Origin: BD2-11 clade cluster bacterium bin43
Lineage (GTDB): Bacteria; Gemmatimonadota; Gemmatimonadetes; Longimicrobiales; Gaopeijiaceae
Direction of reading: 5' to 3'
DNA length: 64,000 nucleotides
Assembly: GCA_002238605.1 (NCBI GenBank)
Contig: MPMR01000014.1
Span: 1 to 64,000 of the forward strand
A program made the translations under genes and the position numbers. Below are positions 1 through 64,000 of this stretch, one piece after another (position 1 is the first letter of the stretch; every line of letters starts with the position of its first letter). The notes under the pieces are model-generated. The model was not told the DNA's origin. It saw nothing but the letters and a program-made list of their open reading frames with translations, and ran no database searches.

Positions 1-1
1 C

Positions 2-238
2 CACTTCGTGCCCACCTCGTCCTCGTGGCTGAATCTCGTCGAGCGCTTCTTCTCCGAACTCACGCAGCGCCAGCTCAAACGCCTCGCCGTCCACAGCGTC
101 GGCCAGCTCGTCCACGCGATCACGTCCTACATCGACGACAGGAACCGCGCCCCGAAACCCTTCGTCTGGACCGCCACCGTCCGCGATATCCTGGCCGAGG
201 TCAACCGTGCCAACACCGCTTTAGCGGCACTACACTAG
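2..238 (+). CDS. IS630-family transposase, C-terminal fragment
   Basis: The reading frame is open to the left window edge, so only the last ~78 residues are seen. The stretch HFVPTSSSWLNLVERFF matches the C-terminal DDE block of IS630/Tc1-type transposases (HxxPxxxSWLNxVE, in which the final Glu is the third catalytic acid). It is followed by the usual arm with ITSYIDDRNRAPKPFVW. The gene stops at a TAG just before a short sequence (239-324) that could hold the terminal inverted repeat, but without the other end this cannot be confirmed. Whether the full transposase is intact cannot be judged here. Confidence 0.85.
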   Translation, partial: HFVPTSSSWLNLVERFFSELTQRQLKRLAVHSVGQLVHAITSYIDDRNRAPKPFVWTATVRDILAEVNRANTALAALH

Positions 239-324
239 CATCTAGTCTAGCAGTCCGGCTCAGCGAATATCAGACTGCTGATTCGTACGCTTCGGGGTCG
301 GTGTGTCCACATAGTCTCCCCTCA

Positions 325-3252
325 TCACCCCATCCACACATCCTCCAGCACAGTAACCAGCTCGCTAAACTCCTCCCCATCCACCGTCAACGTCAGCCGA
401 TACGTCCCCGGCTCCGCCACCGGCGCCTGAGGCCCACCAAACCCGCCGCCGGTAGCCTCCTCCGGCACATTCCCCCGCAGATCCCACTGCACCCGGTTGA
501 TCCCCTCATCCGCGGTGGCCTCCAAGTCCCGAAACACCTCCCCGGTCACCACCTCGGTGATGGTCAACGTCATATCACCCGCATCCACATCATCCCCCAG
601 CCAGTAGTGAATCGCCGTCCCCGGCTGCGCGTTGTCCCCCCGCAGCACCTTGTCGCCTGTCACTGAGCGCGAACGCATCCGGTTCTGCTTCCAGGCCACC
701 GCCTCCCGCGGCGCGAACAGGAAGGCGTCCTGCTCCATCACCTCGAATGTCAGCTGCTGCAGCGGCGTGATGTCGTCCATGACCATCACGCTCCGCCCGT
801 GCGTGGCCAGCACCAGGTCGTTGTCCCGGGGATGCACCAGCACGTCGTCGATGCGCACCACCGGGAGCCCGGTCATGAAGCGGTGCCAGCTCCCGCCCTC
901 GTCGAGCGAGACGAAGAACTCGAACTCGGTCCCCGCATACAGCAGGCTCCGGTTGCGCGGATCCTGGCGCACGGTATTGACGTTGCCATATTCCGGCAGG
1001 TTCGACGTGATATTCTCCCAGCTGGCGCCATAGTCGCGCGTGACATAGACGTATGGCGCGAGATCGCCGCTCTTGTGCCCGTCCACGGAGGCGTAGGCCG
1101 TGCCCGCGTCGAAATGCGAGGCCTCGATCCGCGAGATGTAGTAGCCCTTCGTCCCTCCGGGAATGTTCTCTCCCACCTCCCTCCAGCTGGCGCCGCCGTC
1201 CCGGCTCACCTGGAGGTTGCCGTCATCGGTGCCCATCCACAGGAGCCCCGGCACCAGCGGCGACTCGGTGAGCGACACGGCCGCGCCCCACGAGCTCACG
1301 CCGTCGTTGCGCGAGAGGATGCACTCCTGGCCGCGGTCCATCTGGTTGCAGCGGGGCAGGGCGTTGGCCCGGCCCATGAGCTCGATCATGTCGCGGTCCG
1401 TGTTCCTCGACAGATCCGGGCTCATCGTCCAGGTCTCGCCCCGGTCCATCGACGTGAAGAAGCGGTTCCCGCCCGCGTGAACGACCTCGGGGTTGTGCGG
1501 CGAGAGGATGAAGGGCGTGTTCCAGTTCCAGCGGATCTCGGTGTCGCGATCGGGCATGGGCACGATGTTCGACGAGGGATTGTTCTCGCTCGGCGCCCGC
1601 GGCCGGATGCTGACCTGCTCGCCGGTCGCGAGGCTCAGGCGGCGGATGTTGCCGTTCTGGGACTCGGAATAGACGACGGTGTGATCGGTGGGATCGACCG
1701 CGGTGTAGAAGCCGTCGCCGCCCCCGACCCGGTACCAGTCCTCGGAGAGGATCTCGCCGGTCCGGACCGCGCTCGGGCCGCACCAGCTGCCGTTGTCCTG
1801 GAGCCCGGTGCAGACGTAGTACGGGCGCCGCATGTCCACGCTCGCGTGATACGGCTGGCCCACGTCCCAGCGCCGAAGCGCCTCCCAGGTCTCGCCCTGG
1901 TCGTAGCTGACGTCCACAGCGCCGTCGTTGCCGAGGATGATGTGGTCGCTGTCCTCGGGGTTGATCCAGAGCGCGTGCTGGTCCACGTGTCCATAGCCGT
2001 CCAGCACCTCGAAGGTCTGCGCCCCGTCGCGCGACTTGTGCACCCTCTGGTCGACGACGTAGACGATGTCCGGGTTCGCCGGGTCGACGCGGATCTGGCT
2101 GAAGTACATCGGGCGCCCATTCTCGTTCGAGCGGAACTCCCAGCTCATGCCCTTGTCGTTCGAGCGCCAGATACCGTTGTACTGGGGATCGGGGGGCAGC
2201 GCGTCCTCGTCGTCCAGGCGCTCCCACTCGGCCCGCTCCTCATCCGTGAGAGGCTCTTCGTTGTCCGCCGCGACCTCGATCTGGGCGTAGAGGACGTCGG
2301 CATCGGCCGGCGTCATCGCAAGCGCGACGCGCCCCATGGTGCCGCGCGGGAGGCCGTTGCCGCTCAGACGGATCCAGCTGTCGCCGCCGTCGTCCGAGCG
2401 CCAGATGCCGCTTCCGGGCCCTCCGCCCACGAAGCAGCACGACGTCCGGCGCCGCTGATAGGTGGCCGCGAAGAGCGTGTTGGGGTTGGAGGGGTCGATG
2501 ACCAGGTCGGTGGCGCCGGTGTCCTCGTCGATGCTGAGGACATGGCTCCAGGACCGGCCGCCGTCGGTGGTCTTGAAGACACCGCGCTCCGGGTTGGGGC
2601 CGAACAGGTGTCCGTTGGCCGCGACCCAGGCCACGTCCGCGTCGTCGGGATGGGCGATCACGCGCGCGATGGATTGCGTCTCGCGCAGCCCCACGTGCGT
2701 GAAGCTCTTGCCGCCGTCCTCGGACTTGTAGACGCCGTCCCCGAACGACGAGCTCTGCCGGTTGTTGGCCTCGCCGGTCCCGACCCAGACGACGTCCGGG
2801 TTCGATGGCGCAACCGCGAGCGCCCCGACCGAGTGCGTCCCGTAGCTGTCGAAGATGGACTCGAACGTGGTCCCGTTGTTGGTCGTCTTCCACAGCCCGC
2901 CGGTCGCGAACCCCACGTAGTAGGTGTGCGGGTCGTCGGGATGCACGGCCAGATCGTCCACCCTGCCACCCTGCCCGTACGGCCCGATCGACCGCCATGA
3001 GAAGGGGCGCAGCAGCGGGTGGTCGGAGGCGTTGACGGGGGTGTCGGCGTCCTGGGCCGCAGCGTTGCCGGGGAGCAGCACCTCGAGGGCGAGCAGCATG
3101 AGCCCAAGGAGCAACGCATGAACGAGGGCGAGCGAGCGAGCGCCACCCAACGGCACGCCGGCCCTTGAGGGCAGGGGATACGGCGAGCGTGCTGAGACGA
3201 GTGAGCGTGCCTGGGTCGGCGAAGGTGCGGAAGGGAGCCGGGCGGCGGACAT
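325..3252 (-). CDS. Secreted BNR/VPS10-like beta-propeller protein (glycosyl hydrolase-like repeats)
   Basis: A 975-aa exported protein. I chose the ATG at 3252 because GAGAGG lies about 5 nt upstream and the next residues lead into a hydrophobic signal segment ending in NAAAQD near residue 65. The body is a string of Asp-box repeats (SxDxGxxW type), for example KSEDGGKSF, KTTDGGRSW, RSDDGGDSW, SYDQGETW, SMDRGETW, SRDGGASW and SLDEGGSW, which build sortilin/VPS10-like or sialidase-like propellers. The C-terminal ~100 residues look like a beta-sandwich or sorting module. Such proteins are abundant in Gemmatimonadota and Bacteroidota. No catalytic residues of a true sialidase are evident, so binding or an unidentified hydrolytic role are both possible. 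Confidence 0.88.
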   Translation of the reverse strand: MSAARLPSAPSPTQARSLVSARSPYPLPSRAGVPLGGARSLALVHALLLGLMLLALEVLLPGNAAAQDADTPVNASDHPLLRPFSWRSIGPYGQGGRVDDLAVHPDDPHTYYVGFATGGLWKTTNNGTTFESIFDSYGTHSVGALAVAPSNPDVVWVGTGEANNRQSSSFGDGVYKSEDGGKSFTHVGLRETQSIARVIAHPDDADVAWVAANGHLFGPNPERGVFKTTDGGRSWSHVLSIDEDTGATDLVIDPSNPNTLFAATYQRRRTSCCFVGGGPGSGIWRSDDGGDSWIRLSGNGLPRGTMGRVALAMTPADADVLYAQIEVAADNEEPLTDEERAEWERLDDEDALPPDPQYNGIWRSNDKGMSWEFRSNENGRPMYFSQIRVDPANPDIVYVVDQRVHKSRDGAQTFEVLDGYGHVDQHALWINPEDSDHIILGNDGAVDVSYDQGETWEALRRWDVGQPYHASVDMRRPYYVCTGLQDNGSWCGPSAVRTGEILSEDWYRVGGGDGFYTAVDPTDHTVVYSESQNGNIRRLSLATGEQVSIRPRAPSENNPSSNIVPMPDRDTEIRWNWNTPFILSPHNPEVVHAGGNRFFTSMDRGETWTMSPDLSRNTDRDMIELMGRANALPRCNQMDRGQECILSRNDGVSSWGAAVSLTESPLVPGLLWMGTDDGNLQVSRDGGASWREVGENIPGGTKGYYISRIEASHFDAGTAYASVDGHKSGDLAPYVYVTRDYGASWENITSNLPEYGNVNTVRQDPRNRSLLYAGTEFEFFVSLDEGGSWHRFMTGLPVVRIDDVLVHPRDNDLVLATHGRSVMVMDDITPLQQLTFEVMEQDAFLFAPREAVAWKQNRMRSRSVTGDKVLRGDNAQPGTAIHYWLGDDVDAGDMTLTITEVVTGEVFRDLEATADEGINRVQWDLRGNVPEEATGGGFGGPQAPVAEPGTYRLTLTVDGEEFSELVTVLEDVWMG

Positions 3253-3458
3253 GGCGACCTCTCGGAGCAAGGACGAAGCAGCGGTACGAACCGTCTCTGT
3301 AAGAGTAGGGAGCAAGGGCTCATCCGGCCATGAGAGCCGGCGCATCCTCCCGCTCCTCTCCCTCGCCTTCGGATGCCGCGGATCGAAGCGTCGGGGCGTT
3401 GATAGCGGACGCGTCCGCGACCCAGGGGAACAGTCGGAGCCGTTTGCTACGAGCTAGC

Positions 3459-4553
3459 TCATCCGCCGCTTTGGCCCCCATATCGCCGCAACAACTCCGC
3501 CAGGTTCGCTCGGTTTCCCGACTCCGCCCAATCCAGCGGAGTCCGGCCCGTAGAGTCCTGAATGTTCGGATCAGCACCGGCCTCAAGCAGCACTTCTACT
3601 GCCGCAAGGTTGAAGCCCCCCGCGGCTGCGGCGAAATGCAGAGGGGTCGCCCCTTCAATCGGCTCCCCTCTAATGAGTTCCATGACTACTCCCTCGTTGA
3701 GGTCGGCGCCGGCCGAGATCAGGGAGCCCGTAACCTCCGTGACGGCGTTGAAGACCGAGCTATGCAGTGCACCGGAGAGGTCCGCGCCTGCCGCGATCAG
3801 GATCGACACAATCTCCAGGACCCCTGGACCTTCATTGTAGCGCGCTGCGCGACTCAGGGAGTCCCTTAGATCGGCCCCGGCCCGCACAAGCACGTCTACT
3901 ACCGCCGGGTTATCCTGGTAAAACGCGGCAATCTGGATAGGCGTGCCATGCTGGCCGATCCAATTCCCGCTCTCATCGTAAGTTGGCGGTGGTCTCCAAT
4001 TGACGTCAGCCCCAGCCCGGATCAATGCATCCGAGACATCGGCGTTCGCATTGAACCGTGCTGCCATGTGCAGTGGCGCGTATCCCCAACGGCAAACTTC
4101 GTTTGGCCGAGACCCTCCATCCAGCAAGGCCTGGATCACCGAGGAGTTCTCGTTGCGCTCCACCGCGACACACAGGACCGTGTCATCATCGTTGTTGCGC
4201 GCGTCCGGTCGGGCTCCCGCGTCGATCAGCGTGCGGATAACTGCGGGATCGTCGGAAAAGGATCCCGCGAGGTGAAGCGGTGTCTCCCCAGTGCCGTCAG
4301 ACTTTGTCAAGACGCTCTCACCTGCCTCGATGCAAGCCACGACTTGTTCGGGCGTTACGGTTCGGAAAAACGCAGCCGTGTTCCAGCCGGGAGGGCACGT
4401 GACCTGGTTCCCACCTGGAGCTACGGGATCGGTGTCGCCACCGCCGCACCCGGCTACCAATCCGTTAAGAACAAAAGCCACGCCCCCGAGCAGGCTTGGT
4501 GGCGCCGGGAAGCCGGGTCTCTGTGCAGGGCGCCGAGAGAAGCCGTGGGCCAT
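3459..4553 (-). CDS. Ankyrin-repeat lipoprotein
   Basis: A 364-aa protein with a short basic N-terminus, a hydrophobic segment and a lipobox LVAGC at about residues 33-37, so it is probably anchored in a membrane as a lipoprotein. From about residue 75 to the end there are repeated ankyrin units (GETPLHLAG, GYAPLHMAA, GATPLHFAA, GRTPLDWAE), each followed by a segment of the VLLEAGADPN type. These are protein-protein interaction scaffolds. Its partner is unknown, and neither neighbour suggests a pathway. It is read from a good minus-strand promoter at 4658-4687. Confidence 0.85.
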   Translation of the reverse strand: MAHGFSRRPAQRPGFPAPPSLLGGVAFVLNGLVAGCGGGDTDPVAPGGNQVTCPPGWNTAAFFRTVTPEQVVACIEAGESVLTKSDGTGETPLHLAGSFSDDPAVIRTLIDAGARPDARNNDDDTVLCVAVERNENSSVIQALLDGGSRPNEVCRWGYAPLHMAARFNANADVSDALIRAGADVNWRPPPTYDESGNWIGQHGTPIQIAAFYQDNPAVVDVLVRAGADLRDSLSRAARYNEGPGVLEIVSILIAAGADLSGALHSSVFNAVTEVTGSLISAGADLNEGVVMELIRGEPIEGATPLHFAAAAGGFNLAAVEVLLEAGADPNIQDSTGRTPLDWAESGNRANLAELLRRYGGQSGG

Positions 4554-4657
4554 TTGTGTCTCCTCATGCTCTCAATCCGATTCGCCGGGTGGAGAGTCGC
4601 CGCTTGGACGGCTGGCACGAAACCAGCCACATCCTTTAATTATAGCGGTTTTCCCTG

Positions 4658-4687
4658 TGTATAAGGTGTGTATAATCAGGCAATCAA
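4658..4687 (-). promoter_or_regulatory. Candidate sigma-70-type promoter for the ankyrin lipoprotein
   Basis: Read on the minus strand, TTGATT (4687-4682) and TATACA (4663-4658) are separated by 18 nt, giving a leader of about 100 nt to the ankyrin start. The stretch is clearly more AT-rich than its surroundings. A TATAAT on the plus strand (4671-4676) overlaps it and might serve tctC, but no convincing -35 accompanies that one. Confidence 0.45.
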
Positions 4688-4830
4688 TGTGGCGATAGTG
4701 TGTATGATGGCGGCGCCTCGCTGCGGTTCGCGAGGCGCCGCCGGAGGTCGTATCGCTTGCTTGCGCGACACATGGTATCTTCGCCGCACCCGACGCAACG
4801 GCCCGCAAACTCCACGGGAGACCCAACTCC

Positions 4831-5805
4831 TTGCCCCTCCGCATCCCCCTCACCGTGCTCGCGCTGATGGCGCTGATCGTGCTGGTCGTGCGTCTGCCGT
4901 CGGCGGAGGAGTCGGCGGCGTATCCCGATCCGAGCCGCGAGATCCGCCATGTGATCCCGTGGCGCGCGGGCGGCGGAACCGACACCGCCATGCGCGGCTT
5001 CATGAGGTGGTTCGAGGAGGAGATGGGGGTGGGGGTGGTCACCGAAAACGTCCCCGGAGGGTTGAGCTCGGTCGGCCTGACCGTCGTCCAGAACGCGCCC
5101 GCGGACGGGTACACACTCGGGACCATGACCTACGACGCGCTCACCGTCCAGCTGCTCGGCCTCGCGCCCGTGGACTGGAGGGCGCTCGAGCCGGTGTGCA
5201 TGGTGACCGAACATCCCAGCGCCCTCATCGTGCCCGCGGAGCGCTGGACGGACCTGGCCGCCTTCGAGGCGGAGGCGCGGGCCACCCCGGCCACTATCGC
5301 GGTCGGCAACGTCGGACAGAAGGGGGTGTGGCATCAGCACGCCGCGGCGATGGAGCAGGCGATGGGGGTCGAACTGCGGCACATCCCCTACGAGGGAGGT
5401 TCCGGTCCGCAGATCGGCGCGATTCTCGGAGGTGAAGTCGATGCCATCGTTTCCAGCCTTCCGGGAGCGATGTCCTACGCGCGCGCCGGCGAGCTGAGAG
5501 TGCTTGCGCTGATGGCGCCGCAGCGGAGTCCGCTGGTGCCGGATGTGCCGACCTTCGCCGAACTCGGCTACGACCTGGAGTACGGAAGCTTCCGCATGCT
5601 GATGGCTCCGCCGGGAACCCCCGATGAGCAGCTCGTGACGTTGGAGATCGCCTGTCAGGCGGCCTCCGCATCGCCCGAGTTCCAGGAGTGGGCCCGCGCG
5701 GGGGCTGTGGGAGCGACGTGGCGGGGGCGGGCCGACGTGCTGGACTACCTGAATGATCTGGCCCCGCGCGTTGAGCGTCTCCTGGCGGCCCTGGAGGATG
5801 CGTGA
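4831..5805 (+). CDS. tctC: Tripartite tricarboxylate transporter substrate-binding protein (TctC family)
   Basis: A 324-aa extracytoplasmic solute receptor, of usual length for the Bug/TctC family. The apparent start is a TTG. It has an N-terminal hydrophobic export segment (about residues 5-22), then the family landmarks IRHVIPWRAGGGTDTAMR, the ENVPGGLSSVGLTVVQNAPADGYTLG region, and HIPYEGGSGPQIGAILGGEVDA. It would bind a carboxylate-type ligand in the periplasm and deliver it to TctAB. The ligand cannot be read from the sequence. It lies in a transcription unit with a ThDP enzyme, tctB and tctA, so the ligand may be a substrate of that enzyme. Confidence 0.88.
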   Translation: MPLRIPLTVLALMALIVLVVRLPSAEESAAYPDPSREIRHVIPWRAGGGTDTAMRGFMRWFEEEMGVGVVTENVPGGLSSVGLTVVQNAPADGYTLGTMTYDALTVQLLGLAPVDWRALEPVCMVTEHPSALIVPAERWTDLAAFEAEARATPATIAVGNVGQKGVWHQHAAAMEQAMGVELRHIPYEGGSGPQIGAILGGEVDAIVSSLPGAMSYARAGELRVLALMAPQRSPLVPDVPTFAELGYDLEYGSFRMLMAPPGTPDEQLVTLEIACQAASASPEFQEWARAGAVGATWRGRADVLDYLNDLAPRVERLLAALEDA

Positions 5806-5845
5806 CCATGGTCGTGACCAGCCGTTTGTCAGCCTGGGAGAGGCC

Positions 5846-7522
5846 GTGAACGGCGGCCAGGCCCTGGTCGGCGTCCTCGAGCACCTGGGCGTCGACACCA
5901 TCTTCGGCCTGTGCGGCGACACCTCGCTCCCGTGGTACGAGGCGCTGGCCGCGTCGCCGACCATCCGCCACGTGCTCACCCGCGACGAGCGCAACGCCGC
6001 CTTCATGGCCGACGCGTACGCGCGACTGAGCGGCAGGGTCGGGGTGTGCGAGGGCCCCAGCGGCGGGGGCGCGACCTACATCCTCCCCGGAGTAGCGGAG
6101 GCGAACGAGTCGTCGGTGCCGATGGTGTGTCTCACCTCCGACATCGCCACCACCGAGCGGGGTGTGGGCACGCTGACCGACCTCGACCAGGCCGCGCTGT
6201 TCGCGCCCGTGACCCGGCGCGTGTTCTCCCCCACCACCCCCATTGACCTCCCCGGCATGACGCGCACGGCCTTCCGGGAAGCTTCGACCGGCCGCCTGGG
6301 CGCCTGCCAGATCGCCCTTCCCCTCGACACACAGGCAGGTTCGGTCCCCGCTTCGGCCGTCCACGGGGACGCGCGCTTCGGCCGCTATCCCGCCGAGCGG
6401 GTCGCTCCCGACCCCGACCAGGTGCGCGCCGTCGCCCGCGAGCTCGCCCGCAGCCGCCGCCCCCTGATCGTGGCCGGCGCCGGCGTGCTGCGCTCGGGGG
6501 CCTGGAACGAAGTGCGCGAGCTCGCCCGCGCACTCGGCGCCTACGTGGCCACCTCCGTCTCCGGCAAGGGGAGCATCGCCGAGACCGACCTCCGCTCCCT
6601 GGGGGTGATCGGCAGCAACGGCGGCCTGCCCTGGCGGCACGACCTGGTGCGCAGGGCCGACGTGGTCTTCTACGTGGGGTGTTCCACAGGCTCCGTGACC
6701 ACCGAGAAGTGGACCCTCCCCCGTCCGGGCGACGCGCGCTTCGTCCAGCTCGACGTCGACCCGGGCGTCCTCGGGCGCAGCTATCCCCTCGCCGCCGGCA
6801 TGCGGGCCGACGCGCGCGAGGGCCTCGCCGCACTCACCGCCGAGCTGCACGCCCGGGCGGCCGCCACCCCCCGCCTCGACCCCGCCGGAATCGCCGCCGC
6901 CCGCCGGGCCCACAGTGAGCGCGTGGCCGGGCTGTTCGCTTCGGACGAGCATCCCATCCGCCCCGAGCGCCTGCTCGCCGAGCTGCTGCCGCGCCTCCCG
7001 GAGCGCGCCGTCATCCTCGCCGACCCGGGCACCCCCTGCCCGTACTTCTCCGCCTGGTGGCGCCTCCCCCGGGCCGGCCGCTGGTTCGCCAGCCCGCGGG
7101 CCTTCGGGGCTCTCGGGTACGCGCTTCCGGCCGTGGTCGGCGCGCACTGCGCCCGACCCGACGCGGGTCGCGTCATCGGCGTCATGGGCGACGGCAGCTT
7201 CGGCATCTCGGCGGGCGAGCTCGAGACCCTGGTGCGGCTCGAACTTCCGGTCACCCTCATCGTGTGCAACAACGCTGGCTACGGCTGGATCAAGGCGGGC
7301 CAGAAGAGCCGCGGCAGCGACTACTTCTCCGTCGACTTCAAGGACTCCGACCACGCCGCCATCGCCCACGCCTACGGTCTGCGGGCGCGCCGGGTGGAAG
7401 ATCCCTCCGAACTGGGTGCGGCCGTCCAGGAAGCGCTTACCGCTCCCGGCCCGTTCCTCCTCGACGTCGTCACGCAGCCGCTGGAGGAAGCCGACGCCCC
7501 GGTCTCGAAGTGGATCGCGTGA
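5846..7522 (+). CDS. Thiamine-diphosphate-dependent enzyme (acetolactate synthase-like)
   Basis: About 558 aa with the three-domain layout of the acetolactate synthase / pyruvate oxidase / sulfoacetaldehyde acetyltransferase superfamily. Residues 1-170 form the PYR domain with the conserved Glu in TRDERNAAFMADAYAR. A middle Rossmann domain follows, then a PP domain with the ThDP motif GDGSFGISAGELE...NNAGYG. I prefer the GTG at 5846, because GGGAG lies 5 nt upstream and the protein then begins VNGGQALV as relatives do. An ATG at 5798 would overlap tctC but has no usable spacing to its ribosome site. Its position between tctC and tctB suggests it acts on the imported 2-oxo or carboxylic acid. 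The exact reaction is unknown. Confidence 0.85.
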   Translation: MNGGQALVGVLEHLGVDTIFGLCGDTSLPWYEALAASPTIRHVLTRDERNAAFMADAYARLSGRVGVCEGPSGGGATYILPGVAEANESSVPMVCLTSDIATTERGVGTLTDLDQAALFAPVTRRVFSPTTPIDLPGMTRTAFREASTGRLGACQIALPLDTQAGSVPASAVHGDARFGRYPAERVAPDPDQVRAVARELARSRRPLIVAGAGVLRSGAWNEVRELARALGAYVATSVSGKGSIAETDLRSLGVIGSNGGLPWRHDLVRRADVVFYVGCSTGSVTTEKWTLPRPGDARFVQLDVDPGVLGRSYPLAAGMRADAREGLAALTAELHARAAATPRLDPAGIAAARRAHSERVAGLFASDEHPIRPERLLAELLPRLPERAVILADPGTPCPYFSAWWRLPRAGRWFASPRAFGALGYALPAVVGAHCARPDAGRVIGVMGDGSFGISAGELETLVRLELPVTLIVCNNAGYGWIKAGQKSRGSDYFSVDFKDSDHAAIAHAYGLRARRVEDPSELGAAVQEALTAPGPFLLDVVTQPLEEADAPVSKWIA

Positions 7523-7558
7523 GGCGGTGGATTCCTTGCAGCATTGGATCGCGTGAGG
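7511..7558 (+). repeat. 14-bp direct repeat at the ThDP gene stop / tctB ribosome site
   Basis: TGGATCGCGTGAGG occurs at 7511-7524, where it contains the stop codon of the ThDP enzyme, and again at 7545-7558, where it supplies part of the purine-rich site for tctB. It looks like a short local duplication of the gene end. Confidence 0.7.
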
Positions 7559-7569
7559 GAGCTGGTGTC

Positions 7570-8238
7570 GTGACGCAGGAGGGGGTCGAGTCCGCCGGAG
7601 AAGGACGTGCCTCAGATTCTGCGACCGGCGCTCACGACACCGACGCGATCCCGGTCCGCTCCCAACCCCTCTTTTGTCCGCCAGAAAACGGCATAAGTGA
7701 CGAACAAAAGAGGGGTCGGCGGGGGAAGGCGAAGCGCCCCGGTCACGGCTTCGAGATCGCCCTCTTCATCTTCGCCCTGGTCTACGGCTTCGGCGCACGC
7801 GGGCTGACGGCCTCCGGGGATCCGGACGTCGCACTCGTCCCCATGGGGCTCGCCGCCGCGCTGGCGCTCCTTTCCGCCGGCATCGCGCTCTCCGGATGGC
7901 GCAAGGCCCGGCAAACGCATGTTTCCAACGCCAGCGACTCGAGCTCGTCCGTACCTGCGCCCGCGAGTCCGCAAGAGTCTGCAGGCGGCATCGCCCAACC
8001 CGATCGCGCCGCCGGCATCCGCGCCTGGACCGTCATCGGCCTCACCGTCCTCTACGCGGCCCTCTTTCAGACGCTCGGCTACGTCCTCGCGACCCTGCTG
8101 TACGCCGCCGCCGTGGCGGACCGTTTCGGCGCCAAACGACGCACGATCCTCGTACTCGCACCCGGCGCGACCCTCCTCATCTTCCTCATCTTCCGCGTGA
8201 TCCTCGGCGCGCGGCTGCCGGAAGGCCTGCTCGGATGA
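7570..8238 (+). CDS. tctB: Tripartite tricarboxylate transporter small membrane subunit (TctB, DUF1468)
   Basis: A 222-aa membrane protein. The GTG at 7570 is preceded by GAGGGAG with an 8-nt spacer. The first ~60 residues are a polar cytoplasmic extension, unusual for TctB and partly encoded by a 13-bp inverted repeat. TctB-like segments follow: a helix at FEIALFIFALVYGFGARGL, one at VALVPMGLAAALALLSAGIAL, then WTVIGLTVLYAALFQTLGYV and a final hydrophobic segment. It forms the small membrane subunit that pairs with TctA. Its stop overlaps the tctA start (ATGA). Confidence 0.85.
   Translation: MTQEGVESAGEGRASDSATGAHDTDAIPVRSQPLFCPPENGISDEQKRGRRGKAKRPGHGFEIALFIFALVYGFGARGLTASGDPDVALVPMGLAAALALLSAGIALSGWRKARQTHVSNASDSSSSVPAPASPQESAGGIAQPDRAAGIRAWTVIGLTVLYAALFQTLGYVLATLLYAAAVADRFGAKRRTILVLAPGATLLIFLIFRVILGARLPEGLLG
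7665..7716. repeat. 13-bp perfect inverted repeat inside tctB
   Basis: Arms ACCCCTCTTTTGT (7665-7677) and ACAAAAGAGGGGT (7704-7716) flank a 26-nt loop. It lies in the non-conserved N-terminal extension of TctB and keeps the frame open. The AT-rich arms contrast with the surrounding coding DNA, which suggests a small inserted palindromic element or an mRNA hairpin near the start of tctB. Confidence 0.8.
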
Positions 8239-9719
8239 GCTTCGAAGTCCTCCTCGACCCGACCCTCCTCCTCTCCCTCGCGGCCGGATCGCTGCTGGGC
8301 ATCGCCATCGGCGCCATCCCCGGCCTCACGGCCACGCTGGCCATCGCCCTGCTGCTGCCGCTCACCTACCAGCTCTCGGCCGCCAACGCGATCGTGATGA
8401 TGGTCGGGATCTTCACCGGAGGGCTCTACGGCGGCTCGATCGCGGCGATCGCGCTCTGCATCCCCGGGGCGCCCGCAAACGCCATGACGATGCTCGACGG
8501 ACACGCGATGGCGCTGCAGGGCCGAACCGGCACCGCCATCGGCATCGCAACCTTCAGCTCCGTCGTTGGCGGCCTGGCCGGGGGCGTGGTGCTGGTTCTC
8601 TTCAGCCCGCAGCTGGCGCGCATCGCGCTCCGCTTCCAGTCCCCGGAGATGTTCGCCCTGGTGGTGCTGGCGCTGGTAGCCGTCGCAACCGTCTCGCGCG
8701 AGTCGCTGACCAAGGGGATGGCGGCCACCGTCATCGGCCTGATGCTCTCGACGGTCGGCATCGACCCGCTGGTGCCGGTGCCGCGCTTCACCCTGGGCTC
8801 GGTGGACCTCCTCGTCGGCCTGCCGCTGATCCCGGTCGTGATCGGCATCTTCGCCTTCACGGAGGTGTTTCATCAGGCGAGCCGGCCGCCCGCGCGGGCG
8901 CTCGAGCACCCGTCCAGCGGTTCGGACGGCGCCTTCGCCTGGTGGAGCGAGGTGCGCCGCGTGGGATGGAAGCCCTTCGTGAAGAACTCCGTGATCGGGA
9001 CGTCGGTGGGAGCCCTGCCCGGCGCCGGCGCAGCGATGGCCGCCTTCTTCGCCTACAGCGAGGCCCGCCGCAGCTCCCCCGAACCGGAGCGCTTCGGAAA
9101 GGGCGCGCCCGAGGGGATCGTCGCTCCCGAGGTCGCCAACAACGCCGTGACCGGCGGCGCGCTGATCCCCCTGCTGGCGCTGGGCATCCCCGGCGACGCG
9201 GTAACGGCCGTGATCCTGGGCGGCCTCGTAATCCACGGTATTACGCCCGGCCCCCAGCTCTTCACCGAGGCCGCGGACCTCATCACCCCGCTCTTCGTTG
9301 CCTACTTCGCCAGCTATCTGCTGATTCTGGTGTTCGGCCTGACGCTGCTTCCATTCTACGCGCGCATCACGCGCGTGCCCCGAAGCATCCTCTTCCCGGC
9401 GATTGCCCCGCTCGCCGTCGTCGCGGCCTTTACTTCGGAGCGAACCACCTTCGCCATCTACGTCGCCGTCGGCATCGGCGTCCTCGGCTACGTCCTGCGC
9501 CGCCTCGGCTATCCGGTGATCCCCGTGCTCCTCGGCCTCATCCTCGGCCCGATGCTCGAGTCCAACTTCCGCCGCGCCCTGATCCTCTCCGAGGGAGATC
9601 CCCTGATCTTCATCTCATCGCCCATCAGCGTTGGGCTGCTCCTCGCCGCCGCCGGTTTCCTTCTCTACGTCGTCCGGGGACAGCGCAAGACGCAGGCTGG
9701 CCTGAGCGGGCGAGCGTAA
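8235..9719 (+). CDS. tctA: Tripartite tricarboxylate transporter large permease (TctA)
   Basis: A 494-aa polytopic protein of normal TctA length. It starts MSFEVLLDP and carries the family signatures GAIPGLTATLAIALLLPLTY, GLYGGSIAAIALCIPGAPAN and, in the second half, GTSVGALPGAGAAMAAFFAY and IPLLALGIPGDAVTAVI. About a dozen hydrophobic segments can be traced. It is the ion-coupled translocation subunit that works with TctB and the receptor TctC. Translation is coupled to tctB by a 4-nt overlap. A convergent amidase operon lies 8 nt beyond its stop. Confidence 0.92.
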   Translation: MSFEVLLDPTLLLSLAAGSLLGIAIGAIPGLTATLAIALLLPLTYQLSAANAIVMMVGIFTGGLYGGSIAAIALCIPGAPANAMTMLDGHAMALQGRTGTAIGIATFSSVVGGLAGGVVLVLFSPQLARIALRFQSPEMFALVVLALVAVATVSRESLTKGMAATVIGLMLSTVGIDPLVPVPRFTLGSVDLLVGLPLIPVVIGIFAFTEVFHQASRPPARALEHPSSGSDGAFAWWSEVRRVGWKPFVKNSVIGTSVGALPGAGAAMAAFFAYSEARRSSPEPERFGKGAPEGIVAPEVANNAVTGGALIPLLALGIPGDAVTAVILGGLVIHGITPGPQLFTEAADLITPLFVAYFASYLLILVFGLTLLPFYARITRVPRSILFPAIAPLAVVAAFTSERTTFAIYVAVGIGVLGYVLRRLGYPVIPVLLGLILGPMLESNFRRALILSEGDPLIFISSPISVGLLLAAAGFLLYVVRGQRKTQAGLSGRA

Positions 9720-9727
9720 GCCGCGGA

Positions 9728-11365
9728 CTAGGCTCCGCTCGGATCCGGCGCCCGCTCCCGGTGGAAGTCCGTCACCGCCTGGTACGCCGCGATCACCGCG
9801 AGCAGCCGCTCCTCGCCGAAGGGCGGCGCCCCGAGCGTGGCCCCGCGCGGCACCCGCGCCCCGGTCGTCTCGTCGGTGTCGAAGCCGATGGGCGTGCACG
9901 CGAGCGGCAGCCCCACGCCGTCGAACGCACCGCCGGCGCTCGTGACCACGACATCGCACTGGTTGAAGAGCTGCGTGACCATGCGGTGGCGCAGGAGGTT
10001 TCGCGCCTGCTGCACCTTTACGTAGGTGTCGGCGCTCTGCAGCATGCCGTTGAGGAAGCGCGGCAGGCGGTCGGCGAAGTTGCGCACGTCCTCGCGCAGC
10101 TGCTCGATGAAGAAGGCGGTGGGATCGCCGTGGGAGCCGCCCAGGGGCGGTGAGGTCAGGGCTTCCCAGTCGTCCGGAAGGCTCACGTCCGGCACGATGG
10201 TCACCGCCGGGTTGCGCTCGAGTTCATCGAGAAAGTCGCGCCTGAGCTGGTTCACCCGCTCGTTGTCCCCTTCGAGATACTCCGGCCAGACGCCGATCCG
10301 GGTGGGCCAGCGCACGCGCGGCCGGTCGCCCCCGAACGGTGTCGCCGCGAGGGCGTAGTTGGGGGGCCGCGGGAGCCCGAGCGTTCTGGGATCGTTCGGA
10401 TCCGGCTGCGCGCACACCTGGAGCAGAATGGCCGCGTCCATGGCGTCGCGCGCCATCACGCCGACGTGGTCGCGCGTGTAGCTGAGCGGGATGATGCCGT
10501 GCAGCGAGATGCGCCCGAACGTGGGCTTGACCGCGGTCAGTCCCTGCGCGGTGGAGGGGCCGATGACCGAGCCCCCGGTCTGCGTGCCCAGCCCGGCCAC
10601 CGCGAGCCGGGCCGCCACGGCCGTGCCGGTGCCGGACGAGGACCCCGACGGGCTGTAGCGCACGTCGTCCGGCGTCCACGCGTTGCGCGTCGTCGGAGTG
10701 GTCGTCCCGTACACGCGCGCCCTGCCTCCGGCCAGGTTGCCCATCTGCGCCTTGCCCACGACCAGGCCGCCCGCCGCGCGCATCAGCGAGACGCAGGTCG
10801 CGTCGTAGTCGGGCTGGAAGCCCTCGTACACCAGCGACCCGCCCTCGGTCAGCAGATCCGCCGTGTAGCAGTTGTCCTTGGGCGCCAGGCACATGCCCCG
10901 GAGCGGGGCGCGCCGCTCATCGTCGGGCGTCCGGGCCAGTTGCGCGAAAAGCGTCTCGCGTGACGGACGGTCGGCGTAGGCCTGGTACGTTCCGTCGAAG
11001 GCCTCGATGCGGTCGACGTACGCCTCGACCAGGTCCCGCGGATCGAGGGCGCCCGTGCGGATCAGGGTCATCGATTCCGACATGGTGAGCTGCGTCAGGT
11101 CGTCGACCTCCTGCACGCGGATGTCGGCGCCGAAGGCCTCCGGGGTCACCGCCGGGCCGCGTGGGCTGGCGACGGCGGGCGCGCGAGCCAGCAGGGTGCC
11201 GGTTGCGGCCGCCGAAGAGACCCACGCCATGCGCTCGAGGAACCATCGCCGCGAAACCCGCTCGTCCTGGGGGGCGGCAACCTCGCTGGCACCGGCGCTT
11301 GCCGTGCGGCCCGACCCGGCTCCATTCCGGGTGCCGCCGGCCTCGGTCCCTCCACCCCCGCTCAC
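9728..11365 (-). CDS. Tat-exported amidase signature-family hydrolase
   Basis: A 545-aa protein. The GTG at 11365 follows GGAGGGAGG with 3-nt spacing and overlaps the stop of the upstream small gene (GTGA). A twin-arginine signal SRRWFLERMAW starts about residue 38, so it should be folded before export. The amidase Ser-cisSer-Lys core is present: Lys near residue 163 (LAPKDNCY), the GSSSGTGTA loop (about 242-250), and the nucleophile-containing GTQTGGSVIGPS (Ser about 266). It should hydrolyse an amide in the periplasm. The substrate is unknown. The operon with gamma-glutamyltransferase suggests processing of amino-acid amides or peptides. Confidence 0.88.
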   Translation of the reverse strand: MSGGGGTEAGGTRNGAGSGRTASAGASEVAAPQDERVSRRWFLERMAWVSSAAATGTLLARAPAVASPRGPAVTPEAFGADIRVQEVDDLTQLTMSESMTLIRTGALDPRDLVEAYVDRIEAFDGTYQAYADRPSRETLFAQLARTPDDERRAPLRGMCLAPKDNCYTADLLTEGGSLVYEGFQPDYDATCVSLMRAAGGLVVGKAQMGNLAGGRARVYGTTTPTTRNAWTPDDVRYSPSGSSSGTGTAVAARLAVAGLGTQTGGSVIGPSTAQGLTAVKPTFGRISLHGIIPLSYTRDHVGVMARDAMDAAILLQVCAQPDPNDPRTLGLPRPPNYALAATPFGGDRPRVRWPTRIGVWPEYLEGDNERVNQLRRDFLDELERNPAVTIVPDVSLPDDWEALTSPPLGGSHGDPTAFFIEQLREDVRNFADRLPRFLNGMLQSADTYVKVQQARNLLRHRMVTQLFNQCDVVVTSAGGAFDGVGLPLACTPIGFDTDETTGARVPRGATLGAPPFGEERLLAVIAAYQAVTDFHRERAPDPSGA

Positions 11366-11634
11366 GATCCTCCCTCCTCGGTCCACGCCACGAACGGCGC
11401 CGGAAAGGCATTCGGCAGGTTGAACTGGGGATCGATGTGGAAGTTGGCGGCCTCGACGTCCTGCCGGAGGATCGAGCGCCCGTTCTCGAGCAGCCGCTCC
11501 CGGTCCATCGGCGCATCCTCATCCGATTCGGGAAGCACCGAGATGTCGATCCCGAGGAGCCTGTAGCGCGTCAGAATGCAGGCGTTGAGTTCTTCGTCCG
11601 TGGGTTCGGGCGGGGTCTGGGGTCGTGGGCGCAT
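11362..11634 (-). CDS. Small conserved-type protein coupled to the amidase
   Basis: A 90-aa acidic cytoplasmic-type protein rich in Asp and Glu, with no signal peptide or transmembrane helix. Its stop overlaps the amidase start by 4 nt and its start is 13 nt after ggt, so it is part of that operon. By position it resembles the accessory small subunits found with some amidases (GatC-like or amidase-chaperone roles), but I see no diagnostic motif. The segment FNLPNAFPAPFVAW is the most conspicuous hydrophobic patch. Function unknown. Confidence 0.7.
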   Translation of the reverse strand: MRPRPQTPPEPTDEELNACILTRYRLLGIDISVLPESDEDAPMDRERLLENGRSILRQDVEAANFHIDPQFNLPNAFPAPFVAWTEEGGS

Positions 11635-11647
11635 GGGTCAATCCTCC

Positions 11648-13483
11648 TCACCAGCCAATCACATAGTCGCTCTTCGCCGGGCTCACGCCGCCGTACATGA
11701 CGCCGGTCTCCGGATCGATCATCACCATCTTCACCGCCCCGGCTCCCGACGCCGCCTGCCGGTAGGGCTGCTGAAGCGGGCTCACCTCCACCTGGTGGCC
11801 GAGCGCCGCCAGCGCCTCGCCGGCCCCCTGGTAGAGCACCTCCGGCATCGTCAGCATGCCCCGCATGCGCCCCGGGTACATCGAGGCGCGGAAGGCCGTG
11901 CTGGTGACCGTCGGCGCCTCCACCGCCTGCTGCACGTTCATGCCGAAATGCACCACCGCCAGGAAGGCCTGCAGCATCGCCTGCGGCTGGTTGTCGCCCC
12001 CGGGAGTGTTCCACGCCAGGTACGGCCTGCCATCCTTGAGCGCCAGCGCCGGGTTGATGGTGTGGCGGGTGCGTTTGCCCGGCTCGAGCACGTTCACGTC
12101 GTCGGGCTCGAGGCCGTAGTAGGGCATGCGGTTGTTCAGGAAGTAGCCGCCGTCCGGGACCACCATCCCGCTGCCGAAGCTCGAATTCACGCTGTGCGTC
12201 ACCGAGACCAGGTTCCCGAAGCGGTCCGCGATGGAGAACGACGAGGTCTCGCCGTCCTCGCGATAGAGAACCTCCGGCCGCGAGACGTCCCCGGACCCGC
12301 TCTCGTACTCCGCGGCCTGGCCCTCCGCCACGGCGGCCATCCCCCGGGGATCGCCGGCCGGAGCCACGCTCATCGCCCGGTCCATGCGAATGAGCCCGCG
12401 CCGCGCGGCCGCGTATTCCTTCGACAGCAGTTCCTGCGTGGGAACGTCGCTGAAGCGCGGGTCGGCCACGTAGCGGTTCCGGTCCGCGAAGGCCAGCTTC
12501 ATCGACTCCGTGACCACGTGCACGTATTCGGCGGAGTTGTGGCCCATCGCCTCCAGGTCGAAGCCCTCGAGGATGTTCAGCGCCATGAGCATCACGATGC
12601 CCTGCGAGTTGGGCGCGCTCTGGTAGACGTCGAGCCCGGCGTAGCTCACCTGGATCGGATCCGCCTCCTCCGCCTCGTAGCCCGCGAGGTCCTCGTAGCG
12701 CAGCAATCCGCCCTGCTTCTCGTAGTAGTCGGCGCTCATCCGCGCCAGCCGCCCGCGGTAGAAGGCGTCGGCGCCCTCGCGCGCGATCTCCTCCAGGGAG
12801 CGGGCAAGGTCCTCCTGCACATACAGGTCGCCCACTCCGAGCAGCCGCCCGTCCGGCATCAGCAGCTCCCGCGAGGCGGGATAGGGGGAGATCTTCTCCA
12901 CCGAACGCGCATGGTGCCCCGCCACCCAGAAGTCGAGGGGATGCCCCTGGCGCGCGGCGCGGATCGCCGGTGCAAGCACCTGTTCCCGGGGCAGGGTCCC
13001 GTAACGCGAGTGGGCCAGCTCGAAGGCGCCCACCGCCCCGGGGACATCTGTTGACAGCGGCCCGGCGCCGGGGATGCCACCCTGGTCCTCGTAGAACTCG
13101 CGCGTCGCGAGCGCGGGCGCGTACCCGGTTCCATTAACGAACACGACGCGGTCCTCCGCAGCGAGGTACGCGACCATGAAGGCGTCGCCCCCGATCCCCG
13201 CCTGGTGCTGTTCCACGACCGTCGTCATGTAAAAGACCGCCGACGCCGCGTCGAAGGCGTTGCCGCCGGCGCGCAGCACCTCTTCGGCGGCCAGCGCCTC
13301 CAGTGGATGCTCCGCCGCGACCATGGCCTCGGTGCCGAGGATGACGGGGCGCCAGACCGGCCGATCGGATGCCTCCTGGGCCCGGGACGGAGGCGCGCCC
13401 GCGGCGGGGAGCAGGAGCAGGAACACGATCGCGCAAGGGACGCGCGCGGCGCTCCGGCCGGTGGTGCGGGAGATTGCGTTCAT
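11648..13483 (-). CDS. ggt: Gamma-glutamyltransferase
   Basis: A 611-aa periplasmic Ntn hydrolase. The start has GAGGAG 9 nt upstream and a signal peptide ending near residue 36. It is made as a precursor that cleaves itself before a catalytic Thr, here at about residue 413 in GETSSFSIADRFGNLVSVTH. Other family blocks are GGNAFDAASAV, QAGIGGDAFM, GTGYAP, SVNSSFGSGMVVP and NNRMPYYG. Family members transfer or hydrolyse the gamma-glutamyl group of glutathione and related peptides. It is first in an operon with a small protein and the Tat amidase. The usual DTTHFS is replaced by ETSSFS, so specificity may differ. Confidence 0.92.
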   Translation of the reverse strand: MNAISRTTGRSAARVPCAIVFLLLLPAAGAPPSRAQEASDRPVWRPVILGTEAMVAAEHPLEALAAEEVLRAGGNAFDAASAVFYMTTVVEQHQAGIGGDAFMVAYLAAEDRVVFVNGTGYAPALATREFYEDQGGIPGAGPLSTDVPGAVGAFELAHSRYGTLPREQVLAPAIRAARQGHPLDFWVAGHHARSVEKISPYPASRELLMPDGRLLGVGDLYVQEDLARSLEEIAREGADAFYRGRLARMSADYYEKQGGLLRYEDLAGYEAEEADPIQVSYAGLDVYQSAPNSQGIVMLMALNILEGFDLEAMGHNSAEYVHVVTESMKLAFADRNRYVADPRFSDVPTQELLSKEYAAARRGLIRMDRAMSVAPAGDPRGMAAVAEGQAAEYESGSGDVSRPEVLYREDGETSSFSIADRFGNLVSVTHSVNSSFGSGMVVPDGGYFLNNRMPYYGLEPDDVNVLEPGKRTRHTINPALALKDGRPYLAWNTPGGDNQPQAMLQAFLAVVHFGMNVQQAVEAPTVTSTAFRASMYPGRMRGMLTMPEVLYQGAGEALAALGHQVEVSPLQQPYRQAASGAGAVKMVMIDPETGVMYGGVSPAKSDYVIGW

Positions 13484-13511
13484 TGCGTCGGCTCCTCACG
13501 GGATTTCGGCG

Positions 13512-13541
13512 TTGACAGGCCCGCCGATGGGCGGATAGTTT
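13512..13541 (+). promoter_or_regulatory. Candidate promoter for exbB-exbD-exbD-tonB
   Basis: TTGACA at 13512-13517 is a perfect -35 hexamer. TAGTTT (13536-13541) sits 18 nt downstream as a weaker -10. It lies in the 156-bp gap between divergent ggt and exbB and points towards exbB. Confidence 0.45.
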
Positions 13542-13639
13542 CGCACTGCTGAAGTAGCGCGCGCGGTGCGTGCTCGCTAGAGTTCCGTCTGCCCGGGCAT
13601 CTGCGATCCCGGTCGAATCCCGTCAAAAGGAAGGCTTCG

Positions 13640-14347
13640 GTGGCCAACGACCAATTCGGACTCCTGACCCTGTTCGCGGACGGCGGATTCATGATGTATC
13701 CGCTGGTTCTGTGCTCGCTTATCGCACTCGGCGTGATGATCGCCAAGTTCTGGACCCTTTGGGCGGCCCACAAGGATACCGCGAAGGTTCTGGCGGAGGT
13801 CGACGAGCTGGCTCGCGCCGGGGACATCGAAGGCGCCATGGCGGCGGCGGGCTCCAAGCGCGGACCGGCGTCGGCCATCCTCATGGCCGGGCTGCGGCGC
13901 ATCAAGGGGCGCGAGGTCGGCGAGGGCGAGATCGAGCAGGCCGTCAGCACCGTCGGCACCATCGAACTCGGCTTTCTGGAGCGCGGGCTGGTGGTGCTCG
14001 CGACCATCGCCAACGTGGCCCCCCTCATGGGCTTCCTGGGCACGGTGGCGGGCATGATTCTGGCCTTCGCGTCGATCGAGGCCGCGGGAAGCGTCGATCC
14101 GGCGCTCGTCGCCGGCGGGATCAAGGTGGCGCTCCTCACCACCGCATCCGGGCTCGCGATTGCGATTCCGGTCAACATCGGATACAACTTCTTCGTCACG
14201 CGGATCGACAAGCTGATCGTCGATATGGAGCAGGGCACGCAGGCAATCCTGAACGTCACCTGGGATCTGGAGAACGCCGGCCAGCTGACCGTGGTCGCCA
14301 GGGATCCGATCACTGCCCTCTCCCCGCCCCCGCCGAGCCTCTCCTGA
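13640..14347 (+). CDS. exbB: MotA/TolQ/ExbB proton channel protein
   Basis: A 235-aa inner-membrane protein. GTG start with AAGGAAGG 6 nt upstream. It has the ExbB layout: one N-terminal helix (FMMYPLVLCSLIALGVMIAKF), a cytoplasmic domain, then two helices with LVVLATIANVAPLMGFLGTVAGM and VALLTTASGLAIAIPVNIGYN. The conserved small-residue and Thr pattern that lines the proton path is visible. It forms a pentameric channel around ExbD and powers TonB for outer-membrane receptor transport. Confidence 0.93.
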   Translation: MANDQFGLLTLFADGGFMMYPLVLCSLIALGVMIAKFWTLWAAHKDTAKVLAEVDELARAGDIEGAMAAAGSKRGPASAILMAGLRRIKGREVGEGEIEQAVSTVGTIELGFLERGLVVLATIANVAPLMGFLGTVAGMILAFASIEAAGSVDPALVAGGIKVALLTTASGLAIAIPVNIGYNFFVTRIDKLIVDMEQGTQAILNVTWDLENAGQLTVVARDPITALSPPPPSLS

Positions 14348-14430
14348 CGCGGGCGTGATGGGAACGATACGGCGAACGAAACGGTAGAGTAAGGATTACG
14401 GAACAGCCGCGAGCGGCGGGAGGTTGGAAG

Positions 14431-14856
14431 ATGGCCGTACTGCAGAACAAGAAATCCAAGGTCAGCGACGAGGTCCCCACCTCTTCGATGGCGGACATCG
14501 CCTTCCTGCTGCTCATCTTCTTTCTGGTGACCACGGTCTTCCCGAAGGACAGCGGGCTGGCGGTAGTGCTTCCCGAGTCTGCCGAAGAGGTCCAGGTGAG
14601 CCAGCGCAACATCCTGCACCTCTCCGTCCTCCCCAACGGCCTGGTGGACGTGAAGAGGGGAGAGAGCACGCAGATTCAGCAGGTGCGCGCCAACGATGTT
14701 GAAGCCATCTGGCGCCAGGGGGTGACCGAGAACCCCAACCTGATCGCCGCGGTCAAGACCCACCCGAACGCTCCCTACAGGTTCATGGTGGATGTTCTCG
14801 ACGCCCTGCAGACCGCCGGGGCGGAACGCATTTCCCTGCAGCTGCTGGAGGATTGA
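14431..14856 (+). CDS. exbD: ExbD/TolR biopolymer transport protein, copy 1
   Basis: A 141-aa protein with a cytoplasmic N-terminus, one transmembrane helix (MADIAFLLLIFFLVTTVF, whose Asp is the conserved protonatable residue of the family) and a periplasmic domain. GGGAGG precedes the ATG. It is the first of two ExbD paralogues in the operon, which may form a heteromeric pair inside the ExbB pentamer. Confidence 0.93.
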   Translation: MAVLQNKKSKVSDEVPTSSMADIAFLLLIFFLVTTVFPKDSGLAVVLPESAEEVQVSQRNILHLSVLPNGLVDVKRGESTQIQQVRANDVEAIWRQGVTENPNLIAAVKTHPNAPYRFMVDVLDALQTAGAERISLQLLED

Positions 14857-14859
14857 CCG

Positions 14860-15309
14860 ATGAGTATCAAGCAGGGCGGATTCTCGCGCAAATCGAAGGC
14901 TTCCGACGAGATCCCTTCTTCGTCGCTGGCCGATATCGCATTCCTGCTTCTCATTTTCTTCATGGTCACCACGGTGTTCCGCACCAGCAAGGAGCGGCCC
15001 ATCGAGTGGGCCGCGGCCGAGGCCGCAGAGAAGATCGACGAGAAGAGAGACGACATCCTCCACGTGTGGGTTGAGCGCAACGGCGAGGTCTGGGTGAACG
15101 ACCGCAGCATCACCATGACCACCCTGTCCAACATCGTGGCGCCGCGGTACGCGGCCTCGGACCGGCGCCTGGTGATTTCCTTGCGCGCGGACACGGACGT
15201 TCCGTATCAGTTCGTGAATCAGGTCCAGGAGGAGCTGCAGGAAGCCAACGTTGTCCGGGTCGTATTCGCGACCGAGCTGGAACGCCGCATGACGAGGGAG
15301 AGACGATGA
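14860..15309 (+). CDS. exbD: ExbD/TolR biopolymer transport protein, copy 2
   Basis: A 149-aa second ExbD with helix LADIAFLLLIFFMVTTVF and the same conserved Asp. It starts 3 nt after the first copy behind GGAGG and overlaps tonB by 4 nt (ATGA). Its periplasmic domain is clearly different from copy 1, so the two are paralogues rather than a recent duplication. Tandem distinct ExbDs are common in Bacteroidota and Gemmatimonadota. Confidence 0.93.
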   Translation: MSIKQGGFSRKSKASDEIPSSSLADIAFLLLIFFMVTTVFRTSKERPIEWAAAEAAEKIDEKRDDILHVWVERNGEVWVNDRSITMTTLSNIVAPRYAASDRRLVISLRADTDVPYQFVNQVQEELQEANVVRVVFATELERRMTRERR

Positions 15310-15995
15310 ACGACACAGATTTCGAGCAGACGCATCAGGACGCCGTCCCGCACGAGACCGCGAACGACCGCTTCAAGAAGTCGTTCAACACCTGGTTCTG
15401 GGGATCGGTGGTGGCCGCGACCGTGGTTCATTTCGCGATGTTCATGTTCTGGCCGACCTTGACCGCGGAGGACGTCTCCTTCGATTCCGAGGAGCTCGTG
15501 GCGATCGAACTCCCGCCCGAGATCGAGATTCCCCCGCCGCCCCAGGCGATCAGCCGGCCCGCGACCCCCGTGATCGCCGCGGCCGACATCAGCGAGGACA
15601 TCACGATCGCGCCGACCACGTTCGAGGACAATCCGGTCGAGGAGCTGCCTCCTCCGCCGGACGAGGAGGCCGTCGACATCTCCGCGGCGCCCACGTTCAC
15701 GCCCTACACGGTGCGCCCCGACCTCACCAACGAGCGCGAGGTGCAGCGTGCGCTGGAGCGGGAGTACCCCCCGATCCTGCGTGACGCGGGCATCGGCGGG
15801 ACCGTGAACGTGCACTTCTTCATCGACGAGGAAGGCATGGTGCAGAGAACGCTGGTGGCGCAGACCTCGGGACACGCTTCCCTCGACGAGGCGGCGCTGC
15901 GCGTGGCCAACGTGTTCCGGTTCACCCCGGCGCTCAATCTGGACAAGATCGTGCCGGTGTGGATCGCGATTCCCATTACCTTCCAGACGCGTTAG
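15306..15995 (+). CDS. tonB: TonB energy-transducing protein
   Basis: A 229-aa protein. A cytoplasmic tail of about 30 residues, one helix near residues 33-53 (WGSVVAATVVHFAMFMFW), a proline-rich periplasmic linker (EIEIPPPPQ, LPPPPDEE) and a C-terminal TonB domain (REYPPILRDAGIGGTVNVHF, then NVFRFTPALN). It links the ExbBD motor to TonB-dependent outer-membrane receptors. It is the last gene before the strong terminator at 16021. Confidence 0.93.
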   Translation: MNDTDFEQTHQDAVPHETANDRFKKSFNTWFWGSVVAATVVHFAMFMFWPTLTAEDVSFDSEELVAIELPPEIEIPPPPQAISRPATPVIAAADISEDITIAPTTFEDNPVEELPPPPDEEAVDISAAPTFTPYTVRPDLTNEREVQRALEREYPPILRDAGIGGTVNVHFFIDEEGMVQRTLVAQTSGHASLDEAALRVANVFRFTPALNLDKIVPVWIAIPITFQTR

Positions 15996-16020
15996 TCGCT
16001 TCGGACGGTCCGAGCCGGAC

Positions 16021-16060
16021 AGGAACCCCGCCGGAGCTTCCGGCGGGGTTCCTTTGGTTT
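16021..16060 (+). terminator. Strong intrinsic terminator after tonB
   Basis: A perfect 14-bp stem, AGGAACCCCGCCGG (16021-16034) and CCGGCGGGGTTCCT (16040-16053), with a 5-nt loop, followed by TTGGTTT. It lies 25 nt after the tonB stop and ends the exb-ton operon. Confidence 0.9.
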
Positions 16061-16080
16061 ATGGACGACGGAATGGATTG

Positions 16081-16809
16081 ATGTATCCGGAAAGGCTGAA
16101 GGAGACGCTGCCCCGCGTCCGCGACGAGGTCGAGGAGGCCGCGCGCCGAAGCGGACGCACCGGCGCCGACGTGACGCTGGTGGCGGTGACCAAGAGCCAC
16201 CCGCTGGCGGCGGTGGAGGCGGCGCTCGGCGCGGGCATCCGGGACATCGGCGAGAACCGGGTGGAGGAGCTCCAGGTCAAGGCGGGAGCGCTGGAGGGCC
16301 GGCCGGCCCCGCGCTGGCACATGATCGGCCACCTCCAACGCCGCAAGGCCCCACGCGTAATCGGGATCTGCGACCTCCTGCACTCGGTGGATACGCTTCG
16401 GCTGGCGGAGCGGCTCGACCGCTTCGTGCCCGCCGGCGCCGCTCCGCTTCCGGTGCTGGTGCAGGTGAACATCTCCGGAGAGGTAGCCAAGAGCGGCGTC
16501 TCCCCCGAAGAAGCGCGCGAGGCCATCCACCGGATCACCGAGCTGCCGGGGCTGGCGGTGCGCGGTCTCATGACCATGGCGCCGTTCACCGATCGCGAAA
16601 GCGTCCTGCGCGACGCGTTCCGCGCCCTGCGCCGGCTGCACGAGGAGCTGCGGAGGCTGGAGGGATACCAGGGGGAACACCTGTCGATGGGGATGACCAA
16701 CGACTTCGGCATCGCGATCGAGGAGGGCAGCACCATGGTCCGGATCGGCACGGCGCTTCTGGGGCCTCGTCCAGGCGCCCCTGCGCGGCGGACGGGGACG
16801 GTCGCGTGA
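16081..16809 (+). CDS. yggS: YggS-type pyridoxal-phosphate homeostasis protein
   Basis: A 242-aa alanine-racemase-fold protein of the YggS/PROSC family. The PLP-binding Lys is in VAVTKSHPL (residues ~35-43). Other blocks are GENRVEELQVK, WHMIGHLQRRK, LVQVNISGEVAKSGVSPEE, GLMTMAPF and LSMGMTNDFGIAIEEGSTMVRIGTALLG. It binds and buffers PLP in the cytoplasm and has no known catalytic activity. The ATG at 16081 is chosen because upstream codons fall in the terminator tail. Confidence 0.92.
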   Translation: MYPERLKETLPRVRDEVEEAARRSGRTGADVTLVAVTKSHPLAAVEAALGAGIRDIGENRVEELQVKAGALEGRPAPRWHMIGHLQRRKAPRVIGICDLLHSVDTLRLAERLDRFVPAGAAPLPVLVQVNISGEVAKSGVSPEEAREAIHRITELPGLAVRGLMTMAPFTDRESVLRDAFRALRRLHEELRRLEGYQGEHLSMGMTNDFGIAIEEGSTMVRIGTALLGPRPGAPARRTGTVA

Positions 16810-16823
16810 CGACGGCGACCGGG

Positions 16824-16876
16824 ATGAGCACGGCAACCACATGAGCGCGACCGGGGCGAGCGCGGCTACCACATGA
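16824..16876 (+). other. Two tandem micro-ORFs coupled to the purine nucleoside phosphorylase start
   Basis: ATG at 16824 opens a 6-codon frame (MSTATT) whose TGA overlaps the ATG at 16841. That opens an 11-codon frame (MSATGASAATT) whose TGA overlaps the ATG at 16873 of the next gene. The units are imperfect copies of the same sequence (ATGAGC...ACCACATGA). They may be a duplication of the start region or a translational-coupling leader. Confidence 0.5.
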
Positions 16877-17751
16877 GCACGACCGACACGACGACCGCCG
16901 GGACGACCGCGCCGACGGGCACGACGGCTGCGGACCTGGTGGCCCGCATCGAGGCCGCGGTCGCGGAGGTGCGCGACCGGTGCGCGCTCCGGCCGAAGGC
17001 GGGGATCGTGCTGGGCACCGGGCTGGGCGGCCTCGCGCGCGAGATCGACGTGGAGTGCGCCATCGACTACACCGCGCTGCCCCACTTCCCGGTCTCGACG
17101 GTGGAGAGCCACGAGGGCCGCCTGCTGCTGGGCACGCTCGACGGCGTCCCCGTGGTCGCCATGCAGGGCCGCTTCCACCGGTACGAGGGCTACACCCTGC
17201 AGCAGGTGACCTTCCCCGTCCGGGTGATGGCCGCCCTGGGCGCGGACACCCTGGTGGTTTCGGCGGCCTGCGGCGGGATGGACCCCCTCTGGCCGGCGGG
17301 GCAGCTGGTGGTGCTCGACGACCACATCAACCTCCTGGGCGACAATCCCCTGGTGGGCCCCAACGCCGATGCGCTCGGCCCGCGCTTCCCGGACATGTCG
17401 GAGCCCTACGACCGCGGCCTGCAGCAGGTCGCCCTGGACGCCGCGCTCGCACAGGGCATTCCGCTTGCGCGCGCCGTGTACGCGGCCGTGACCGGGCCCT
17501 GCCTGGAGACCCGGGCCGAGTACCGCATGCTGCGCGCCCTGGGCGCGGACGTGGTGGGCATGTCCACCGTGCCGGAGGTCATCGTCGCGCGGCACATGGG
17601 CATGCGGGTGTGCGGCCTCTGCATCGTGACCGACGTCTGCCTCCCGGACGCGCTCGAGGAGGTGGACGTGCCGACTATCATCCGGGTCGCCATGGAGGCG
17701 GAGCCCGGCCTCACCGCGGTGGCCCGCGCGGTCATCGCCTCGCTGGCGTAG
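16873..17751 (+). CDS. Purine nucleoside phosphorylase, trimeric class
   Basis: A 292-aa protein with an extra Thr-rich N-terminus (about 20 residues) before the conserved core. Landmarks of the type I (PNP/MTAP) family are GIVLGTGLGGLA, the phosphate-binding GRFHRYEGY, VVSAACGGMDP, the loop LLGDNPLVGPNADALGPRFPDM and the purine-site TGPCLETRAEYRMLRALGAD...GMSTVPEV. It splits purine nucleosides with phosphate in the salvage pathway. Its translation may be coupled to two upstream micro-ORFs. Confidence 0.92.
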   Translation: MSTTDTTTAGTTAPTGTTAADLVARIEAAVAEVRDRCALRPKAGIVLGTGLGGLAREIDVECAIDYTALPHFPVSTVESHEGRLLLGTLDGVPVVAMQGRFHRYEGYTLQQVTFPVRVMAALGADTLVVSAACGGMDPLWPAGQLVVLDDHINLLGDNPLVGPNADALGPRFPDMSEPYDRGLQQVALDAALAQGIPLARAVYAAVTGPCLETRAEYRMLRALGADVVGMSTVPEVIVARHMGMRVCGLCIVTDVCLPDALEEVDVPTIIRVAMEAEPGLTAVARAVIASLA

Positions 17752-17765
17752 GAGGCGCCCGCCGA

Positions 17766-20700
17766 ATGCGCTATCCGGAGCTTCCCGACACGCTGCTCGA
17801 ACTGGAGCAGCAGACCCTCGACCGCTGGCGCGAGGAGGATCTCTTCCGCCGCAGCATGGAGGCCTCCGAGGGGCGCGAGCCCTTCGTCTTCTACGAGGGA
17901 CCGCCCACCTCCAACGCCCGCCCCGGCCTGCACCACGTGCTCGGACGCACGCTGAAGGATCTCGCCTGCCGCTACCAGGCGCTCAAGGGACGCCGGGTCA
18001 CCCGCATCGCGGGATGGGACACGCACGGCCTGCCGGTCGAGATCGAGGCGGAGAAGACGCTCGGCATCTCGGGGAAGCCCGAGATCGAGGCGGTCGGCAT
18101 CGAGCGCTTCAACCGCACCTGCCGGGATTCCGTCTTCACCTACAAGGCCGACTGGGAGGCGCTGTCGGAACGCATCGCGTACTGGCTCGACTACGAGCGT
18201 CCCTACGTCACCTGCGACACCGGCTACATCGAGTCGGTCTGGTGGATCCTGAGCCAGCTGGCGGGGAAGGGGCTCCTCTACCGGGGCCACAAGAGCGTGC
18301 CCTACTGCCCCCGCTGCGGCACCGCGCTCAGCTCCCACGAGGTCGCCCTCGGATACCGCGAGGTGGAGGATCCGTCCCTCTTCTTCCTCGCGCCTCTCCT
18401 GACGGAGGAAGGGGAACCCGACCCGGGTGGGCGCGCCTTCCTGGCCTGGACCACCACCCCGTGGACGGTGCCTTCCAACGTCGCGCTGGCGCTCAATCCC
18501 GCCCTCACCTACGCCGAGGCGGAGGCGGAAGGCCGGCGCGTGATCGTGGCGAAGGACCTGGTCGAGCGGGTGCTGGGCGGAGACGCGCGCATCATCCGCG
18601 AGCATGATGCCCGTTCGCTCGAAGGCGTCCGCTACGCGCGGCCTCTGGAGGTAGTGCCCGTCCCCGACGGCTCCGATGCGGCCTGGCGCATCATCCTCGA
18701 GGATTTCGTCACGGCGGAGGACGGCACAGGCATCGTGCACATCGCGCCCGCCTTCGGCGCGGACGACTATGCGGCCGGCCAGCGCCACGGCCTGCCCCTC
18801 ATGCGTTCCATCGACGACGCCGGGCGCTTCCACGAAGGGCTCCCGCTGGTAGGGGGGATGTTCGTAAAGGACGCAGATCCCCTGCTGGTGGATGAACTCG
18901 ACCGCCGGGGCAACCTGCACCGGGCGGGTCGCGTGGCGCACTCGTACCCGCATTGCTGGCGCTGTCAGTCTCCGCTCCTCTACATCGCGCGTGAATCCTG
19001 GTTCGCCGCCACCTCGACGCTCAAGGAGGAGATGCTCGCCATCAACCGCGAGACGGCCTGGTACCCGCCGGAGATCGGCGAGGGGCGCATGGGCGAGTGG
19101 CTGGCCGGCAACGTGGACTGGGCGCTGTCGCGCGACCGCTATTGGGGTACGCCGCTCCCGGTCTGGGTCTGCGACCGCGACGACGACACCACCGAGTGGA
19201 TCGGCAGCCTGGCGGAGCTGGAGGAGCGCGCCGGCCCGCTGGGCGAGGACTTCGACCCGCACCGGCCCTTCATCGACGAAGTGACTTGGCCCTGTCGGGA
19301 ATGCGGCGGGACCATGCGCCGGGCCTCTCCCGTCGTCGACGTGTGGTTCGACTCGGGGGCGATGCCGTACGCGCAGTGGCACTATCCCTTCGAGAACCGG
19401 GAGCACTTCGAGCGCCACTTTCCCGCCGACTTCATCAGCGAGGGGCTCGACCAGACCCGCGGCTGGTTCTATTCGCTGATGGCCATCGCCTGCATGCTCG
19501 GCCGGGGGATGGCGTTCCGAAACGTCCTCGTCAACGACCTGGTGCTCGACGCCGAGGGCCGGAAGATGTCGAAGTCGAAGGGCAACGCGGTCGATCCCTG
19601 GGAGGCAGTGGCCGCACACGGGGCCGATCCGCTGCGCTGGTATTTCGTCACGGTCAGCAATCCGTGGGTGCCCAAGCGCTACGACGAGGGCGGCATCGCC
19701 GAGGTGGCGCGCAAGTTCTTCGACACCCTCTTCAACACGTACCGGTTCTTCGCCCTGTATGCGAACGTGGAGGATTGGCGGCCCGACGGGGGACGATCGC
19801 AGGCGTCCCTGCTCGACCGCTGGATGCTCTCGCGGCTGCATCGCCTGGTGGGCGGCGTGCGGTCCGATCTGGACGACTACCAGTTCACCCCCGCCTGCAG
19901 GCAGGTCGCCCGGTTCGTCGACGAGGACCTCTCCAACTGGTACGTGCGGCGCAGCCGGCCGCGCTACTGGGGCAAGACCGGCGCCGCGGACGCCGACGCC
20001 GCTTTCCGCACCCTGCATCTCGCCCTTCGCACGGTGAGCCTGCTGATCGCTCCGGCCGCGCCCTTCACCGCGGACTGGCTGCACCGGGCCCTGACCGGGG
20101 GCGAGAGCGTCCACCTGGCCCTTCTGCCCGAGCCGGACGAGGGATGCCTGGACGATGGGCTGGAAAGGGAGATGGACGCCGTGCGACAGCTCGTGACGCT
20201 GGGGCGGGCGGCGCGCGAGCAGGCGGGGGTGAGGGTGCGACAGCCGCTGCGGACGCTCCATGCGGCCGTGCCCGATGGCGTCGCGCTGCGGGAGGAGGTG
20301 CTGGCGGTGCTGCGGGAGGAGCTGAACGTCAAGCAGGTCGCGTTCGTGCGCGACGCGGGCGATCTGGTGCGTCTCGAGGCGCGCCCCAACTTCCGTGCGC
20401 TGGGACCTCGCTTCCAGAGGCACAGCAACGCCGCCGCCGCGGCCATCCGCGGCCTCGGGCAGGAGCAACTGCGCGCCTGGCGCGCGGGCGAGGGGGTCGC
20501 CATCACGGTTGACGGTGAAGAACACCCGGTCGGTCCCGAAGACCTCGAGGTGGCGGAGGTCGCGCGCGGCGACCTGGTGGTGCGCGCCGCCAGCGGCTTC
20601 ACCGCCGCCATCGATCCCGCCCTGGACGACGAGTTGCGCGCCGAGGGATTGGCGCGCGAGCTGGTGAACCGGGTACAGCGGCTGCGCAGGGACTCGGGGC

Positions 20701-20918
20701 TTGAGGTCACCGACCGCATCCGGCTCGCCGTCTCCGGCCCGGAAGGCGTGCGCGCCGCCGCGGCCCGCCACCGCACCTTCATCGCGGGTGAGACCCTGGC
20801 GGTGGACATCGTGGTGGCGGAGGAGGAGGACGGCTCACCGGAGGCGTACACGAACCGCAGGGAAGTGGCGTTCGACGGCACCCGCGCCGCGATCGCGCTG
20901 GCGCGCGCGGCCGAGTAG
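17766..20918 (+). CDS. ileS: Isoleucyl-tRNA synthetase, type 2, with GXHH signature
   Basis: A 1050-aa class I synthetase that charges tRNA-Ile. It begins MRYPELPDTL 14 nt after the previous gene. Catalytic region: GPPTSNARPGLHHVLG, in which the usual HXGH signature is replaced by G54-L-H-H57 (17925-17936). Then the AGWDTHGLPVEIEAEK block, the editing domain (WTTTPWTVPSNVALA), the KMSKS loop at about residues 600-604 and an anticodon-binding C-terminus. The sequence style is that of the IleRS2 clade (eukaryote-like, mupirocin-tolerant). The altered signature is expected, from published work on GXHH enzymes, to give very strong mupirocin resistance. It is the only ileS in the window. Confidence 0.94.
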   Translation: MRYPELPDTLLELEQQTLDRWREEDLFRRSMEASEGREPFVFYEGPPTSNARPGLHHVLGRTLKDLACRYQALKGRRVTRIAGWDTHGLPVEIEAEKTLGISGKPEIEAVGIERFNRTCRDSVFTYKADWEALSERIAYWLDYERPYVTCDTGYIESVWWILSQLAGKGLLYRGHKSVPYCPRCGTALSSHEVALGYREVEDPSLFFLAPLLTEEGEPDPGGRAFLAWTTTPWTVPSNVALALNPALTYAEAEAEGRRVIVAKDLVERVLGGDARIIREHDARSLEGVRYARPLEVVPVPDGSDAAWRIILEDFVTAEDGTGIVHIAPAFGADDYAAGQRHGLPLMRSIDDAGRFHEGLPLVGGMFVKDADPLLVDELDRRGNLHRAGRVAHSYPHCWRCQSPLLYIARESWFAATSTLKEEMLAINRETAWYPPEIGEGRMGEWLAGNVDWALSRDRYWGTPLPVWVCDRDDDTTEWIGSLAELEERAGPLGEDFDPHRPFIDEVTWPCRECGGTMRRASPVVDVWFDSGAMPYAQWHYPFENREHFERHFPADFISEGLDQTRGWFYSLMAIACMLGRGMAFRNVLVNDLVLDAEGRKMSKSKGNAVDPWEAVAAHGADPLRWYFVTVSNPWVPKRYDEGGIAEVARKFFDTLFNTYRFFALYANVEDWRPDGGRSQASLLDRWMLSRLHRLVGGVRSDLDDYQFTPACRQVARFVDEDLSNWYVRRSRPRYWGKTGAADADAAFRTLHLALRTVSLLIAPAAPFTADWLHRALTGGESVHLALLPEPDEGCLDDGLEREMDAVRQLVTLGRAAREQAGVRVRQPLRTLHAAVPDGVALREEVLAVLREELNVKQVAFVRDAGDLVRLEARPNFRALGPRFQRHSNAAAAAIRGLGQEQLRAWRAGEGVAITVDGEEHPVGPEDLEVAEVARGDLVVRAASGFTAAIDPALDDELRAEGLARELVNRVQRLRRDSGLEVTDRIRLAVSGPEGVRAAAARHRTFIAGETLAVDIVVAEEEDGSPEAYTNRREVAFDGTRAAIALARAAE

Positions 20919-21054
20919 CCGGTCGTCGGATGGGGCCGCGACCGTCCCGAGCCGTTTCGGCGGCGCGCCCCGTCAGCGTACGGTTCGGTCTTCTCCGCGA
21001 CCCTGGTCGAAACGGGGTCGGCATCCGGGGGCGTCCGGCCGACCGGCGAGCGCC

Positions 21055-22068
21055 GTGAGCGGGGCTGCCGGGCGGCGCGAGACGCTCACCGTCGGGGAGG
21101 ACACCGCCGGGCGCCGCGAGGCGCTCACCGTCGGCGAGGGTCGCCCGGAGCGTCTGGACGCGTGGCTGGCCCGCCGCCTCGACCTGTCGCGCACGCAGGC
21201 GGCCCGGCTGGTGCAGCAGGGCCTCGTGCACGTGGAGGGGCGGCCCGCCAGGAAATCCGCGCGGATGGCGACCGGGCAGCGCGTCGAGGTGGAGATTCCG
21301 CCGCCCGACCCGGTCGACCTTCTGCCCGAGGACATCCCCCTCGCCGTGGTCCATGAGGACGACGCGCTGCTGGTGGTCGACAAGCCGGCCGGGCTGGTGG
21401 TTCACCCGGCGCCGGGCCACCCCCGCGGGACGCTGGTGAACGCGCTCCTGCACCACGTCGCCGACCTGGCCGGGGTGGGGGGCCGGTTGCGCCCGGGGAT
21501 CGTGCACCGGCTCGACCGCGACACCTCCGGGCTGCTGGTGGTGGCCAAGAACGACGCGGCGCACCGGGCGCTTTCCGCCGAGCTGGCAGCGCGCAAGGTA
21601 GGCCGCACCTACCTGGCGGCCGCCTGGGGGCACTTGCGCGACACCCCGCTCACCGTGGATGCACCCATCGGCCGCGATCCCCGGGCCCGCCAGCGCATGG
21701 CGGTGGTGGAGGGGGGGCGCCGGGCGGTCACCCACCTGACCGTACGGGAGCGCTGGGAGGCGGCGGAGCTGCTCGAGGTGCGCCTCGAGACCGGGCGCAC
21801 CCACCAGATCCGGGTGCACCTGGCGCACATCGGGCACCCGGTGGTGGGCGATCGCGTGTACGGGGCGGGGTGGGAGCGGGGGATGTCGGGGCCCGCACGG
21901 CGCTGGGCGGCGGAGGTGGCGCGCCGGACCGGGCGCCAGTTCCTGCACGCCTGTGCCCTCTCCTTCACCCATCCCCTGCTGGGAACGCGCATGCGCTTCC
22001 GTTCATCCCTCCCTCCCGACCTTGTGGAGGTCGCCGACCGGGCGAGAAGGCACCGGGGATCCGGATGA
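21055..22068 (+). CDS. RluA/RluD-type pseudouridine synthase
   Basis: About 337 aa from the GTG at 21055. An S4 RNA-binding domain (RLDAWLARRLDLSRTQAARLV) is followed by the catalytic domain with the Asp in GIVHRLDRDTSGLLVVAKN, then GRTYLAA and TGRTHQIRVHLAHIGHPVVGD. It makes pseudouridine in rRNA (RluD-like) or tRNA; the exact target cannot be assigned. Oddly, the N-terminus holds a tandem repeat of 12 residues (AGRRETLTVGED / AGRREALTVGEG), so the true start could be at or after the second unit. It overlaps the next gene by 4 nt. Confidence 0.9.
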   Translation: MSGAAGRRETLTVGEDTAGRREALTVGEGRPERLDAWLARRLDLSRTQAARLVQQGLVHVEGRPARKSARMATGQRVEVEIPPPDPVDLLPEDIPLAVVHEDDALLVVDKPAGLVVHPAPGHPRGTLVNALLHHVADLAGVGGRLRPGIVHRLDRDTSGLLVVAKNDAAHRALSAELAARKVGRTYLAAAWGHLRDTPLTVDAPIGRDPRARQRMAVVEGGRRAVTHLTVRERWEAAELLEVRLETGRTHQIRVHLAHIGHPVVGDRVYGAGWERGMSGPARRWAAEVARRTGRQFLHACALSFTHPLLGTRMRFRSSLPPDLVEVADRARRHRGSG

Positions 22069-23156
22069 GCCTTCCCGCAGTCCTCCTGCTTTGCCTGTCC
22101 TCGCTGTCGCCGCTACCGCCCGGCGATGCGCCCTCCGACCCGGATGTGCCCCGCGACCTGGTTGCACCCTCCGATCAGGACACCTCCCCCGCCCAGGATG
22201 CGCCCCTCGACCAGGACACGCCTCTCGAGCAGGACGCAGCCCGCTATTCCGCCCTGACGCGATCCGGGATCACGCTCCACTACGCCCCGGGCGATTCCCT
22301 GCGCGCCGAACGCGTCCTGAACCAATTGATGAACGCGCCGGGCCTGCCGGGCCTTCCCCCGGGCTTCCCCGCCACGGCCAACGTCTACCTCGCGGCGTCC
22401 GAGGCGGACTTCCTGGAGTTCGCCGGGGGCCAGGTCCCGGAGTGGGGCGCGGGGGTGGCCATTCCTTCGGCCGGCACCATCGTCCTTCCCATGTACGCCG
22501 ACGACCGCACACGCGGCTGGAGCGAGGAGCGGGTGCTGAGGCACGAATGGGCGCACCTCGGTTTGCACGGATACCTGCGCGGCCTGCGCGTCCCGCGATG
22601 GTTCTCCGAAGGGTACGCGGAATGGGCCTCCGGGGGATGGAACGCGGCCGAGGGGTGGCGTCTGCGCATCGCCATGGCGGGAGGCCGAACGCCTCCGCTC
22701 GACTCCCTCGCCCTGCAGTGGCCCGCCGACCGGGCATCCGCGGAAGTCGCGTACATGCTCTCGGCAACCGCCGTCGAGTACCTGGTGGCGGCCAGCGGCG
22801 AGCGGGGCCTCGCGCTCTTCCTTTCGCGCTGGCGCGAGGGCAACTCTTTCGAGGCGGCGCTGCGTCGTACCTTCGGCGTCACCAGCGGACAGCTCGAGGG
22901 CGATTGGAGCCGATACGTGCGCCGGCGCTACGGCTGGCTCCTGGTGATGTCCCAGTCGCTTGTGTTCTGGGCTTTTCTGGGGACCTTGCTCGCCGTCATG
23001 GTGGTCGTGCGACGTCGCCGCGGACGCTGGCGTATGGCGCGCCTGCGCGCCACCGAACTCCCCAATGACCCCGCCTTCTGGCTTGACCCGTCCCGCGAAC
23101 AGCAGGATCTTGGAAACCATGGCAAGGAAGCGAACCAACCGCCGGGCGTCCCGTAA
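22065..23156 (+). CDS. Membrane-anchored HExxH metallopeptidase (peptidase MA-like)
   Basis: A 363-aa exported protein: an N-terminal signal (MSLPAVLLLCLSSLSPL), then a disordered stretch of repeating xPxxQD units (about residues 30-58), then a gluzincin domain with the zinc motif HEWAHLGLH and a downstream Glu in WFSEGYAEW (spaced as in the peptidase MA family). A C-terminal helix (LVFWAFLGTLLAVMVVV) and a basic tail follow, so the catalytic domain should face the periplasm. The substrate is unknown. It starts by a 4-nt overlap with the pseudouridine synthase gene. Confidence 0.82.
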   Translation: MSLPAVLLLCLSSLSPLPPGDAPSDPDVPRDLVAPSDQDTSPAQDAPLDQDTPLEQDAARYSALTRSGITLHYAPGDSLRAERVLNQLMNAPGLPGLPPGFPATANVYLAASEADFLEFAGGQVPEWGAGVAIPSAGTIVLPMYADDRTRGWSEERVLRHEWAHLGLHGYLRGLRVPRWFSEGYAEWASGGWNAAEGWRLRIAMAGGRTPPLDSLALQWPADRASAEVAYMLSATAVEYLVAASGERGLALFLSRWREGNSFEAALRRTFGVTSGQLEGDWSRYVRRRYGWLLVMSQSLVFWAFLGTLLAVMVVVRRRRGRWRMARLRATELPNDPAFWLDPSREQQDLGNHGKEANQPPGVP

Positions 23157-23346
23157 CCGGGGCGGAAGCCGTCGCCGCGACACCGGCTCACTGCGCTTTT
23201 CGCGCAAGAACGGCATCCTCGGCCTCGCCGGGTTGCTGGTCATCGTCCTGGGTTATGCCCTGCTCGCCCAGGGTTCCATCACCGCGGCTCCCCTGCTGCT
23301 GGTTCTCGGCTACCTGGTGCTCCTGCCCCTCGCGCTCGTGCTCTAG
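23119..23346 (+). CDS. Small membrane protein with basic N-terminus
   Basis: A 75-aa protein: about 30 residues rich in Arg, Lys and Ser, then two hydrophobic helices (GILGLAGLLVIVLGYALLA and TAAPLLLVLGYLVLLPLALVL). It overlaps the end of the metallopeptidase gene by 38 nt in another frame. The layout recalls small inner-membrane proteins of the DUF3098 type from Bacteroidota, but the match is by architecture only. Function unknown. Confidence 0.7.
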   Translation: MARKRTNRRASRNRGGSRRRDTGSLRFSRKNGILGLAGLLVIVLGYALLAQGSITAAPLLLVLGYLVLLPLALVL

Positions 23347-23479
23347 GGAGCGGCATCACCGAAGTCGCCAACCGCGGCGACGCCAGCCCGCTTTCCTCCA
23401 CTGGCCCGGCCCCCTCCTCACGCGTACGATGTAGCAAGTTGACCTCGTGCCGCCGAAGCCTTCGGCGAGGAGGATGATC

Positions 23480-24130
23480 ATGTACCAGATTCCGAATCCG
23501 TCCCCCATGGCCCGCGTCCGCCTGACGGCACGCGTGGCGTTGTCGATCCCGTTGCTCGTCCTGGGGCTCGCCGATGCGCGCCAGGCCGCGGCGCAGGCTG
23601 AAGTGGTCGAAGGCCATGCGCCCTCGCGCCGCATCGAGTCGATCCGTCCGCGCACGGGGCCCGCGGGGACCCGCGTCAGCATCAACACCGGGGGGCTGCC
23701 CGCCATCACCCCGACCCGCATCGGGCTCGGAGCCGCCCAGTTCGGGTTCGAGGAGATCGGCCAGGAACTGACCACCGAGCGGGGCCGGATCGACATGAGC
23801 GTCATGGTTCCCGAGTGGGCGCACCTCGACCGTCCCACGGTGTTCATCGTCTTCGACTTCTACTTCCGGCCGCTCGCCCTCTCCAACTACTTCCACGCCA
23901 CCGACGAAAACGGCATCCTGACCCGCCGGGGGCAGCTCATTCACGTGGGCGAGCCCTGCTCGGTGCTGTTCGGCGAGTTCGGGGACGTGTACGCGCTGGA
24001 AGGCGAGGAGGGCGACTGGGAGATGGGGACCGAGGTGGTCGTCCAGGGCACCCTGACCGAGAGTTCGCCGTGTCTGCACGAGACGACGATCTCGGTTCGA
24101 AGCATGCGGCCCGCGCGCAGCGGTTCGTAA
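23480..24130 (+). CDS. Exported protein with IPT/TIG-like domain
   Basis: A 216-aa protein. The ATG at 23480 is favoured over one 6 nt upstream because GGAGG then has 5-7 nt spacing. A signal peptide (LTARVALSIPLLVLGLADARQAAAQA) is followed by an Ig-like segment beginning IESIRPRTGPAGTRVSI, typical of IPT/TIG folds. A C-terminal beta-rich part contains two Cys (GEPCSVLFG and SPCLHE) that could form a disulfide. Likely periplasmic or surface located. Function unknown. Confidence 0.75.
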   Translation: MYQIPNPSPMARVRLTARVALSIPLLVLGLADARQAAAQAEVVEGHAPSRRIESIRPRTGPAGTRVSINTGGLPAITPTRIGLGAAQFGFEEIGQELTTERGRIDMSVMVPEWAHLDRPTVFIVFDFYFRPLALSNYFHATDENGILTRRGQLIHVGEPCSVLFGEFGDVYALEGEEGDWEMGTEVVVQGTLTESSPCLHETTISVRSMRPARSGS

Positions 24131-24135
24131 CCTTC

Positions 24136-24209
24136 GGCCTCATGCACGCACGAGGCCGGAGGCTCGAGCTCCGGCCGCACCTGCTCGTCTGCGTCCCGTC
24201 GCGGGACGC
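24136..24209 (+). other. Three hairpins between the IPT-like gene and the DUF1028 gene
   Basis: Perfect inverted repeats: GGCCTC (24136-24141)/GAGGCC (24152-24157); GCCGGAG (24155-24161)/CTCCGGC (24169-24175), which overlaps the first and so excludes it; and GCGTCCCG (24191-24198)/CGGGACGC (24202-24209). No U-tract follows, so this is either a weak terminator or a structured leader for the next gene. Confidence 0.5.
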
Positions 24210-24248
24210 GAGCGGCATCTTCACACAGAATGCTCCGCGGAGGGTCCC

Positions 24249-25097
24249 ATGAGACGCCTGCTCGTTGCTCTCGCATTCATCCTTCTGGTTCCCTCCACCG
24301 CACTGGCCACCTGGTCGATCATTGCCATCGACCTCGCCACCGGGCGCGTCGTGATCGCCTCGGCCACCTGCGCCGCGACCGGCCCCGACCAGCTCAAGCT
24401 GCTGCAGGCTGTGGTCGTGCCGGGCGTGGGCGTGGCCGCCGCCCAGGCGGGCGTGGACCGCACCCACGAGAACCAGAAGCTCATCTTCGCCGAATTGCAG
24501 AACGGCACCGATCCCGTCGAGATCATCCGCATGCTGGAGGAGGATCCCGACATCGAGCGCCGGCAGTTCGGCATCATCGACATGCAGGGCCGCACCGCCG
24601 GACGCTCCGGCGAGGGCAACCGCCCCGTGTCGCTGGACATCCAGGGGCGCAGCCCGGACGACATCCTGTACTCGGTACAGGGCAACATCATCGCGACCAC
24701 CGAGGCGCTCACCGAGTCCGCGCGCATCATGCAGGAAGGCAGCGACGACGTCATCGACCGCGTCATGCGCGCCATGGAGAGAGCCGACGAACTGGGCGGG
24801 GACAGCCGCTGCACCTGCGAGACCGAGCCTCTGCCGGAGGCGTACGCCGACTGCGACGGCAAGACCTCGCACGTCGCCTACATCCTTGCCGCGGACCCGG
24901 AGAACACCCTGGGCGAATTCGCCGACAACCACCCCGAGGACCTGCGCGCGCCCTACAACGACGGGGAATACCACCTCTACATCTCCGCCATCCCGACGAA
25001 CACCCTGCCTCACGAGGATGCCAACCCGGTCCGAACCCTGCGCATGCGGTATGATGCGTGGAGGGAGTCCGGGGGGGTTAGGGCAGGGTTCCGTTAA
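24249..25097 (+). CDS. DUF1028 family exported protein (Ntn-hydrolase-like)
   Basis: A 282-aa protein with a signal peptide of about 20 residues (MRRLLVALAFILLVPSTALA) followed at once by the DUF1028 N-terminal block TWSIIAIDLATGRVVIASATC, in which a Thr or Ser after cleavage could act as an N-terminal nucleophile. Further blocks are VPGVGVAAAQAGVDR and RQFGIIDMQGRTAGRSG. A Cys-rich loop CTCETEPLPEAYADCDG and HVAYILAADPEN come later. DUF1028 proteins are thought to be Ntn-fold hydrolases, but the reaction is not established. Confidence 0.87.
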   Translation: MRRLLVALAFILLVPSTALATWSIIAIDLATGRVVIASATCAATGPDQLKLLQAVVVPGVGVAAAQAGVDRTHENQKLIFAELQNGTDPVEIIRMLEEDPDIERRQFGIIDMQGRTAGRSGEGNRPVSLDIQGRSPDDILYSVQGNIIATTEALTESARIMQEGSDDVIDRVMRAMERADELGGDSRCTCETEPLPEAYADCDGKTSHVAYILAADPENTLGEFADNHPEDLRAPYNDGEYHLYISAIPTNTLPHEDANPVRTLRMRYDAWRESGGVRAGFR

Positions 25098-25106
25098 GTT
25101 CAAGCG

Positions 25107-25181
25107 GGGCGCTTAGCTCAGTTGGTTCAGAGCGCCTGCCTTACAAGCAGGAGGTCGGCGGTTCGAATCCGTCAGCGCCCA
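25107..25181 (+). tRNA. tRNA-Val(UAC)
   Basis: A full cloverleaf: acceptor GGGCGCT (25107-25113) pairs with AGCGCCC (25174-25180). D arm GCTCAG...AGAGC. Anticodon stem CCTGC/GCAGG with loop CTTACAA, giving anticodon UAC. T arm contains GGTTCGAATCC. The discriminator is A and CCA is not encoded. The 3' end is the apparent integration site of the island that follows. Confidence 0.95.
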
Positions 25182-25239
25182 TTACAGTTACGGGATTCGT
25201 GGGTCCGATGTTTGCAAATTACGTTTGCAAATTGGACCC
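25182..25239. other. Putative left attachment/arm-site region of the island
   Basis: Directly after tRNA-Val, GGGTCC (25201-25206) and GGACCC (25234-25239) enclose two copies of the palindrome TTTGCAAA in a 13-nt period. The AT-rich palindromes stand out. Such spaced repeats next to a tyrosine integrase are typical of arm or core sites for integrase or excisionase. The second half of the sequence also encodes the end of the integrase. No second copy of the tRNA 3' end was noticed in the window. Confidence 0.45.
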
Positions 25240-26400
25240 CGAACCGGCCTCCCGGTACGCCGCCAGAGCCTTCCGGAGTCGCTCCTCGTCGGGCCTCTGG
25301 TAGCACTGGAGAACCGTCGCGGCGGTCTTCCAGCCGCCCAGGTCGCAGAGCACCTTCAGCGGAAGGTCCATGAGGTCGGAAGCGAATTTCCGCCTCAGCG
25401 AATGCCACCCCCGGCCCCACTTGGGTTCGAGTCCCGCGAGCCCTTCGGCCCTCTTCCACCAGCTGCTCGCGAGCCAGCGGGTCATGCAGACCGAAGAATC
25501 CTTTGGCGCTGGCATTACGGGCGCATCCCCGATTCCGGGGTTGCGCCGCCGTGCCTCGACCAGTACCGCCCGCGCCATGATGGTCATGGGCGTCCGGTGC
25601 TCGTATCCGGTCTTCTCATGTTCGGCGCGCCATCGGATCGTCCGGGCATCGATTTCGATGTCGGACCACCGAAGCTGGCAGATGGCCCCGATGCGGTGGC
25701 CGGTCTCGTGGGCGAGCACGAGCGCCACCCTGAACCGCCAGTCCACCTCGTCGGCCACGCGGAGCAACGCCTCGTACTCGGCCTGGGTGAGTATCACCCG
25801 GGTCGGGTTCTTTTCCGACGGTGCCTTTAGTCCCCGGAGCGGGTTCGATTCGAGGAGAAGCCTCCCCTCCTCGTCCCGCGACCTGGCGGCCCAGTTCAGG
25901 ACGGCGAGCAGGAACTTAAGGTCCCGTTGAATCGTCCGGTCGCCAGCGGGCTGACGGTTGCCACCGGTCGTCCCGGCCCGCCGTGCTCGGATGAAGCGGT
26001 CCCAGTCCCGCTGCGAAAGCGTCGCGGCTTTTCGGTGGGTCCCGAAGAACCGGAGGAACATCTTCATCGCCGCCCGATCGTACTTCCATGACCGCTCGGC
26101 CTTGGTGGGTGTCACCTCCTCACCGTAGATGTCAAACAGCGTCTTCAGGGTGAGCGGCTCGGGCTCGGCGTCCGCCGCGTCCGTGGCCACCGGCTCGGCG
26201 ATCCCGGCCGCGATCTCGTCGGCCTGCTGCTTGGCTTGGTCCCAGTCACGGTGCCTGAGCGACCGGGTCAGCCTGCGCCCATCTTCATGCCACTGCACCT
26301 GCATGATTCCGGTTCTGGGATCGGGAAACACCCGGACCCGGTTCCGGCCCCACTCACCGGCGCTGTAGGAGCGCCGGCCCTTCTTTGTGCGTGCCATCAT
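25219..26400 (-). CDS. int: Tyrosine recombinase / integrase
   Basis: A 393-aa phage-type integrase. An N-terminal arm-binding and core-binding part is followed by the catalytic domain: Arg at about 236 (HETGHRIGAICQLRW), a Lys near 263 (EKTG), H333-x-x-R336 (HSLRRKF), Trp357 in the His/Trp position (LGGWKT) and nucleophile Tyr367 (QCYQRP). All key residues are present. It catalyses integration at the adjacent tRNA-Val and excision. It is the last gene of the minus-strand module and starts with a 4-nt overlap with the excisionase-like gene. Confidence 0.93.
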   Translation of the reverse strand: MMARTKKGRRSYSAGEWGRNRVRVFPDPRTGIMQVQWHEDGRRLTRSLRHRDWDQAKQQADEIAAGIAEPVATDAADAEPEPLTLKTLFDIYGEEVTPTKAERSWKYDRAAMKMFLRFFGTHRKAATLSQRDWDRFIRARRAGTTGGNRQPAGDRTIQRDLKFLLAVLNWAARSRDEEGRLLLESNPLRGLKAPSEKNPTRVILTQAEYEALLRVADEVDWRFRVALVLAHETGHRIGAICQLRWSDIEIDARTIRWRAEHEKTGYEHRTPMTIMARAVLVEARRRNPGIGDAPVMPAPKDSSVCMTRWLASSWWKRAEGLAGLEPKWGRGWHSLRRKFASDLMDLPLKVLCDLGGWKTAATVLQCYQRPDEERLRKALAAYREAGSGSNLQT

Positions 26401-26801
26401 TCGATTCCTTTCTCGATGATGGACCGCACGATCCCTCGACCGGAAACCTGACGCCGGTCTCGCTCTCGCGCCAGCCGCGAGCCAAATGGCGATTCCGGGT
26501 CCTGGCGTTTTCGGGGCAGGTGCCTGCGGGCGATTCTGGGTGCGTTGGGCCTCCCGGCGTTGGGGATCTTGCCGTCGCGGACGAGGCGTCCCAGGTGTTC
26601 GCGGGAGTAACCGCTTTCGCGGGCGGCCTCGGTCAGCGAGTAGGTGGTGTCGTCGCGTTGCTTGATCGTGCCTTCGAGTTCGTCGGCGCAGCGTTCGAGC
26701 GCGGTGGCGAGCGCCTGGCCGCCGTACCTGCGGAGTGTCTTAGCCTGTCGCCGCCAGGCGGCGGGCAGCTTCCTGATTGAGGGTTGGCTGGTCCTGGTCA
26801 C
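26397..26801 (-). CDS. xis: Excisionase-like helix-turn-helix protein
   Basis: A 134-aa basic protein. The middle part, YSLTEAARESGYSREHLGRL followed by VRDGKIPNAG, has the winged-helix pattern of MerR/excisionase-type HTH domains. The N-terminal ~50 residues look helical (ALATALERCADELEGTIK). It overlaps the integrase start by 4 nt, which fits a recombination directionality factor. The predicted start is GTG (26801) with a weak ribosome site, so the N-terminus is uncertain. Confidence 0.7.
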   Translation of the reverse strand: MTRTSQPSIRKLPAAWRRQAKTLRRYGGQALATALERCADELEGTIKQRDDTTYSLTEAARESGYSREHLGRLVRDGKIPNAGRPNAPRIARRHLPRKRQDPESPFGSRLARERDRRQVSGRGIVRSIIEKGIE

Positions 26802-27179
26802 GGGCAGACCTGCATGTCAGAGGTGGGGTGGGGTCGGTGGTTTCGGACTGGACGCGCGGCGGGTGAGGCGTCGGTAGGGGGCGAGACCGGAAGGAGGAGA
26901 GCTTCGATTCGCCCGCGGCCCGGGCGGGGCCTCGGGTAGCCCGTTGGGGTGCCGAGCAATCGGGATTGCCCGGTGTGGTCTGCGGGCGGGTATGCCCGAG
27001 CAGGCATCGGGGATGCGGGATCGCGGCATGATCCGGCAGGATCGGGCGAATTCGGCGCGAAAATGTCGCCTTTGCAACCGACGGCGACCGATGCGACCCC
27101 TTCGTAGGTTTGCCTTGCGTACGCGCGCGCCCACGGGGCAACCCAACCAAAGGGTTTTTTCGGTAGCATCGGTTGCATT
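26802..27179. other. 378-bp non-coding region with clustered inverted repeats
   Basis: No convincing gene on either strand. Three small perfect inverted repeats cluster here: GCAATC-GG-GATTGC (26956-26969), ATGCC-N6-GGCAT (26992-27007) and GCATC-GGG-GATGC (27004-27016), the last two overlapping. Further right, the plus strand has AACCC-N7-GGGTT followed by a run of T near 27140-27160. Being next to the primase and int genes, it may hold a replication origin, a promoter for xis-int, or recombination sites. Confidence 0.4.
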
Positions 27180-28892
27180 TCAGGCCTCCCGGCATCCACG
27201 CCATATCCTCGTTCTGGCGCTCACCGCGCGTTTGCACCCACGTCTTCGCAGTTCCGCGGCGATTGCATGGACGGAGGGCACGGCGCCGAGCCCGTTGTTG
27301 TCGAAGTAGTCGGTCAGCATCTCCCGTATTCTCTTTGCCGGTACCGCTGCGTAGGCGTCGCCGAACGCGAACAGCGTGTTGAGGGCTTCGCCCAAGGGAT
27401 CCATGCTGTCGAAGAGGTCCGCGGTCGCGGTCTCGATGCCCTGGGGGAGCGTGGGCGCGATCCAGGGCTTGCCGGCCTGGTGGCGCTGCCAGCCCGCGTT
27501 CGCTTCGCCGACCATGCGGGCCAGGATGCGCGGCGCCTCCTGCCAGAGCGTCTCGGGCAGTCGTTCGTCGGGTCGTCTGGCGGTTGTACAGGGAATGACG
27601 ACGAGTCGTCGCTTGAGTCCGGAGTCCCACCCCGGCAGCCGGGGTTCGGCGTTGCCGTAGAGCATGAGCTTGGCGGTGGGGCGGAAGGAGTAGCCGTCGG
27701 CGCGCATCCGGTTGGCGCGGATGGTGTCGGCGCCGGTGAGCGCCTTGAAGAGCCCGGCCTTGAGGCGGCCCGAGCTTGGGATTTCGGCGGCGGAGGCGAA
27801 CCGTGATCCGTCGAGCGCGGTCATCCATTCCGGGTGGCGGTCGGAGGTTCCGCGTGCGGACACGAGTCCGTCGGGCGGGATTCGGGCGGCGTAGTCGCCC
27901 ATGATGCGCGTGAGCAGTTCGACGAGCGTGGACTTGCCGGCGGCGCCGCTTCCGTAGAGGAAGACGGCCCGGTGGACGACGGTCTGTCCGGTGAGCAGAT
28001 AGCCGAACCAGCGCCAGAGCCACCGGACGACATCCTCGTCGTCTCCGCACATCTCGTGCAGGAACGCATCGAACCGTTCGGTGTTGCCGCCCGCCGGCGC
28101 GCACCCCAAAGAGCGTGTGACCCCGTCTTCTCTCCTGGCTGGCCGGTCCTCGATCCGCCCGAGGTCCACCACCGCCCGGCCAGGCAGGCCGCACAGCATG
28201 GGATCGGCGTCCGGCTGTAGCTCGGGTGCATGGGCGTAGAGGATATCGAGAGCGGCGCGCGCGACTTTGGTCCGGGCGCGCTTGCCGCCGATGTTCCAGA
28301 CCCGTGCGACCGCCTTGCCCGGGCTGGCCCGGCCGGACCCGCACACCCAGACCGCGCCTGTCCAGTAGAGGCGCGCGCGCCCGGGTCCCAACGCAAGGTC
28401 GGCCAGCACGCCCCGGCGCACGCATTCGCGGACCAGGCGAACCTCGCCGCCCAGCTCCTTCGGCGCCGCGCCCATGACGGCGGTGTCCACGATCCTGCAA
28501 AGCTTTGCCGCCCTTTCGGCTTTGGCGGCCTTGGCTCTCGCTTCCGCGAGGATCCGGTCGCGGTGGGGATCCTTCCGGCCGATGGGTCCGTTGGCGATTT
28601 CCTCGGTCAGCGCCAGATCCTTCTGCGCGCGCCTGGCCCGTGCCTCGTACCAGTCGGAGGGCGGGGTGTCGAGCCGGTACCCGAGCGCTTCGCACATGGC
28701 CTTGAAGTGCTGCGGGTCGCCGGGATGCTTGCGGCAGTGGAAGTATCCCGAGGGCGAGACCCGGAACCGGTCGTCGCCACCGCAGACCGGACAGGGTCCG
28801 CGCCATTCCTTGCCGCGCGTTTCGAGGCGTTTGCCGGTTGAGCGCAGGTAGTCCTGGGCCACCTGGGCCTGCGTCCGTCCGGAGCGGCTCAT
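27180..28892 (-). CDS. P4-type primase-helicase (plasmid/phage DNA primase)
   Basis: A 570-aa protein. N-terminal zinc-ribbon of the CHC2 type (CPVCGG at ~34-39, then HCRKH), a primase-like middle, then a superfamily 3 / D5-like helicase with Walker A GSGAAGKST (residues 314-322), the B motif region (RFASAAEIPSSGRLKAG) and the C motif region (KLMLYGNAEPRL). It would unwind and prime the excised circular island. It overlaps the upstream zinc-ribbon gene by 4 nt. Confidence 0.9.
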   Translation of the reverse strand: MSRSGRTQAQVAQDYLRSTGKRLETRGKEWRGPCPVCGGDDRFRVSPSGYFHCRKHPGDPQHFKAMCEALGYRLDTPPSDWYEARARRAQKDLALTEEIANGPIGRKDPHRDRILAEARAKAAKAERAAKLCRIVDTAVMGAAPKELGGEVRLVRECVRRGVLADLALGPGRARLYWTGAVWVCGSGRASPGKAVARVWNIGGKRARTKVARAALDILYAHAPELQPDADPMLCGLPGRAVVDLGRIEDRPARREDGVTRSLGCAPAGGNTERFDAFLHEMCGDDEDVVRWLWRWFGYLLTGQTVVHRAVFLYGSGAAGKSTLVELLTRIMGDYAARIPPDGLVSARGTSDRHPEWMTALDGSRFASAAEIPSSGRLKAGLFKALTGADTIRANRMRADGYSFRPTAKLMLYGNAEPRLPGWDSGLKRRLVVIPCTTARRPDERLPETLWQEAPRILARMVGEANAGWQRHQAGKPWIAPTLPQGIETATADLFDSMDPLGEALNTLFAFGDAYAAVPAKRIREMLTDYFDNNGLGAVPSVHAIAAELRRRGCKRAVSARTRIWRGCREA

Positions 28893-29086
28893 GGTCGGTC
28901 AAATGCGCTCGGTCGGCGCGTTCGCGGACCCTCGTCGCAGCGCCAGCATCGCCGCTGGTTCGAGGTGCGGACGAGATCGGCGATGCGGCCGCATGGACAG
29001 CGTCCGATACCGCCGCACACCGGGCAGGCGGGCGCCTGTGGCCGGACCCTTGCGCCACAACGAGGACAACGGGAGCGGGCGCTCAT
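28889..29086 (-). CDS. Small zinc-ribbon protein
   Basis: A 65-aa protein with four Cys pairs (CPRCG, CPVCG, CPCG and CWRC), probably binding two zinc ions. It overlaps the preceding membrane-protein gene (ATGA) and the following primase gene (ATGA) by 4 nt each, so its reality is well supported by the operon pattern. Perhaps an accessory to the primase. Function unknown. Confidence 0.72.
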   Translation of the reverse strand: MSARSRCPRCGARVRPQAPACPVCGGIGRCPCGRIADLVRTSNQRRCWRCDEGPRTRRPSAFDRP

Positions 29087-29397
29087 TCCCACTCTCCTTG
29101 CGTATCCTTGCGAAGCGCCTCGATGAGGTCCGCATCCCCCTCGCCGCGCCGCACGGACCGCTCGGCGAGATCGACGCGGCTCCCGAGGTCGGCGAGCCCC
29201 GTGACGCGGGCAACGACGTAGATCGCGGCCGCGACGACGGAGAGCGCGAGCACTGCGTGCAGCGCGAGTGCGAGGCCGTGCTCGGCGAGGATCGCGGGCC
29301 AGTGGGGCGCGAGGTATTCGAGTCGGGACCCGCCGATCAGGAACGCCGATCCGGCGAGGGCGGCGGTGAGTCCCGCGCTGATCTTCCAAGGCTGCAT
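29083..29397 (-). CDS. Small two-helix membrane protein
   Basis: A 104-aa protein. Two hydrophobic helices (ISAGLTAALAGSAFLIGG and LALALHAVLALSVVAAAIYVVARV) are followed by a charged C-terminal tail. GGGAGG lies about 5 nt before the ATG. It is inside the transfer operon, 18 nt after the replication-relaxation-like gene. Function unknown; possibly entry exclusion or mating-pair accessory, with no direct evidence. Confidence 0.7.
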   Translation of the reverse strand: MQPWKISAGLTAALAGSAFLIGGSRLEYLAPHWPAILAEHGLALALHAVLALSVVAAAIYVVARVTGLADLGSRVDLAERSVRRGEGDADLIEALRKDTQGEWE

Positions 29398-29415
29398 GCA
29401 AGGCCTCCCGTGCGG

Positions 29416-30321
29416 TCAGATTTCGACTGAGGCGGGGTCGCGGTCGGCTGGCCCCCTGAGCCAGGAGCCCCTCTCGCTTCCTCCGATCCCGAGCTTTCGG
29501 AGCAGGCCCGCCGCGGCCGGTCCGTTGGCGTGAATGACGAACCCGGCGGCGGCCTTGGCCCGGACGGCCGGTTCGCGGTAGTTGCCGGACGCTACTTCGA
29601 CGTTGACGCGCCCGGTCCGCCCGTCGGCGTCTTCGTACTCGATCTGCGCGTCCGGATAGAGGACCTTGTCCCGGCCATCGAGGGGAAGCCCGAGTTCGTT
29701 GGCGACCCGTCGGCGTTCGTCATCGGCGGCCTGCCTGCCGTGCTTGAGCCGGGCGGCCTCGCTCGCCCGCGCGACGGCGCTCTTGAGTTCGGCGTCGAGC
29801 CGGACGCGCTTGACGGTGGCGCCCCGTTCGGCGAGGCGTTGCCGTTCCTTCTGGCATGCGCGGTAGATGGCGGTGTCGTGCCCTGCCTCGGCGGGCCTCA
29901 TGCGTTCGGTCCGGATCCGCTGGGCCGGATCCATCCCGCGTTTTGCAGCCTTTCTGCGGGCCTCGGCGATACCTTCGCGGGTGAGCGAGAGGATCTTGAA
30001 CGGATTGCCGTTTGGGCCGGTGGCCCGATGCTCTTCGACCCATCCCTTGCCGATCCAGTCGTTGACGGCCCGCCCGGTGGTGTGGGGGTGGCCGCCGAAG
30101 CGTGCCTCGGCGAGGTCGCGGTAGGAGACCGCGCCGAAGACGCCGATGTCGGTCAGCGCCCCGGCACAGCGGTCTTCAAAGGAGATGGTGGACCCGCGCG
30201 CCCGGCTCGCGGCGTATTCTCGGCGGTGGCCTTTCCGCATCGGCAAGCGATTGCGGCTGGGTGGCGCGGCGGGGCGCGGGTCCGGTTCGACCGTGCGGTC
30301 GAACATTCCTCTCCCTCTCAT
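29416..30321 (-). CDS. Replication-relaxation-like protein
   Basis: A 301-aa protein. After a basic N-terminus there is a winged-helix segment (residues ~50-115, with VSYRDLAEARFGG and FKILSLTREG), then a long helical region rich in Arg and Glu, and a C-terminal fold with YPDAQIEYEDADGRTGRVNV and EVASGNYREP. This arrangement resembles the Replic_Relax family of plasmids, in which the Asp/Glu pattern may form a nuclease-like core. The start could be ATG 30321 or ATG 30306 (within GAGGGAGAGGAATG). It may substitute for a relaxase or control plasmid replication. Confidence 0.7.
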   Translation of the reverse strand: MRGRGMFDRTVEPDPRPAAPPSRNRLPMRKGHRREYAASRARGSTISFEDRCAGALTDIGVFGAVSYRDLAEARFGGHPHTTGRAVNDWIGKGWVEEHRATGPNGNPFKILSLTREGIAEARRKAAKRGMDPAQRIRTERMRPAEAGHDTAIYRACQKERQRLAERGATVKRVRLDAELKSAVARASEAARLKHGRQAADDERRRVANELGLPLDGRDKVLYPDAQIEYEDADGRTGRVNVEVASGNYREPAVRAKAAAGFVIHANGPAAAGLLRKLGIGGSERGSWLRGPADRDPASVEI

Positions 30322-30324
30322 CAG

Positions 30325-31359
30325 TCAGCGGCTCGGCCCGAAGCCGCGTTCGGGGACCGGGAGCTTCGGCACCGGTACGACGATCCGCTGGGGTCCGGAC
30401 GAGGGCGTGCGGACGGCGGCCACGGCGACGGGGTCGCGCTCGGCGACGCGCTCGCGGTGCCGAACGAGCACGAAGTCGGAGATCTTCTGCGCGTCCGCGG
30501 CGGCGCGCCGGATTTCGCGCGGATCCTCTTCGAGCGCCTGGATCCAGCCCTCGACGTAGGCCGCGCCCCTGCTCGGATCGTGGCCGACGCCCACGCGCTC
30601 GCCGGTCATCATCGCGCTGATCTCGGCCCGGAGTTCCTCCCGGGCGTACTGGGGCGATCCGAACCCGCCGTCGATCCCCTCAATGAGGGTCTCGCGGTTC
30701 ATCCGGCTCTCGTGGCCCGTGCTGTGGCCCAGCTCGTGGAGCGCGGTCTGGTAGTAGTGGTTGGCCGACGGGAACTGTCCGCGCTCGGGCAGCACGATCT
30801 CGTCGCGCTTCATGTGGTAGTAGGCGCGGTCGCCCGCGACGTGGCGGACTGGCACTCCAGCGTCGTCCATGACTCGCTCGGCCTCCTGGTGAACCTTCCA
30901 GAGCGGCTCGGGCGGAGCGTTCGAGCGTTCGGGCAGCCCGTCAGCCTGCTCGGCGTTGAACACGGTGTACTGGCGCACGAACGGCGCCTTGAGCTTCTCG
31001 TAGCGGTAGATCCGCTTGCCCTCGGCGTCCCTCCTGGGCCGCCCGCGCTCGTCGGTGACGGCGATCCGCTTCTTGTCCTGGAAGGAGAGGATGCGCGTGC
31101 CGCGCTCGCCCTTCCTGACCTGACCGCCCCGGTTCTGGATCTGCCGGTAGGTGCCCCAGCGCACGTCGCCGTAGCCGTGCTCCTGCTGGACGGCGGCCAA
31201 ATGCAGGCTGTTGCCGCCCCGGTAGGAGCGGTCGGTGTCCACGTTGGTTGGCATCACGCGCTCGCCCGGTGCCCACGGCTTCTGCCAGGGCGCGGTGCCC
31301 TTCCTGATCTGCTCGATGATCGCGTCGGCGAACTTGCGGTGATACTCGTCGTGCTTCAT
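30325..31359 (-). CDS. ardC: ArdC-type antirestriction protein
   Basis: A 344-aa protein with the two ArdC parts. The N-terminal ssDNA-binding domain contains GTAPWQKPWAPGE and YRGGNSLHL. The C-terminal zincin-type metalloprotease domain has HELGH (residues 208-212), with Glu217 in the following GHE. ArdC of plasmid RSA protects incoming conjugative DNA from restriction and binds single strands. On this island it would guard the element during entry, notably while the island itself carries methylases and a defence operon. It overlaps the preceding 68-aa gene by 4 nt. Confidence 0.93.
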   Translation of the reverse strand: MKHDEYHRKFADAIIEQIRKGTAPWQKPWAPGERVMPTNVDTDRSYRGGNSLHLAAVQQEHGYGDVRWGTYRQIQNRGGQVRKGERGTRILSFQDKKRIAVTDERGRPRRDAEGKRIYRYEKLKAPFVRQYTVFNAEQADGLPERSNAPPEPLWKVHQEAERVMDDAGVPVRHVAGDRAYYHMKRDEIVLPERGQFPSANHYYQTALHELGHSTGHESRMNRETLIEGIDGGFGSPQYAREELRAEISAMMTGERVGVGHDPSRGAAYVEGWIQALEEDPREIRRAAADAQKISDFVLVRHRERVAERDPVAVAAVRTPSSGPQRIVVPVPKLPVPERGFGPSR

Positions 31360-31562
31360 CGCCCGTCCTCCTCCCCGGCGTCCCCGTGCGGGTCGTTCCA
31401 GGCGGCCGCGATCTCGTCCTCGGTTCCGACCTCCTCGGGGAAGAGGCCATACTCGTCGGCCAGTTGAGCCAGCACTTCGAGGGTCTCGCCGCCGTCGCGC
31501 GCGAGTTCGCGGTCGAAGTCCTCGAACGTGTTGATGGCGATGGCTTCGCCGTTCCAGGTCAT
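31356..31562 (-). CDS. Small acidic protein upstream of ardC
   Basis: A 68-aa very acidic protein (many Asp and Glu). Strong ribosome site AAGGAGG 7 nt before the ATG, which lies within the end of trbB. It overlaps trbB by 4 nt and ardC by 4 nt. The size and charge suggest a DNA-mimic or accessory antirestriction role, but this is only a guess. No motif recognised. Confidence 0.65.
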   Translation of the reverse strand: MTWNGEAIAINTFEDFDRELARDGGETLEVLAQLADEYGLFPEEVGTEDEIAAAWNDPHGDAGEEDGR

Positions 31563-32601
31563 GGGTTCACCTCCTTCGGTGGGTGGGGTTGGGTTCTACT
31601 CTCCGGTTGCGTCCCGGGCCGTGCTCCAGGCGGCGCAGTGATCCAGTGGCCGGTGGGCGCGTCGTAGCCGCATACTTCGAGCGCGTCCTCGACGAACCGC
31701 CGGCCGTCCCGGCGGGCCACGTGCAGGACGAGCGCGATTCCGTCCACGACGCCCCGGCAGGTGACCTCCCAGGGCAGCGCGTCTCCGGCCTGCATGGCGC
31801 AGCTCGCCAGCCCCCGGAGCGCGGACCGCGCGTGGGTGGGGTGGGTGGGGGTGCGGGTGGTTTGTGGGCGTGGATGGTGGTGAGCGACCCGCCGTGGCCG
31901 GTGTTGAGCGCCTGCAGCAGATCGGCGGCCTCGCCGCCCCGGACCTCGCCGACGACGATGTGGTCGGGCCGGTGGCGCAGCGCGTGGCGCACCAGGTCGC
32001 GGATCTCGACCGGCGTCTCCGAGAGGGTGGCCCCGGCCTCGAACCGGAGGCAGTTCGCCCGGTCGATCCGGAGTTCGAGCGTGTCCTCGATGGCGACGAT
32101 CCGCTCGTCTTGGGGCAGCAGTTCGATCAGCGCGTTCAGGAGCGTGGTCTTGCCTGAGCCCGTGCCGCCGGAGACCAGGATGTTCTGACGGGACGCAAGC
32201 GTGTTCCGAGCGGCTTCGAGGATGTCTTCGGGCAGCGAGCCCAGGCGCACGAGGTCCTCGGCCGAGAACGCGCGGCCCCCGAACCGGCGTATGGTGATCG
32301 AGACTTCGGGACTCGCTGGCGGGGTGCAGATGGCGACCCGCGAGCCGTCGCCCAGCCGCGCGTCCAGGATCGGCCGCGCGGCGGGATCGAGCCCGAGCGG
32401 CCTGGCGATGTGGATGGCCGCGCGGTGGAGCCAAGCGGCGGTGAGCTCGGGCGCCTCGTGGGGTTCCAGGCGGCCGCCGCGCTCGACCCACACGTTTGCG
32501 GGACCGTTGATCATGATCTCGGAGACTTCCGGGTCCCCGAGCAGCTTCTCCAGCCCCGGAAGGAACGGGGTGAGGTGGCCGACGCCGCTCGCGCGCTTCA
32601 T
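31559..32601 (-). CDS. trbB: TrbB/VirB11-type secretion ATPase, frameshifted
   Basis: A traffic ATPase of the type IV secretion system, started at ATG 32601 (overlap with virD4 by 4 nt). Walker A GGTGSGKT at residues 145-152, then AIEDTLELR, the Asp box and the histidine box (GGSLTTIHAH). After TTIHAH the frame runs into a proline-coding C-rich tract (about 31831-31866). The family C-terminus (ARSALRGLASCAMQAG, then LPWEVTCRGVVDGIA) continues in another frame and ends at 31559, where it overlaps the next gene as expected. One base is missing or gained in this tract. Either an assembly error or a true mutation. Confidence 0.85.
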
Positions 32602-34631
32602 ATCCGCCCCTCCTTGCGGAGCCGCCAGTAGCCCGTCTCCCTGGGTAGATAGTGGGGCTTGAGATAGACGCGCCGCGCCGGAAGCGACTCGACGCCGTCG
32701 TAGGGCAGGCAAATGGCCTGGTAGTTGGCGAGCAGCCCGAACTCGCGCGGCGTGAACACCGGCTGCAAGCTCTGGCGGAACGACTTGCTCGCGCCGATGG
32801 TGCCGCGCCCGCCTCCGGCCCGGCCGGACAAGAGCGAGAACTCGGGCCTGCCCGTGGTCTCGGTGAACGTGTAGGAGGGCTGGGTTTTCTTGACGGAGCC
32901 GCACATCTCGGACGCAATCCTGGCCGACGCCTCGTCGGAGAGTGACAGGAAGATCCGGGTGCGGAGCGTCTGGACGAGCGTGCGCCACGCTTCGCCGGAA
33001 GGAAGCACGGAGCGGAGTGAGGAGAGCGACTGCGTGGCGACGATCGGGATGCAGCGGCACTGCCGCGTGAGCGCGAACGCCTTCTCGTCGCCCGAGGGAT
33101 CGTCCTGGCCCACGGTGGCAAACGCCTGGTACTCGTCACAGATGAACACGGCGGGCCGCATGTAGCGGTCGGGTCGCCGGGCGGCCTCGGCGGGCCGCCG
33201 GAGCAGCGCCTGCATCCACGCACTCTTGAGCAGCACGCCGATGGCGCGCGCCAGGGCCGGGTTCGCCCCTGCGGGCATGTTGAGCGCGAGGACCTTGCCG
33301 CTCTCGATCAGGTCGGCAAGCGGGGGCAGCCTCCTGCGGAGACCCGGCATGGCCGGGACGTCCGGGACCTCCTCCTCGTCCACGTCGTCCGTCCGCTTGG
33401 CCGGGGCATCGTCCTCCGGCGGCGGCGGGCAGAACACGCCGGCCACGTCCGGTTGGTCGAAGAGCGAGAGGAATACGCTGATCCCCTCGACGATCGAAGT
33501 GCGGACCTTGGCGTCCAGCTTCGACCAGTCCTTGTCGTACCACCGCTCGATGGCCTCGATGCGCTCCCTGTACTCGCCGCCCGTGCCTCCCCCGGCCGCC
33601 TCGACCGCGTAGGTGACTTCGAGCTTCGCGAGCTTGGCGCGAAGCTTTGCGTCCAACCGCGAGCGCCTCCGGTCGTCGCCGACCGGCTCCCACTCCCACT
33701 TCTTCAACGCGTCCGCGTGCGCGATCATGTCCTCGTCGGAGATGGAGGCGTCCACCGGCGAGATCCCGTCGGCGATCTTCTGGGCTTCGGCGATCTTGTG
33801 AGCCAGAAGCTCCGCGTCCACGGTGCAGCGGTAGATGTCCTGGAGAGTGACCCAGCCGTCCGGCAGGAGCCGGTGCAGCTCAACGATCCAGCGCACGAGG
33901 TTCGTGTATGCCTGCTGCCAGAACGGTTCCCGGGACTTGCCGAAGAGCTGGTTGATGAGCGACGCGACGCCGTAGGCGAGCGAGTAGGAGTCGAGCAGCG
34001 GATCGTCGAGCGGGTTCCACTGGAGCGACCCGCCGAGCCCGATTTCGAGGTAGTCGTCCCTGCGGCCGGCGTTCTCGAGGATGCCTCGGACCTGATGACA
34101 GAAGTCGCCCTTCACTTCGAGCACGAGCGCGCCCGCGCGGCGGCCGGGATCGTCGGCCCGCCAGGAGAGGAGCTGGCGGGCGAAGGGATACATGCAGCCG
34201 CTGGTCTTGCCGGTGCCGACGGCGCCCACGATGAGCGTGCCGGTGTAGAGCCCCTTTTCGGGGACGACGAGCCACGACGGCTGCTCGCTCTCTCGCGCAA
34301 CCGTCGGATGGTGCAACTCGCCGATCACGAGCGAGGGCGCCTCGTCGGTGGGCGCGGTGGGCCACGGGGGCAGCTTGCCCCGCCGCCGGAACCTGAACAG
34401 CGGCTGGAACCAGACCCGCCAGACGGAGAGCACGACCGACCCCGCGAGCACGACCAGGACGGCGGGCCACGCGTAGTACCAGACGCGAAGCGCGGCGTAG
34501 AGGCCCGGATCGTGCAGGGCGATCAGGTCGAGATACGGGCTCGCGCCCGGAGGCGGGAACGGCGCCTTCAGCGCCTGGCCGGCGACCGCGCCGACCGCGC
34601 TCCCGATGATGGCGAGGGTACCGGACCTCAT
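32598..34631 (-). CDS. virD4: VirD4/TraG-type coupling protein
   Basis: A 677-aa type IV coupling protein. Two N-terminal hydrophobic segments (about residues 5-20 and 50-75), Walker A GAVGTGKTSG (136-145), a large mid insertion rich in acidic residues, a Walker B-like segment (AVFICDEYQAF), and ATQSLSSLRS with the downstream RIFLSLSD block. It docks the DNA-protein substrate and pumps it into the Trb channel. The ATG at 34631 is used because the upstream frame has no coding character and GGGAAGGGGG precedes it. Confidence 0.92.
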   Translation of the reverse strand: MRSGTLAIIGSAVGAVAGQALKAPFPPPGASPYLDLIALHDPGLYAALRVWYYAWPAVLVVLAGSVVLSVWRVWFQPLFRFRRRGKLPPWPTAPTDEAPSLVIGELHHPTVARESEQPSWLVVPEKGLYTGTLIVGAVGTGKTSGCMYPFARQLLSWRADDPGRRAGALVLEVKGDFCHQVRGILENAGRRDDYLEIGLGGSLQWNPLDDPLLDSYSLAYGVASLINQLFGKSREPFWQQAYTNLVRWIVELHRLLPDGWVTLQDIYRCTVDAELLAHKIAEAQKIADGISPVDASISDEDMIAHADALKKWEWEPVGDDRRRSRLDAKLRAKLAKLEVTYAVEAAGGGTGGEYRERIEAIERWYDKDWSKLDAKVRTSIVEGISVFLSLFDQPDVAGVFCPPPPEDDAPAKRTDDVDEEEVPDVPAMPGLRRRLPPLADLIESGKVLALNMPAGANPALARAIGVLLKSAWMQALLRRPAEAARRPDRYMRPAVFICDEYQAFATVGQDDPSGDEKAFALTRQCRCIPIVATQSLSSLRSVLPSGEAWRTLVQTLRTRIFLSLSDEASARIASEMCGSVKKTQPSYTFTETTGRPEFSLLSGRAGGGRGTIGASKSFRQSLQPVFTPREFGLLANYQAICLPYDGVESLPARRVYLKPHYLPRETGYWRLRKEGRI

Positions 34632-34934
34632 CGGCTCAACCCCCTTCCCGGAGGGATGCTGGCTGGGAGCGACCCCGCAGCGGAGGGGAGGATGGGGATG
34701 TACATCGCCATCCTGCCCGATGCCGATCGAGGCATGCCGAGGTGGGGGGTCGCTCCCATCCACGGCCTCGATGGCCGGATCGGCATCGCCGCTCCGGCGG
34801 CCGTGGCGCAACCGCAAGCGCGCCAGCGACATACGGAACCGACGGCGTGTCCATCGCAGACGCGATTTCGTGTCCGGCGACCCCCGAAGCACGATGTACA
34901 CTCGCGGACCGGCATCGGCACGGGCGCCCGGCGC
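34632..34934. other. Palindrome-rich 303-bp intergenic region, candidate oriT
   Basis: Between the coupling-protein gene and an HTH-type gene. A perfect 12-bp inverted repeat GGGAGCGACCCC (34665-34676) / GGGGTCGCTCCC (34746-34757) encloses a near-perfect 22-bp palindrome (34691-34712, one mismatched pair, centred on GTAC) and a small ATGCC-GATCGA-GGCAT repeat. It interrupts an otherwise gap-free transfer operon, as nic regions often do. No gene fits here. Confidence 0.5.
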
Positions 34935-35870
34935 TCAATACAGATCCCCCGACAGCCGGCGAGACTGCCACACCGTGAAGCCGTCGATCATCGCTGCGGC
35001 GGGCGCTGTCGGGAGCGCGGCCCGGAGTTCCGCGAGCCGGGCCAGGCAGCCCCGGACGCTGCCGTGCTCTTGGGTCACGCTCTCGTCCCTGCCGCGTATG
35101 CCCTGTTCGATCCGTTCGATCTCGCGGCGGATCTCACGGCCGGTCGCGGCCGCCCGCGAGCGGCCGGGGGACCGGGTCGGATCGGCCCAGTTGCCGAGGA
35201 CCTTCTCCGCCCGGTCGAACTCGCTGTCGGTGCGAACGACCGCCACCGCCTCGACGGACCGGCCACGCTCCTGGAGCTCTTCCCAGAGTTGGCGGTGGGC
35301 ATGGCCCCAGGAGCGGAGGCCCGTGGCGGTGTCGTGGCCCGGATCGGCGTAGACGAACAACGCGCGCCCCGCGCCGAGCGCGACGGGCAGCTTGAGGGGG
35401 AAGTAGCGACGGGTATCGCCCGCTGCGCCCCGGTACACGCGCACGGGCAGGACCCGGCGGTCGATGCCGAGCGCCTCGAACGCGGCGACCTTCTCGGGCT
35501 CGGTCGGGAGCCACGCCTGGCCGGTGTGGCCGATCACGTAGTCGAGGGAGAGCAGACGGCGCATCAGGACCACCGGTGAGGCGATCCGGCGATGGCGGAT
35601 GTCCTCGGCTCCGAGCGCCCGGTAGACGGCGCGCGCGGCGATCCGGCAGACCCTCCGGTTTTCAAGCGCGTCCTCGGCTCCCAGTCTCTGGTCCAGGATG
35701 TCCCGGACGAAGCGGCGCGCGGTGTGGCGGTGGATCCCGAGCCAGTCGGAAATCTGGTCGCGGGTGAACACGCCGCTGTGCAGGCACACGAGCGCGATCC
35801 ACTCGGCCTTCTTGCCCTTCCAGCCGAACCCTTCAAGCGCCTTCTCGCGGCCCTTCAGGTGCGCGATCAC
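34935..35870 (-). CDS. HTH-containing protein of the transfer operon, function unknown
   Basis: A 311-aa protein with a GTG start overlapping trbF (GTGA). The N-terminal ~75 residues form a winged-helix-like domain (FTRDQISDWLGIHRHTARRFV). The middle part is of mixed alpha/beta character (LPVRVYRGAAGDTRRYFPL and ALFVYADPGHDTATGLRSWG) and the C-terminus is Arg-rich. The general plan recalls replication-relaxation or plasmid regulator proteins. Being adjacent to the candidate oriT, it could be the DNA-processing protein that binds there. This is inference only. Confidence 0.65.
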   Translation of the reverse strand: MIAHLKGREKALEGFGWKGKKAEWIALVCLHSGVFTRDQISDWLGIHRHTARRFVRDILDQRLGAEDALENRRVCRIAARAVYRALGAEDIRHRRIASPVVLMRRLLSLDYVIGHTGQAWLPTEPEKVAAFEALGIDRRVLPVRVYRGAAGDTRRYFPLKLPVALGAGRALFVYADPGHDTATGLRSWGHAHRQLWEELQERGRSVEAVAVVRTDSEFDRAEKVLGNWADPTRSPGRSRAAATGREIRREIERIEQGIRGRDESVTQEHGSVRGCLARLAELRAALPTAPAAAMIDGFTVWQSRRLSGDLY

Positions 35871-36538
35871 GGCGAATCTCCCGTCACGAGCGCGCGGTCG
35901 GCGCGCATGTAGGTGACGAGGAGCCCCATCGGGTTGTGGACGACCAGCTCGGGCGGAACCGAGTCGAGGAACTCGAACCGGAGCGAAAGCGTCCAGCGCT
36001 CGCGCCGCAGCTCCTGCTCGCCGCGCAAGTGAACCAAGTCAAAGTCGGCCGTCGCGCCGTGCGGCGGCTCGGGCGCGGGATGGATGCGCAGCACGACCTG
36101 CTCGACTTCGAGTTCGGTCTCGGCGGTCCCCGCCGCGACGCTCGCGACCTCCGCTCCATCCCGCTGGAACGCCGCGTTCGCGAGATCGGTGCTCAGGAAC
36201 CGGAGGCTCCGGGTCCACTGCTCCTGCGCCGTCGCGCGGCGGCGCGAGTGGAAGTCGTGAACGAACCTGTTGAGGAAGTACTTGGTCGTCGGATCGAGCG
36301 GATCGGCTTGCGCGGTCGCGGCCTCGTAGGCCAGCGCCTCGGCGCGGCCCACGTCGTCGACCCGGATGACGATCGGCTTGGGCGGCTCCGCGCCCGCGAT
36401 CCTGAGCAGGACCACCACGCCCAGAACCATGCTCGCGGAGAGGAGGATCAGGATCCGTCGCAGCCTCCGGTTAGACTCGACCGCCTCGCCCCAGATCTCG
36501 GCGTACTCGCGGCCTGCGTCACGGTCTCGTTTCATCAT
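35867..36538 (-). CDS. trbF: TrbF/VirB8-type secretion component
   Basis: A 223-aa inner-membrane protein. AAGGAG precedes the ATG at 36538 by 6 nt. Cytoplasmic tail with REYAEIWGEAVESNRR, one helix (ILILLSASMVLGVVVLLRI), then a periplasmic VirB8-like domain (TTKYFLNRFVHDFHSRRR, LSLRFEFLD). Assembly factor of the conjugation channel. Confidence 0.85.
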   Translation of the reverse strand: MMKRDRDAGREYAEIWGEAVESNRRLRRILILLSASMVLGVVVLLRIAGAEPPKPIVIRVDDVGRAEALAYEAATAQADPLDPTTKYFLNRFVHDFHSRRRATAQEQWTRSLRFLSTDLANAAFQRDGAEVASVAAGTAETELEVEQVVLRIHPAPEPPHGATADFDLVHLRGEQELRRERWTLSLRFEFLDSVPPELVVHNPMGLLVTYMRADRALVTGDSP

Positions 36539-36555
36539 CGGCTTCTCCTTGGGGC

Positions 36556-37545
36556 TCAGACGGGGGGCTTGGCGGGGGCGGCGGCCTTGCTGGCCCCCTG
36601 CATGACGAGCGCGACGAACCCGGACCCGGCGGAGCCGGAACCGGAGACGAGCATCGAGGCGAGTTCGCCGACCTTGAGCCCGGCCATGAGGCCGGAGACG
36701 ACGAGCGGCATGAGGACGACGGCCCAGAGCCAGAGTTCGCCCGCGTCGGCGGTGCCGGTGCCCATCAGGGCATCGGCGTAGGTCGTGATGTAGCCGAGCC
36801 CCACGCCCATGAAGACCCGCAGGATGGCCCCGGCCACGACGCCGTAGAGCGTGTAGACCATCAGCGTGCGGAACCATCCCCAGAACAGGAACGAGAGCGG
36901 CTCGAAGAGCAGGAACGCGATGAACACCGGACCGAGCAGGATCGCGATGGCGATGGCGACCTGCGCCCAGATCACCTGCGCATAGGTGACGCAGAAGAGC
37001 GCGAGCAGGCAGAACACGAGCGAGGCGCCCATGAACAGCGTGACCAGCGAGGAGAAGATCACGGTCCCGCCCGCGGCCACGATCGACAGCAGGTTGCCCG
37101 TGGACCACGCCGCGCCAAGGTGCGCGCTGTACGCCTGCACGAGCGCCGTCATCTCGGTGTAGCCCGCCGACACCACGTCGGACAGAAACAGGTTCTGAAG
37201 CCAGATCCCGCCTCCGGCGACCATGGCGGGGAACGTGAGCCCGGCGCCGGGGATCGGGACCGTGTAGTAGTGGAGCAGCGTGCGGGGGATCGCGATCCCG
37301 ATCACGAGCTTGACGATCTCCCAGGGCTGGAAGGTGCCGCTGAACGCGATCTTGAGTCCGGTCCAGGCGACCATGACGGCGGCGAGGCCGGCCCAGAGCT
37401 GGAGCCCGAGCGTATGCACGTCGGGCGCGGCTCCGCCGACGACGGTGTCGAGCACCACGTCGAGGAAGCTCTTGAAGTCCTGAAGCTGGCCGGGCGGGAT
37501 CTGGGCCGGGACGTTCGGGTCGATGGACTGCGGGGGCAGTTGCAT
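36556..37545 (-). CDS. trbL: TrbL/VirB6-type polytopic channel protein
   Basis: A 329-aa protein with at least five hydrophobic helices and the TrbL-like central block (HYYTVPIPGAGLTFPAM, FMGASLVFCLLALFCVTYAQ, LLGPVFIAFLLFE, FWGWFRTLMVYTLYGVV). It forms the inner-membrane part of the transfer channel. GGGGGAG precedes the ATG. Confidence 0.87.
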   Translation of the reverse strand: MQLPPQSIDPNVPAQIPPGQLQDFKSFLDVVLDTVVGGAAPDVHTLGLQLWAGLAAVMVAWTGLKIAFSGTFQPWEIVKLVIGIAIPRTLLHYYTVPIPGAGLTFPAMVAGGGIWLQNLFLSDVVSAGYTEMTALVQAYSAHLGAAWSTGNLLSIVAAGGTVIFSSLVTLFMGASLVFCLLALFCVTYAQVIWAQVAIAIAILLGPVFIAFLLFEPLSFLFWGWFRTLMVYTLYGVVAGAILRVFMGVGLGYITTYADALMGTGTADAGELWLWAVVLMPLVVSGLMAGLKVGELASMLVSGSGSAGSGFVALVMQGASKAAAPAKPPV

Positions 37546-37560
37546 GGCCGGCGCTCCCCC

Positions 37561-38457
37561 CTACCGGTAGAACGTTGGGATCTGGAACAGGAGCCCGCCC
37601 CGCAGCGCCGTGCGGTTCAGCGAAGCTGCATCTCGCATCGTCTCGGCCATCGCGTTCGCGCGCGCCCGGCCATCGTGCCAGCGGGCGAGCCATTCGAGCC
37701 GGGCGAGTTCGGCCTGCCGCGCCCGGCTCGCCTCCATCGCGGTCTGATGGGCAAGCACCTGGCCGAGGGCCGCGTTGATCCGGCCCTGGCTCAGCGCGGC
37801 CGCGACTCCCGCCTGCTGGAGAGCCGTGTTCGAGAGGTTCCCATTGGCGGTGAGGTCCGCGAACGAGCCCTGCGCGCTCTCGATGGTCCCGGCCAGCGCG
37901 GCGGCCGCGTCGAGGGCCGCGTAGTCGAGCACGCGCTGGCGGTCGGCGGCCAGGCGGGCGGTGCGGTAATCCTCCAGCGCTTGCGTCGCCGCTTGGGGCG
38001 GAAGGTTCCGGAAGAGACCCAGGATGTCGGCCTCCGTCACCCGGTCGGCGGTCCCGTGGGCGGCGCGCCACAGCGCGGTGAACGAGCGGCCGCGGCCGAA
38101 GTCCCGGACGGCATCGACGGTCCCGCGGGCCTGGCCCGTGAAGTCGGCGCGCCAGGCAAGTCCGTTCCGCACCAATCCGACGGGGTCGGCGGCGAGGTCG
38201 GAGAACGGCCGGAGCAGCGCGTCGATCTCGCCCTTGGCGGCGCGCTCCATGTGGTCGAGCTGGTCTTCGAGTTCGGTAAGCTGACGGGCCATCGAGCGGA
38301 TCTGGCGGACCTGGTTCGCGATCTGCGTGATCTGGTTCGCGATGATCTGGGCGCGCTGGAGCCAGCTCCCGGGGTCGAACTGCGCGCTCGCGGGCGCGGG
38401 GGCCGTGAGCATCAGCAGCGGGACGAGAAGGGCGGCGATGAGGATGCGGTGAAGCAT
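37561..38457 (-). CDS. trbJ: TrbJ/VirB5-type protein
   Basis: A 298-aa exported protein: signal peptide (ILIAALLVPLLMLTAPAPASAQ), then largely helical coiled-coil sequence (ANQITQIANQVRQIRSMARQ, LTELEDQLDHMERAA) as in TrbJ/VirB5 minor pilus or channel-tip proteins. It lies between trbI and trbL. Confidence 0.83.
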   Translation of the reverse strand: MLHRILIAALLVPLLMLTAPAPASAQFDPGSWLQRAQIIANQITQIANQVRQIRSMARQLTELEDQLDHMERAAKGEIDALLRPFSDLAADPVGLVRNGLAWRADFTGQARGTVDAVRDFGRGRSFTALWRAAHGTADRVTEADILGLFRNLPPQAATQALEDYRTARLAADRQRVLDYAALDAAAALAGTIESAQGSFADLTANGNLSNTALQQAGVAAALSQGRINAALGQVLAHQTAMEASRARQAELARLEWLARWHDGRARANAMAETMRDAASLNRTALRGGLLFQIPTFYR

Positions 38458-38473
38458 GGAAGAGTCCTTTCTG

Positions 38474-39712
38474 TCAGCGGTTTGTGGTCGCGCGGGGGAT
38501 CAGGAGATCGGAGGTGAGCCAGATCCGGAGCCGGTGGCCCGCGCGGATCGTGATCTCCGGCATCCGGTTCAGGTACCGGTCCAGCATCGAGGTGGCGCTG
38601 CCGCCGAGTCCCTGGCCGACGCCCGCTTGAAGCCCGTAGGGCGAGGCCCCGGCGAGCGTGAGACCGCTCAGCGCGCCGACCGCTCCGGCGGCCGCGAACG
38701 TCGAGAGGTAGCGCCGGTTGACCTGGTCCCGGAGCGCGCTCTCGCCCACTTGGTTCAGGCCGGTGAACTGAAGGTCCACCCAGCTTCCGTCGGGCAGCAG
38801 AAGCCGGTGGAATGCGACGGCGAGACGGGTCTGGTCGCGGTCCTGTACTGCTTGGGCCGTGCCGACGACGCGCGCGCCGCGCGGGATCAGGACGCGCTGC
38901 CGGTCGGCCGAGTACAGCGGCGCCGACACCATGGCGAGCACCGGGCCGGGGAACTCGCCGGACAACTGGGTGACCAGCACCGCCTCCAGGAACGTGCCCT
39001 CGTGGATGCGTTCCCAGCCCGGCGGGTCATGCGGCCGGACCAAACGGCCGGGCTCGGATGTGCGCTTCGAGGAAGAGCCGGTCGGCACAGGACCTCCTTC
39101 GCTGGGCGCGAACTCTCCGCCCGACAGCCCGGCCGCCATCTCGGCCTCAAGCGCAGCGAGGGACTGCCCGAGGGACGCGAGCGCCCCGTCGAGTGCCGCA
39201 TCGGGAGACTCGGGTGCGGGCGGTGACACCCCAGCCGCATTTGAAGCCCGGTTCGGATCCCGGTGGGACTGCGCGACGGGCAGCGAGCGGAGCGAGCGCG
39301 TCCTGCGCTCGACCTCTTCGAGCCGGAGCGCCTCGCGAAGCTCGAACTCGGCCCGGCCAAGGCCGGCCCGGGTTCCGGCGTTGTCGGCATCCGCCGCCGC
39401 GTCTTGTCCGGCCGGTTCCTGTCCGGCGGTATCGGGCTGTTGCCGCTCACGGTCCGCATCGGCCGCCGCCTGCTGGCTCTGGCGTTCAGTCTCGGCATCG
39501 AGGCGCCCGTCGAGCGAGCGGCCCGTGCGGTCATCCACGGGCCGCGGCTCCGCGGGCGCGACTCCCTCGGCCGTATCGTCGGGACCCGCGAGCGACGAGG
39601 AGAACAACAACCCCGCGACGAGCACGGTAATCAGGACGATCCCGACCTTCGTGACGAGGCCACCGGGCAGCGCGCCCTTCGGCTCCTTGACCCACTGCTT
39701 CCAGCGGCTCAT
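38474..39712 (-). CDS. trbI: TrbI/VirB10-type channel scaffold
   Basis: A 412-aa protein: short cytoplasmic N-terminus, one helix (VGIVLITVLVAGLLFSSSLA), a long low-complexity linker rich in Ala, Asp, Gln and Pro, and the C-terminal VirB10 domain (FLEAVLVTQLSGEFPGPVLA, then RQRVLIPRGARVVGT, then AGHRLRIWLTSDLLIPR). It spans both membranes and links the ATPases to the outer-membrane core. Overlaps trbG by 4 nt. Confidence 0.9.
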   Translation of the reverse strand: MSRWKQWVKEPKGALPGGLVTKVGIVLITVLVAGLLFSSSLAGPDDTAEGVAPAEPRPVDDRTGRSLDGRLDAETERQSQQAAADADRERQQPDTAGQEPAGQDAAADADNAGTRAGLGRAEFELREALRLEEVERRTRSLRSLPVAQSHRDPNRASNAAGVSPPAPESPDAALDGALASLGQSLAALEAEMAAGLSGGEFAPSEGGPVPTGSSSKRTSEPGRLVRPHDPPGWERIHEGTFLEAVLVTQLSGEFPGPVLAMVSAPLYSADRQRVLIPRGARVVGTAQAVQDRDQTRLAVAFHRLLLPDGSWVDLQFTGLNQVGESALRDQVNRRYLSTFAAAGAVGALSGLTLAGASPYGLQAGVGQGLGGSATSMLDRYLNRMPEITIRAGHRLRIWLTSDLLIPRATTNR

Positions 39713-40596
39713 CGCGAGCCCGCCTCTGGCTCGAATCGCCAGCGCAGCCGTTTGTCCCCGATCTGGAGCCATCCGTCGCCCAACACGCGGCGGGCGGTGT
39801 AAAGGCCGTCGCTGCCCAAGTCGAACGCGACCAGGCTCGGCTCGCCGTCCTTTGTCTCGTAGAGCGCCGGGGACTCCTGCGCGCGCGAGCGGATGTAGGT
39901 GAAGAGCCCGTCGTGCCACATCGCCTCGATGAGGAACGGCCGTTCGGACGCCCTCCGGTCCAGCCGGTACTCGAACCGCAGCCGCTCGGGGTAGGAAGCG
40001 CGGAAGGCCTCGACCTCCGCAGCCGCCTGCTCTCGCGCCTCGACGATTCCCGCCTCGGCTTGTTCCTGTGCACGAAGCGCGGCTTCGGCCGCCTCGGCCG
40101 CCATCTCGCGGTAGGCTTCGACTTCACTCCGGGCCACGAACCCCGGAGCCCCGGAGATGGCCGCCGCCTCGGCGCCCGCCTCGACGCGGACGACGAGGTG
40201 GGGCGGCTTCTCGCCGTGCTCGGCGACGAGGAACGAGTAGATGCGGCCGGACTCGCAGACGAGCGCGACGTTCGTCGCGGCGTCCTCGGCCAGGGGCTTC
40301 AGGTACGCCACGTTCGCCGCACCGGTCAGGTGCCAGTACTCGGAATCTCCGGCCACGAAGTCGAGGATCCGCTCGCTGGCCGGCAGCACGATTACCGTCG
40401 TGTGGCGCACGCGCGCGCGGAGCCGGGGGATCCGCTCATCGCCCTCCTCGGGCACCGTCACGCGCAGGTAGGCGGCATCGGCGCTCGCCTGCTGCGCGCA
40501 GGCGTCGCCGGGCAGCGCCGCCAGAAGCAGCGTGAGCAGGACAACGACTACGCCTAACAGGATCGCGGCGGTTGGAGTTGCTCTCATGGTGTTCAT
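39709..40596 (-). CDS. trbG: TrbG/VirB9-type core-complex protein
   Basis: A 295-aa exported protein. Signal peptide (LLGVVVVLLTLLLAALPGDACAQ), N-terminal beta domain (TTVIVLPASERILDFVAGD, YLKPLAEDAATN), a helical Ala/Glu-rich linker (about residues 160-205) that is longer than in classical TrbG, then the C-terminal beta domain (AMWHDGLFTYIRSRAQESPA). It forms the outer ring with TrbI. AAAGGA precedes the ATG at 40596, which overlaps trbE. Confidence 0.87.
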   Translation of the reverse strand: MNTMRATPTAAILLGVVVVLLTLLLAALPGDACAQQASADAAYLRVTVPEEGDERIPRLRARVRHTTVIVLPASERILDFVAGDSEYWHLTGAANVAYLKPLAEDAATNVALVCESGRIYSFLVAEHGEKPPHLVVRVEAGAEAAAISGAPGFVARSEVEAYREMAAEAAEAALRAQEQAEAGIVEAREQAAAEVEAFRASYPERLRFEYRLDRRASERPFLIEAMWHDGLFTYIRSRAQESPALYETKDGEPSLVAFDLGSDGLYTARRVLGDGWLQIGDKRLRWRFEPEAGSR

Positions 40597-43060
40597 GTCC
40601 TTTCGGTTGGTGGGGTGGAGTGGGTGAGGCCCGCGAGCGTTTTCAGCCCCCGGACCAGGCCGTGCCGCGCTACCGCTTCGGCGCGCTTCTCCGCGTCGAG
40701 CGGCGAGGAGGTGTATAGCCAGTAGCTCTCCGGATCGACTTCGAGGCGGAGCACCGCCGCCTCGTCCGGTCGGCGGAGATACAGCTCGCGCTTGGGCGTC
40801 AGCTCCCGGATCCCGGCCACTTCCGAGTCGTTCAGCCGGAACAGCGCCCCGGCCTCCGCGGGCAACTCGGGGTTGGCGAGGAACAGCTTGGTCGGAATGG
40901 ATTCGAGAAGCGCCGCGGCCCCCGGCGTCCCGGTCACGTCCACGGCGGACTGGGTCGCGAGCACGAGCGCGGCGTTCTTCTTCCGCCACGTCTTGGCTGC
41001 CTCGGCCAGGTAGTTCAGCACGGCGGGGTCCTGCATGTACCGCCAGGCCTCGTCCACGACCATCAGCTTGAGCCGCGTGGTCTCGGCCGGGTCCTCGATC
41101 TCCAGGCGCATGCGCTCCAGCAGGTAGGCGAGCGCCGCCTCGCACAGGTCCGCGTGCTCGGCCGCCCCCGCCAGGTCGATCACCTGCCAGTCCCGGAACT
41201 CGATGTCCGTCGTGCCCGCCGGGGGGTTGTCGAAGAATGCGCCCCACGCGCCGCCGTCGGTCCAGCGGCTAAGCGCGGGCCACATCGCGACCGGGAGCGA
41301 ACCCGCCAGCACGCTCAGCGAGCGCCGCCCGGACCCGAGCGCGTACAGGTCCTCGATCCGCGCGCGAATCTCGCTCGTGTCCGAGCCGCCCGCCTCGTAG
41401 CCACCGAGCTTCAGGAGCCGGAGCACCCAGCCGGTGAGGAACTGGAACGTCCTCGTGGTCGCTGGCAGCGCGAAGGGTGTGAGCCGGAGCGTCGGCTCCG
41501 CTTCGCCGGGCGCGAGCTCCAGGTACCGGCCCCCCAGGAACCGGGTCAGCCAGCGGTAGGAGCCGCCCAGGTCCAGGACCAGGATGCGCGCATCGTACTT
41601 GAGCGCCTCGACCAGCAGGAAGTTCAGCGTGAAGCTCTTGCCCGCTCCCGTCGCGCCCAGGATCAGCGTGTGGCCCACGTCGCCACAGAACAGGTCGTAG
41701 CGGTACGCCGTGCGCCACGGCGTCTCGAACACCGCCAGCGGCTCGCGGTCGAGATGGCGGCTCTTGCGGTTCCCTCTCGGCGGCCCGAACACGGGCGCGA
41801 GGCATGCGGCGAGACCGGCCGATACGAACACCCTGCGCACCTGCCGGCTTCGCGGCTGGGCCGGGAGCCGGGCGAACCACGCAGGCATCTGGCCGTAGCC
41901 CTCCCGGACCGCCTTCGCGTCGTGGGCGGCGAACAGGCGGCGCACGTCGCCGTCCAGCCGTTCGATCCCTTCGAGTTCGCCGTGCAGCGCGACGGTCAGC
42001 GACGCCTCGCCGTAGGCCACGCCGTCGGCTTCGAGTTCGACGAGCGCGGATCCCAAGCGGTCGGATTCGGCTGCCGCGGCGGAATCGACCATCGCCGCCG
42101 CCGTGCCCTGGGCGTCCTGCGCGTGCGCCATCATCGAGTAGCGGCGCGAGAAGTAGTGGCGCTGGGCGCTTCGGATCCGCCGCCGCGCCGCCTCAGTAGT
42201 CCACGGCCGCCATTCGAGCGAGACGGTCGTCACCGCGTCCAGGCAGTACAGCTCGCGGAGGAGATTCGCGTGCGCCTGGCCGGGCGGCGACAGGAGCGAG
42301 TAGAGGATCACGGGCTCGCCGTCGAGCCTCAGGTGCGAACGCTCGGCTTCAAGCTCCGAGACCGCGAGCCGCCAGTTCATGCCGCTGCCCGTCGCGCCGT
42401 CCCACGCCATGCCCGGGCGGTTGATGAGTTCCGACAGGAGCCGGGACCCGTCCACGGCCGACAGCATCTCGACCGGCGTGTGCTCGGCGACGAGAGAGCG
42501 GCCCGCGTCGACCATCGCCCGGAACCGGCCCGCCGCCGCCTCGATCTCCGAGGCGAGATAGGTCGGTGCGCCCTTCCTGCGGCGGTTGCGCAGCCGGGCG
42601 AGCCAGGCCAGCCGTCCCGACCGCGTGCTCCCGGCCGCCGGACGGAGGCCCGGGTCGTGCGACCAGACGACGTAGGCGTCGAGGCGCTGCACGCGGCCTT
42701 GCAGGAACGCGCTGCGCTGGCGGCCCGACAAGGCCGTGATGTCCGGCCCGTTCGCCTCCGTCCCCGGGTCCATCGAAGCGGGGCGTCGGAGCAGATGGAA
42801 CTGGAGGCGCGCACCGGGGGACAGCCCGGACATCAGCCGTTGCCAAAGGCCCAGCACGCGGTCGATCTGCTCCGGCGTGCGGCCGTCCGTGATCGCTGGC
42901 GCGATCCGGCCCGCCCCGACCCGCCCGCCCGCGCGGGCGCGATCAGCTCGCCGGAGCGGGTCAGGCAGGTATGGTCGTCGTCGAGCCAGCCCCAGTAGGG
43001 CAGCTCCTCGGCCAGCGAGCCCGCCGCCTCGTAGGCCCGAAGCTCCTCGGCGACCCTCAC
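40593..43060 (-). CDS. trbE: TrbE/VirB4-type secretion ATPase, frameshifted near the N-terminus
   Basis: The main ATPase of the mating-pair system. The 43060 GTG overlaps trbD (GTGA) and opens VRVAEELRAYEAAGS...ELPYWGWLDDDHTCLTRSGELI. Within a GGGCGGGCGGG-type tract (about 42915-42945) the frame is lost, and the family sequence resumes in another frame as VGAGRIAPAITDGRTPEQID and continues to 40593. The C-terminal part has Walker A GATGAGKSFTLNF, a Walker B block (LKLMVVDEAWRYM) and LATQSAVDV. As read, the protein is split into about 70 and 800 codons. Either an indel artefact in the tract or real inactivation. Confidence 0.88.
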
Positions 43061-43362
43061 TGGCCGCTTCCCCGGATCTTCAGGTGCCACGGATCGTCCG
43101 CCCACTTGCCCGGATCGAACCGCGCCGGGTAACGCGCGGCCGCGCGGAGCACGGCGAGCATCGCCGGGTCCCTGCGGCCCGCGAGCCAGCCCGCGCCGTA
43201 GCAACTCGCGAACACCAGGCCGCCCGCCACCAGCGAAGCCGTCGCGTTCCACACCGCCACGGCGAGCGTCGCGCCCAGCAGGAACAGCCTCCGCTCCACG
43301 CCCAGCACCGTAAGCGGACGATTCAGTGCGGAGTAGCCCGACCAACGCGTGAGGCCCCGCAT
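43057..43362 (-). CDS. trbD: TrbD/VirB3-type protein
   Basis: A 101-aa membrane protein. N-terminal polar part (SGYSALNRPLTVLGVERRL), two hydrophobic stretches (FLLGATLAVAVWNATASL, VAGGLVFASCYGAGWLAG), then a conserved-type tail ending DPWHLKIRGSGQ. It starts 1 nt into the trbC stop and overlaps trbE by 4 nt. Confidence 0.85.
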   Translation of the reverse strand: MRGLTRWSGYSALNRPLTVLGVERRLFLLGATLAVAVWNATASLVAGGLVFASCYGAGWLAGRRDPAMLAVLRAAARYPARFDPGKWADDPWHLKIRGSGQ

Positions 43363-43649
43363 CAGAACAGCCAGCCCAGGAAGTTCACCGCGCCGACCGC
43401 CATCCCGATCCCGAAGATGATCCCGGCCAGCGTGCGCTTGCTCCCGCCCTCGCCGAACGCGAACATCAGCCCGCCGACCACGATCGCGATCAGCGACAGT
43501 CCCCGCGCGATCGGTCCCGTGAACTGCGTCTGAAGCTCGTTCACCGCCTCCACCCATGGGCTCGTGCCCTGCGCCAGCAGCGCACCGGGCGCCAGCATGA
43601 GCAGCGCGGCCCACGCGGCCACCCGCATCGTCGTCAGCAACGTTCTCAT
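43362..43649 (-). CDS. trbC: TrbC/VirB2-type pilin
   Basis: A 95-aa pilin precursor: signal segment (RVAAWAALLMLAPGALLAQG), a short loop, then two hydrophobic helices (GLSLIAIVVGGLMFAFGEGG and AGIIFGIGMAVGAVNFLGWLF). AAGGA precedes the ATG at 43649. It is the first of the structural transfer genes. Confidence 0.85.
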   Translation of the reverse strand: MRTLLTTMRVAAWAALLMLAPGALLAQGTSPWVEAVNELQTQFTGPIARGLSLIAIVVGGLMFAFGEGGSKRTLAGIIFGIGMAVGAVNFLGWLF

Positions 43650-44194
43650 CGCCTGTCTTCCTTTCCCTGAAGGGTCATTGGGACGACGGACCTTCCACCG
43701 TCCCGGTTCTCGGCAATTCGATTGTGGACCCACGCGTCGAACTCCGACCTGATCCAGCCGACTACGCGCGGACCCAGGTGGATCGGCGGGGGAAAGCGAC
43801 CCGCCTCCACCCAGCCGTAGATCGTCGACCGCGCCACGCCCAGCCGGGCTGCGATCTCGGATGCCCGGATGAAGCGGATCGGCTCGTCCGTTCTCTTCTC
43901 GCTCGGCCTATCGGCCATCGCTCCACCCCCTCTCGTTCGTCCCGCGGCTGCTTTCGACCAGCGGCGCCGGTGGCGGTGCGGTGGAGCGCGTGCGCCGTCC
44001 GAGTCCGCGTCGTAGCCGTCGATGAACGCCAGAATCCGGTCCGCCATCCGCAGCGACAGCGAGCGCCCGGCGGCGATCTGGCGCATCAGGTTCGGGTCGC
44101 CCACGGCCCTCATGCCGAACGTCGTCGGCGGCATGCCCGTGCTCTCGAGGAACGCGGCGATACGCGCGTTGAAATACCGCTCCAGCGTCTCCAT
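43646..44194 (-). CDS. HTH regulator fused or adjacent to an AlpA-family protein
   Basis: One open frame of 182 codons with two parts. Residues 1-92 (METLERYFNARIAAF, then MPPTTFGMRAVGDP and LMRQIAAGRSLSLRMADRIL) look like a small HTH domain protein. From Met93 (43918), which has its own GGAG, there is a typical AlpA/MerR-type HTH (IRASEIAARLGVARSTIYGW, VEAGRFPPPIHL, WIRSEFDAWV). The join crosses a GGGGG run, so it may be two genes run together by an indel, or a true fusion. AlpA-type proteins control transfer or integrase genes on islands. Confidence 0.72.
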   Translation of the reverse strand: METLERYFNARIAAFLESTGMPPTTFGMRAVGDPNLMRQIAAGRSLSLRMADRILAFIDGYDADSDGARAPPHRHRRRWSKAAAGRTRGGGAMADRPSEKRTDEPIRFIRASEIAARLGVARSTIYGWVEAGRFPPPIHLGPRVVGWIRSEFDAWVHNRIAENRDGGRSVVPMTLQGKEDRR

Positions 44195-44548
44195 GGCCGT
44201 ACTGCTCTTGCGTCTTCATGGCGAAAACGGTGGAGACTTGTCCGCAAGCAAGTCAACAACTAGGAGATCACCTAAATGTCGATAACGTCGAGGATGTCCA
44301 ATACCGTCGGGTTGGCGCTGGACTCCGCCGCCAGCGGGGCGGTGAAGCACCCCCGCGCGCGTTTGCGGGCAGTCTCCCGAAACGATCTGAATGTGGACTG
44401 GGCGGCAGGCGCGGAAACGGCGGACTCGGCGTCGCCGGCCAGCGAGTGGCAGGCCACGTATCCGGACGCGGAAGTCGATGCCGGGCCGTCGGCCGGTGGT
44501 TCCCTCTCCGCCTTGCGAAGCCGGCCGGAATCGGGACTATTTCAATCC
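44195..44548. promoter_or_regulatory. Divergent control region between the transfer operon and the repressor
   Basis: 354 bp without a convincing gene. A perfect operator-like inverted repeat, GACTTG (44235-44240), 8 nt, CAAGTC (44249-44254), lies about 40 bp upstream of the minus-strand start at 44194. A plus-strand open frame runs through the region into the repressor but lacks coding features. The region should hold the start points for the transfer operon and the S24 repressor. Confidence 0.5.
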
Positions 44549-45274
44549 ATGAAAAACAAAAAGAAGAAAGCCTCGACGTGGCTCGATCCGGTGCGCCGGC
44601 GGCTACTCCGGCTGCTGACGGCGAAGGGCTCGACGCTGCGCACTGCTTCAATCGCGATGGGCCGCAACGACGCCTACCTGCAGCAGTTCATCTACCGGGG
44701 CACGCCGAAGGTTCTCGCCGAGGACGACCGCGAGATCCTCGCGGAGCATCTGGGCTGCCGGCCCGAGCTGCTCAAGCACGGCCGGAGTTTCCGGCTCTCG
44801 ACGAACGCCACACGGCCTTCGCCGCCCGACGACGCCTACGCCGCGCCGATCGGCTACAGCGCCGTGCCGGAGGCGGATCTCAGAGAGGAGCCGGACACGG
44901 AGGAAGCCTGGCACGGCGAGTTGCCGGTGACCGGAGATGCGTGGATGTTCGCCGATGCCTTCATCCGCCACCGGCTCAGGGCCGATCCCGGCGACCTGTG
45001 GATGGTCGAGGTGGACGGGGACTCGATGGAACCGCTGCTCTCAAGCGGTGACCACATCATGATCGACGTGAGCCGGACGGTGCCCGCACCGCCGGGGATC
45101 TTCGTGATCTGGGACGGCATCGCGCTCGTCGCCAAGCGGATCGAGCATGTGCCGCACTCCGAGCCGCCGAAGGTCGTGCTCAAGTCGCTCAACCCCGAGT
45201 ACGACAGCCACGAGTGTGCTGCCGACGAAGTCCGCGTCGTCGGACGGGCGGTCTGGATGTCACGAAGGCTGTAA
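44549..45274 (+). CDS. S24-family (LexA/CI-like) repressor
   Basis: A 241-aa protein. N-terminal basic stretch (MKNKKKK) and an HTH-like domain (STLRTASIAMGRNDAYLQQF), then a peptidase S24 domain with the Ser in VDGDSMEPLLSSGDHIMI (residue about 158) and the Lys in IALVAKRIE (about 195). Such proteins repress element genes until self-cleavage upon DNA damage. Divergent from the transfer operon, so it is a likely switch for island mobilisation. The usual Ala-Gly cleavage site is not obvious. Confidence 0.88.
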   Translation: MKNKKKKASTWLDPVRRRLLRLLTAKGSTLRTASIAMGRNDAYLQQFIYRGTPKVLAEDDREILAEHLGCRPELLKHGRSFRLSTNATRPSPPDDAYAAPIGYSAVPEADLREEPDTEEAWHGELPVTGDAWMFADAFIRHRLRADPGDLWMVEVDGDSMEPLLSSGDHIMIDVSRTVPAPPGIFVIWDGIALVAKRIEHVPHSEPPKVVLKSLNPEYDSHECAADEVRVVGRAVWMSRRL

Positions 45275-45678
45275 GTAAGGAAATGACGGCCCTTTCCCGA
45301 AGCCGATGGAGCCATCCACGCAGAGGCGGCCCGCGGCCCGCTGAGCTACCTTGATTCCCGACGCTCGGGCGGGGAGGATCTGTTATTCTTGGTTGACGGA
45401 ATCACTGATGAACGGAGAAAAGAAACCGTGAAGAGCCTGGTCGACCGAATCATGGCGCATGCCGAGGAAGGGCCGATCCCCGTGGCAAGCCCCCCTGTCC
45501 CTAGAAACGTATGGGGAGATATGGCGGTTCCTTCGCAGCTGGGCGGCTCCGCGATCAGCGGAGCGCACTGCTCATCGATCCGATTGTGGGATCGAGCCGA
45601 CGGGAGTACTCGGGTAGCCGTCGAGGCCTGTTCGCCAGCGGCTCGCCCTTCGGCGTTGGTCGAATAGAGGGTAACGAC
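45275..45678. other. 404-bp leader region upstream of the defence operon
   Basis: Between the repressor stop and the DUF499 start. A CCCGA-CGC-TCGGG hairpin (45358-45370) is present. A plus-strand frame from a TTG at 45389 to 45667 (92 codons, MVDGITDERRKETVKSL...) has GGGGAGGA upstream but no family resemblance, so I do not call it as a gene. A TTGACG at about 45394 could be a -35 element. The defence operon promoter is most likely in this stretch. Confidence 0.4.
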
Positions 45679-48600
45679 GTGTCCGTCCCGACCATCTTCG
45701 ATCTCTGCACCCCGCGAGCCGACATCCTCCAGGGGCGGGTGACCGAAGCCGAGTTCGCCGCGGACCTGGCCCGGGTGCTCGCGAGCGACGGCGGCACGGG
45801 CTACGCCGACTACACCGATCCGGCACGGTTCTTCGCCAACACCTATCCCACGCGCGGCCTGAAGGAGCTACTCGCGAACGTCTGCCGCCGGATGTCCGGC
45901 GCGGGCGGGGAGGTGGCGGCGATCTTCCGGCTTGACACATCGTACGGCGGCGGGAAGACGCACGGCCTAATCGCTCTGGCCCACGCGGCGAAGGGGATGC
46001 AAGGTGTCGCCCAACCGGAAGAGTTCGTCGATCCGGCGCTTCTTCCGAGCGGGCCGGTACGGGTTGCGGCATTTGACGGTGAGAACGCCGATCCCGCGAA
46101 TGGCCGCGACATGGGGGACGGCGTGAAGGCAAAGACCCCGTGGGGAGAGTTGGCCTACGCTTTGGCCGGCAAGCAGGGGTTCAAGCGCGTCCGAAGCAGC
46201 GACGAGAAGCACATGGCACCAGGAGCGAGCACGCTCCGAGAGCTGTTCGGCGACCAGCCGACCCTCATTCTACTCGACGAGTTGTCGGTCTATCTCAGGT
46301 CCGTCCAGTCGATTGACCACGCACGCGGCCAGCTAACGGCGTTCCTGACCCGCCTGTTCAGCGCAGTCGAGAGTGCGCCCAATGCCGCTCTGGTCTACAC
46401 CTTGGCGATCGGCAAGGACAATCGGGCAACGGACGCGTACAGCGACGAGAACAAGTTCATCGCCGACGCCATGGCGGAGCTCGAAAAGGTCTCGGCTCGC
46501 AAGGCCACCCTCCTGAATCCCACTCGCGAGGAGGAGACGGTCAAGGTACTACGCCGACGCCTTTTCGAGACCATCGACGAAGGCCGGGTTGAAGAGGTCG
46601 TTCAGCCGTATAAAAAGCGTTGGGACGCGCATCAGGAGTTCCTGCCGCCGGATGTCGGCCGACCGACGATCGTGGAGGGATTTCGCGCCAGCTATCCGTT
46701 CCACCCCGAGGTGCTTGAGACGCTGACGACGAAGACGGCAACACTCGAGAGCTTCCAACGGGTCCGGGGAATGCTGCGTCTTCTCGGAAAGACAGTGGCT
46801 CACCTCTGGGAGACACGCCCCGAGGATGCGTGCGCCATCCACCTGCACCACATCGATCCGGGCCACGAGCCGATTCGAGCCGAGATCGTAACGCGGCTCG
46901 GGCAGGAGCAGTACCTCCCGGCCATCGCGAACGACGTGTCGTCCGGTTCGCCGGACAGGCCATCCTTCGCGCAACACATCGATGCGTCGTCCTACAGCGG
47001 CATGCCGCCCTACACCGAGTATGCTGCCCGGACGATTTTCCTCCACAGCCTCGCCTTCAACGATCCGCTCAAGGGATTGCCGCCCGAAGAACTCCGGTTT
47101 TCGATGGTCGGTCCGGTGTTGGACATCTCGTTCATAGACGATGCCCGCAAGAAGTTCGTGGCCGAATCGGCGTATCTCGACGACAAGCCGGGCGCCACGA
47201 TGCGCTTTCACGTCGACGCGAACCTCAACCAGATCATCCGGCGCGAGGAGCGCAATGTAGATGCCGGCGACGCTCGGGCTCAACTGAATGACCGGATTCA
47301 ACAGGTATTCGGCGGGACAGTCTTCGATCTCGTCCATTTCCCGGGCGGCCCCTACGATGTCGACGACAATGTGGGATCGGGCCGTCCACGGCTGGCGATC
47401 CTGTCGTACGACGGTCTGTCGATCGGACCGGGAGAGGTGCAGGCACCCGATCTGATCCGGCGCATCTATGAGCGCACGGGGAAAGAGGGGAAGAAGACGC
47501 GGGAGCTCCGCAACAACGTGGTCTTCCTGGTGGCCGACGGCGGATTCCGGGACAAGATGCGGGATGCCGTGCGTCATCGGCTGGCGCTGACCGCGTTGAA
47601 CCGGGCCGACCGGCTCGGCGACTTGGCCGAGTACCAGCAGACCAAGGTGAAGGAGCTCGACGGGAAGGCCGAGCAGAAGGTGGCGGGTGCAATCCAGGCG
47701 TGCTACCGGCACCTGTTCTATCCGTCGCAGCAGGCGGCGGCTTCGGGCGTTGCGCTTGCGCATACGGCTATCGATCTCCCGTCGACCTCCGACCAACCGG
47801 GGGCCGGTCAGACTCAGGTCGTTCGGGTCCTGCGCGAGTTGGGCAAGCTACGGCTTCCGGAGGACGCCCCCGACCAACCGGCCTACGTTCGCGATGCGAC
47901 GCCGCTGAAGGTCAAGGGCGAGATCACGACCCAGGCGCTGCGCAACGAGTTTCGGAGGAATCCGAAGCTGCCGATGCTGATAGGCGACGATGTATTTGTG
48001 AAGGGTGTGCGACAGGGAGTGAAGGGCAAGCTCTACATCTACCGAAGCGGCGATCTGGTCTGTGGACCCGGGGAGCCGAGCGTCTCGATCAAGATCGACC
48101 AACAGTCCATGGTTCTGACCATGGCCTACGCGAAGAAACAAGGCGTCTGGCCGCGGCCGAAGCCGGATGGGCCAGATCCACCGATAGGGCCGTTGCCGCC
48201 ACCTCCCCCTCCGCCGCCACCACCCCCTTCGGGTACGATTCCCGTCTTCGACGCTGAAGGAATCCTGCGGGCAGCGCTGGTTCAGATCTGGGAGCAGTCC
48301 AGGGCGAACAAGGAGGTCAAGAAGATCGGCGAGATCACGATTCGGATCTTCGACGCGGAATTGGGACTCCGGCTGCTCCGCGTGGCCCCGTCGGTTCCGA
48401 AGGCCCGGAAGAAGGCTAAGCTCACCGCATCCTACCAGTCCGCAGATGGGGGCAACCTGGATTTGGAGTTTGAAGGGCCGGTATCGGACGTGAAACCGGT
48501 CACGGATTTCCTCGAACCTCAGCTCCGGGCCGCCAAGGAGCAGAACGCGACGATCTCGCTGACGCTCTCCTACCCCGATGGCCTTACCTTGAACGGCCCG

Positions 48601-48687
48601 GATCCCGGGAAACTCACCGAACGGCTCTCCCGGTTCGTGAGCGGATCGGCCCACGTCACCGCCAAGCCGCTTCAGGAGAAGGAGTAA
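45679..48687 (+). CDS. DUF499-family AAA ATPase (BrxC/PglY-like) of the defence operon
   Basis: About 1002 aa from a GTG preceded by GAGGG with 7-nt spacing. P-loop GGGKTH at residues 90-95 (LDTSYGGGKTHGL), Walker B LILLDELSVY near 196-205, and sensor-type sequence (ALVYTLAIGKDN). These fit the DUF499/COG1483 ATPases, relatives of BrxC/PglY of BREX. The last 150 residues sit behind a proline run (near 835-850) and form a separate domain. Likely a DNA- or complex-remodelling ATPase in anti-phage action. It heads a seven-gene operon and ends 1 nt before the next start. Confidence 0.88.
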   Translation: MSVPTIFDLCTPRADILQGRVTEAEFAADLARVLASDGGTGYADYTDPARFFANTYPTRGLKELLANVCRRMSGAGGEVAAIFRLDTSYGGGKTHGLIALAHAAKGMQGVAQPEEFVDPALLPSGPVRVAAFDGENADPANGRDMGDGVKAKTPWGELAYALAGKQGFKRVRSSDEKHMAPGASTLRELFGDQPTLILLDELSVYLRSVQSIDHARGQLTAFLTRLFSAVESAPNAALVYTLAIGKDNRATDAYSDENKFIADAMAELEKVSARKATLLNPTREEETVKVLRRRLFETIDEGRVEEVVQPYKKRWDAHQEFLPPDVGRPTIVEGFRASYPFHPEVLETLTTKTATLESFQRVRGMLRLLGKTVAHLWETRPEDACAIHLHHIDPGHEPIRAEIVTRLGQEQYLPAIANDVSSGSPDRPSFAQHIDASSYSGMPPYTEYAARTIFLHSLAFNDPLKGLPPEELRFSMVGPVLDISFIDDARKKFVAESAYLDDKPGATMRFHVDANLNQIIRREERNVDAGDARAQLNDRIQQVFGGTVFDLVHFPGGPYDVDDNVGSGRPRLAILSYDGLSIGPGEVQAPDLIRRIYERTGKEGKKTRELRNNVVFLVADGGFRDKMRDAVRHRLALTALNRADRLGDLAEYQQTKVKELDGKAEQKVAGAIQACYRHLFYPSQQAAASGVALAHTAIDLPSTSDQPGAGQTQVVRVLRELGKLRLPEDAPDQPAYVRDATPLKVKGEITTQALRNEFRRNPKLPMLIGDDVFVKGVRQGVKGKLYIYRSGDLVCGPGEPSVSIKIDQQSMVLTMAYAKKQGVWPRPKPDGPDPPIGPLPPPPPPPPPPPSGTIPVFDAEGILRAALVQIWEQSRANKEVKKIGEITIRIFDAELGLRLLRVAPSVPKARKKAKLTASYQSADGGNLDLEFEGPVSDVKPVTDFLEPQLRAAKEQNATISLTLSYPDGLTLNGPDPGKLTERLSRFVSGSAHVTAKPLQEKE

Positions 48688-48688
48688 G

Positions 48689-49225
48689 ATGGCCAGCCCG
48701 AGACACCTTCGCTACGGCGAAGCCGGACAGTCGGCTCCACGCTACGACTTGCGCATCCGCCCCGCTGGATCCGGCCGGGATTGCTACGAAGTGTGGCAGA
48801 TTCCTTCGGCCGGGACCCCCCAGATCCGGAAACCCGTGCGGATCGCTGGCTTGGGGGGCCGCAATCTCGAACTCGTGCAGCATCGAATCCTCCGTATCTT
48901 GGCCGAGCAACGCATCCGGCTCGTGTCCGCCCCCGGTCGGACGGGGTTCAGCCGACCGGTTCCGGAAACTCTGGCTGTGCGGCTCGGCCTGATATTCCGC
49001 GCGCTCGCCCCCATGCGCGACCGCGACCGCATGTGGGCGGTCGCCGACGGCATCGAGAAGATGGAGCGCGAAGAGGCGTCGTACTGGCTCGGCATGGCGA
49101 TCCACAGGGAGCATCCGAGGAGGGTACTCGCCGGGTTGCGGCTCCTCCTGACCGAACCGGAGAATAAACCCAGCGACGAACTCGCCCTGGTGGCCGCTGG
49201 GGCCGGGCCAGAAGTGGGGCGGTAG
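48689..49225 (+). CDS. 178-aa protein of the DUF499 operon
   Basis: A cytoplasmic-type protein with no signal or membrane segment. N-terminal beta-like part (YDLRIRPAGSGRDCYEVWQI), then Arg-rich helical sequence (LELVQHRILRILAEQRIRLV, AVRLGLIFRALAPMRDRD and EKMEREEASYWLGMA). Similar small proteins accompany DUF499 ATPases in other genomes (possibly the DUF7680 group), so I regard it as a system-specific subunit. No catalytic motif. It starts 1 nt after the ATPase stop, with GGAG upstream. Confidence 0.75.
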   Translation: MASPRHLRYGEAGQSAPRYDLRIRPAGSGRDCYEVWQIPSAGTPQIRKPVRIAGLGGRNLELVQHRILRILAEQRIRLVSAPGRTGFSRPVPETLAVRLGLIFRALAPMRDRDRMWAVADGIEKMEREEASYWLGMAIHREHPRRVLAGLRLLLTEPENKPSDELALVAAGAGPEVGR

Positions 49226-49230
49226 GCGAA

Positions 49231-49932
49231 ATGCGCATCGAACCGGAGATCGTGCACGTCAACATCGTCCTGGTGGGCGACTTCAACCCCGCCATCTTCT
49301 CGCCGAAGTGGTTTTCGGCCAACGGTCTCATTCGCGACGCCGTTGCCCACCGGGCCGAGCTGGGAGTGGTTCACCAGGAGGTCGCCGACTTCACAGCGGA
49401 CTGGCTTCGGCTCCAGGTCACCCGAGACAGGTTTGCCGCCGGGAGCTTGCAGGCTCCATTCGTACGCTTGCGGGATCTCGTTCACCGTGTTTTTCACGAA
49501 TGCCTCGACCACACGCCGATTCGAGGGTTTGGAATCAACTACTCGGCCCACTTCCTGGTGGACAGTCTGGCGACGCGGGACCGCTTGGGGACCGCTCTCG
49601 TGCCGCTGGAGCCATGGGGTCCGTGGCGGGAGCGGCTGAGTCTCGATGGTCGCCACGGAGGCATGACATCGCTGCGAATCTCCCAGTTGAGACCGGAGGA
49701 CAGGGATGAGGGTGGACAGATCAACGTGGTGGTGGAGCCATCCAACCGAGTGGGCACGAGCAGCGGCACGGGAGTCTTTGTGAGCGTCAACGATCACTTT
49801 TCCGAAGACGCGGAGTCTCCCGGTTCGGCGGAAAAGCTCATGGAAATCCTTGCGACGGAATTCGAAGGATCTCTCAAACGGAGCGAAGGCATCGTGGATC
49901 ACATCATGTCTCTCGTACAGTCAAGAGGGTAA
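49231..49932 (+). CDS. 233-aa protein of the DUF499 operon
   Basis: Unknown family. The N-terminal beta strand VNIVLVGDFNPAIFSPKWF is followed by FTADWLRLQVTRDRFAAG and FHECLDHTPIRGFGINYSAH, recalling sporadic proteins of the TIGR04255 type, then a mixed region ending in a helical C-terminus. No transmembrane segment. It begins 5 nt after the previous stop. Likely a structural or effector-control subunit, with no catalytic evidence. Confidence 0.72.
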   Translation: MRIEPEIVHVNIVLVGDFNPAIFSPKWFSANGLIRDAVAHRAELGVVHQEVADFTADWLRLQVTRDRFAAGSLQAPFVRLRDLVHRVFHECLDHTPIRGFGINYSAHFLVDSLATRDRLGTALVPLEPWGPWRERLSLDGRHGGMTSLRISQLRPEDRDEGGQINVVVEPSNRVGTSSGTGVFVSVNDHFSEDAESPGSAEKLMEILATEFEGSLKRSEGIVDHIMSLVQSRG

Positions 49933-49940
49933 TACGCACG

Positions 49941-50552
49941 ATGGCACAGATTGGACTTACAGCGACGAACCCGGAAACGGACTCCAACGCTGGCATGCGA
50001 ACGTCGCCGTCGCCGCCGCAGCCCCCTGCCGTCCTGCCGGGCGTCTCCGGCGGTGGTCGGCTCAGTGGGACCATGGCCCGCAACGAAGGACCGAACGGGG
50101 AGTTGGCGAACGGTGCTTTGTCGGCCTCACGGGACGGGGAAGCGAATGTCGAGGGAGCGTCGAACGGAGCGATTCGGAATGGCCCCCCGGTGGTTCGACC
50201 CGAGATCCCGGAGTGTTATCCAGAGCATTCTCCCTCTTTCTTCCCAAAACAGGAGTGGGCGGGACGAGTGACGGCCATCGACAACGGCTCGTTCGACGCC
50301 CGCCTCCGAGACCTGGCTGACGGCGGACGAGAAGTCGCCACCATCGATCTGGAAGAGGTCAGCTCGGAGGACCGTGCCCGAATACGCGTCGGTTCGCTGT
50401 TCCACTGGGTGATGGGATACGAGACCGTGAACGGAACCCGGAGCAATGTCTCGCGAGTCGTCTTTCTGGATCCGCCGCGCCTGACCAGGCGCGACCTTGA
50501 ACGCGGCCGCCGGTGGGCGGAGTGGCTTCATGAGCGCTGGGGATCTGAGTAG
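49941..50552 (+). CDS. 203-aa protein with disordered N-terminus of the DUF499 operon
   Basis: Residues 1-95 are rich in Pro, Gly, Asn and Ser and appear disordered. The C-terminal half looks like a small beta-barrel (EWAGRVTAIDNGSFDARLRD, LEEVSSEDRARIRVGSLFHW, VMGYETVNGTRSNVSRVVFL) with a final helix (RRDLERGRRWAEWLHERW). No known family recognised. It overlaps the hydrolase gene by 23 nt. Perhaps an adaptor that binds nucleic acid or the neighbouring hydrolase. Confidence 0.7.
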   Translation: MAQIGLTATNPETDSNAGMRTSPSPPQPPAVLPGVSGGGRLSGTMARNEGPNGELANGALSASRDGEANVEGASNGAIRNGPPVVRPEIPECYPEHSPSFFPKQEWAGRVTAIDNGSFDARLRDLADGGREVATIDLEEVSSEDRARIRVGSLFHWVMGYETVNGTRSNVSRVVFLDPPRLTRRDLERGRRWAEWLHERWGSE

Positions 50553-51609
50553 CACCCCCCCGGATCCCGCCGAGATCGAGGTCGCGATGCTCGGACCCGG
50601 TTACGGGGAGAGCATCCTGATTCACACCGGCGATGGCGAATGGGTGGTCGTCGACTCATTCCTCAACCCGGACCGTCGTCCATCCGCGCTCGCCTACTTG
50701 GAACGATTGGGGTACGACCCCGCTACGGCGATCAAGCTGATCGTGGCGACTCACTGGCACGACGACCACATTCGCGGCATAGGGACGCTGGTTGAGTCCG
50801 GCAGGTCCGCAAGGTTCTGCTGTGCAGGCACCCTCCGGCGTCTCGAATTCCTCAGCATGATCGAGGGATTCCGTGCGCAGGGTTCACGGGCAGCCGGTTT
50901 CGGGACGCGGGAGATCTTCTCGGTATTCGCCCACCTTGGACAGGTTGGCGTCTCTCCACTCTGGGCCACCGCAAGCCGCCGAATCCACCGCTCGCCCCGC
51001 TGCGACGTGTGGTCGCTCTCGCCTGACGACGAAGCTTACACCTCGTTCCTCAAGTCCCTTGCGCCCCTATCCGACCCCAAACCGGAGCGCGTGTTCGCCT
51101 TGCCGACTCCGAATCAGCTCTCTGTTGCCCTTCTGGTCCGCTTCGAAGGCGGTGTCTCATGCCTCCTCGGAGCGGATCTTGAGCAGCGCGGCTGGACGGC
51201 AGTACTGAGCGATGACAGGAAGCCCCGGTGCAGGTCCTCGGTCTTCAAGGTTCCGCATCACGGGTCCGCGAACGCTCATCTCGAAGGCGTTTGGGACAAG
51301 CTGTTGGAGCCGGAACCGTTTGCGATTCTCGCGCCGTGGCGGCGGGGCGGCGGATCGTTGCCGCGGAAGGGGGACGTGAACCGGATTCTGGCGCGCACCC
51401 CGAACGCTTACGCCACGACCAAGGCGGCACCCGGTGCGGCGCCCCGGGATCGGTGGGTCAAGAAGAGGCTGAGAGCCGTGAATGCGAGATTGCGACCGGA
51501 GTCCGGCGCAACCGGGATTATCCGGCTGCGGCGGTCGATGACGGGGGAGAGTTCGTGGCGGGTGAAGCTGTTCGGATCCGCGTGTCACCTGGAGGAGTTT
51601 GCGGCGTGA
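50530..51609 (+). CDS. Metallo-beta-lactamase-fold hydrolase of the defence operon
   Basis: A 359-aa protein from ATG 50530. Metal motif HWHDDH at residues 75-80 (the HxHxDH signature), later ligands in LLGADLE and PHHGSANAH (about 242). The ordering matches the ComEC/Rec2-type or nuclease-like branch of the MBL superfamily. Substrate unknown: it could be DNA, RNA or a small phosphodiester. Its stop overlaps the methyltransferase start by 4 nt, so it is probably part of the system. This enzyme is not a usual BREX or DISARM component. Confidence 0.83.
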   Translation: MSAGDLSSTPPDPAEIEVAMLGPGYGESILIHTGDGEWVVVDSFLNPDRRPSALAYLERLGYDPATAIKLIVATHWHDDHIRGIGTLVESGRSARFCCAGTLRRLEFLSMIEGFRAQGSRAAGFGTREIFSVFAHLGQVGVSPLWATASRRIHRSPRCDVWSLSPDDEAYTSFLKSLAPLSDPKPERVFALPTPNQLSVALLVRFEGGVSCLLGADLEQRGWTAVLSDDRKPRCRSSVFKVPHHGSANAHLEGVWDKLLEPEPFAILAPWRRGGGSLPRKGDVNRILARTPNAYATTKAAPGAAPRDRWVKKRLRAVNARLRPESGATGIIRLRRSMTGESSWRVKLFGSACHLEEFAA

Positions 51610-54608
51610 AGAAGCGATCCGGGGGAGACTCGGCGAGCGACCGGCGCCTGATTGAGGAATGGCTGCCGATTGCGGAGTTGAGCGAGGAGAGTACGCGGGA
51701 GCGGCGGGCCATGACGGCGCTGCCACCGACCTACTATCTCCACGTCTGGTGGGCGCGCCGGCCTCTGGTCGCTTCGCGGGCTGCGGTGCTGGGGTCGCTG
51801 CTGCCAGAGGGAGCGGATCGGGAGAAGTTCCTGCATGTGCTCGGGATTCACGGGGATCCGGTGGGGGCGCGGCGGGCCATCGACGGAGCGAAGCAGAGCG
51901 GAAGGCGGATCGAGAATCCCTACGATTACGACAGGGCATTCAAGTACTGTCCCACTCCTGCTGACAGGCGCTGGCTGGAACAAGACGGGGTACGGAACTG
52001 GCAGTCGATCCGCGTCTTGGATCCGACTGCCGGTGGTGGATCGATCCCGTTCGAAACTCAAAGGTCAGGGCTCGTCACACTTGGAAACGACCTCAATCCG
52101 GTCGCGGCGCTTGTTGCGGAGGCCACGGTGACATGGCCCACACAGTTCCCGAGTGAGCTTGCCGACGAGTTCGAGGCATTGGCTTCCGCTTGGCGGCAAC
52201 GAATCCAGAAGCCACTGGAGGACATGTTCCCGCAAACCGGGTTGCCCGACATCGTGGATGTGACCTACGTCCACGCCCACAGCGTCCGTTGCCCCTACTG
52301 CGCTGGCCTCGTTCCGCTGTCTCCGAACTGGCGGCTGGCCTCCGGTGGCACCGGTGTGCGCCTCCGGCCTGACACCGCTCGTGGCCACGGTTCCGAGGAC
52401 CGTGTCTGCACTTTCCAGATCGTAAAGAAGGCCAGGGAACAGTCTCCGGGCACGGTCTCCCGCGGAACCGGCACGTGTCCCTATCCCGACTGCGGCCAGG
52501 TGATCGACGGTGACGAGATCAAGCGACAGGCGCAGGATGGCGAGATGGGCTCGCAGCTCTACGCGGTCATCTACAAGCGCCGCGTGAAGACACGGCTCAA
52601 GTCCGGAAAGCGCGGCAAGGACAGGTGGGTGCGCGGCTACCGGGCACCGCGACCGGCGGACGACAACAGCGCCGAAATCCAGGCACGCCTGGACGAGAAG
52701 CTCCCCGAGTGGGAGGCGTTCGACATCGTGCCGAGCGAGCGAATCCCCGACGGCAACAAGACGACGGAGGCCCAGCGCTACGGTATGACCCATTGGCGCG
52801 ACCTCTTCTCGCCCCGCCAACTGCTCTGTCACGGAACCACCGTCGAGATCTACCGCGAGATGCTGGAGGAAGACCGGCGGGAGGGGAAGCTGACGCCGGT
52901 GCGAAAGGCGGCGTACGGGTATCTGGCGCTGACGCTCGATACGGTGCTCAACTACAACAGCAGGGGCGGACGGTGGGATACGACAACTAGCCGGGTACGA
53001 TCATTCTTCGACCGGCATGACTTTGCGTTCGTTTGGTCGTTCGGGGAGATGGCACCCCTCATTGTCAGCGTCGGCTACGACTGGGCAATTGTCAAGACCG
53101 CCAAGGCCATCCGGGAACTCGTGGAGCTTGTCGCGCCGGAAACAACGACCCACGGGGGTCGCGACCTCTTCAGCGACAATGGCGATCCCCAGAAGGCCGA
53201 CACAACTCCCAACGCCTCTCCACCAGTCACGATCACCTGCAAGTCCGCCGATAACCTCGACCACCTCGAGGACGCCAGCATCGACGCCATCGTCATGGAC
53301 CCCCCGTGGGAAGCCAACGTGATGTATGCGGAGCTGTCGGACTTCTTCTACGTCTGGCTCAAGCGCACGGCGGGGCACGTGTTCCCCGAGCTCTTCAGGA
53401 GCCAGCTCACCGACAAGGACAACGAGGCGGTCGCGAACGTCGCGCGCTTCAAGGGGCAGAAGGGGGCGGGAGCGCGCGCGACCCGCGACTACCAGGAGCG
53501 CATGGCCGCGATCTTTGCCGAGTGCCGTCGCGTCCTCAAGCCCAACGGCATCATGACGCTGATGTTCACCCACAAGGCGGCCGGCGCTTGGGACGCATTG
53601 ACCACGGGGCTGATGAAGGCCGGATTCATGATCACGGCGTCGTGGCCGATCAATACCGAAGCCCCCGGGAGCATGCACATCAAGGACAAGGCGGCGGCGA
53701 ACAGCACTATCTTTCTGGTCTGCCGTCCGCGGGAGCGGCACGAGCCCGACACCGAGCGGGAGACGCGCTGGTGGGAAGATGCGGAACCGCTTGTGGCCAA
53801 GGCCGTACGCAAGCGCGTGAAGGAGTTCCAGAGGGCGGGCATCGGGGGTGTCGATCTCTACCTGGCCTCCTTCGGCCCCGCGCTGGAGGAGTTCTCGCGC
53901 CATTGGCCGCTGGAGCGCCGGAGCCCCCGACCGAAGCCCAAGCAACGCAAGCGGCAGTTCGACATCTTCGAAGAGGAATGGGACCCGTACGCGACCACCC
54001 CCGAAGACGCGCTCGACGTTGCCCGGCGGGAGGTCAAACGCTGGCGGCTTGACCAGCTCGCGCACATGCGTTCCGACGACGATCTCGATCCCGTCACCGC
54101 CTTCTTCGTGCTCGCCTGGGATGCCTTCAAGGCACCGAAGTTCGCCTACGACGAAGGGCTCAAGCTCGCACGCGCGGTCGGCGTCAACCTCGAAACCGAT
54201 GTCGTCCGCAGACTTGGGGCAAAGAGCGGACAGAACCTCGTGCTCTGGGACGCACCCCACCGAGCCGCCAAGGGAGCATTGGGTCCTGCAGACGGCTCGC
54301 GGGGCATGATCGATGTTCTCCACCATGCTGCGTTCCTGGCGCGTGATCGGTCCTTGGACGCCGCCCTCGACATGCTCAGGGACCAGGGCGTCGAAAAGAG
54401 CCCCGACTTTGCCACCGCACTCGAAGCGGTGCTCGAAGTCCTCCCGGTCTCGCGCAACTTCCGCGGTTTCGATCTGGGTTCAAAGGCCGCGGCTCTGGAG
54501 TCCGCCAGCGAAGACTTCGACGCGCTTGAGAGACTCCGCCGCTTGGCTTTCAGCGAGGTCGTCGGCGAGCCGGAGCAGCTCAAGCTGTGGCGTGAGGAGA
54601 CCGCCTGA
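51606..54608 (+). CDS. DUF1156-type DNA methyltransferase with zinc ribbon (PglXI-like)
   Basis: A 1000-aa amino-methyltransferase, GTG start with GTGA overlap. N-terminal part contains PPTYYLHVWWARRPLVASR, then SAM motif I DPTAGGGSIPFE (residues ~139-150). Zinc-ribbon pairs CPYC (~229) and CPYPDCG (~290). Catalytic motif DPPW (565-568, in DAIVMDPPWEANV), a variant of DPPY used for N6-adenine or N4-cytosine. This is the COG1743/DUF1156 class found as PglXI in type 3 BREX. It would methylate the host genome for self-recognition. A disordered Lys/Arg-rich insertion lies near residue 780. Confidence 0.92.
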   Translation: MKKRSGGDSASDRRLIEEWLPIAELSEESTRERRAMTALPPTYYLHVWWARRPLVASRAAVLGSLLPEGADREKFLHVLGIHGDPVGARRAIDGAKQSGRRIENPYDYDRAFKYCPTPADRRWLEQDGVRNWQSIRVLDPTAGGGSIPFETQRSGLVTLGNDLNPVAALVAEATVTWPTQFPSELADEFEALASAWRQRIQKPLEDMFPQTGLPDIVDVTYVHAHSVRCPYCAGLVPLSPNWRLASGGTGVRLRPDTARGHGSEDRVCTFQIVKKAREQSPGTVSRGTGTCPYPDCGQVIDGDEIKRQAQDGEMGSQLYAVIYKRRVKTRLKSGKRGKDRWVRGYRAPRPADDNSAEIQARLDEKLPEWEAFDIVPSERIPDGNKTTEAQRYGMTHWRDLFSPRQLLCHGTTVEIYREMLEEDRREGKLTPVRKAAYGYLALTLDTVLNYNSRGGRWDTTTSRVRSFFDRHDFAFVWSFGEMAPLIVSVGYDWAIVKTAKAIRELVELVAPETTTHGGRDLFSDNGDPQKADTTPNASPPVTITCKSADNLDHLEDASIDAIVMDPPWEANVMYAELSDFFYVWLKRTAGHVFPELFRSQLTDKDNEAVANVARFKGQKGAGARATRDYQERMAAIFAECRRVLKPNGIMTLMFTHKAAGAWDALTTGLMKAGFMITASWPINTEAPGSMHIKDKAAANSTIFLVCRPRERHEPDTERETRWWEDAEPLVAKAVRKRVKEFQRAGIGGVDLYLASFGPALEEFSRHWPLERRSPRPKPKQRKRQFDIFEEEWDPYATTPEDALDVARREVKRWRLDQLAHMRSDDDLDPVTAFFVLAWDAFKAPKFAYDEGLKLARAVGVNLETDVVRRLGAKSGQNLVLWDAPHRAAKGALGPADGSRGMIDVLHHAAFLARDRSLDAALDMLRDQGVEKSPDFATALEAVLEVLPVSRNFRGFDLGSKAAALESASEDFDALERLRRLAFSEVVGEPEQLKLWREETA

Positions 54609-54611
54609 ACG

Positions 54612-57600
54612 GTGCACCGCGCGGTCGACTGGAAGCTCAAGTACACGCCCGATGACGGCGATCTGGTCGAGCTCTTCTACTTGCCCGCGCTTGAGGATGC
54701 GAAGCGGTACGACCGCCTGACCGGCTACTTCAGCGCCAGCGCACTGAGACTCGCGGCTCGCGGAATCGAGGGACTGGTTCGCAACAAGGGCCGGATGCGG
54801 CTCATCGTCGGTTGCACCCTGGATGCACCCGAGATCGCGGCGATCCATGAGGGAGCCGAGCTGCGCGGGAAGGTCTCGGAGCACCTGCGCCGCTGGCCGC
54901 TCAAGCCGGGGGATGGCGAGGAGGCCGACGCGCTCGAGCTGCTCGCGTGGATGGTGGCGAATGACCATCTCGACGTGAAGGTCGCGGTCCCCACGGACGA
55001 GCTTGGTCGGCCCGTGGCCGAATCAGCGCTCTTCCACGAGAAGACCGGGATCATCGAGGATACGAACGGCGACCGAATCGCCTGGACAGGCAGCCTGAAC
55101 GAGACTGCCAGCGGATGGCAGCACAACTGGGAGACGATCAATGTCTTCACCAGTTGGGGCCCGGTTCCGGCGCGCGTGGAGGGCGAGGAAGAGAACTTCG
55201 CGAGCCTTTGGGCCGACCGACGAAAGCGCGCCCGGGTAATCGCGGTGCCGGATGCGGTGCGAGAGAAGTTGCTGGAGTTCTCGCCCAAGGAGGGTCTTCC
55301 GAAGCGGCTGAAGCCGGAACCTGACCCGTTAGTAATCCAGGTAAAGGAGCCCGACGCCAAAGCGAAACTGTTGCGCGAGCGGGTGTTGTCATTCATTCGC
55401 AGGGCCCCGTCGCTGACTCCCAATGGCGAAATGGTTGGCGAGGAGACAGCCCCGATCACTCCCTGGCCCCACCAGGTCCGCGCGTTCGAGCGCATGTACC
55501 ACAACTGGCCGCCGAAGCTCCTGATCGCCGACGAGGTGGGACTGGGGAAGACGATTCAGGCGGGTATGGTGCTGCGGCAGGCCTGGTTGTCGGGTCGCGC
55601 GCGGCGCATCCTGATCATGGTGCCCGCCGCGGTCATGAAGCAGTGGCAGATCGAGCTGTACGAGAAGTTCAACCTCAACTGGCCGATCTATTCGGGCGGG
55701 ACGTTGCGGTGGTATTCACCCAATCCGGAGCGGCCTCCGAGAACGCGCGTCGTGGGTTCGGATCGGTGGCACCTCGAAGATGTGGTGATCGCGTCGAGCC
55801 ATCTGATGCGGCGTCGCGAGCGGCAGAGGACCATCTCGGAGGAGGCGAAGAAGTGGGACTTGGTCGTACTGGACGAGGCGCATCACGCGCGGAGGCGTGG
55901 GGCGGGCGGATCCGGCGACAAGGGACCGAACGAGTTGCTTCGCCTTATGCGCGGAATGCGCGAGCGAGCCCTTACGGACGGGTTGATCCTGCTGACGGCC
56001 ACGCCGATGCAGGTGCATCCCGTCGAGTTCTGGGATCTGCTCGATCTGCTGGGCCTCCCGCCGGAGTGGAACGCGAAAGCGTTCGTCGAGTTCTTCGAAC
56101 TGTCGGAAAACCCCGACCTGACGGCCGAGGCCTTCGAGATGATGGCACGGCTGTTTCGAGCGGAGGAGGTGGCTGGAAGAGTCGAGGCGGAGCCCGAGGA
56201 CCGTCACCTATCATCCCTCTCCCGGCTCAAGGCGAAGAGGGTGCTGTCAGCGCTTCGGGATCAGTCCACGATTCCCCGAAAGCAACTTGGATCGGTCGAA
56301 CGATCGGCGGCATTGCGTCTCATGCGAGCCCGGACGCCGGTGAGACGACTGCTGTCACGACACACGCGCACCCTCCTGCGCCGGTACCACAAAGAGGGCC
56401 TACTGGCGGCGCCGATCGCAGAGCGGAGGGTGAAGGACTGCTTCGTTGAGATGACGGAAGGAGAACGGGAACTCTACGAAGCCGTCGAGAGCTACATTTC
56501 CCGTACCTACGGTCAGGCGACCGGTACCCAGCGAAATGCGGTCGGGTTCATCATGACCGTGTATCGCCGCCGCCTCGCGAGTAGTTGCGAGGCGCTGGCG
56601 AATACGCTTCGCCGGCGACTGGAGTCGGCGGAGGGCTGGGTGTCGGAAACCGCGGGTCAGTGGAACGAAGACTTGTCGGACGACGAGCTCGCCGATGACG
56701 TCATCGGCGCTCCCGAGGATGTCGCCGAGGCTGCGGACACGGCCCTGAGGCTTGAGGAAATGGGCGACATTCGCCGATTGATGAAGATGGCGGAGCGACT
56801 TCCGCCCGACAGCAAGCTCGGGGAGTTGCAACGGATTCTGGGCAACTTGCGGGGGAAGAGCGGGAAAGCCAGCCAGGTCATGGTGTTCACTCAGTACACC
56901 GACACCATCGACTTCCTGCGGGAAGAGCTCCGCAAGGACACTTCCCTGCGGCTGATGTGCTTTACCGGGCGAGGCGGCGAGGTGCCGCACGCTGGCGGAC
57001 TCTGGCGGGCGATCAGCCGCGACGAGGCGAAGCGGAGATTCCGACAGGGTGAAGCCGATGTTCTGCTCTGCACCGAGGCGGCCGCCGAGGGCTTGAACTT
57101 CCAGTTCTGCGGCGCGCTCGTGAACTACGACATGCCCTGGAACCCCATGCGAGTGGAGCAGAGAATCGGTCGCATCGACCGACTGGGTCAGCGACACCCG
57201 ATCATTCGGATATTCAACCTTCACTACCGCGACACGGTGGAGGCGGACATCTACCGGGCGCTGGCCAAGCGCATCGGACTCTTCCACGGCGTCGTTGGCC
57301 AGCTTCAACCCATCCTTGCGAAAGTGTCGGGAACGATCGCCCAGGCAGTGTTGGAGGGTCGCGCCTCGACCGACGAAGGACGGGCGGAGCTGGCGGATGA
57401 GGTGGATCGTGAGGCCGCCGAGGCTGCACCCGGAATCGACATCGACGGGGCTGCGGATACCACCATCGCCTTGACCGACCGCCCAGCATCCTCGGTGACA
57501 ATGGACGATCTCGACCGAGTGATCCGACGGCCCGAGCTCCTACCCGATGGCTTCAGCGTGCAGCCGCTCGGGCCGCGTGAGTACTCGTTGACTGTACAGG

Positions 57601-57779
57601 GGCGCGAATCCGCGATTCGTATCACCACCGATGCGGACTACTTCGAGAGGCACGCCGACAGCGTTGAGCTTTGGTCACCGGGAGGGGAGGGGTTTCCGGT
57701 AGGATCGCCACCTGAGTCGGAGAATCAGCAATGGTCTAATAATATGAGTCTGAGGGGGATTCTGGATGCGACGAGTTAG
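54612..57779 (+). CDS. PLD-nuclease / SNF2-type helicase fusion
   Basis: A 1055-aa protein with a GTG start 3 nt after the methylase stop. Residues 1-190 form a phospholipase-D-like domain with FHEKTG (~141) and GSLNET (~159), the HxK...N pattern seen in PLD-type nucleases joined to helicases. The helicase part has Walker A DEVGLGKT (~305), DEAH in LVVLDEAHHARR (~420), GLILLTATPMQVHP and the second domain block QRIGRIDRLGQRHP. It belongs to the COG0553 class also named BrxHII/DrmD. Likely it translocates on DNA and cuts or loads nucleases. Confidence 0.92.
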   Translation: MHRAVDWKLKYTPDDGDLVELFYLPALEDAKRYDRLTGYFSASALRLAARGIEGLVRNKGRMRLIVGCTLDAPEIAAIHEGAELRGKVSEHLRRWPLKPGDGEEADALELLAWMVANDHLDVKVAVPTDELGRPVAESALFHEKTGIIEDTNGDRIAWTGSLNETASGWQHNWETINVFTSWGPVPARVEGEEENFASLWADRRKRARVIAVPDAVREKLLEFSPKEGLPKRLKPEPDPLVIQVKEPDAKAKLLRERVLSFIRRAPSLTPNGEMVGEETAPITPWPHQVRAFERMYHNWPPKLLIADEVGLGKTIQAGMVLRQAWLSGRARRILIMVPAAVMKQWQIELYEKFNLNWPIYSGGTLRWYSPNPERPPRTRVVGSDRWHLEDVVIASSHLMRRRERQRTISEEAKKWDLVVLDEAHHARRRGAGGSGDKGPNELLRLMRGMRERALTDGLILLTATPMQVHPVEFWDLLDLLGLPPEWNAKAFVEFFELSENPDLTAEAFEMMARLFRAEEVAGRVEAEPEDRHLSSLSRLKAKRVLSALRDQSTIPRKQLGSVERSAALRLMRARTPVRRLLSRHTRTLLRRYHKEGLLAAPIAERRVKDCFVEMTEGERELYEAVESYISRTYGQATGTQRNAVGFIMTVYRRRLASSCEALANTLRRRLESAEGWVSETAGQWNEDLSDDELADDVIGAPEDVAEAADTALRLEEMGDIRRLMKMAERLPPDSKLGELQRILGNLRGKSGKASQVMVFTQYTDTIDFLREELRKDTSLRLMCFTGRGGEVPHAGGLWRAISRDEAKRRFRQGEADVLLCTEAAAEGLNFQFCGALVNYDMPWNPMRVEQRIGRIDRLGQRHPIIRIFNLHYRDTVEADIYRALAKRIGLFHGVVGQLQPILAKVSGTIAQAVLEGRASTDEGRAELADEVDREAAEAAPGIDIDGAADTTIALTDRPASSVTMDDLDRVIRRPELLPDGFSVQPLGPREYSLTVQGRESAIRITTDADYFERHADSVELWSPGGEGFPVGSPPESENQQWSNNMSLRGILDATS

Positions 57780-57913
57780 TTCCAACCCGAACGACGCAGC
57801 ACGTCGTGGACAGTGTCTTTAATCGCCCGGTGGATGCCGTGGCTGCGCGGTTTGGTCTCGTGGGGCGAAGCTCAGCACCTCGCCCAGCCACCCCTTTACC
57901 CTCTGGAGATCCT

Positions 57914-58672
57914 GTGAGCAGACTCTCGTTGAGCCTCTTGGTGCTCTCCCTTGTTTTTGCATCGCCGATTCGTGCCCAAGTGATTCGTAGCTACGAGGGT
58001 CTTGACCGCAACGCTGTGGACGGTTGGTTCGCCCAGACGCAACTCTCGTTGGATGGCAGAGCCGGCAATGCAAGCTATCTGGATCTAGGTCTCACAGGAG
58101 GATTGTCCTACCGCGTCCCTGCACCGGGGCACTGGCTGCGGTTTTATCCGTCTTGGCAGGTCAGGCGCTCAGGGGGACAGTCCGTCGTGCGTGAGTGGTC
58201 GGCGCACTTCAGGCACTCGTTTGTGTTTTCGGACGAGATGCGGACCTATGCGTTCGCTCAGATCCAAGCGGATAGGTCGATCAACCTTGACCGCAGGGTG
58301 CTGGTCGGTGGCGGGCTTCGTCGGCAAATCGTGCCACTGGGAGGCGGTGGTCTGGATATCGGCCTCGGTCTAATGCTGGAAGACGAAACCTTGGCGTCTG
58401 GAGAGAGCACGCAAGCACTGAGGGGGGCGAATCTGTTCTCCGCACGCGGCCGAGCCGGTATCGTACGAGTATTGGTCACAGGTTTCTATCAGCCGATAAT
58501 GTCGAACCTCGAAGACTACCGCCTGTCCGTAGACGCCGAGGTTCAGATCCCGGTGTCCGAGCGTGTCGGTTTTGTCATTTCAGGGAGTTGGCGTCGAGAT
58601 TCGCGGCCGCCCACGGACATCGAGGCGGACGACGCTGGGTTCGGGTTTTCCGTGCGGTTGAGCACCCGATGA
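57914..58672 (+). CDS. DUF481-like outer-membrane beta-barrel protein
   Basis: About 252 aa from GTG 57914 (GGAG upstream). Signal peptide (LSLSLLVLSLVFASPIRAQ), then alternating beta-strand sequence (FAQTQLSLDGRAGNASYLDL, GGLSYRVPAPGHWLRFYPSW, GFGFSVRLSTR) as in DUF481/YdiY-type barrels. It follows the defence operon by 134 nt, possibly in the same transcript. A surface-exposed barrel among defence genes could be a transfer passenger or a phage-adsorption modifier. Function unknown. Confidence 0.7.
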   Translation: MSRLSLSLLVLSLVFASPIRAQVIRSYEGLDRNAVDGWFAQTQLSLDGRAGNASYLDLGLTGGLSYRVPAPGHWLRFYPSWQVRRSGGQSVVREWSAHFRHSFVFSDEMRTYAFAQIQADRSINLDRRVLVGGGLRRQIVPLGGGGLDIGLGLMLEDETLASGESTQALRGANLFSARGRAGIVRVLVTGFYQPIMSNLEDYRLSVDAEVQIPVSERVGFVISGSWRRDSRPPTDIEADDAGFGFSVRLSTR

Positions 58673-58800
58673 CAAGTCGCGAGGCCCTGCTCGAACTCAC
58701 TTACACTGCGCACGCCATGGCACCGCTCGCCCGCGACATCGGCCGTGTGGATGAGGACTGGCTGGATCTGCCCCGCTCTCGGGGACGGCTGTCGCCGTGC
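58669..58800 (+). pseudogene. Fragment resembling the tail of an N6-adenine DNA methylase
   Basis: The frame begins MTSREALLELTYTAHAMAPL then ARDIG, which resembles the tail common in Eco57I/PglX-type methylases (LTYTAHDMAPFARD). The similarity ends within about 25 residues, and the rest of the frame (to 58914) is not like any protein I know. It overlaps the preceding barrel gene by 4 nt. It is probably a relic of a restriction-modification gene lost by recombination. Confidence 0.4.
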
Positions 58801-58903
58801 TCTGTCTCTAATCCGCCCTCGGTTGCGAAATTCATCAGACTCCCTTCATCGGGCCGATGGTTGACGAGCATGCCGGCGTGCGGCTGGCGTTGGAGATTCG
58901 CAC

Positions 58904-60319
58904 ATGGTGCTTGAGAGGATATTGGCGCTGGCCACCGAACGCGAATCCGAGACTCTGGAGTTCAAGCGTACGACGGGAACGCGTCGTGAGGCAACGGCCA
59001 CTGTGTGCGCCATGCTCAATCACCGGGGCGGACACGTGCTGTTCGGTGTGACGCCGAACGGAAGTGTCGTCGGCCAGCAGGTGAGCGACCGGACGATGGA
59101 GGAGGTGGGTGCCGAGATTCAGAGGATCGACCCGCCGGCTTTTCCGGAGGTCGAGCGGATCCGTGTCTCGGACGGGCTCGATGTAATCGCGGTCAGCGTC
59201 AACAAGGGGCCCGCACGGCCCTACCAGTACCGGGGTACCGCCTATCGCCGGGTCGGCAACACCACGGTGACCATGGCTGCCGAGGAGTACAACCAGATGC
59301 TCTTCGAGCGGCTGCACAGTGAGCAGCGGTGGGAGAATCAACCTGCTCCCGGCTGGACGGTCGCGGACCTGGATGTGGCCGAAATCCGCAACACCGTAGC
59401 CGAGGCGGTACGAACAGGCCGGCTGAACGAGCCCGGTACCCGAGAACCGGAAGACTTGCTTCGAGGGCTTGGACTGCTCCGCGAGGGGGTCCTGTCGCGC
59501 GCGGCGGCGGTGTTGTTCGGTAACTCAGCGCGTCTCGAATTCGAGTTGCCGCAGTGTCTGCTCCGGGTAGCTCGTTTCCGGGGCATCGACCGAAGCGAAT
59601 TCCTGGACAACCGGCAGTTCAATGGCAACGCGTTCGCACTGCTCTCACATGCCGAACGCTTTCTGCGCGACACGCTTCCCATTGCGAGTCGGTTCGAGTC
59701 GGGCCGCATGCGGCGCATTGACGAGCCCCTCTACCCACCCCTTGCTACACGGGAAGCGGTGGCGAACGCCCTGTGCCACAGGGATTATGCGCTGGGCGGC
59801 GGCTCGGTCGGGATCGCAGTCTACGACGACCGACTCGAGGTCACGTCGACCGGTACGCTGCACTTCGGACTGACACCGGCCGCGCTGTTCGGCCCGCACG
59901 AATCGAGGCCGTGGAATCCGCTGCTTGCCCGCACGTTCTACCGGCGCGGTATTATCGAGGAGTGGGGCCGGGGAACGCTCAAGATGGCGGAACTGGCTAC
60001 CGCCGCCGGATTGCCACGACCGGAGATCGAGGAACGCGGCGATTGCGTTACCGTGTGCTTCCGGCATGGACAGGTCGGGTCGGCGCGGCGCAGCGGCCAC
60101 GACCTGATCGAACGACAAGAAGCGATTCTGTCCTTGTTGGATCGAGCGGACGACGGCTTGGCACTACGTGAGATACGTGCCCAGTTGGCTCTGCCGGCCA
60201 GCGAACGTCAGGTGAAGAGGGCCTTGGCGGCATTGCGGAACCGCGGGCGGGCGGTGTCCACGGGTCGCGGTCCAGCGGCGCGGTGGAGACGTGCGCCTGA
60301 GTCCGTCGAGGACGAATGA
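58904..60319 (+). CDS. AlbA_2/Schlafen-domain ATP-binding regulator
   Basis: A 471-aa protein. N-terminal AlbA_2 (divergent Schlafen-like) domain with ESETLEFKRTTG, HRGGHVLFGVTPNG and GTAYRRVGNTTVTM. The middle part contains the GHKL-type pattern REAVANALCHRDYALGGGSV, typical of HATPase_c_4 in COG2865 regulators. A winged-helix C-terminus follows (LALREIRAQLALPASERQVK). These proteins are common in defence islands, but roles are mixed (transcription control or RNA cleavage). The FKR signature is present, but a clear nuclease triad is not. Confidence 0.85.
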   Translation: MVLERILALATERESETLEFKRTTGTRREATATVCAMLNHRGGHVLFGVTPNGSVVGQQVSDRTMEEVGAEIQRIDPPAFPEVERIRVSDGLDVIAVSVNKGPARPYQYRGTAYRRVGNTTVTMAAEEYNQMLFERLHSEQRWENQPAPGWTVADLDVAEIRNTVAEAVRTGRLNEPGTREPEDLLRGLGLLREGVLSRAAAVLFGNSARLEFELPQCLLRVARFRGIDRSEFLDNRQFNGNAFALLSHAERFLRDTLPIASRFESGRMRRIDEPLYPPLATREAVANALCHRDYALGGGSVGIAVYDDRLEVTSTGTLHFGLTPAALFGPHESRPWNPLLARTFYRRGIIEEWGRGTLKMAELATAAGLPRPEIEERGDCVTVCFRHGQVGSARRSGHDLIERQEAILSLLDRADDGLALREIRAQLALPASERQVKRALAALRNRGRAVSTGRGPAARWRRAPESVEDE

Positions 60320-60379
60320 GACCCCCGATGAGCCCCCGGGGTCTTATTGGGTCCATTAGGGGTCCTATTGGGGTCTTAC
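60319..60379 (+). repeat. Hairpin plus short G-rich tandem repeats after the AlbA_2 gene
   Basis: AGACCCC (60319-60325) pairs with GGGGTCT (60338-60344), starting at the stop codon, followed by TTATT. Then four near-repeats of about 10-11 nt: GGGGTCTTATT, GGGTCCATTA, GGGGTCCTATT, GGGGTCTTAC (60338-60379). The hairpin may act as a weak terminator. The G runs could also form a quadruplex. Confidence 0.55.
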
Positions 60380-60893
60380 TCGTCGCCGACCCTTGGCACA
60401 CCGCAAAGCGGCGTGAAGCTCTACTGCTACCTTCTCGCGGCGACGTGTTGCCAGGGCTTGCCCGACGAACGACCTACGGCGTTCCCAGCCGTGTCGGGGT
60501 GTGCGACTATGGGGTCCTGATGTCCTCTCCGCCGCGTTGGCGATCGTCCCGATCCTCGTAGTCGGCTCCAGTGAACGCTGCTTTTTGACGCGGCGGCGCG
60601 TGCCGGGTACCTTGCCCTCCCGATTCACACAACCGCACACCAGGATGCAGCCCGCTGTGCAACGCCCTCCATTCCAGCTGTGCCCGCTAACAGCAACCCT
60701 CCTGACAGTCACCTGGGAGCCGTACGTCCAGGACACAGCCCTCCGTCCACCCGCTCGCCCTGTCACCCTCGCCTCCGCATTTCTCGGGGGGCTATTCCTG
60801 TCACCGGCGGGGACCCATCTCGTGGGATTGGTGGGTGGGCGGGCGATTCCACTGGCTGCGGCGAGAGTGCCGCGGAATCCGAGGATCACGGAC
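60380..60893. other. 514-bp intergenic stretch without a supported gene
   Basis: A long plus-strand frame (from 60501) and a minus-strand frame (60365-60889) run through it, but neither shows recognisable protein features or good ribosome sites. I see no clear repeat or tRNA. It may carry the promoter for the cytosine methyltransferase unit. Confidence 0.4.
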
Positions 60894-61184
60894 GTGACTC
60901 ACGAGATTCTGGTCGTCCAGTGCCAGTTCAGGGTGCAGATCCGAGCCACCGCGAGCGACGCCAATCTAGCGGAGACCGCGATTCAGAATGCCACGGCGCA
61001 GGTGGATAGGCGGCTGGACGCGTCCGATTATGCTTGGACGGTGGGGCGGTTGAACGAGGCCAACTCCGAGGCAGAGGGGGATACGTGGGAGGGCGACCTT
61101 GAGCCCGTGAATGCTGAGTTGAGTGGCCTCGGGCCGAGGAGGATTCCGCCAAGTCAGGACATCGGGATGGGGGTGGCCTCGTGA
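60894..61184 (+). CDS. 96-aa protein coupled to the cytosine methyltransferase
   Basis: GTG start with GAGG about 9 nt upstream; the stop overlaps the next start (GTGA). The sequence is beta-alpha like (VTHEILVVQCQFRVQIRATA, NLAETAIQNATAQVDRRLD) with an acidic C-terminus. No family recognised. A longer frame upstream lacks coding character, so this short form is preferred. It may be a control or Vsr-like partner of the methylase, though no Vsr motif is seen. Confidence 0.5.
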   Translation: MTHEILVVQCQFRVQIRATASDANLAETAIQNATAQVDRRLDASDYAWTVGRLNEANSEAEGDTWEGDLEPVNAELSGLGPRRIPPSQDIGMGVAS

Positions 61185-62494
61185 GCGGAACTTGGGGTAG
61201 CCAGGAAGCGACGGGGCCAGGGACATCTCTGGGAAACTGCATTGGAGAATCACGACGCCGACCGTCACCCCAGGATGTCGTGCCATCTAATCGACAAGAT
61301 TATCCCCCTCTCGCGATCGACCTTTTTGCTGGGGCTGGTGGCCTGAGCCAAGGGTTCCGCGATGCTGGATTCAAATTGGTACAAGCAGTAGAGAAGGACC
61401 CGGCCGCGAGTGCCACCTACGCAACCAACCACCCGGATGTAGATGTGATTTGCGCCGAAATCCAGGGGTTGCGCCCAATAGCGTGCATGGAACGTATCAA
61501 TGTAGCCCAAGGCGAGATAAACATTGTAATTGGTGGCCCACCATGCCAGGGTTTCTCTGAGTCTAACCGACGTACTCGCACGCTGGATAATCCTACAAAT
61601 CACTTGTATCTTGACTTCCTGCGTTTCGTGGAATGCATGACACCTCAATGGGTTGTCTTGGAAAACGTTGCCGGTTTACGAACCATGGCAAAAGGCGTGG
61701 TCCTCCGTCGAATGCTTGCCGGCCTTACACGCGCTGGGTATCATGCCGACTGGCGGCTACTAAACTCCGCCAATCATGGTGTGCCACAGGTCAGACGCCG
61801 CCTATTCGTGATCGCCAATCGTGTCGGCGTGCCCATTCCGAGTGAGACCGATATCGTCACTGCCACACTGCGAAAACCAATAACCGTGCGTGAGGCAATC
61901 GGGGACCTCCCAGTCCTCTCCAATGGAGCATCAATTGACCTCTTGGAATACCCCAATGGAGCTACGTCGGCCTATCAGAGACGAATGCGCCGAGGGGCCG
62001 GGAGGTATGTCTCAGGCAATCTAGTGACCCGAAACGGCGCCCACATCCGACAGCGGTATCACTACATCCCAGAAGGAGGAAACTGGAAGGACATCCCTCC
62101 TTCGCTATTGGGCAACTACACCGACCGAACTAGGTGTCACACGGGAATCTACCATCGTCTTTACTGGGATCGCCCGGCCAAGGTGATCGGAAACTTCCGC
62201 AAGAACATGCTAGTCCACCCAAGCCAAGATCGAGGATTGTCCATCCGGGAGGCAGCACGACTCCAAGGGTTCCCCGATACTTACCGATTCGTCGGAACAA
62301 TTGGTCCTCGGCAGCAGCAGGTTGCCGATGCAGTCCCACCGGTTCTCGCTGAAGCCGTCGCACGGGCGATTTTTCCAAGTGTCAGCCTGGGTACCCGGGG
62401 CGCCGCACCTGATACGACGGCAGGACGAATCCCGACCCACATCGCCGCGCTTTCGGCCGAAGGCGCACCGATTCTGATCAACCATGGACCGTAG
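61181..62494 (+). CDS. C5-cytosine DNA methyltransferase (Dcm-type)
   Basis: A 437-aa enzyme. Motif I DLFAGAGGLSQGF (residues ~47-59), motif IV with catalytic Cys GGPPCQGFS (~118-126), ENVAG (motif VI), QVRRRLFVIA (motif VIII), and the late motifs (LQGFPD and QQQVADAVPP). The first ~45 residues are a non-conserved extension. The region is less G/C-rich at third positions than the backbone, a sign of recent acquisition. No adjacent restriction endonuclease is recognised, but the pair on the opposite strand downstream is of unknown function. Confidence 0.92.
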   Translation: MSGTWGSQEATGPGTSLGNCIGESRRRPSPQDVVPSNRQDYPPLAIDLFAGAGGLSQGFRDAGFKLVQAVEKDPAASATYATNHPDVDVICAEIQGLRPIACMERINVAQGEINIVIGGPPCQGFSESNRRTRTLDNPTNHLYLDFLRFVECMTPQWVVLENVAGLRTMAKGVVLRRMLAGLTRAGYHADWRLLNSANHGVPQVRRRLFVIANRVGVPIPSETDIVTATLRKPITVREAIGDLPVLSNGASIDLLEYPNGATSAYQRRMRRGAGRYVSGNLVTRNGAHIRQRYHYIPEGGNWKDIPPSLLGNYTDRTRCHTGIYHRLYWDRPAKVIGNFRKNMLVHPSQDRGLSIREAARLQGFPDTYRFVGTIGPRQQQVADAVPPVLAEAVARAIFPSVSLGTRGAAPDTTAGRIPTHIAALSAEGAPILINHGP

Positions 62495-62585
62495 GGGGCC
62501 ACCGCGTTTGCCTTCAGGGCGTTTCCGGTGGCCGCCGCGCTTACCTTGGCCCTCTCGACGCCCGATTTTGCGACGATGACCGCTA

Positions 62586-63542
62586 CTACAGCGCTTCGGT
62601 CTTTGCCTGGCCGATTAGCCCGGTAATGTCAAAATGAAATGCCGTGCCGACACCTTGGCAATAGGACGGATTATACTTCTCCGGCACAGCATACACGATC
62701 CTTACCCGTCTCTCATGCAGCGCAAACAATGTAGCGCCAACAAACGAAAGCTTGGTGTTCATCCCTGCAAGTGAGACATTCTCTTTACCGAAGTCAAGCC
62801 CTACCTCACGCAAACGTTCGTACACATCGTCAACTGAATCCGATCTGAACCCGAACCTTTCCACTGTCGGTACCGGCACTCTCGACCGAAGTGCTCGCAC
62901 CACGCGTCGACTGTACTCGTCCGCGCCCGCTGTAGTGGACGAACCAATGTCGCCGCTTCCTATTGACAGCTTCCGGGGCTCCACATACTCTACAATCTCC
63001 ATCAAGCGCTCTCTCTCGTGGCCCGCTAGCGCGATCAGATGGCCCGTCTTTTCTCCCGAAAAGTCTCCTGGAAATCCGATTATGGACCGGATGTCACGAA
63101 CTCCTTTGCTCAACCATCTTGCAGATTCATCCAACTCCGTGTTTTGCGTCGCATAGCCACCCTCTGGCGCCGCGATATAATCTACCGTAACGTTTACGAA
63201 CCTCTTCCGCATCAAGGAAATCGCAAACAATAGCATCCCTAGTAGTTCCCGAGGGAAACAGGTGATGTCAACAGCAATGTCGCCACGAGGAGCGCCCCTA
63301 ATCGTCTTCCACGCCCAACTCCAGAGCGCTCTACTATCGAATCGATCCAAGGGCTCTATTGCCTCTATGCGCAACTCCCGAAACGCATCCACGTTCTCCT
63401 GGTGCTGAACATTGTCCTCAATGACGTTGGCCAAATGTACGTCGCGCGGCTCGCCAACATTGGTCAAAAACTTCCTTGTGGTCACTAGAGACCTCTCCTC
63501 AAATGACGCAGCGGCCACGAGTGTTACCGGGTTACGGTTCAT
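62586..63542 (-). CDS. Rossmann-like protein of a two-gene defence-type unit
   Basis: A 318-aa protein from ATG 63542, one nucleotide after the stop of the upstream gene. Two repeated alpha/beta halves seem present: VTLVAAASFEERSLVT...DIAVDITCFPRELLG, and later LIALAGHERERLMEIVEYVE with KLSIGSGD. The DITCFPRE turn resembles the nucleotide-binding turn of CARF/SAVED-like sensor folds, but the likeness is weak. C-terminal block TKLSFVGATLFALHERRVRI. Base composition is clearly lower in G/C than the backbone. Function not assigned. Confidence 0.65.
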   Translation of the reverse strand: MNRNPVTLVAAASFEERSLVTTRKFLTNVGEPRDVHLANVIEDNVQHQENVDAFRELRIEAIEPLDRFDSRALWSWAWKTIRGAPRGDIAVDITCFPRELLGMLLFAISLMRKRFVNVTVDYIAAPEGGYATQNTELDESARWLSKGVRDIRSIIGFPGDFSGEKTGHLIALAGHERERLMEIVEYVEPRKLSIGSGDIGSSTTAGADEYSRRVVRALRSRVPVPTVERFGFRSDSVDDVYERLREVGLDFGKENVSLAGMNTKLSFVGATLFALHERRVRIVYAVPEKYNPSYCQGVGTAFHFDITGLIGQAKTEAL

Positions 63543-63543
63543 C

Positions 63544-64000
63544 TCACCAAATCTCCATATCGCCGGGATCGAGCGGCTCGTACTCAACCTCGTTCGCGCC
63601 GTGAGTCTTGAACATCTCAATCTGAGCGGACGATACATCCTCCGATCTCCGCAATGGTCCCTCATTAGCAAGCTTCTCAATGACATCGGGCGTGCATGAC
63701 AAATAGCCGGAGTAGGACGACACGTCCAGGCTAAAGCACGGCGCCAATCGCCGCGTGAGCACATACAGCGCACGGCGCCCCGTCCCCTCCTTCTTTGCGC
63801 TGTATCCCTTCATGAAATAGCCTTCGGAAATACCCAACTTCAACAACTTCAACAGCTCTTCGCTCGGAGGGGACTGAAGCGCAAATGAAAAGACACGCCT
63901 TTCGGAATCTTGGGAAAGCAGCTTTTGCTTGAACAACACCCCGAGTCCCTCAATGAGCTTCGCCACCTTGCGCCAATCGCCGGCGTCCCGAACACGCTTC
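63544..64000 (-). CDS. C-terminal part of a protein running off the window (winged-helix-like end)
   Basis: The frame stays open to the last base of the window (reading KRVRDAGDWRKVAKLIEGLG), so the Met/Val at 63966 is probably internal and the true start lies outside. The visible ~151 residues include ISEGYFMKGYSAKKEGTGRR, ALYVLTRRLAPCFSLDVSSY and GYLSCTPDVIEKL, which read like the terminal winged helix of an ORC/CDC6-like or other AAA ATPase from defence islands. It is tightly coupled to the downstream gene (stop 63544, next ATG 63542). Confidence 0.6.
   Translation of the reverse strand, partial: KRVRDAGDWRKVAKLIEGLGVLFKQKLLSQDSERRVFSFALQSPPSEELLKLLKLGISEGYFMKGYSAKKEGTGRRALYVLTRRLAPCFSLDVSSYSGYLSCTPDVIEKLANEGPLRRSEDVSSAQIEMFKTHGANEVEYEPLDPGDMEIW

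Follow-up and report, generated by a model that had tools for sequence, protein, structure and literature searches.

What is the role of two closely spaced genes at the right end of the 64,000-nucleotide stretch of DNA analyzed here (hereafter the window), one of which runs off its edge? In a first-pass annotation the pair was taken for a two-gene unit of low G/C content belonging to no nameable family, and was likened to small anti-phage modules made up of an ATPase and a sensor. The contig comprises 98,571 bases and continues past the window, and extension to the right, as that annotation had proposed, yielded the complete partner, an ATPase of 599 amino acids whose gene reaches contig position 65343. 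The genes of the locus are the following.

61181..62494, plus strand: C5 cytosine DNA methylase gene (Pfam PF00145, 204.5 bits).
62586..63542, minus strand: tandem-CARF sensor gene (PADLOC CARF6), 318 amino acids, last in the operon.
63544-65343 (contig), minus strand: ORC-CDC6-like P-loop ATPase gene, 599 amino acids; the C-terminal part, 63544..64000, lies in the window.
65340-66395 (contig), minus strand: HD-CE phosphohydrolase gene, 351 amino acids, outside the window.

The two open reading frames first noticed are indeed separated by exactly 1 nt (ATPase stop at 63544, CARF start at 63542), and both lie on the minus strand within a region (about 61200-66600) with a GC content of 52-57%, versus 65-72% to the right. 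The CARF gene runs from ATG 63542 to a stop at 62586; a mechanically called frame from GTG 63773 was over-long and was set aside in favor of this start. It had been presented as the first gene, but on the minus strand it is the last of an operon transcribed in the order HD-CE, ATPase, CARF, in which the upstream HD-CE gene overlaps the ATPase start by 4 nt. The methylase gene is convergent with this operon, and the conserved unit consists of the three co-directional genes plus the methylase, and not of two genes.

Single-sequence phmmer searches against the PDB gave no useful match for the CARF protein, the ATPase or the HD protein, so fold comparison was needed. An AlphaFold model of the 318-amino acid protein, built from an alignment of 59 sequences, reached a pLDDT of 93.2 and showed two successive Rossmann-like halves. 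Foldseek matched the model with a probability of 1.00 to Can1, Csm6, Cam1 and Can2, and VIA-align ranked Can1 first (Z 15.4, 238 residues, rmsd 3.6), its top 44 rows all being CARF or SAVED proteins. The two alpha/beta halves and the sensor-like fold that had been read from the letters, including the DITCFPRE turn (residues 92-99), thus correspond to a CARF/SAVED fold. Residues R17, D92, R179, K264 and S266 are invariant in the 59 sequences, D92 being part of that turn. The best-conserved residues sit after strands 1 and 4 of each half, as judged from the strands of the model. In CARF domains the ligand-binding site lies after the first and fourth strands, and the invariant residues are therefore placed at the predicted ligand site. 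The protein also matches PADLOC CARF6 (PDLC01917) with 161 bits over nearly its whole length. That family is described as CARF_CARF_CARF, whereas the model of the window protein shows two Rossmann-like halves; its name reportedly stems from the CARF classification of Makarova 2020. Like the window protein, Can1 (6sce), a type III CRISPR nuclease driven by cyclic oligoadenylate, contains two CARF domains in one chain; unlike Can1, which carries nuclease parts, the window protein shows no fused effector domain in its AlphaFold model.

The ATPase matches Pfam PF24389 (ORC-CDC6-like) with 258.3 bits for a cut-off of 27. Its P-loop is intact, residues G45, R47, G48, G50, K51 and S52, together with D227 and D228, being at least 95% conserved, and a conserved stretch near its end, GTGR..Y.LTRRLAP, is compatible with a candidate winged helix. 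The HD protein matches PF24391 (HD-CE) with 74.6 bits for the same cut-off of 27, and its metal ligands H75, H79, H118, D119, H160 and D196 are at least 95% conserved. A structural model built from a relative (locus L047, pLDDT 88.5) resembled GppA/Ppx (Z 12.6) and cyclic-nucleotide phosphodiesterases (Z 11.7), scores that for helical folds are suggestive but not proof, so that the HD assignment relies on the PF24391 match and on the conserved metal ligands. SAMHD1-type dNTPases were absent among the listed fold matches of this model, though the enzyme may be a dNTPase all the same. Families thus exist in Pfam and PADLOC for the parts of a unit that had seemed to belong to none. PADLOC gave no match for the window ATPase or HD protein, NCBIfam and PHROGs gave no family above cut-off for the three operon proteins, and profile searches matched no nuclease family in any of the three. 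In phage records, a single partial match to the ATPase was obtained. In RefSeq, the HD, ATPase and CARF proteins of plasmid copies are annotated as hypothetical.

The extent of the unit was examined in 60 loci matched by the ATPase alignment in a scan of named genomes, in whose neighborhoods partner genes were sought by iterated profile searches. The ATPase gene was accompanied by a CARF gene in all 60 loci, by an HD gene in 57 and by a C5 methylase gene in 51. Most often the four genes lie on the same strand in the order methylase, HD, ATPase, CARF, and in most relatives the methylase gene heads the operon; in three loci (L082, L096, L101) it is convergent after the CARF gene, as in the window, and in two (L065, L081) it is present but not adjacent to the cassette. 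Two loci (L075:5919-9717 and L076:6986-9754) contain ATPase-CARF pairs with no HD gene beside the ATPase. The loci come from at least ten phyla, assigned by record title, which comprise Pseudomonadota, Bacteroidota, Bacillota, Acidobacteriota, Gemmatimonadota, Armatimonadota, Planctomycetota, Verrucomicrobiota, Desulfobacterota, Latescibacterota and others. Copies were found on plasmids, but most have a chromosomal location with other defence genes nearby. The distance matrices calculated for the four genes are correlated (Mantel r 0.60-0.86, versus at most 0.24 in permutations), a correlation that reflects shared descent of linked genes rather than contact.

The PCQ, ENV and QxRxR motifs of the methylase are conserved among relatives. 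Segment 281-345, which from its place between conserved motifs is probably the target-recognition region, shows a mean pairwise identity of 0.63, compared with 0.49 in the catalytic part. The higher conservation of this segment argues that the target site is probably shared, that is, that the methylases of the relatives probably have one DNA site in common.

Departures from the four-gene arrangement are informative as to its core. In one locus of Gemmatimonadota (L043), the ATPase and CARF genes are accompanied by a D12 adenine methylase and a calcineurin-like enzyme; in another (L044), they are accompanied by an N4/N6 methylase and a PRTase-CE, the latter placed between methylase and ATPase. 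Plasmids repeat both patterns. The slot of the HD enzyme is thus filled by three unrelated folds, HD, calcineurin-like and PRTase, each together with another class of methylase. Judged from these gene contents, the ATPase and CARF genes make up a constant core, around which the methylase and the enzyme can be exchanged. PRTase-CE and wHTH-Calcineurin_assc (PF24408) occur in such variants, the window ATPase and HD protein being clear members of PF24389 and PF24391. The PRTase of L044 matches the PADLOC PRTase_III-A models of retron III-A. In retrons, this PRTase family is used as an effector; in the window, an HD enzyme takes its place.

The cassette resides on a mobile element, delimited by the following features.

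25138..25182, plus strand: left att repeat, 45 bp, inside tRNA-Val(TAC) 25107-25181.
25219..26400, minus strand: tyrosine integrase gene next to the tRNA (Pfam PF00589, 61.9 bits).
67649-67693 (contig; L002:7649-7693): right att repeat, exact 45-bp copy.

The integrase gene is followed by genes for ArdC, a VirB11-type ATPase, a TraG/TrwB-type protein and TrbL. The tRNA-Val is intact in the sister genomes G045, G224 and G085 and is joined there directly to the right flank; sister genomes also carry other inserts near this tRNA-Val. The exact end repeats, the integrase, the conjugation-type genes and the junctions in sister genomes indicate that the cassette is carried by a 42.5-kb element inserted in tRNA-Val, which looks integrative and conjugative. 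The element also contains a second defence-like system (window 45511-57779), formed by the following genes.

45511-48687: DUF499/HmaC-type ATPase.
51228-54608: DUF1156/HmaB-type methylase.
54612-57779: PLD-helicase.

This set resembles Hma-like or BREX-related systems (PMC12839542). Between the two systems lies the gene of a Schlafen AlbA_2 protein with a RecG-type C-terminal ATPase domain (58904-60319), of which 86-90% identical copies are present elsewhere in two sister genomes.

Two kinds of genes recur beside the cassette. A ThyA, ThyX or dUTPase gene adjoins it in nine loci (two Thy1-domain matches, untraceable to loci with ThyX queries, were left out):

L044:13160-14191
L069:9807-10907
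L071:4093-4887
L075:5128-5922
L079:9793-10764
L107:8808-9746
L110:10255-11208
L111:3680-4591
L117:5231-5896

In L075, ThyA and the methylase directly precede the ATPase, and in L071, L075 and L111 the thymidylate-related gene overlaps or abuts the methylase gene, an arrangement that suggests a functional link between the system and thymidylate metabolism. An insertion hotspot is an alternative reason for these neighbors, and thyA of L069 and L079 may be the host's own gene. Genes of the Mza type (GHKL ATPase, Z1, DUF4420, AIPR) were found directly beside the cassette in L085, L089, L091, L095, L098, L101, L102 and L043:6057-8548, in some neighborhoods accompanied by Vsr. None of these four families was found by Pfam or PADLOC among the four proteins of the window cassette; the genes differ, so Mza is a separate system and a frequent direct neighbor.

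The cassette is probably directed against phages. Our preferred reading of how it works, held tentatively and falling a little short of probable, is that it forms a mobile defence linked to DNA modification and gated by a nucleotide, in which the HD enzyme acts as effector. The methylase would label the host's DNA at a single fixed site; acting as an ATP-driven, DNA-linked switch, the ATPase would bind invading or unmodified DNA; the tandem-CARF protein would gate the ATPase on sensing a nucleotide that arises during infection; and the HD enzyme would hydrolyze cellular nucleotides, so that phage replication or cell growth stops. In favor of this reading count the identity of the parts, their conserved linkage, the mobile defence setting, the lack of Cas10 and SMODS matches in the genome and the thymidylate-related neighbors. 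The putative effector role is favored because the slot is exchanged with a retron-effector family and because of the HD fold itself; the two loci with no HD gene beside the ATPase, L075 and L076, speak against the reading. The same phosphodiesterase- and GppA/Ppx-like fold of the model would also fit a signal-degrading enzyme. It might then be the HD enzyme, or the calcineurin-like enzyme or PRTase in its place, that makes or destroys the nucleotide bound by CARF, the DNA-bound ATPase itself blocking the phage. We consider this rather unlikely. The HD fold does lie near cyclic-nucleotide phosphodiesterases, CARF proteins need a controlled ligand, and no other enzyme of the cassette could handle one; however, the PRTase that occupies the same slot belongs to a family of retron effectors, and enzymes as different as an HD hydrolase, a metallophosphoesterase and a PRTase would probably not act on one ligand in the same way. 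That the four genes form an addiction module of the mobile element, in which the other three genes would kill the cell once the methylase or the whole element is lost and phage defence is secondary, would agree with their carriage by a conjugative element and plasmids and with the link to a methylase, as in restriction-modification systems that act as addiction modules. The chromosomal location of most copies near other defence genes, and a nucleotide sensor of no obvious use in pure addiction, make this explanation distinctly less plausible still.

CARF sensors are known to detect cyclic oligonucleotides that Cas10-type enzymes produce, and on its CARF/SAVED fold the window protein might be thought to respond to cyclic oligoadenylate produced in the same cell by a separate type III CRISPR or CBASS system. 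No match to Cas10 (the palm domain, PF22335) or to SMODS (CD-NTase, PF18144) was found in the genome, which is 97.3% complete, and a strong Cas10 match was present in only 4 of the 46 genomes carrying the system; other genomes gave weak matches to the Cas10 palm, which are probably GGDEF domains and were not counted. The ligand is thus probably not a type III CRISPR product, dependence on type III CRISPR or CBASS was rejected as the general rule, and this source of the signal appears very improbable. A known housekeeping or transposon pair in the full sequence would have refuted the first-pass annotation, and this outcome did not arise. Such an origin, for which the mobile setting alone would speak, is scarcely credible, given that PADLOC CARF6 is present in 5 of the 395 genomes of the phylum, that the GC content is low and that no transposase was matched. 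What stands of the small anti-phage module first proposed is the combination of an ATPase with a sensor, borne out by the P-loop protein, the CARF/SAVED fold and the mobile defence island; its two-gene extent does not. A bolder and more doubtful extension of our preferred reading is that the cassette represents CARF-gated immunity without Cas10 or CD-NTase, in which a new infection nucleotide would be sensed, perhaps a pyrimidine deoxynucleotide, as the ThyA, ThyX and dUTPase neighbors suggest, and the ATPase would couple this sensing to fixed-site methylation and to exchangeable nucleotide-attacking effectors.

The cassette shares features with several known systems. With type II restriction-modification it has in common a DNA methylase with conserved catalytic motifs, but a cognate endonuclease was not found in its other three proteins. 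BREX and DISARM likewise combine a methylase and an AAA+ ATPase in an anti-phage locus, but their core genes (PglZ, helicase and others) were not found in the window cassette by Pfam or PADLOC. BREX, too, uses ORC-Cdc6-type ATPases (PMC12839542). No experimental account of the cassette was found; literature on HD-CE, PRTase-CE, CARF6 or ORC-CDC6-like proteins in defence yielded nothing on it, the two papers likeliest to treat its parts lying outside the search, and eLife 52696 holds no discussion of its domains. The parts are already named in Pfam and PADLOC. ORC-CDC6-like, PRTase-CE and HD-CE have consecutive accessions in Pfam, which suggests an earlier joint in-silico description. These three families (PF24389-PF24391) and PF24408 are said to come from Burroughs and Aravind 2020.

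The significance of the cassette lies in its being widespread and tightly linked, with an enzyme slot that takes unrelated folds. Its free-standing tandem CARF protein, with no cyclase, makes both ligand and switch directly testable. Across phyla, the probable target region of its methylase is more conserved than the catalytic part, a pattern that suggests a single common DNA site, which the rest of the machine may read.
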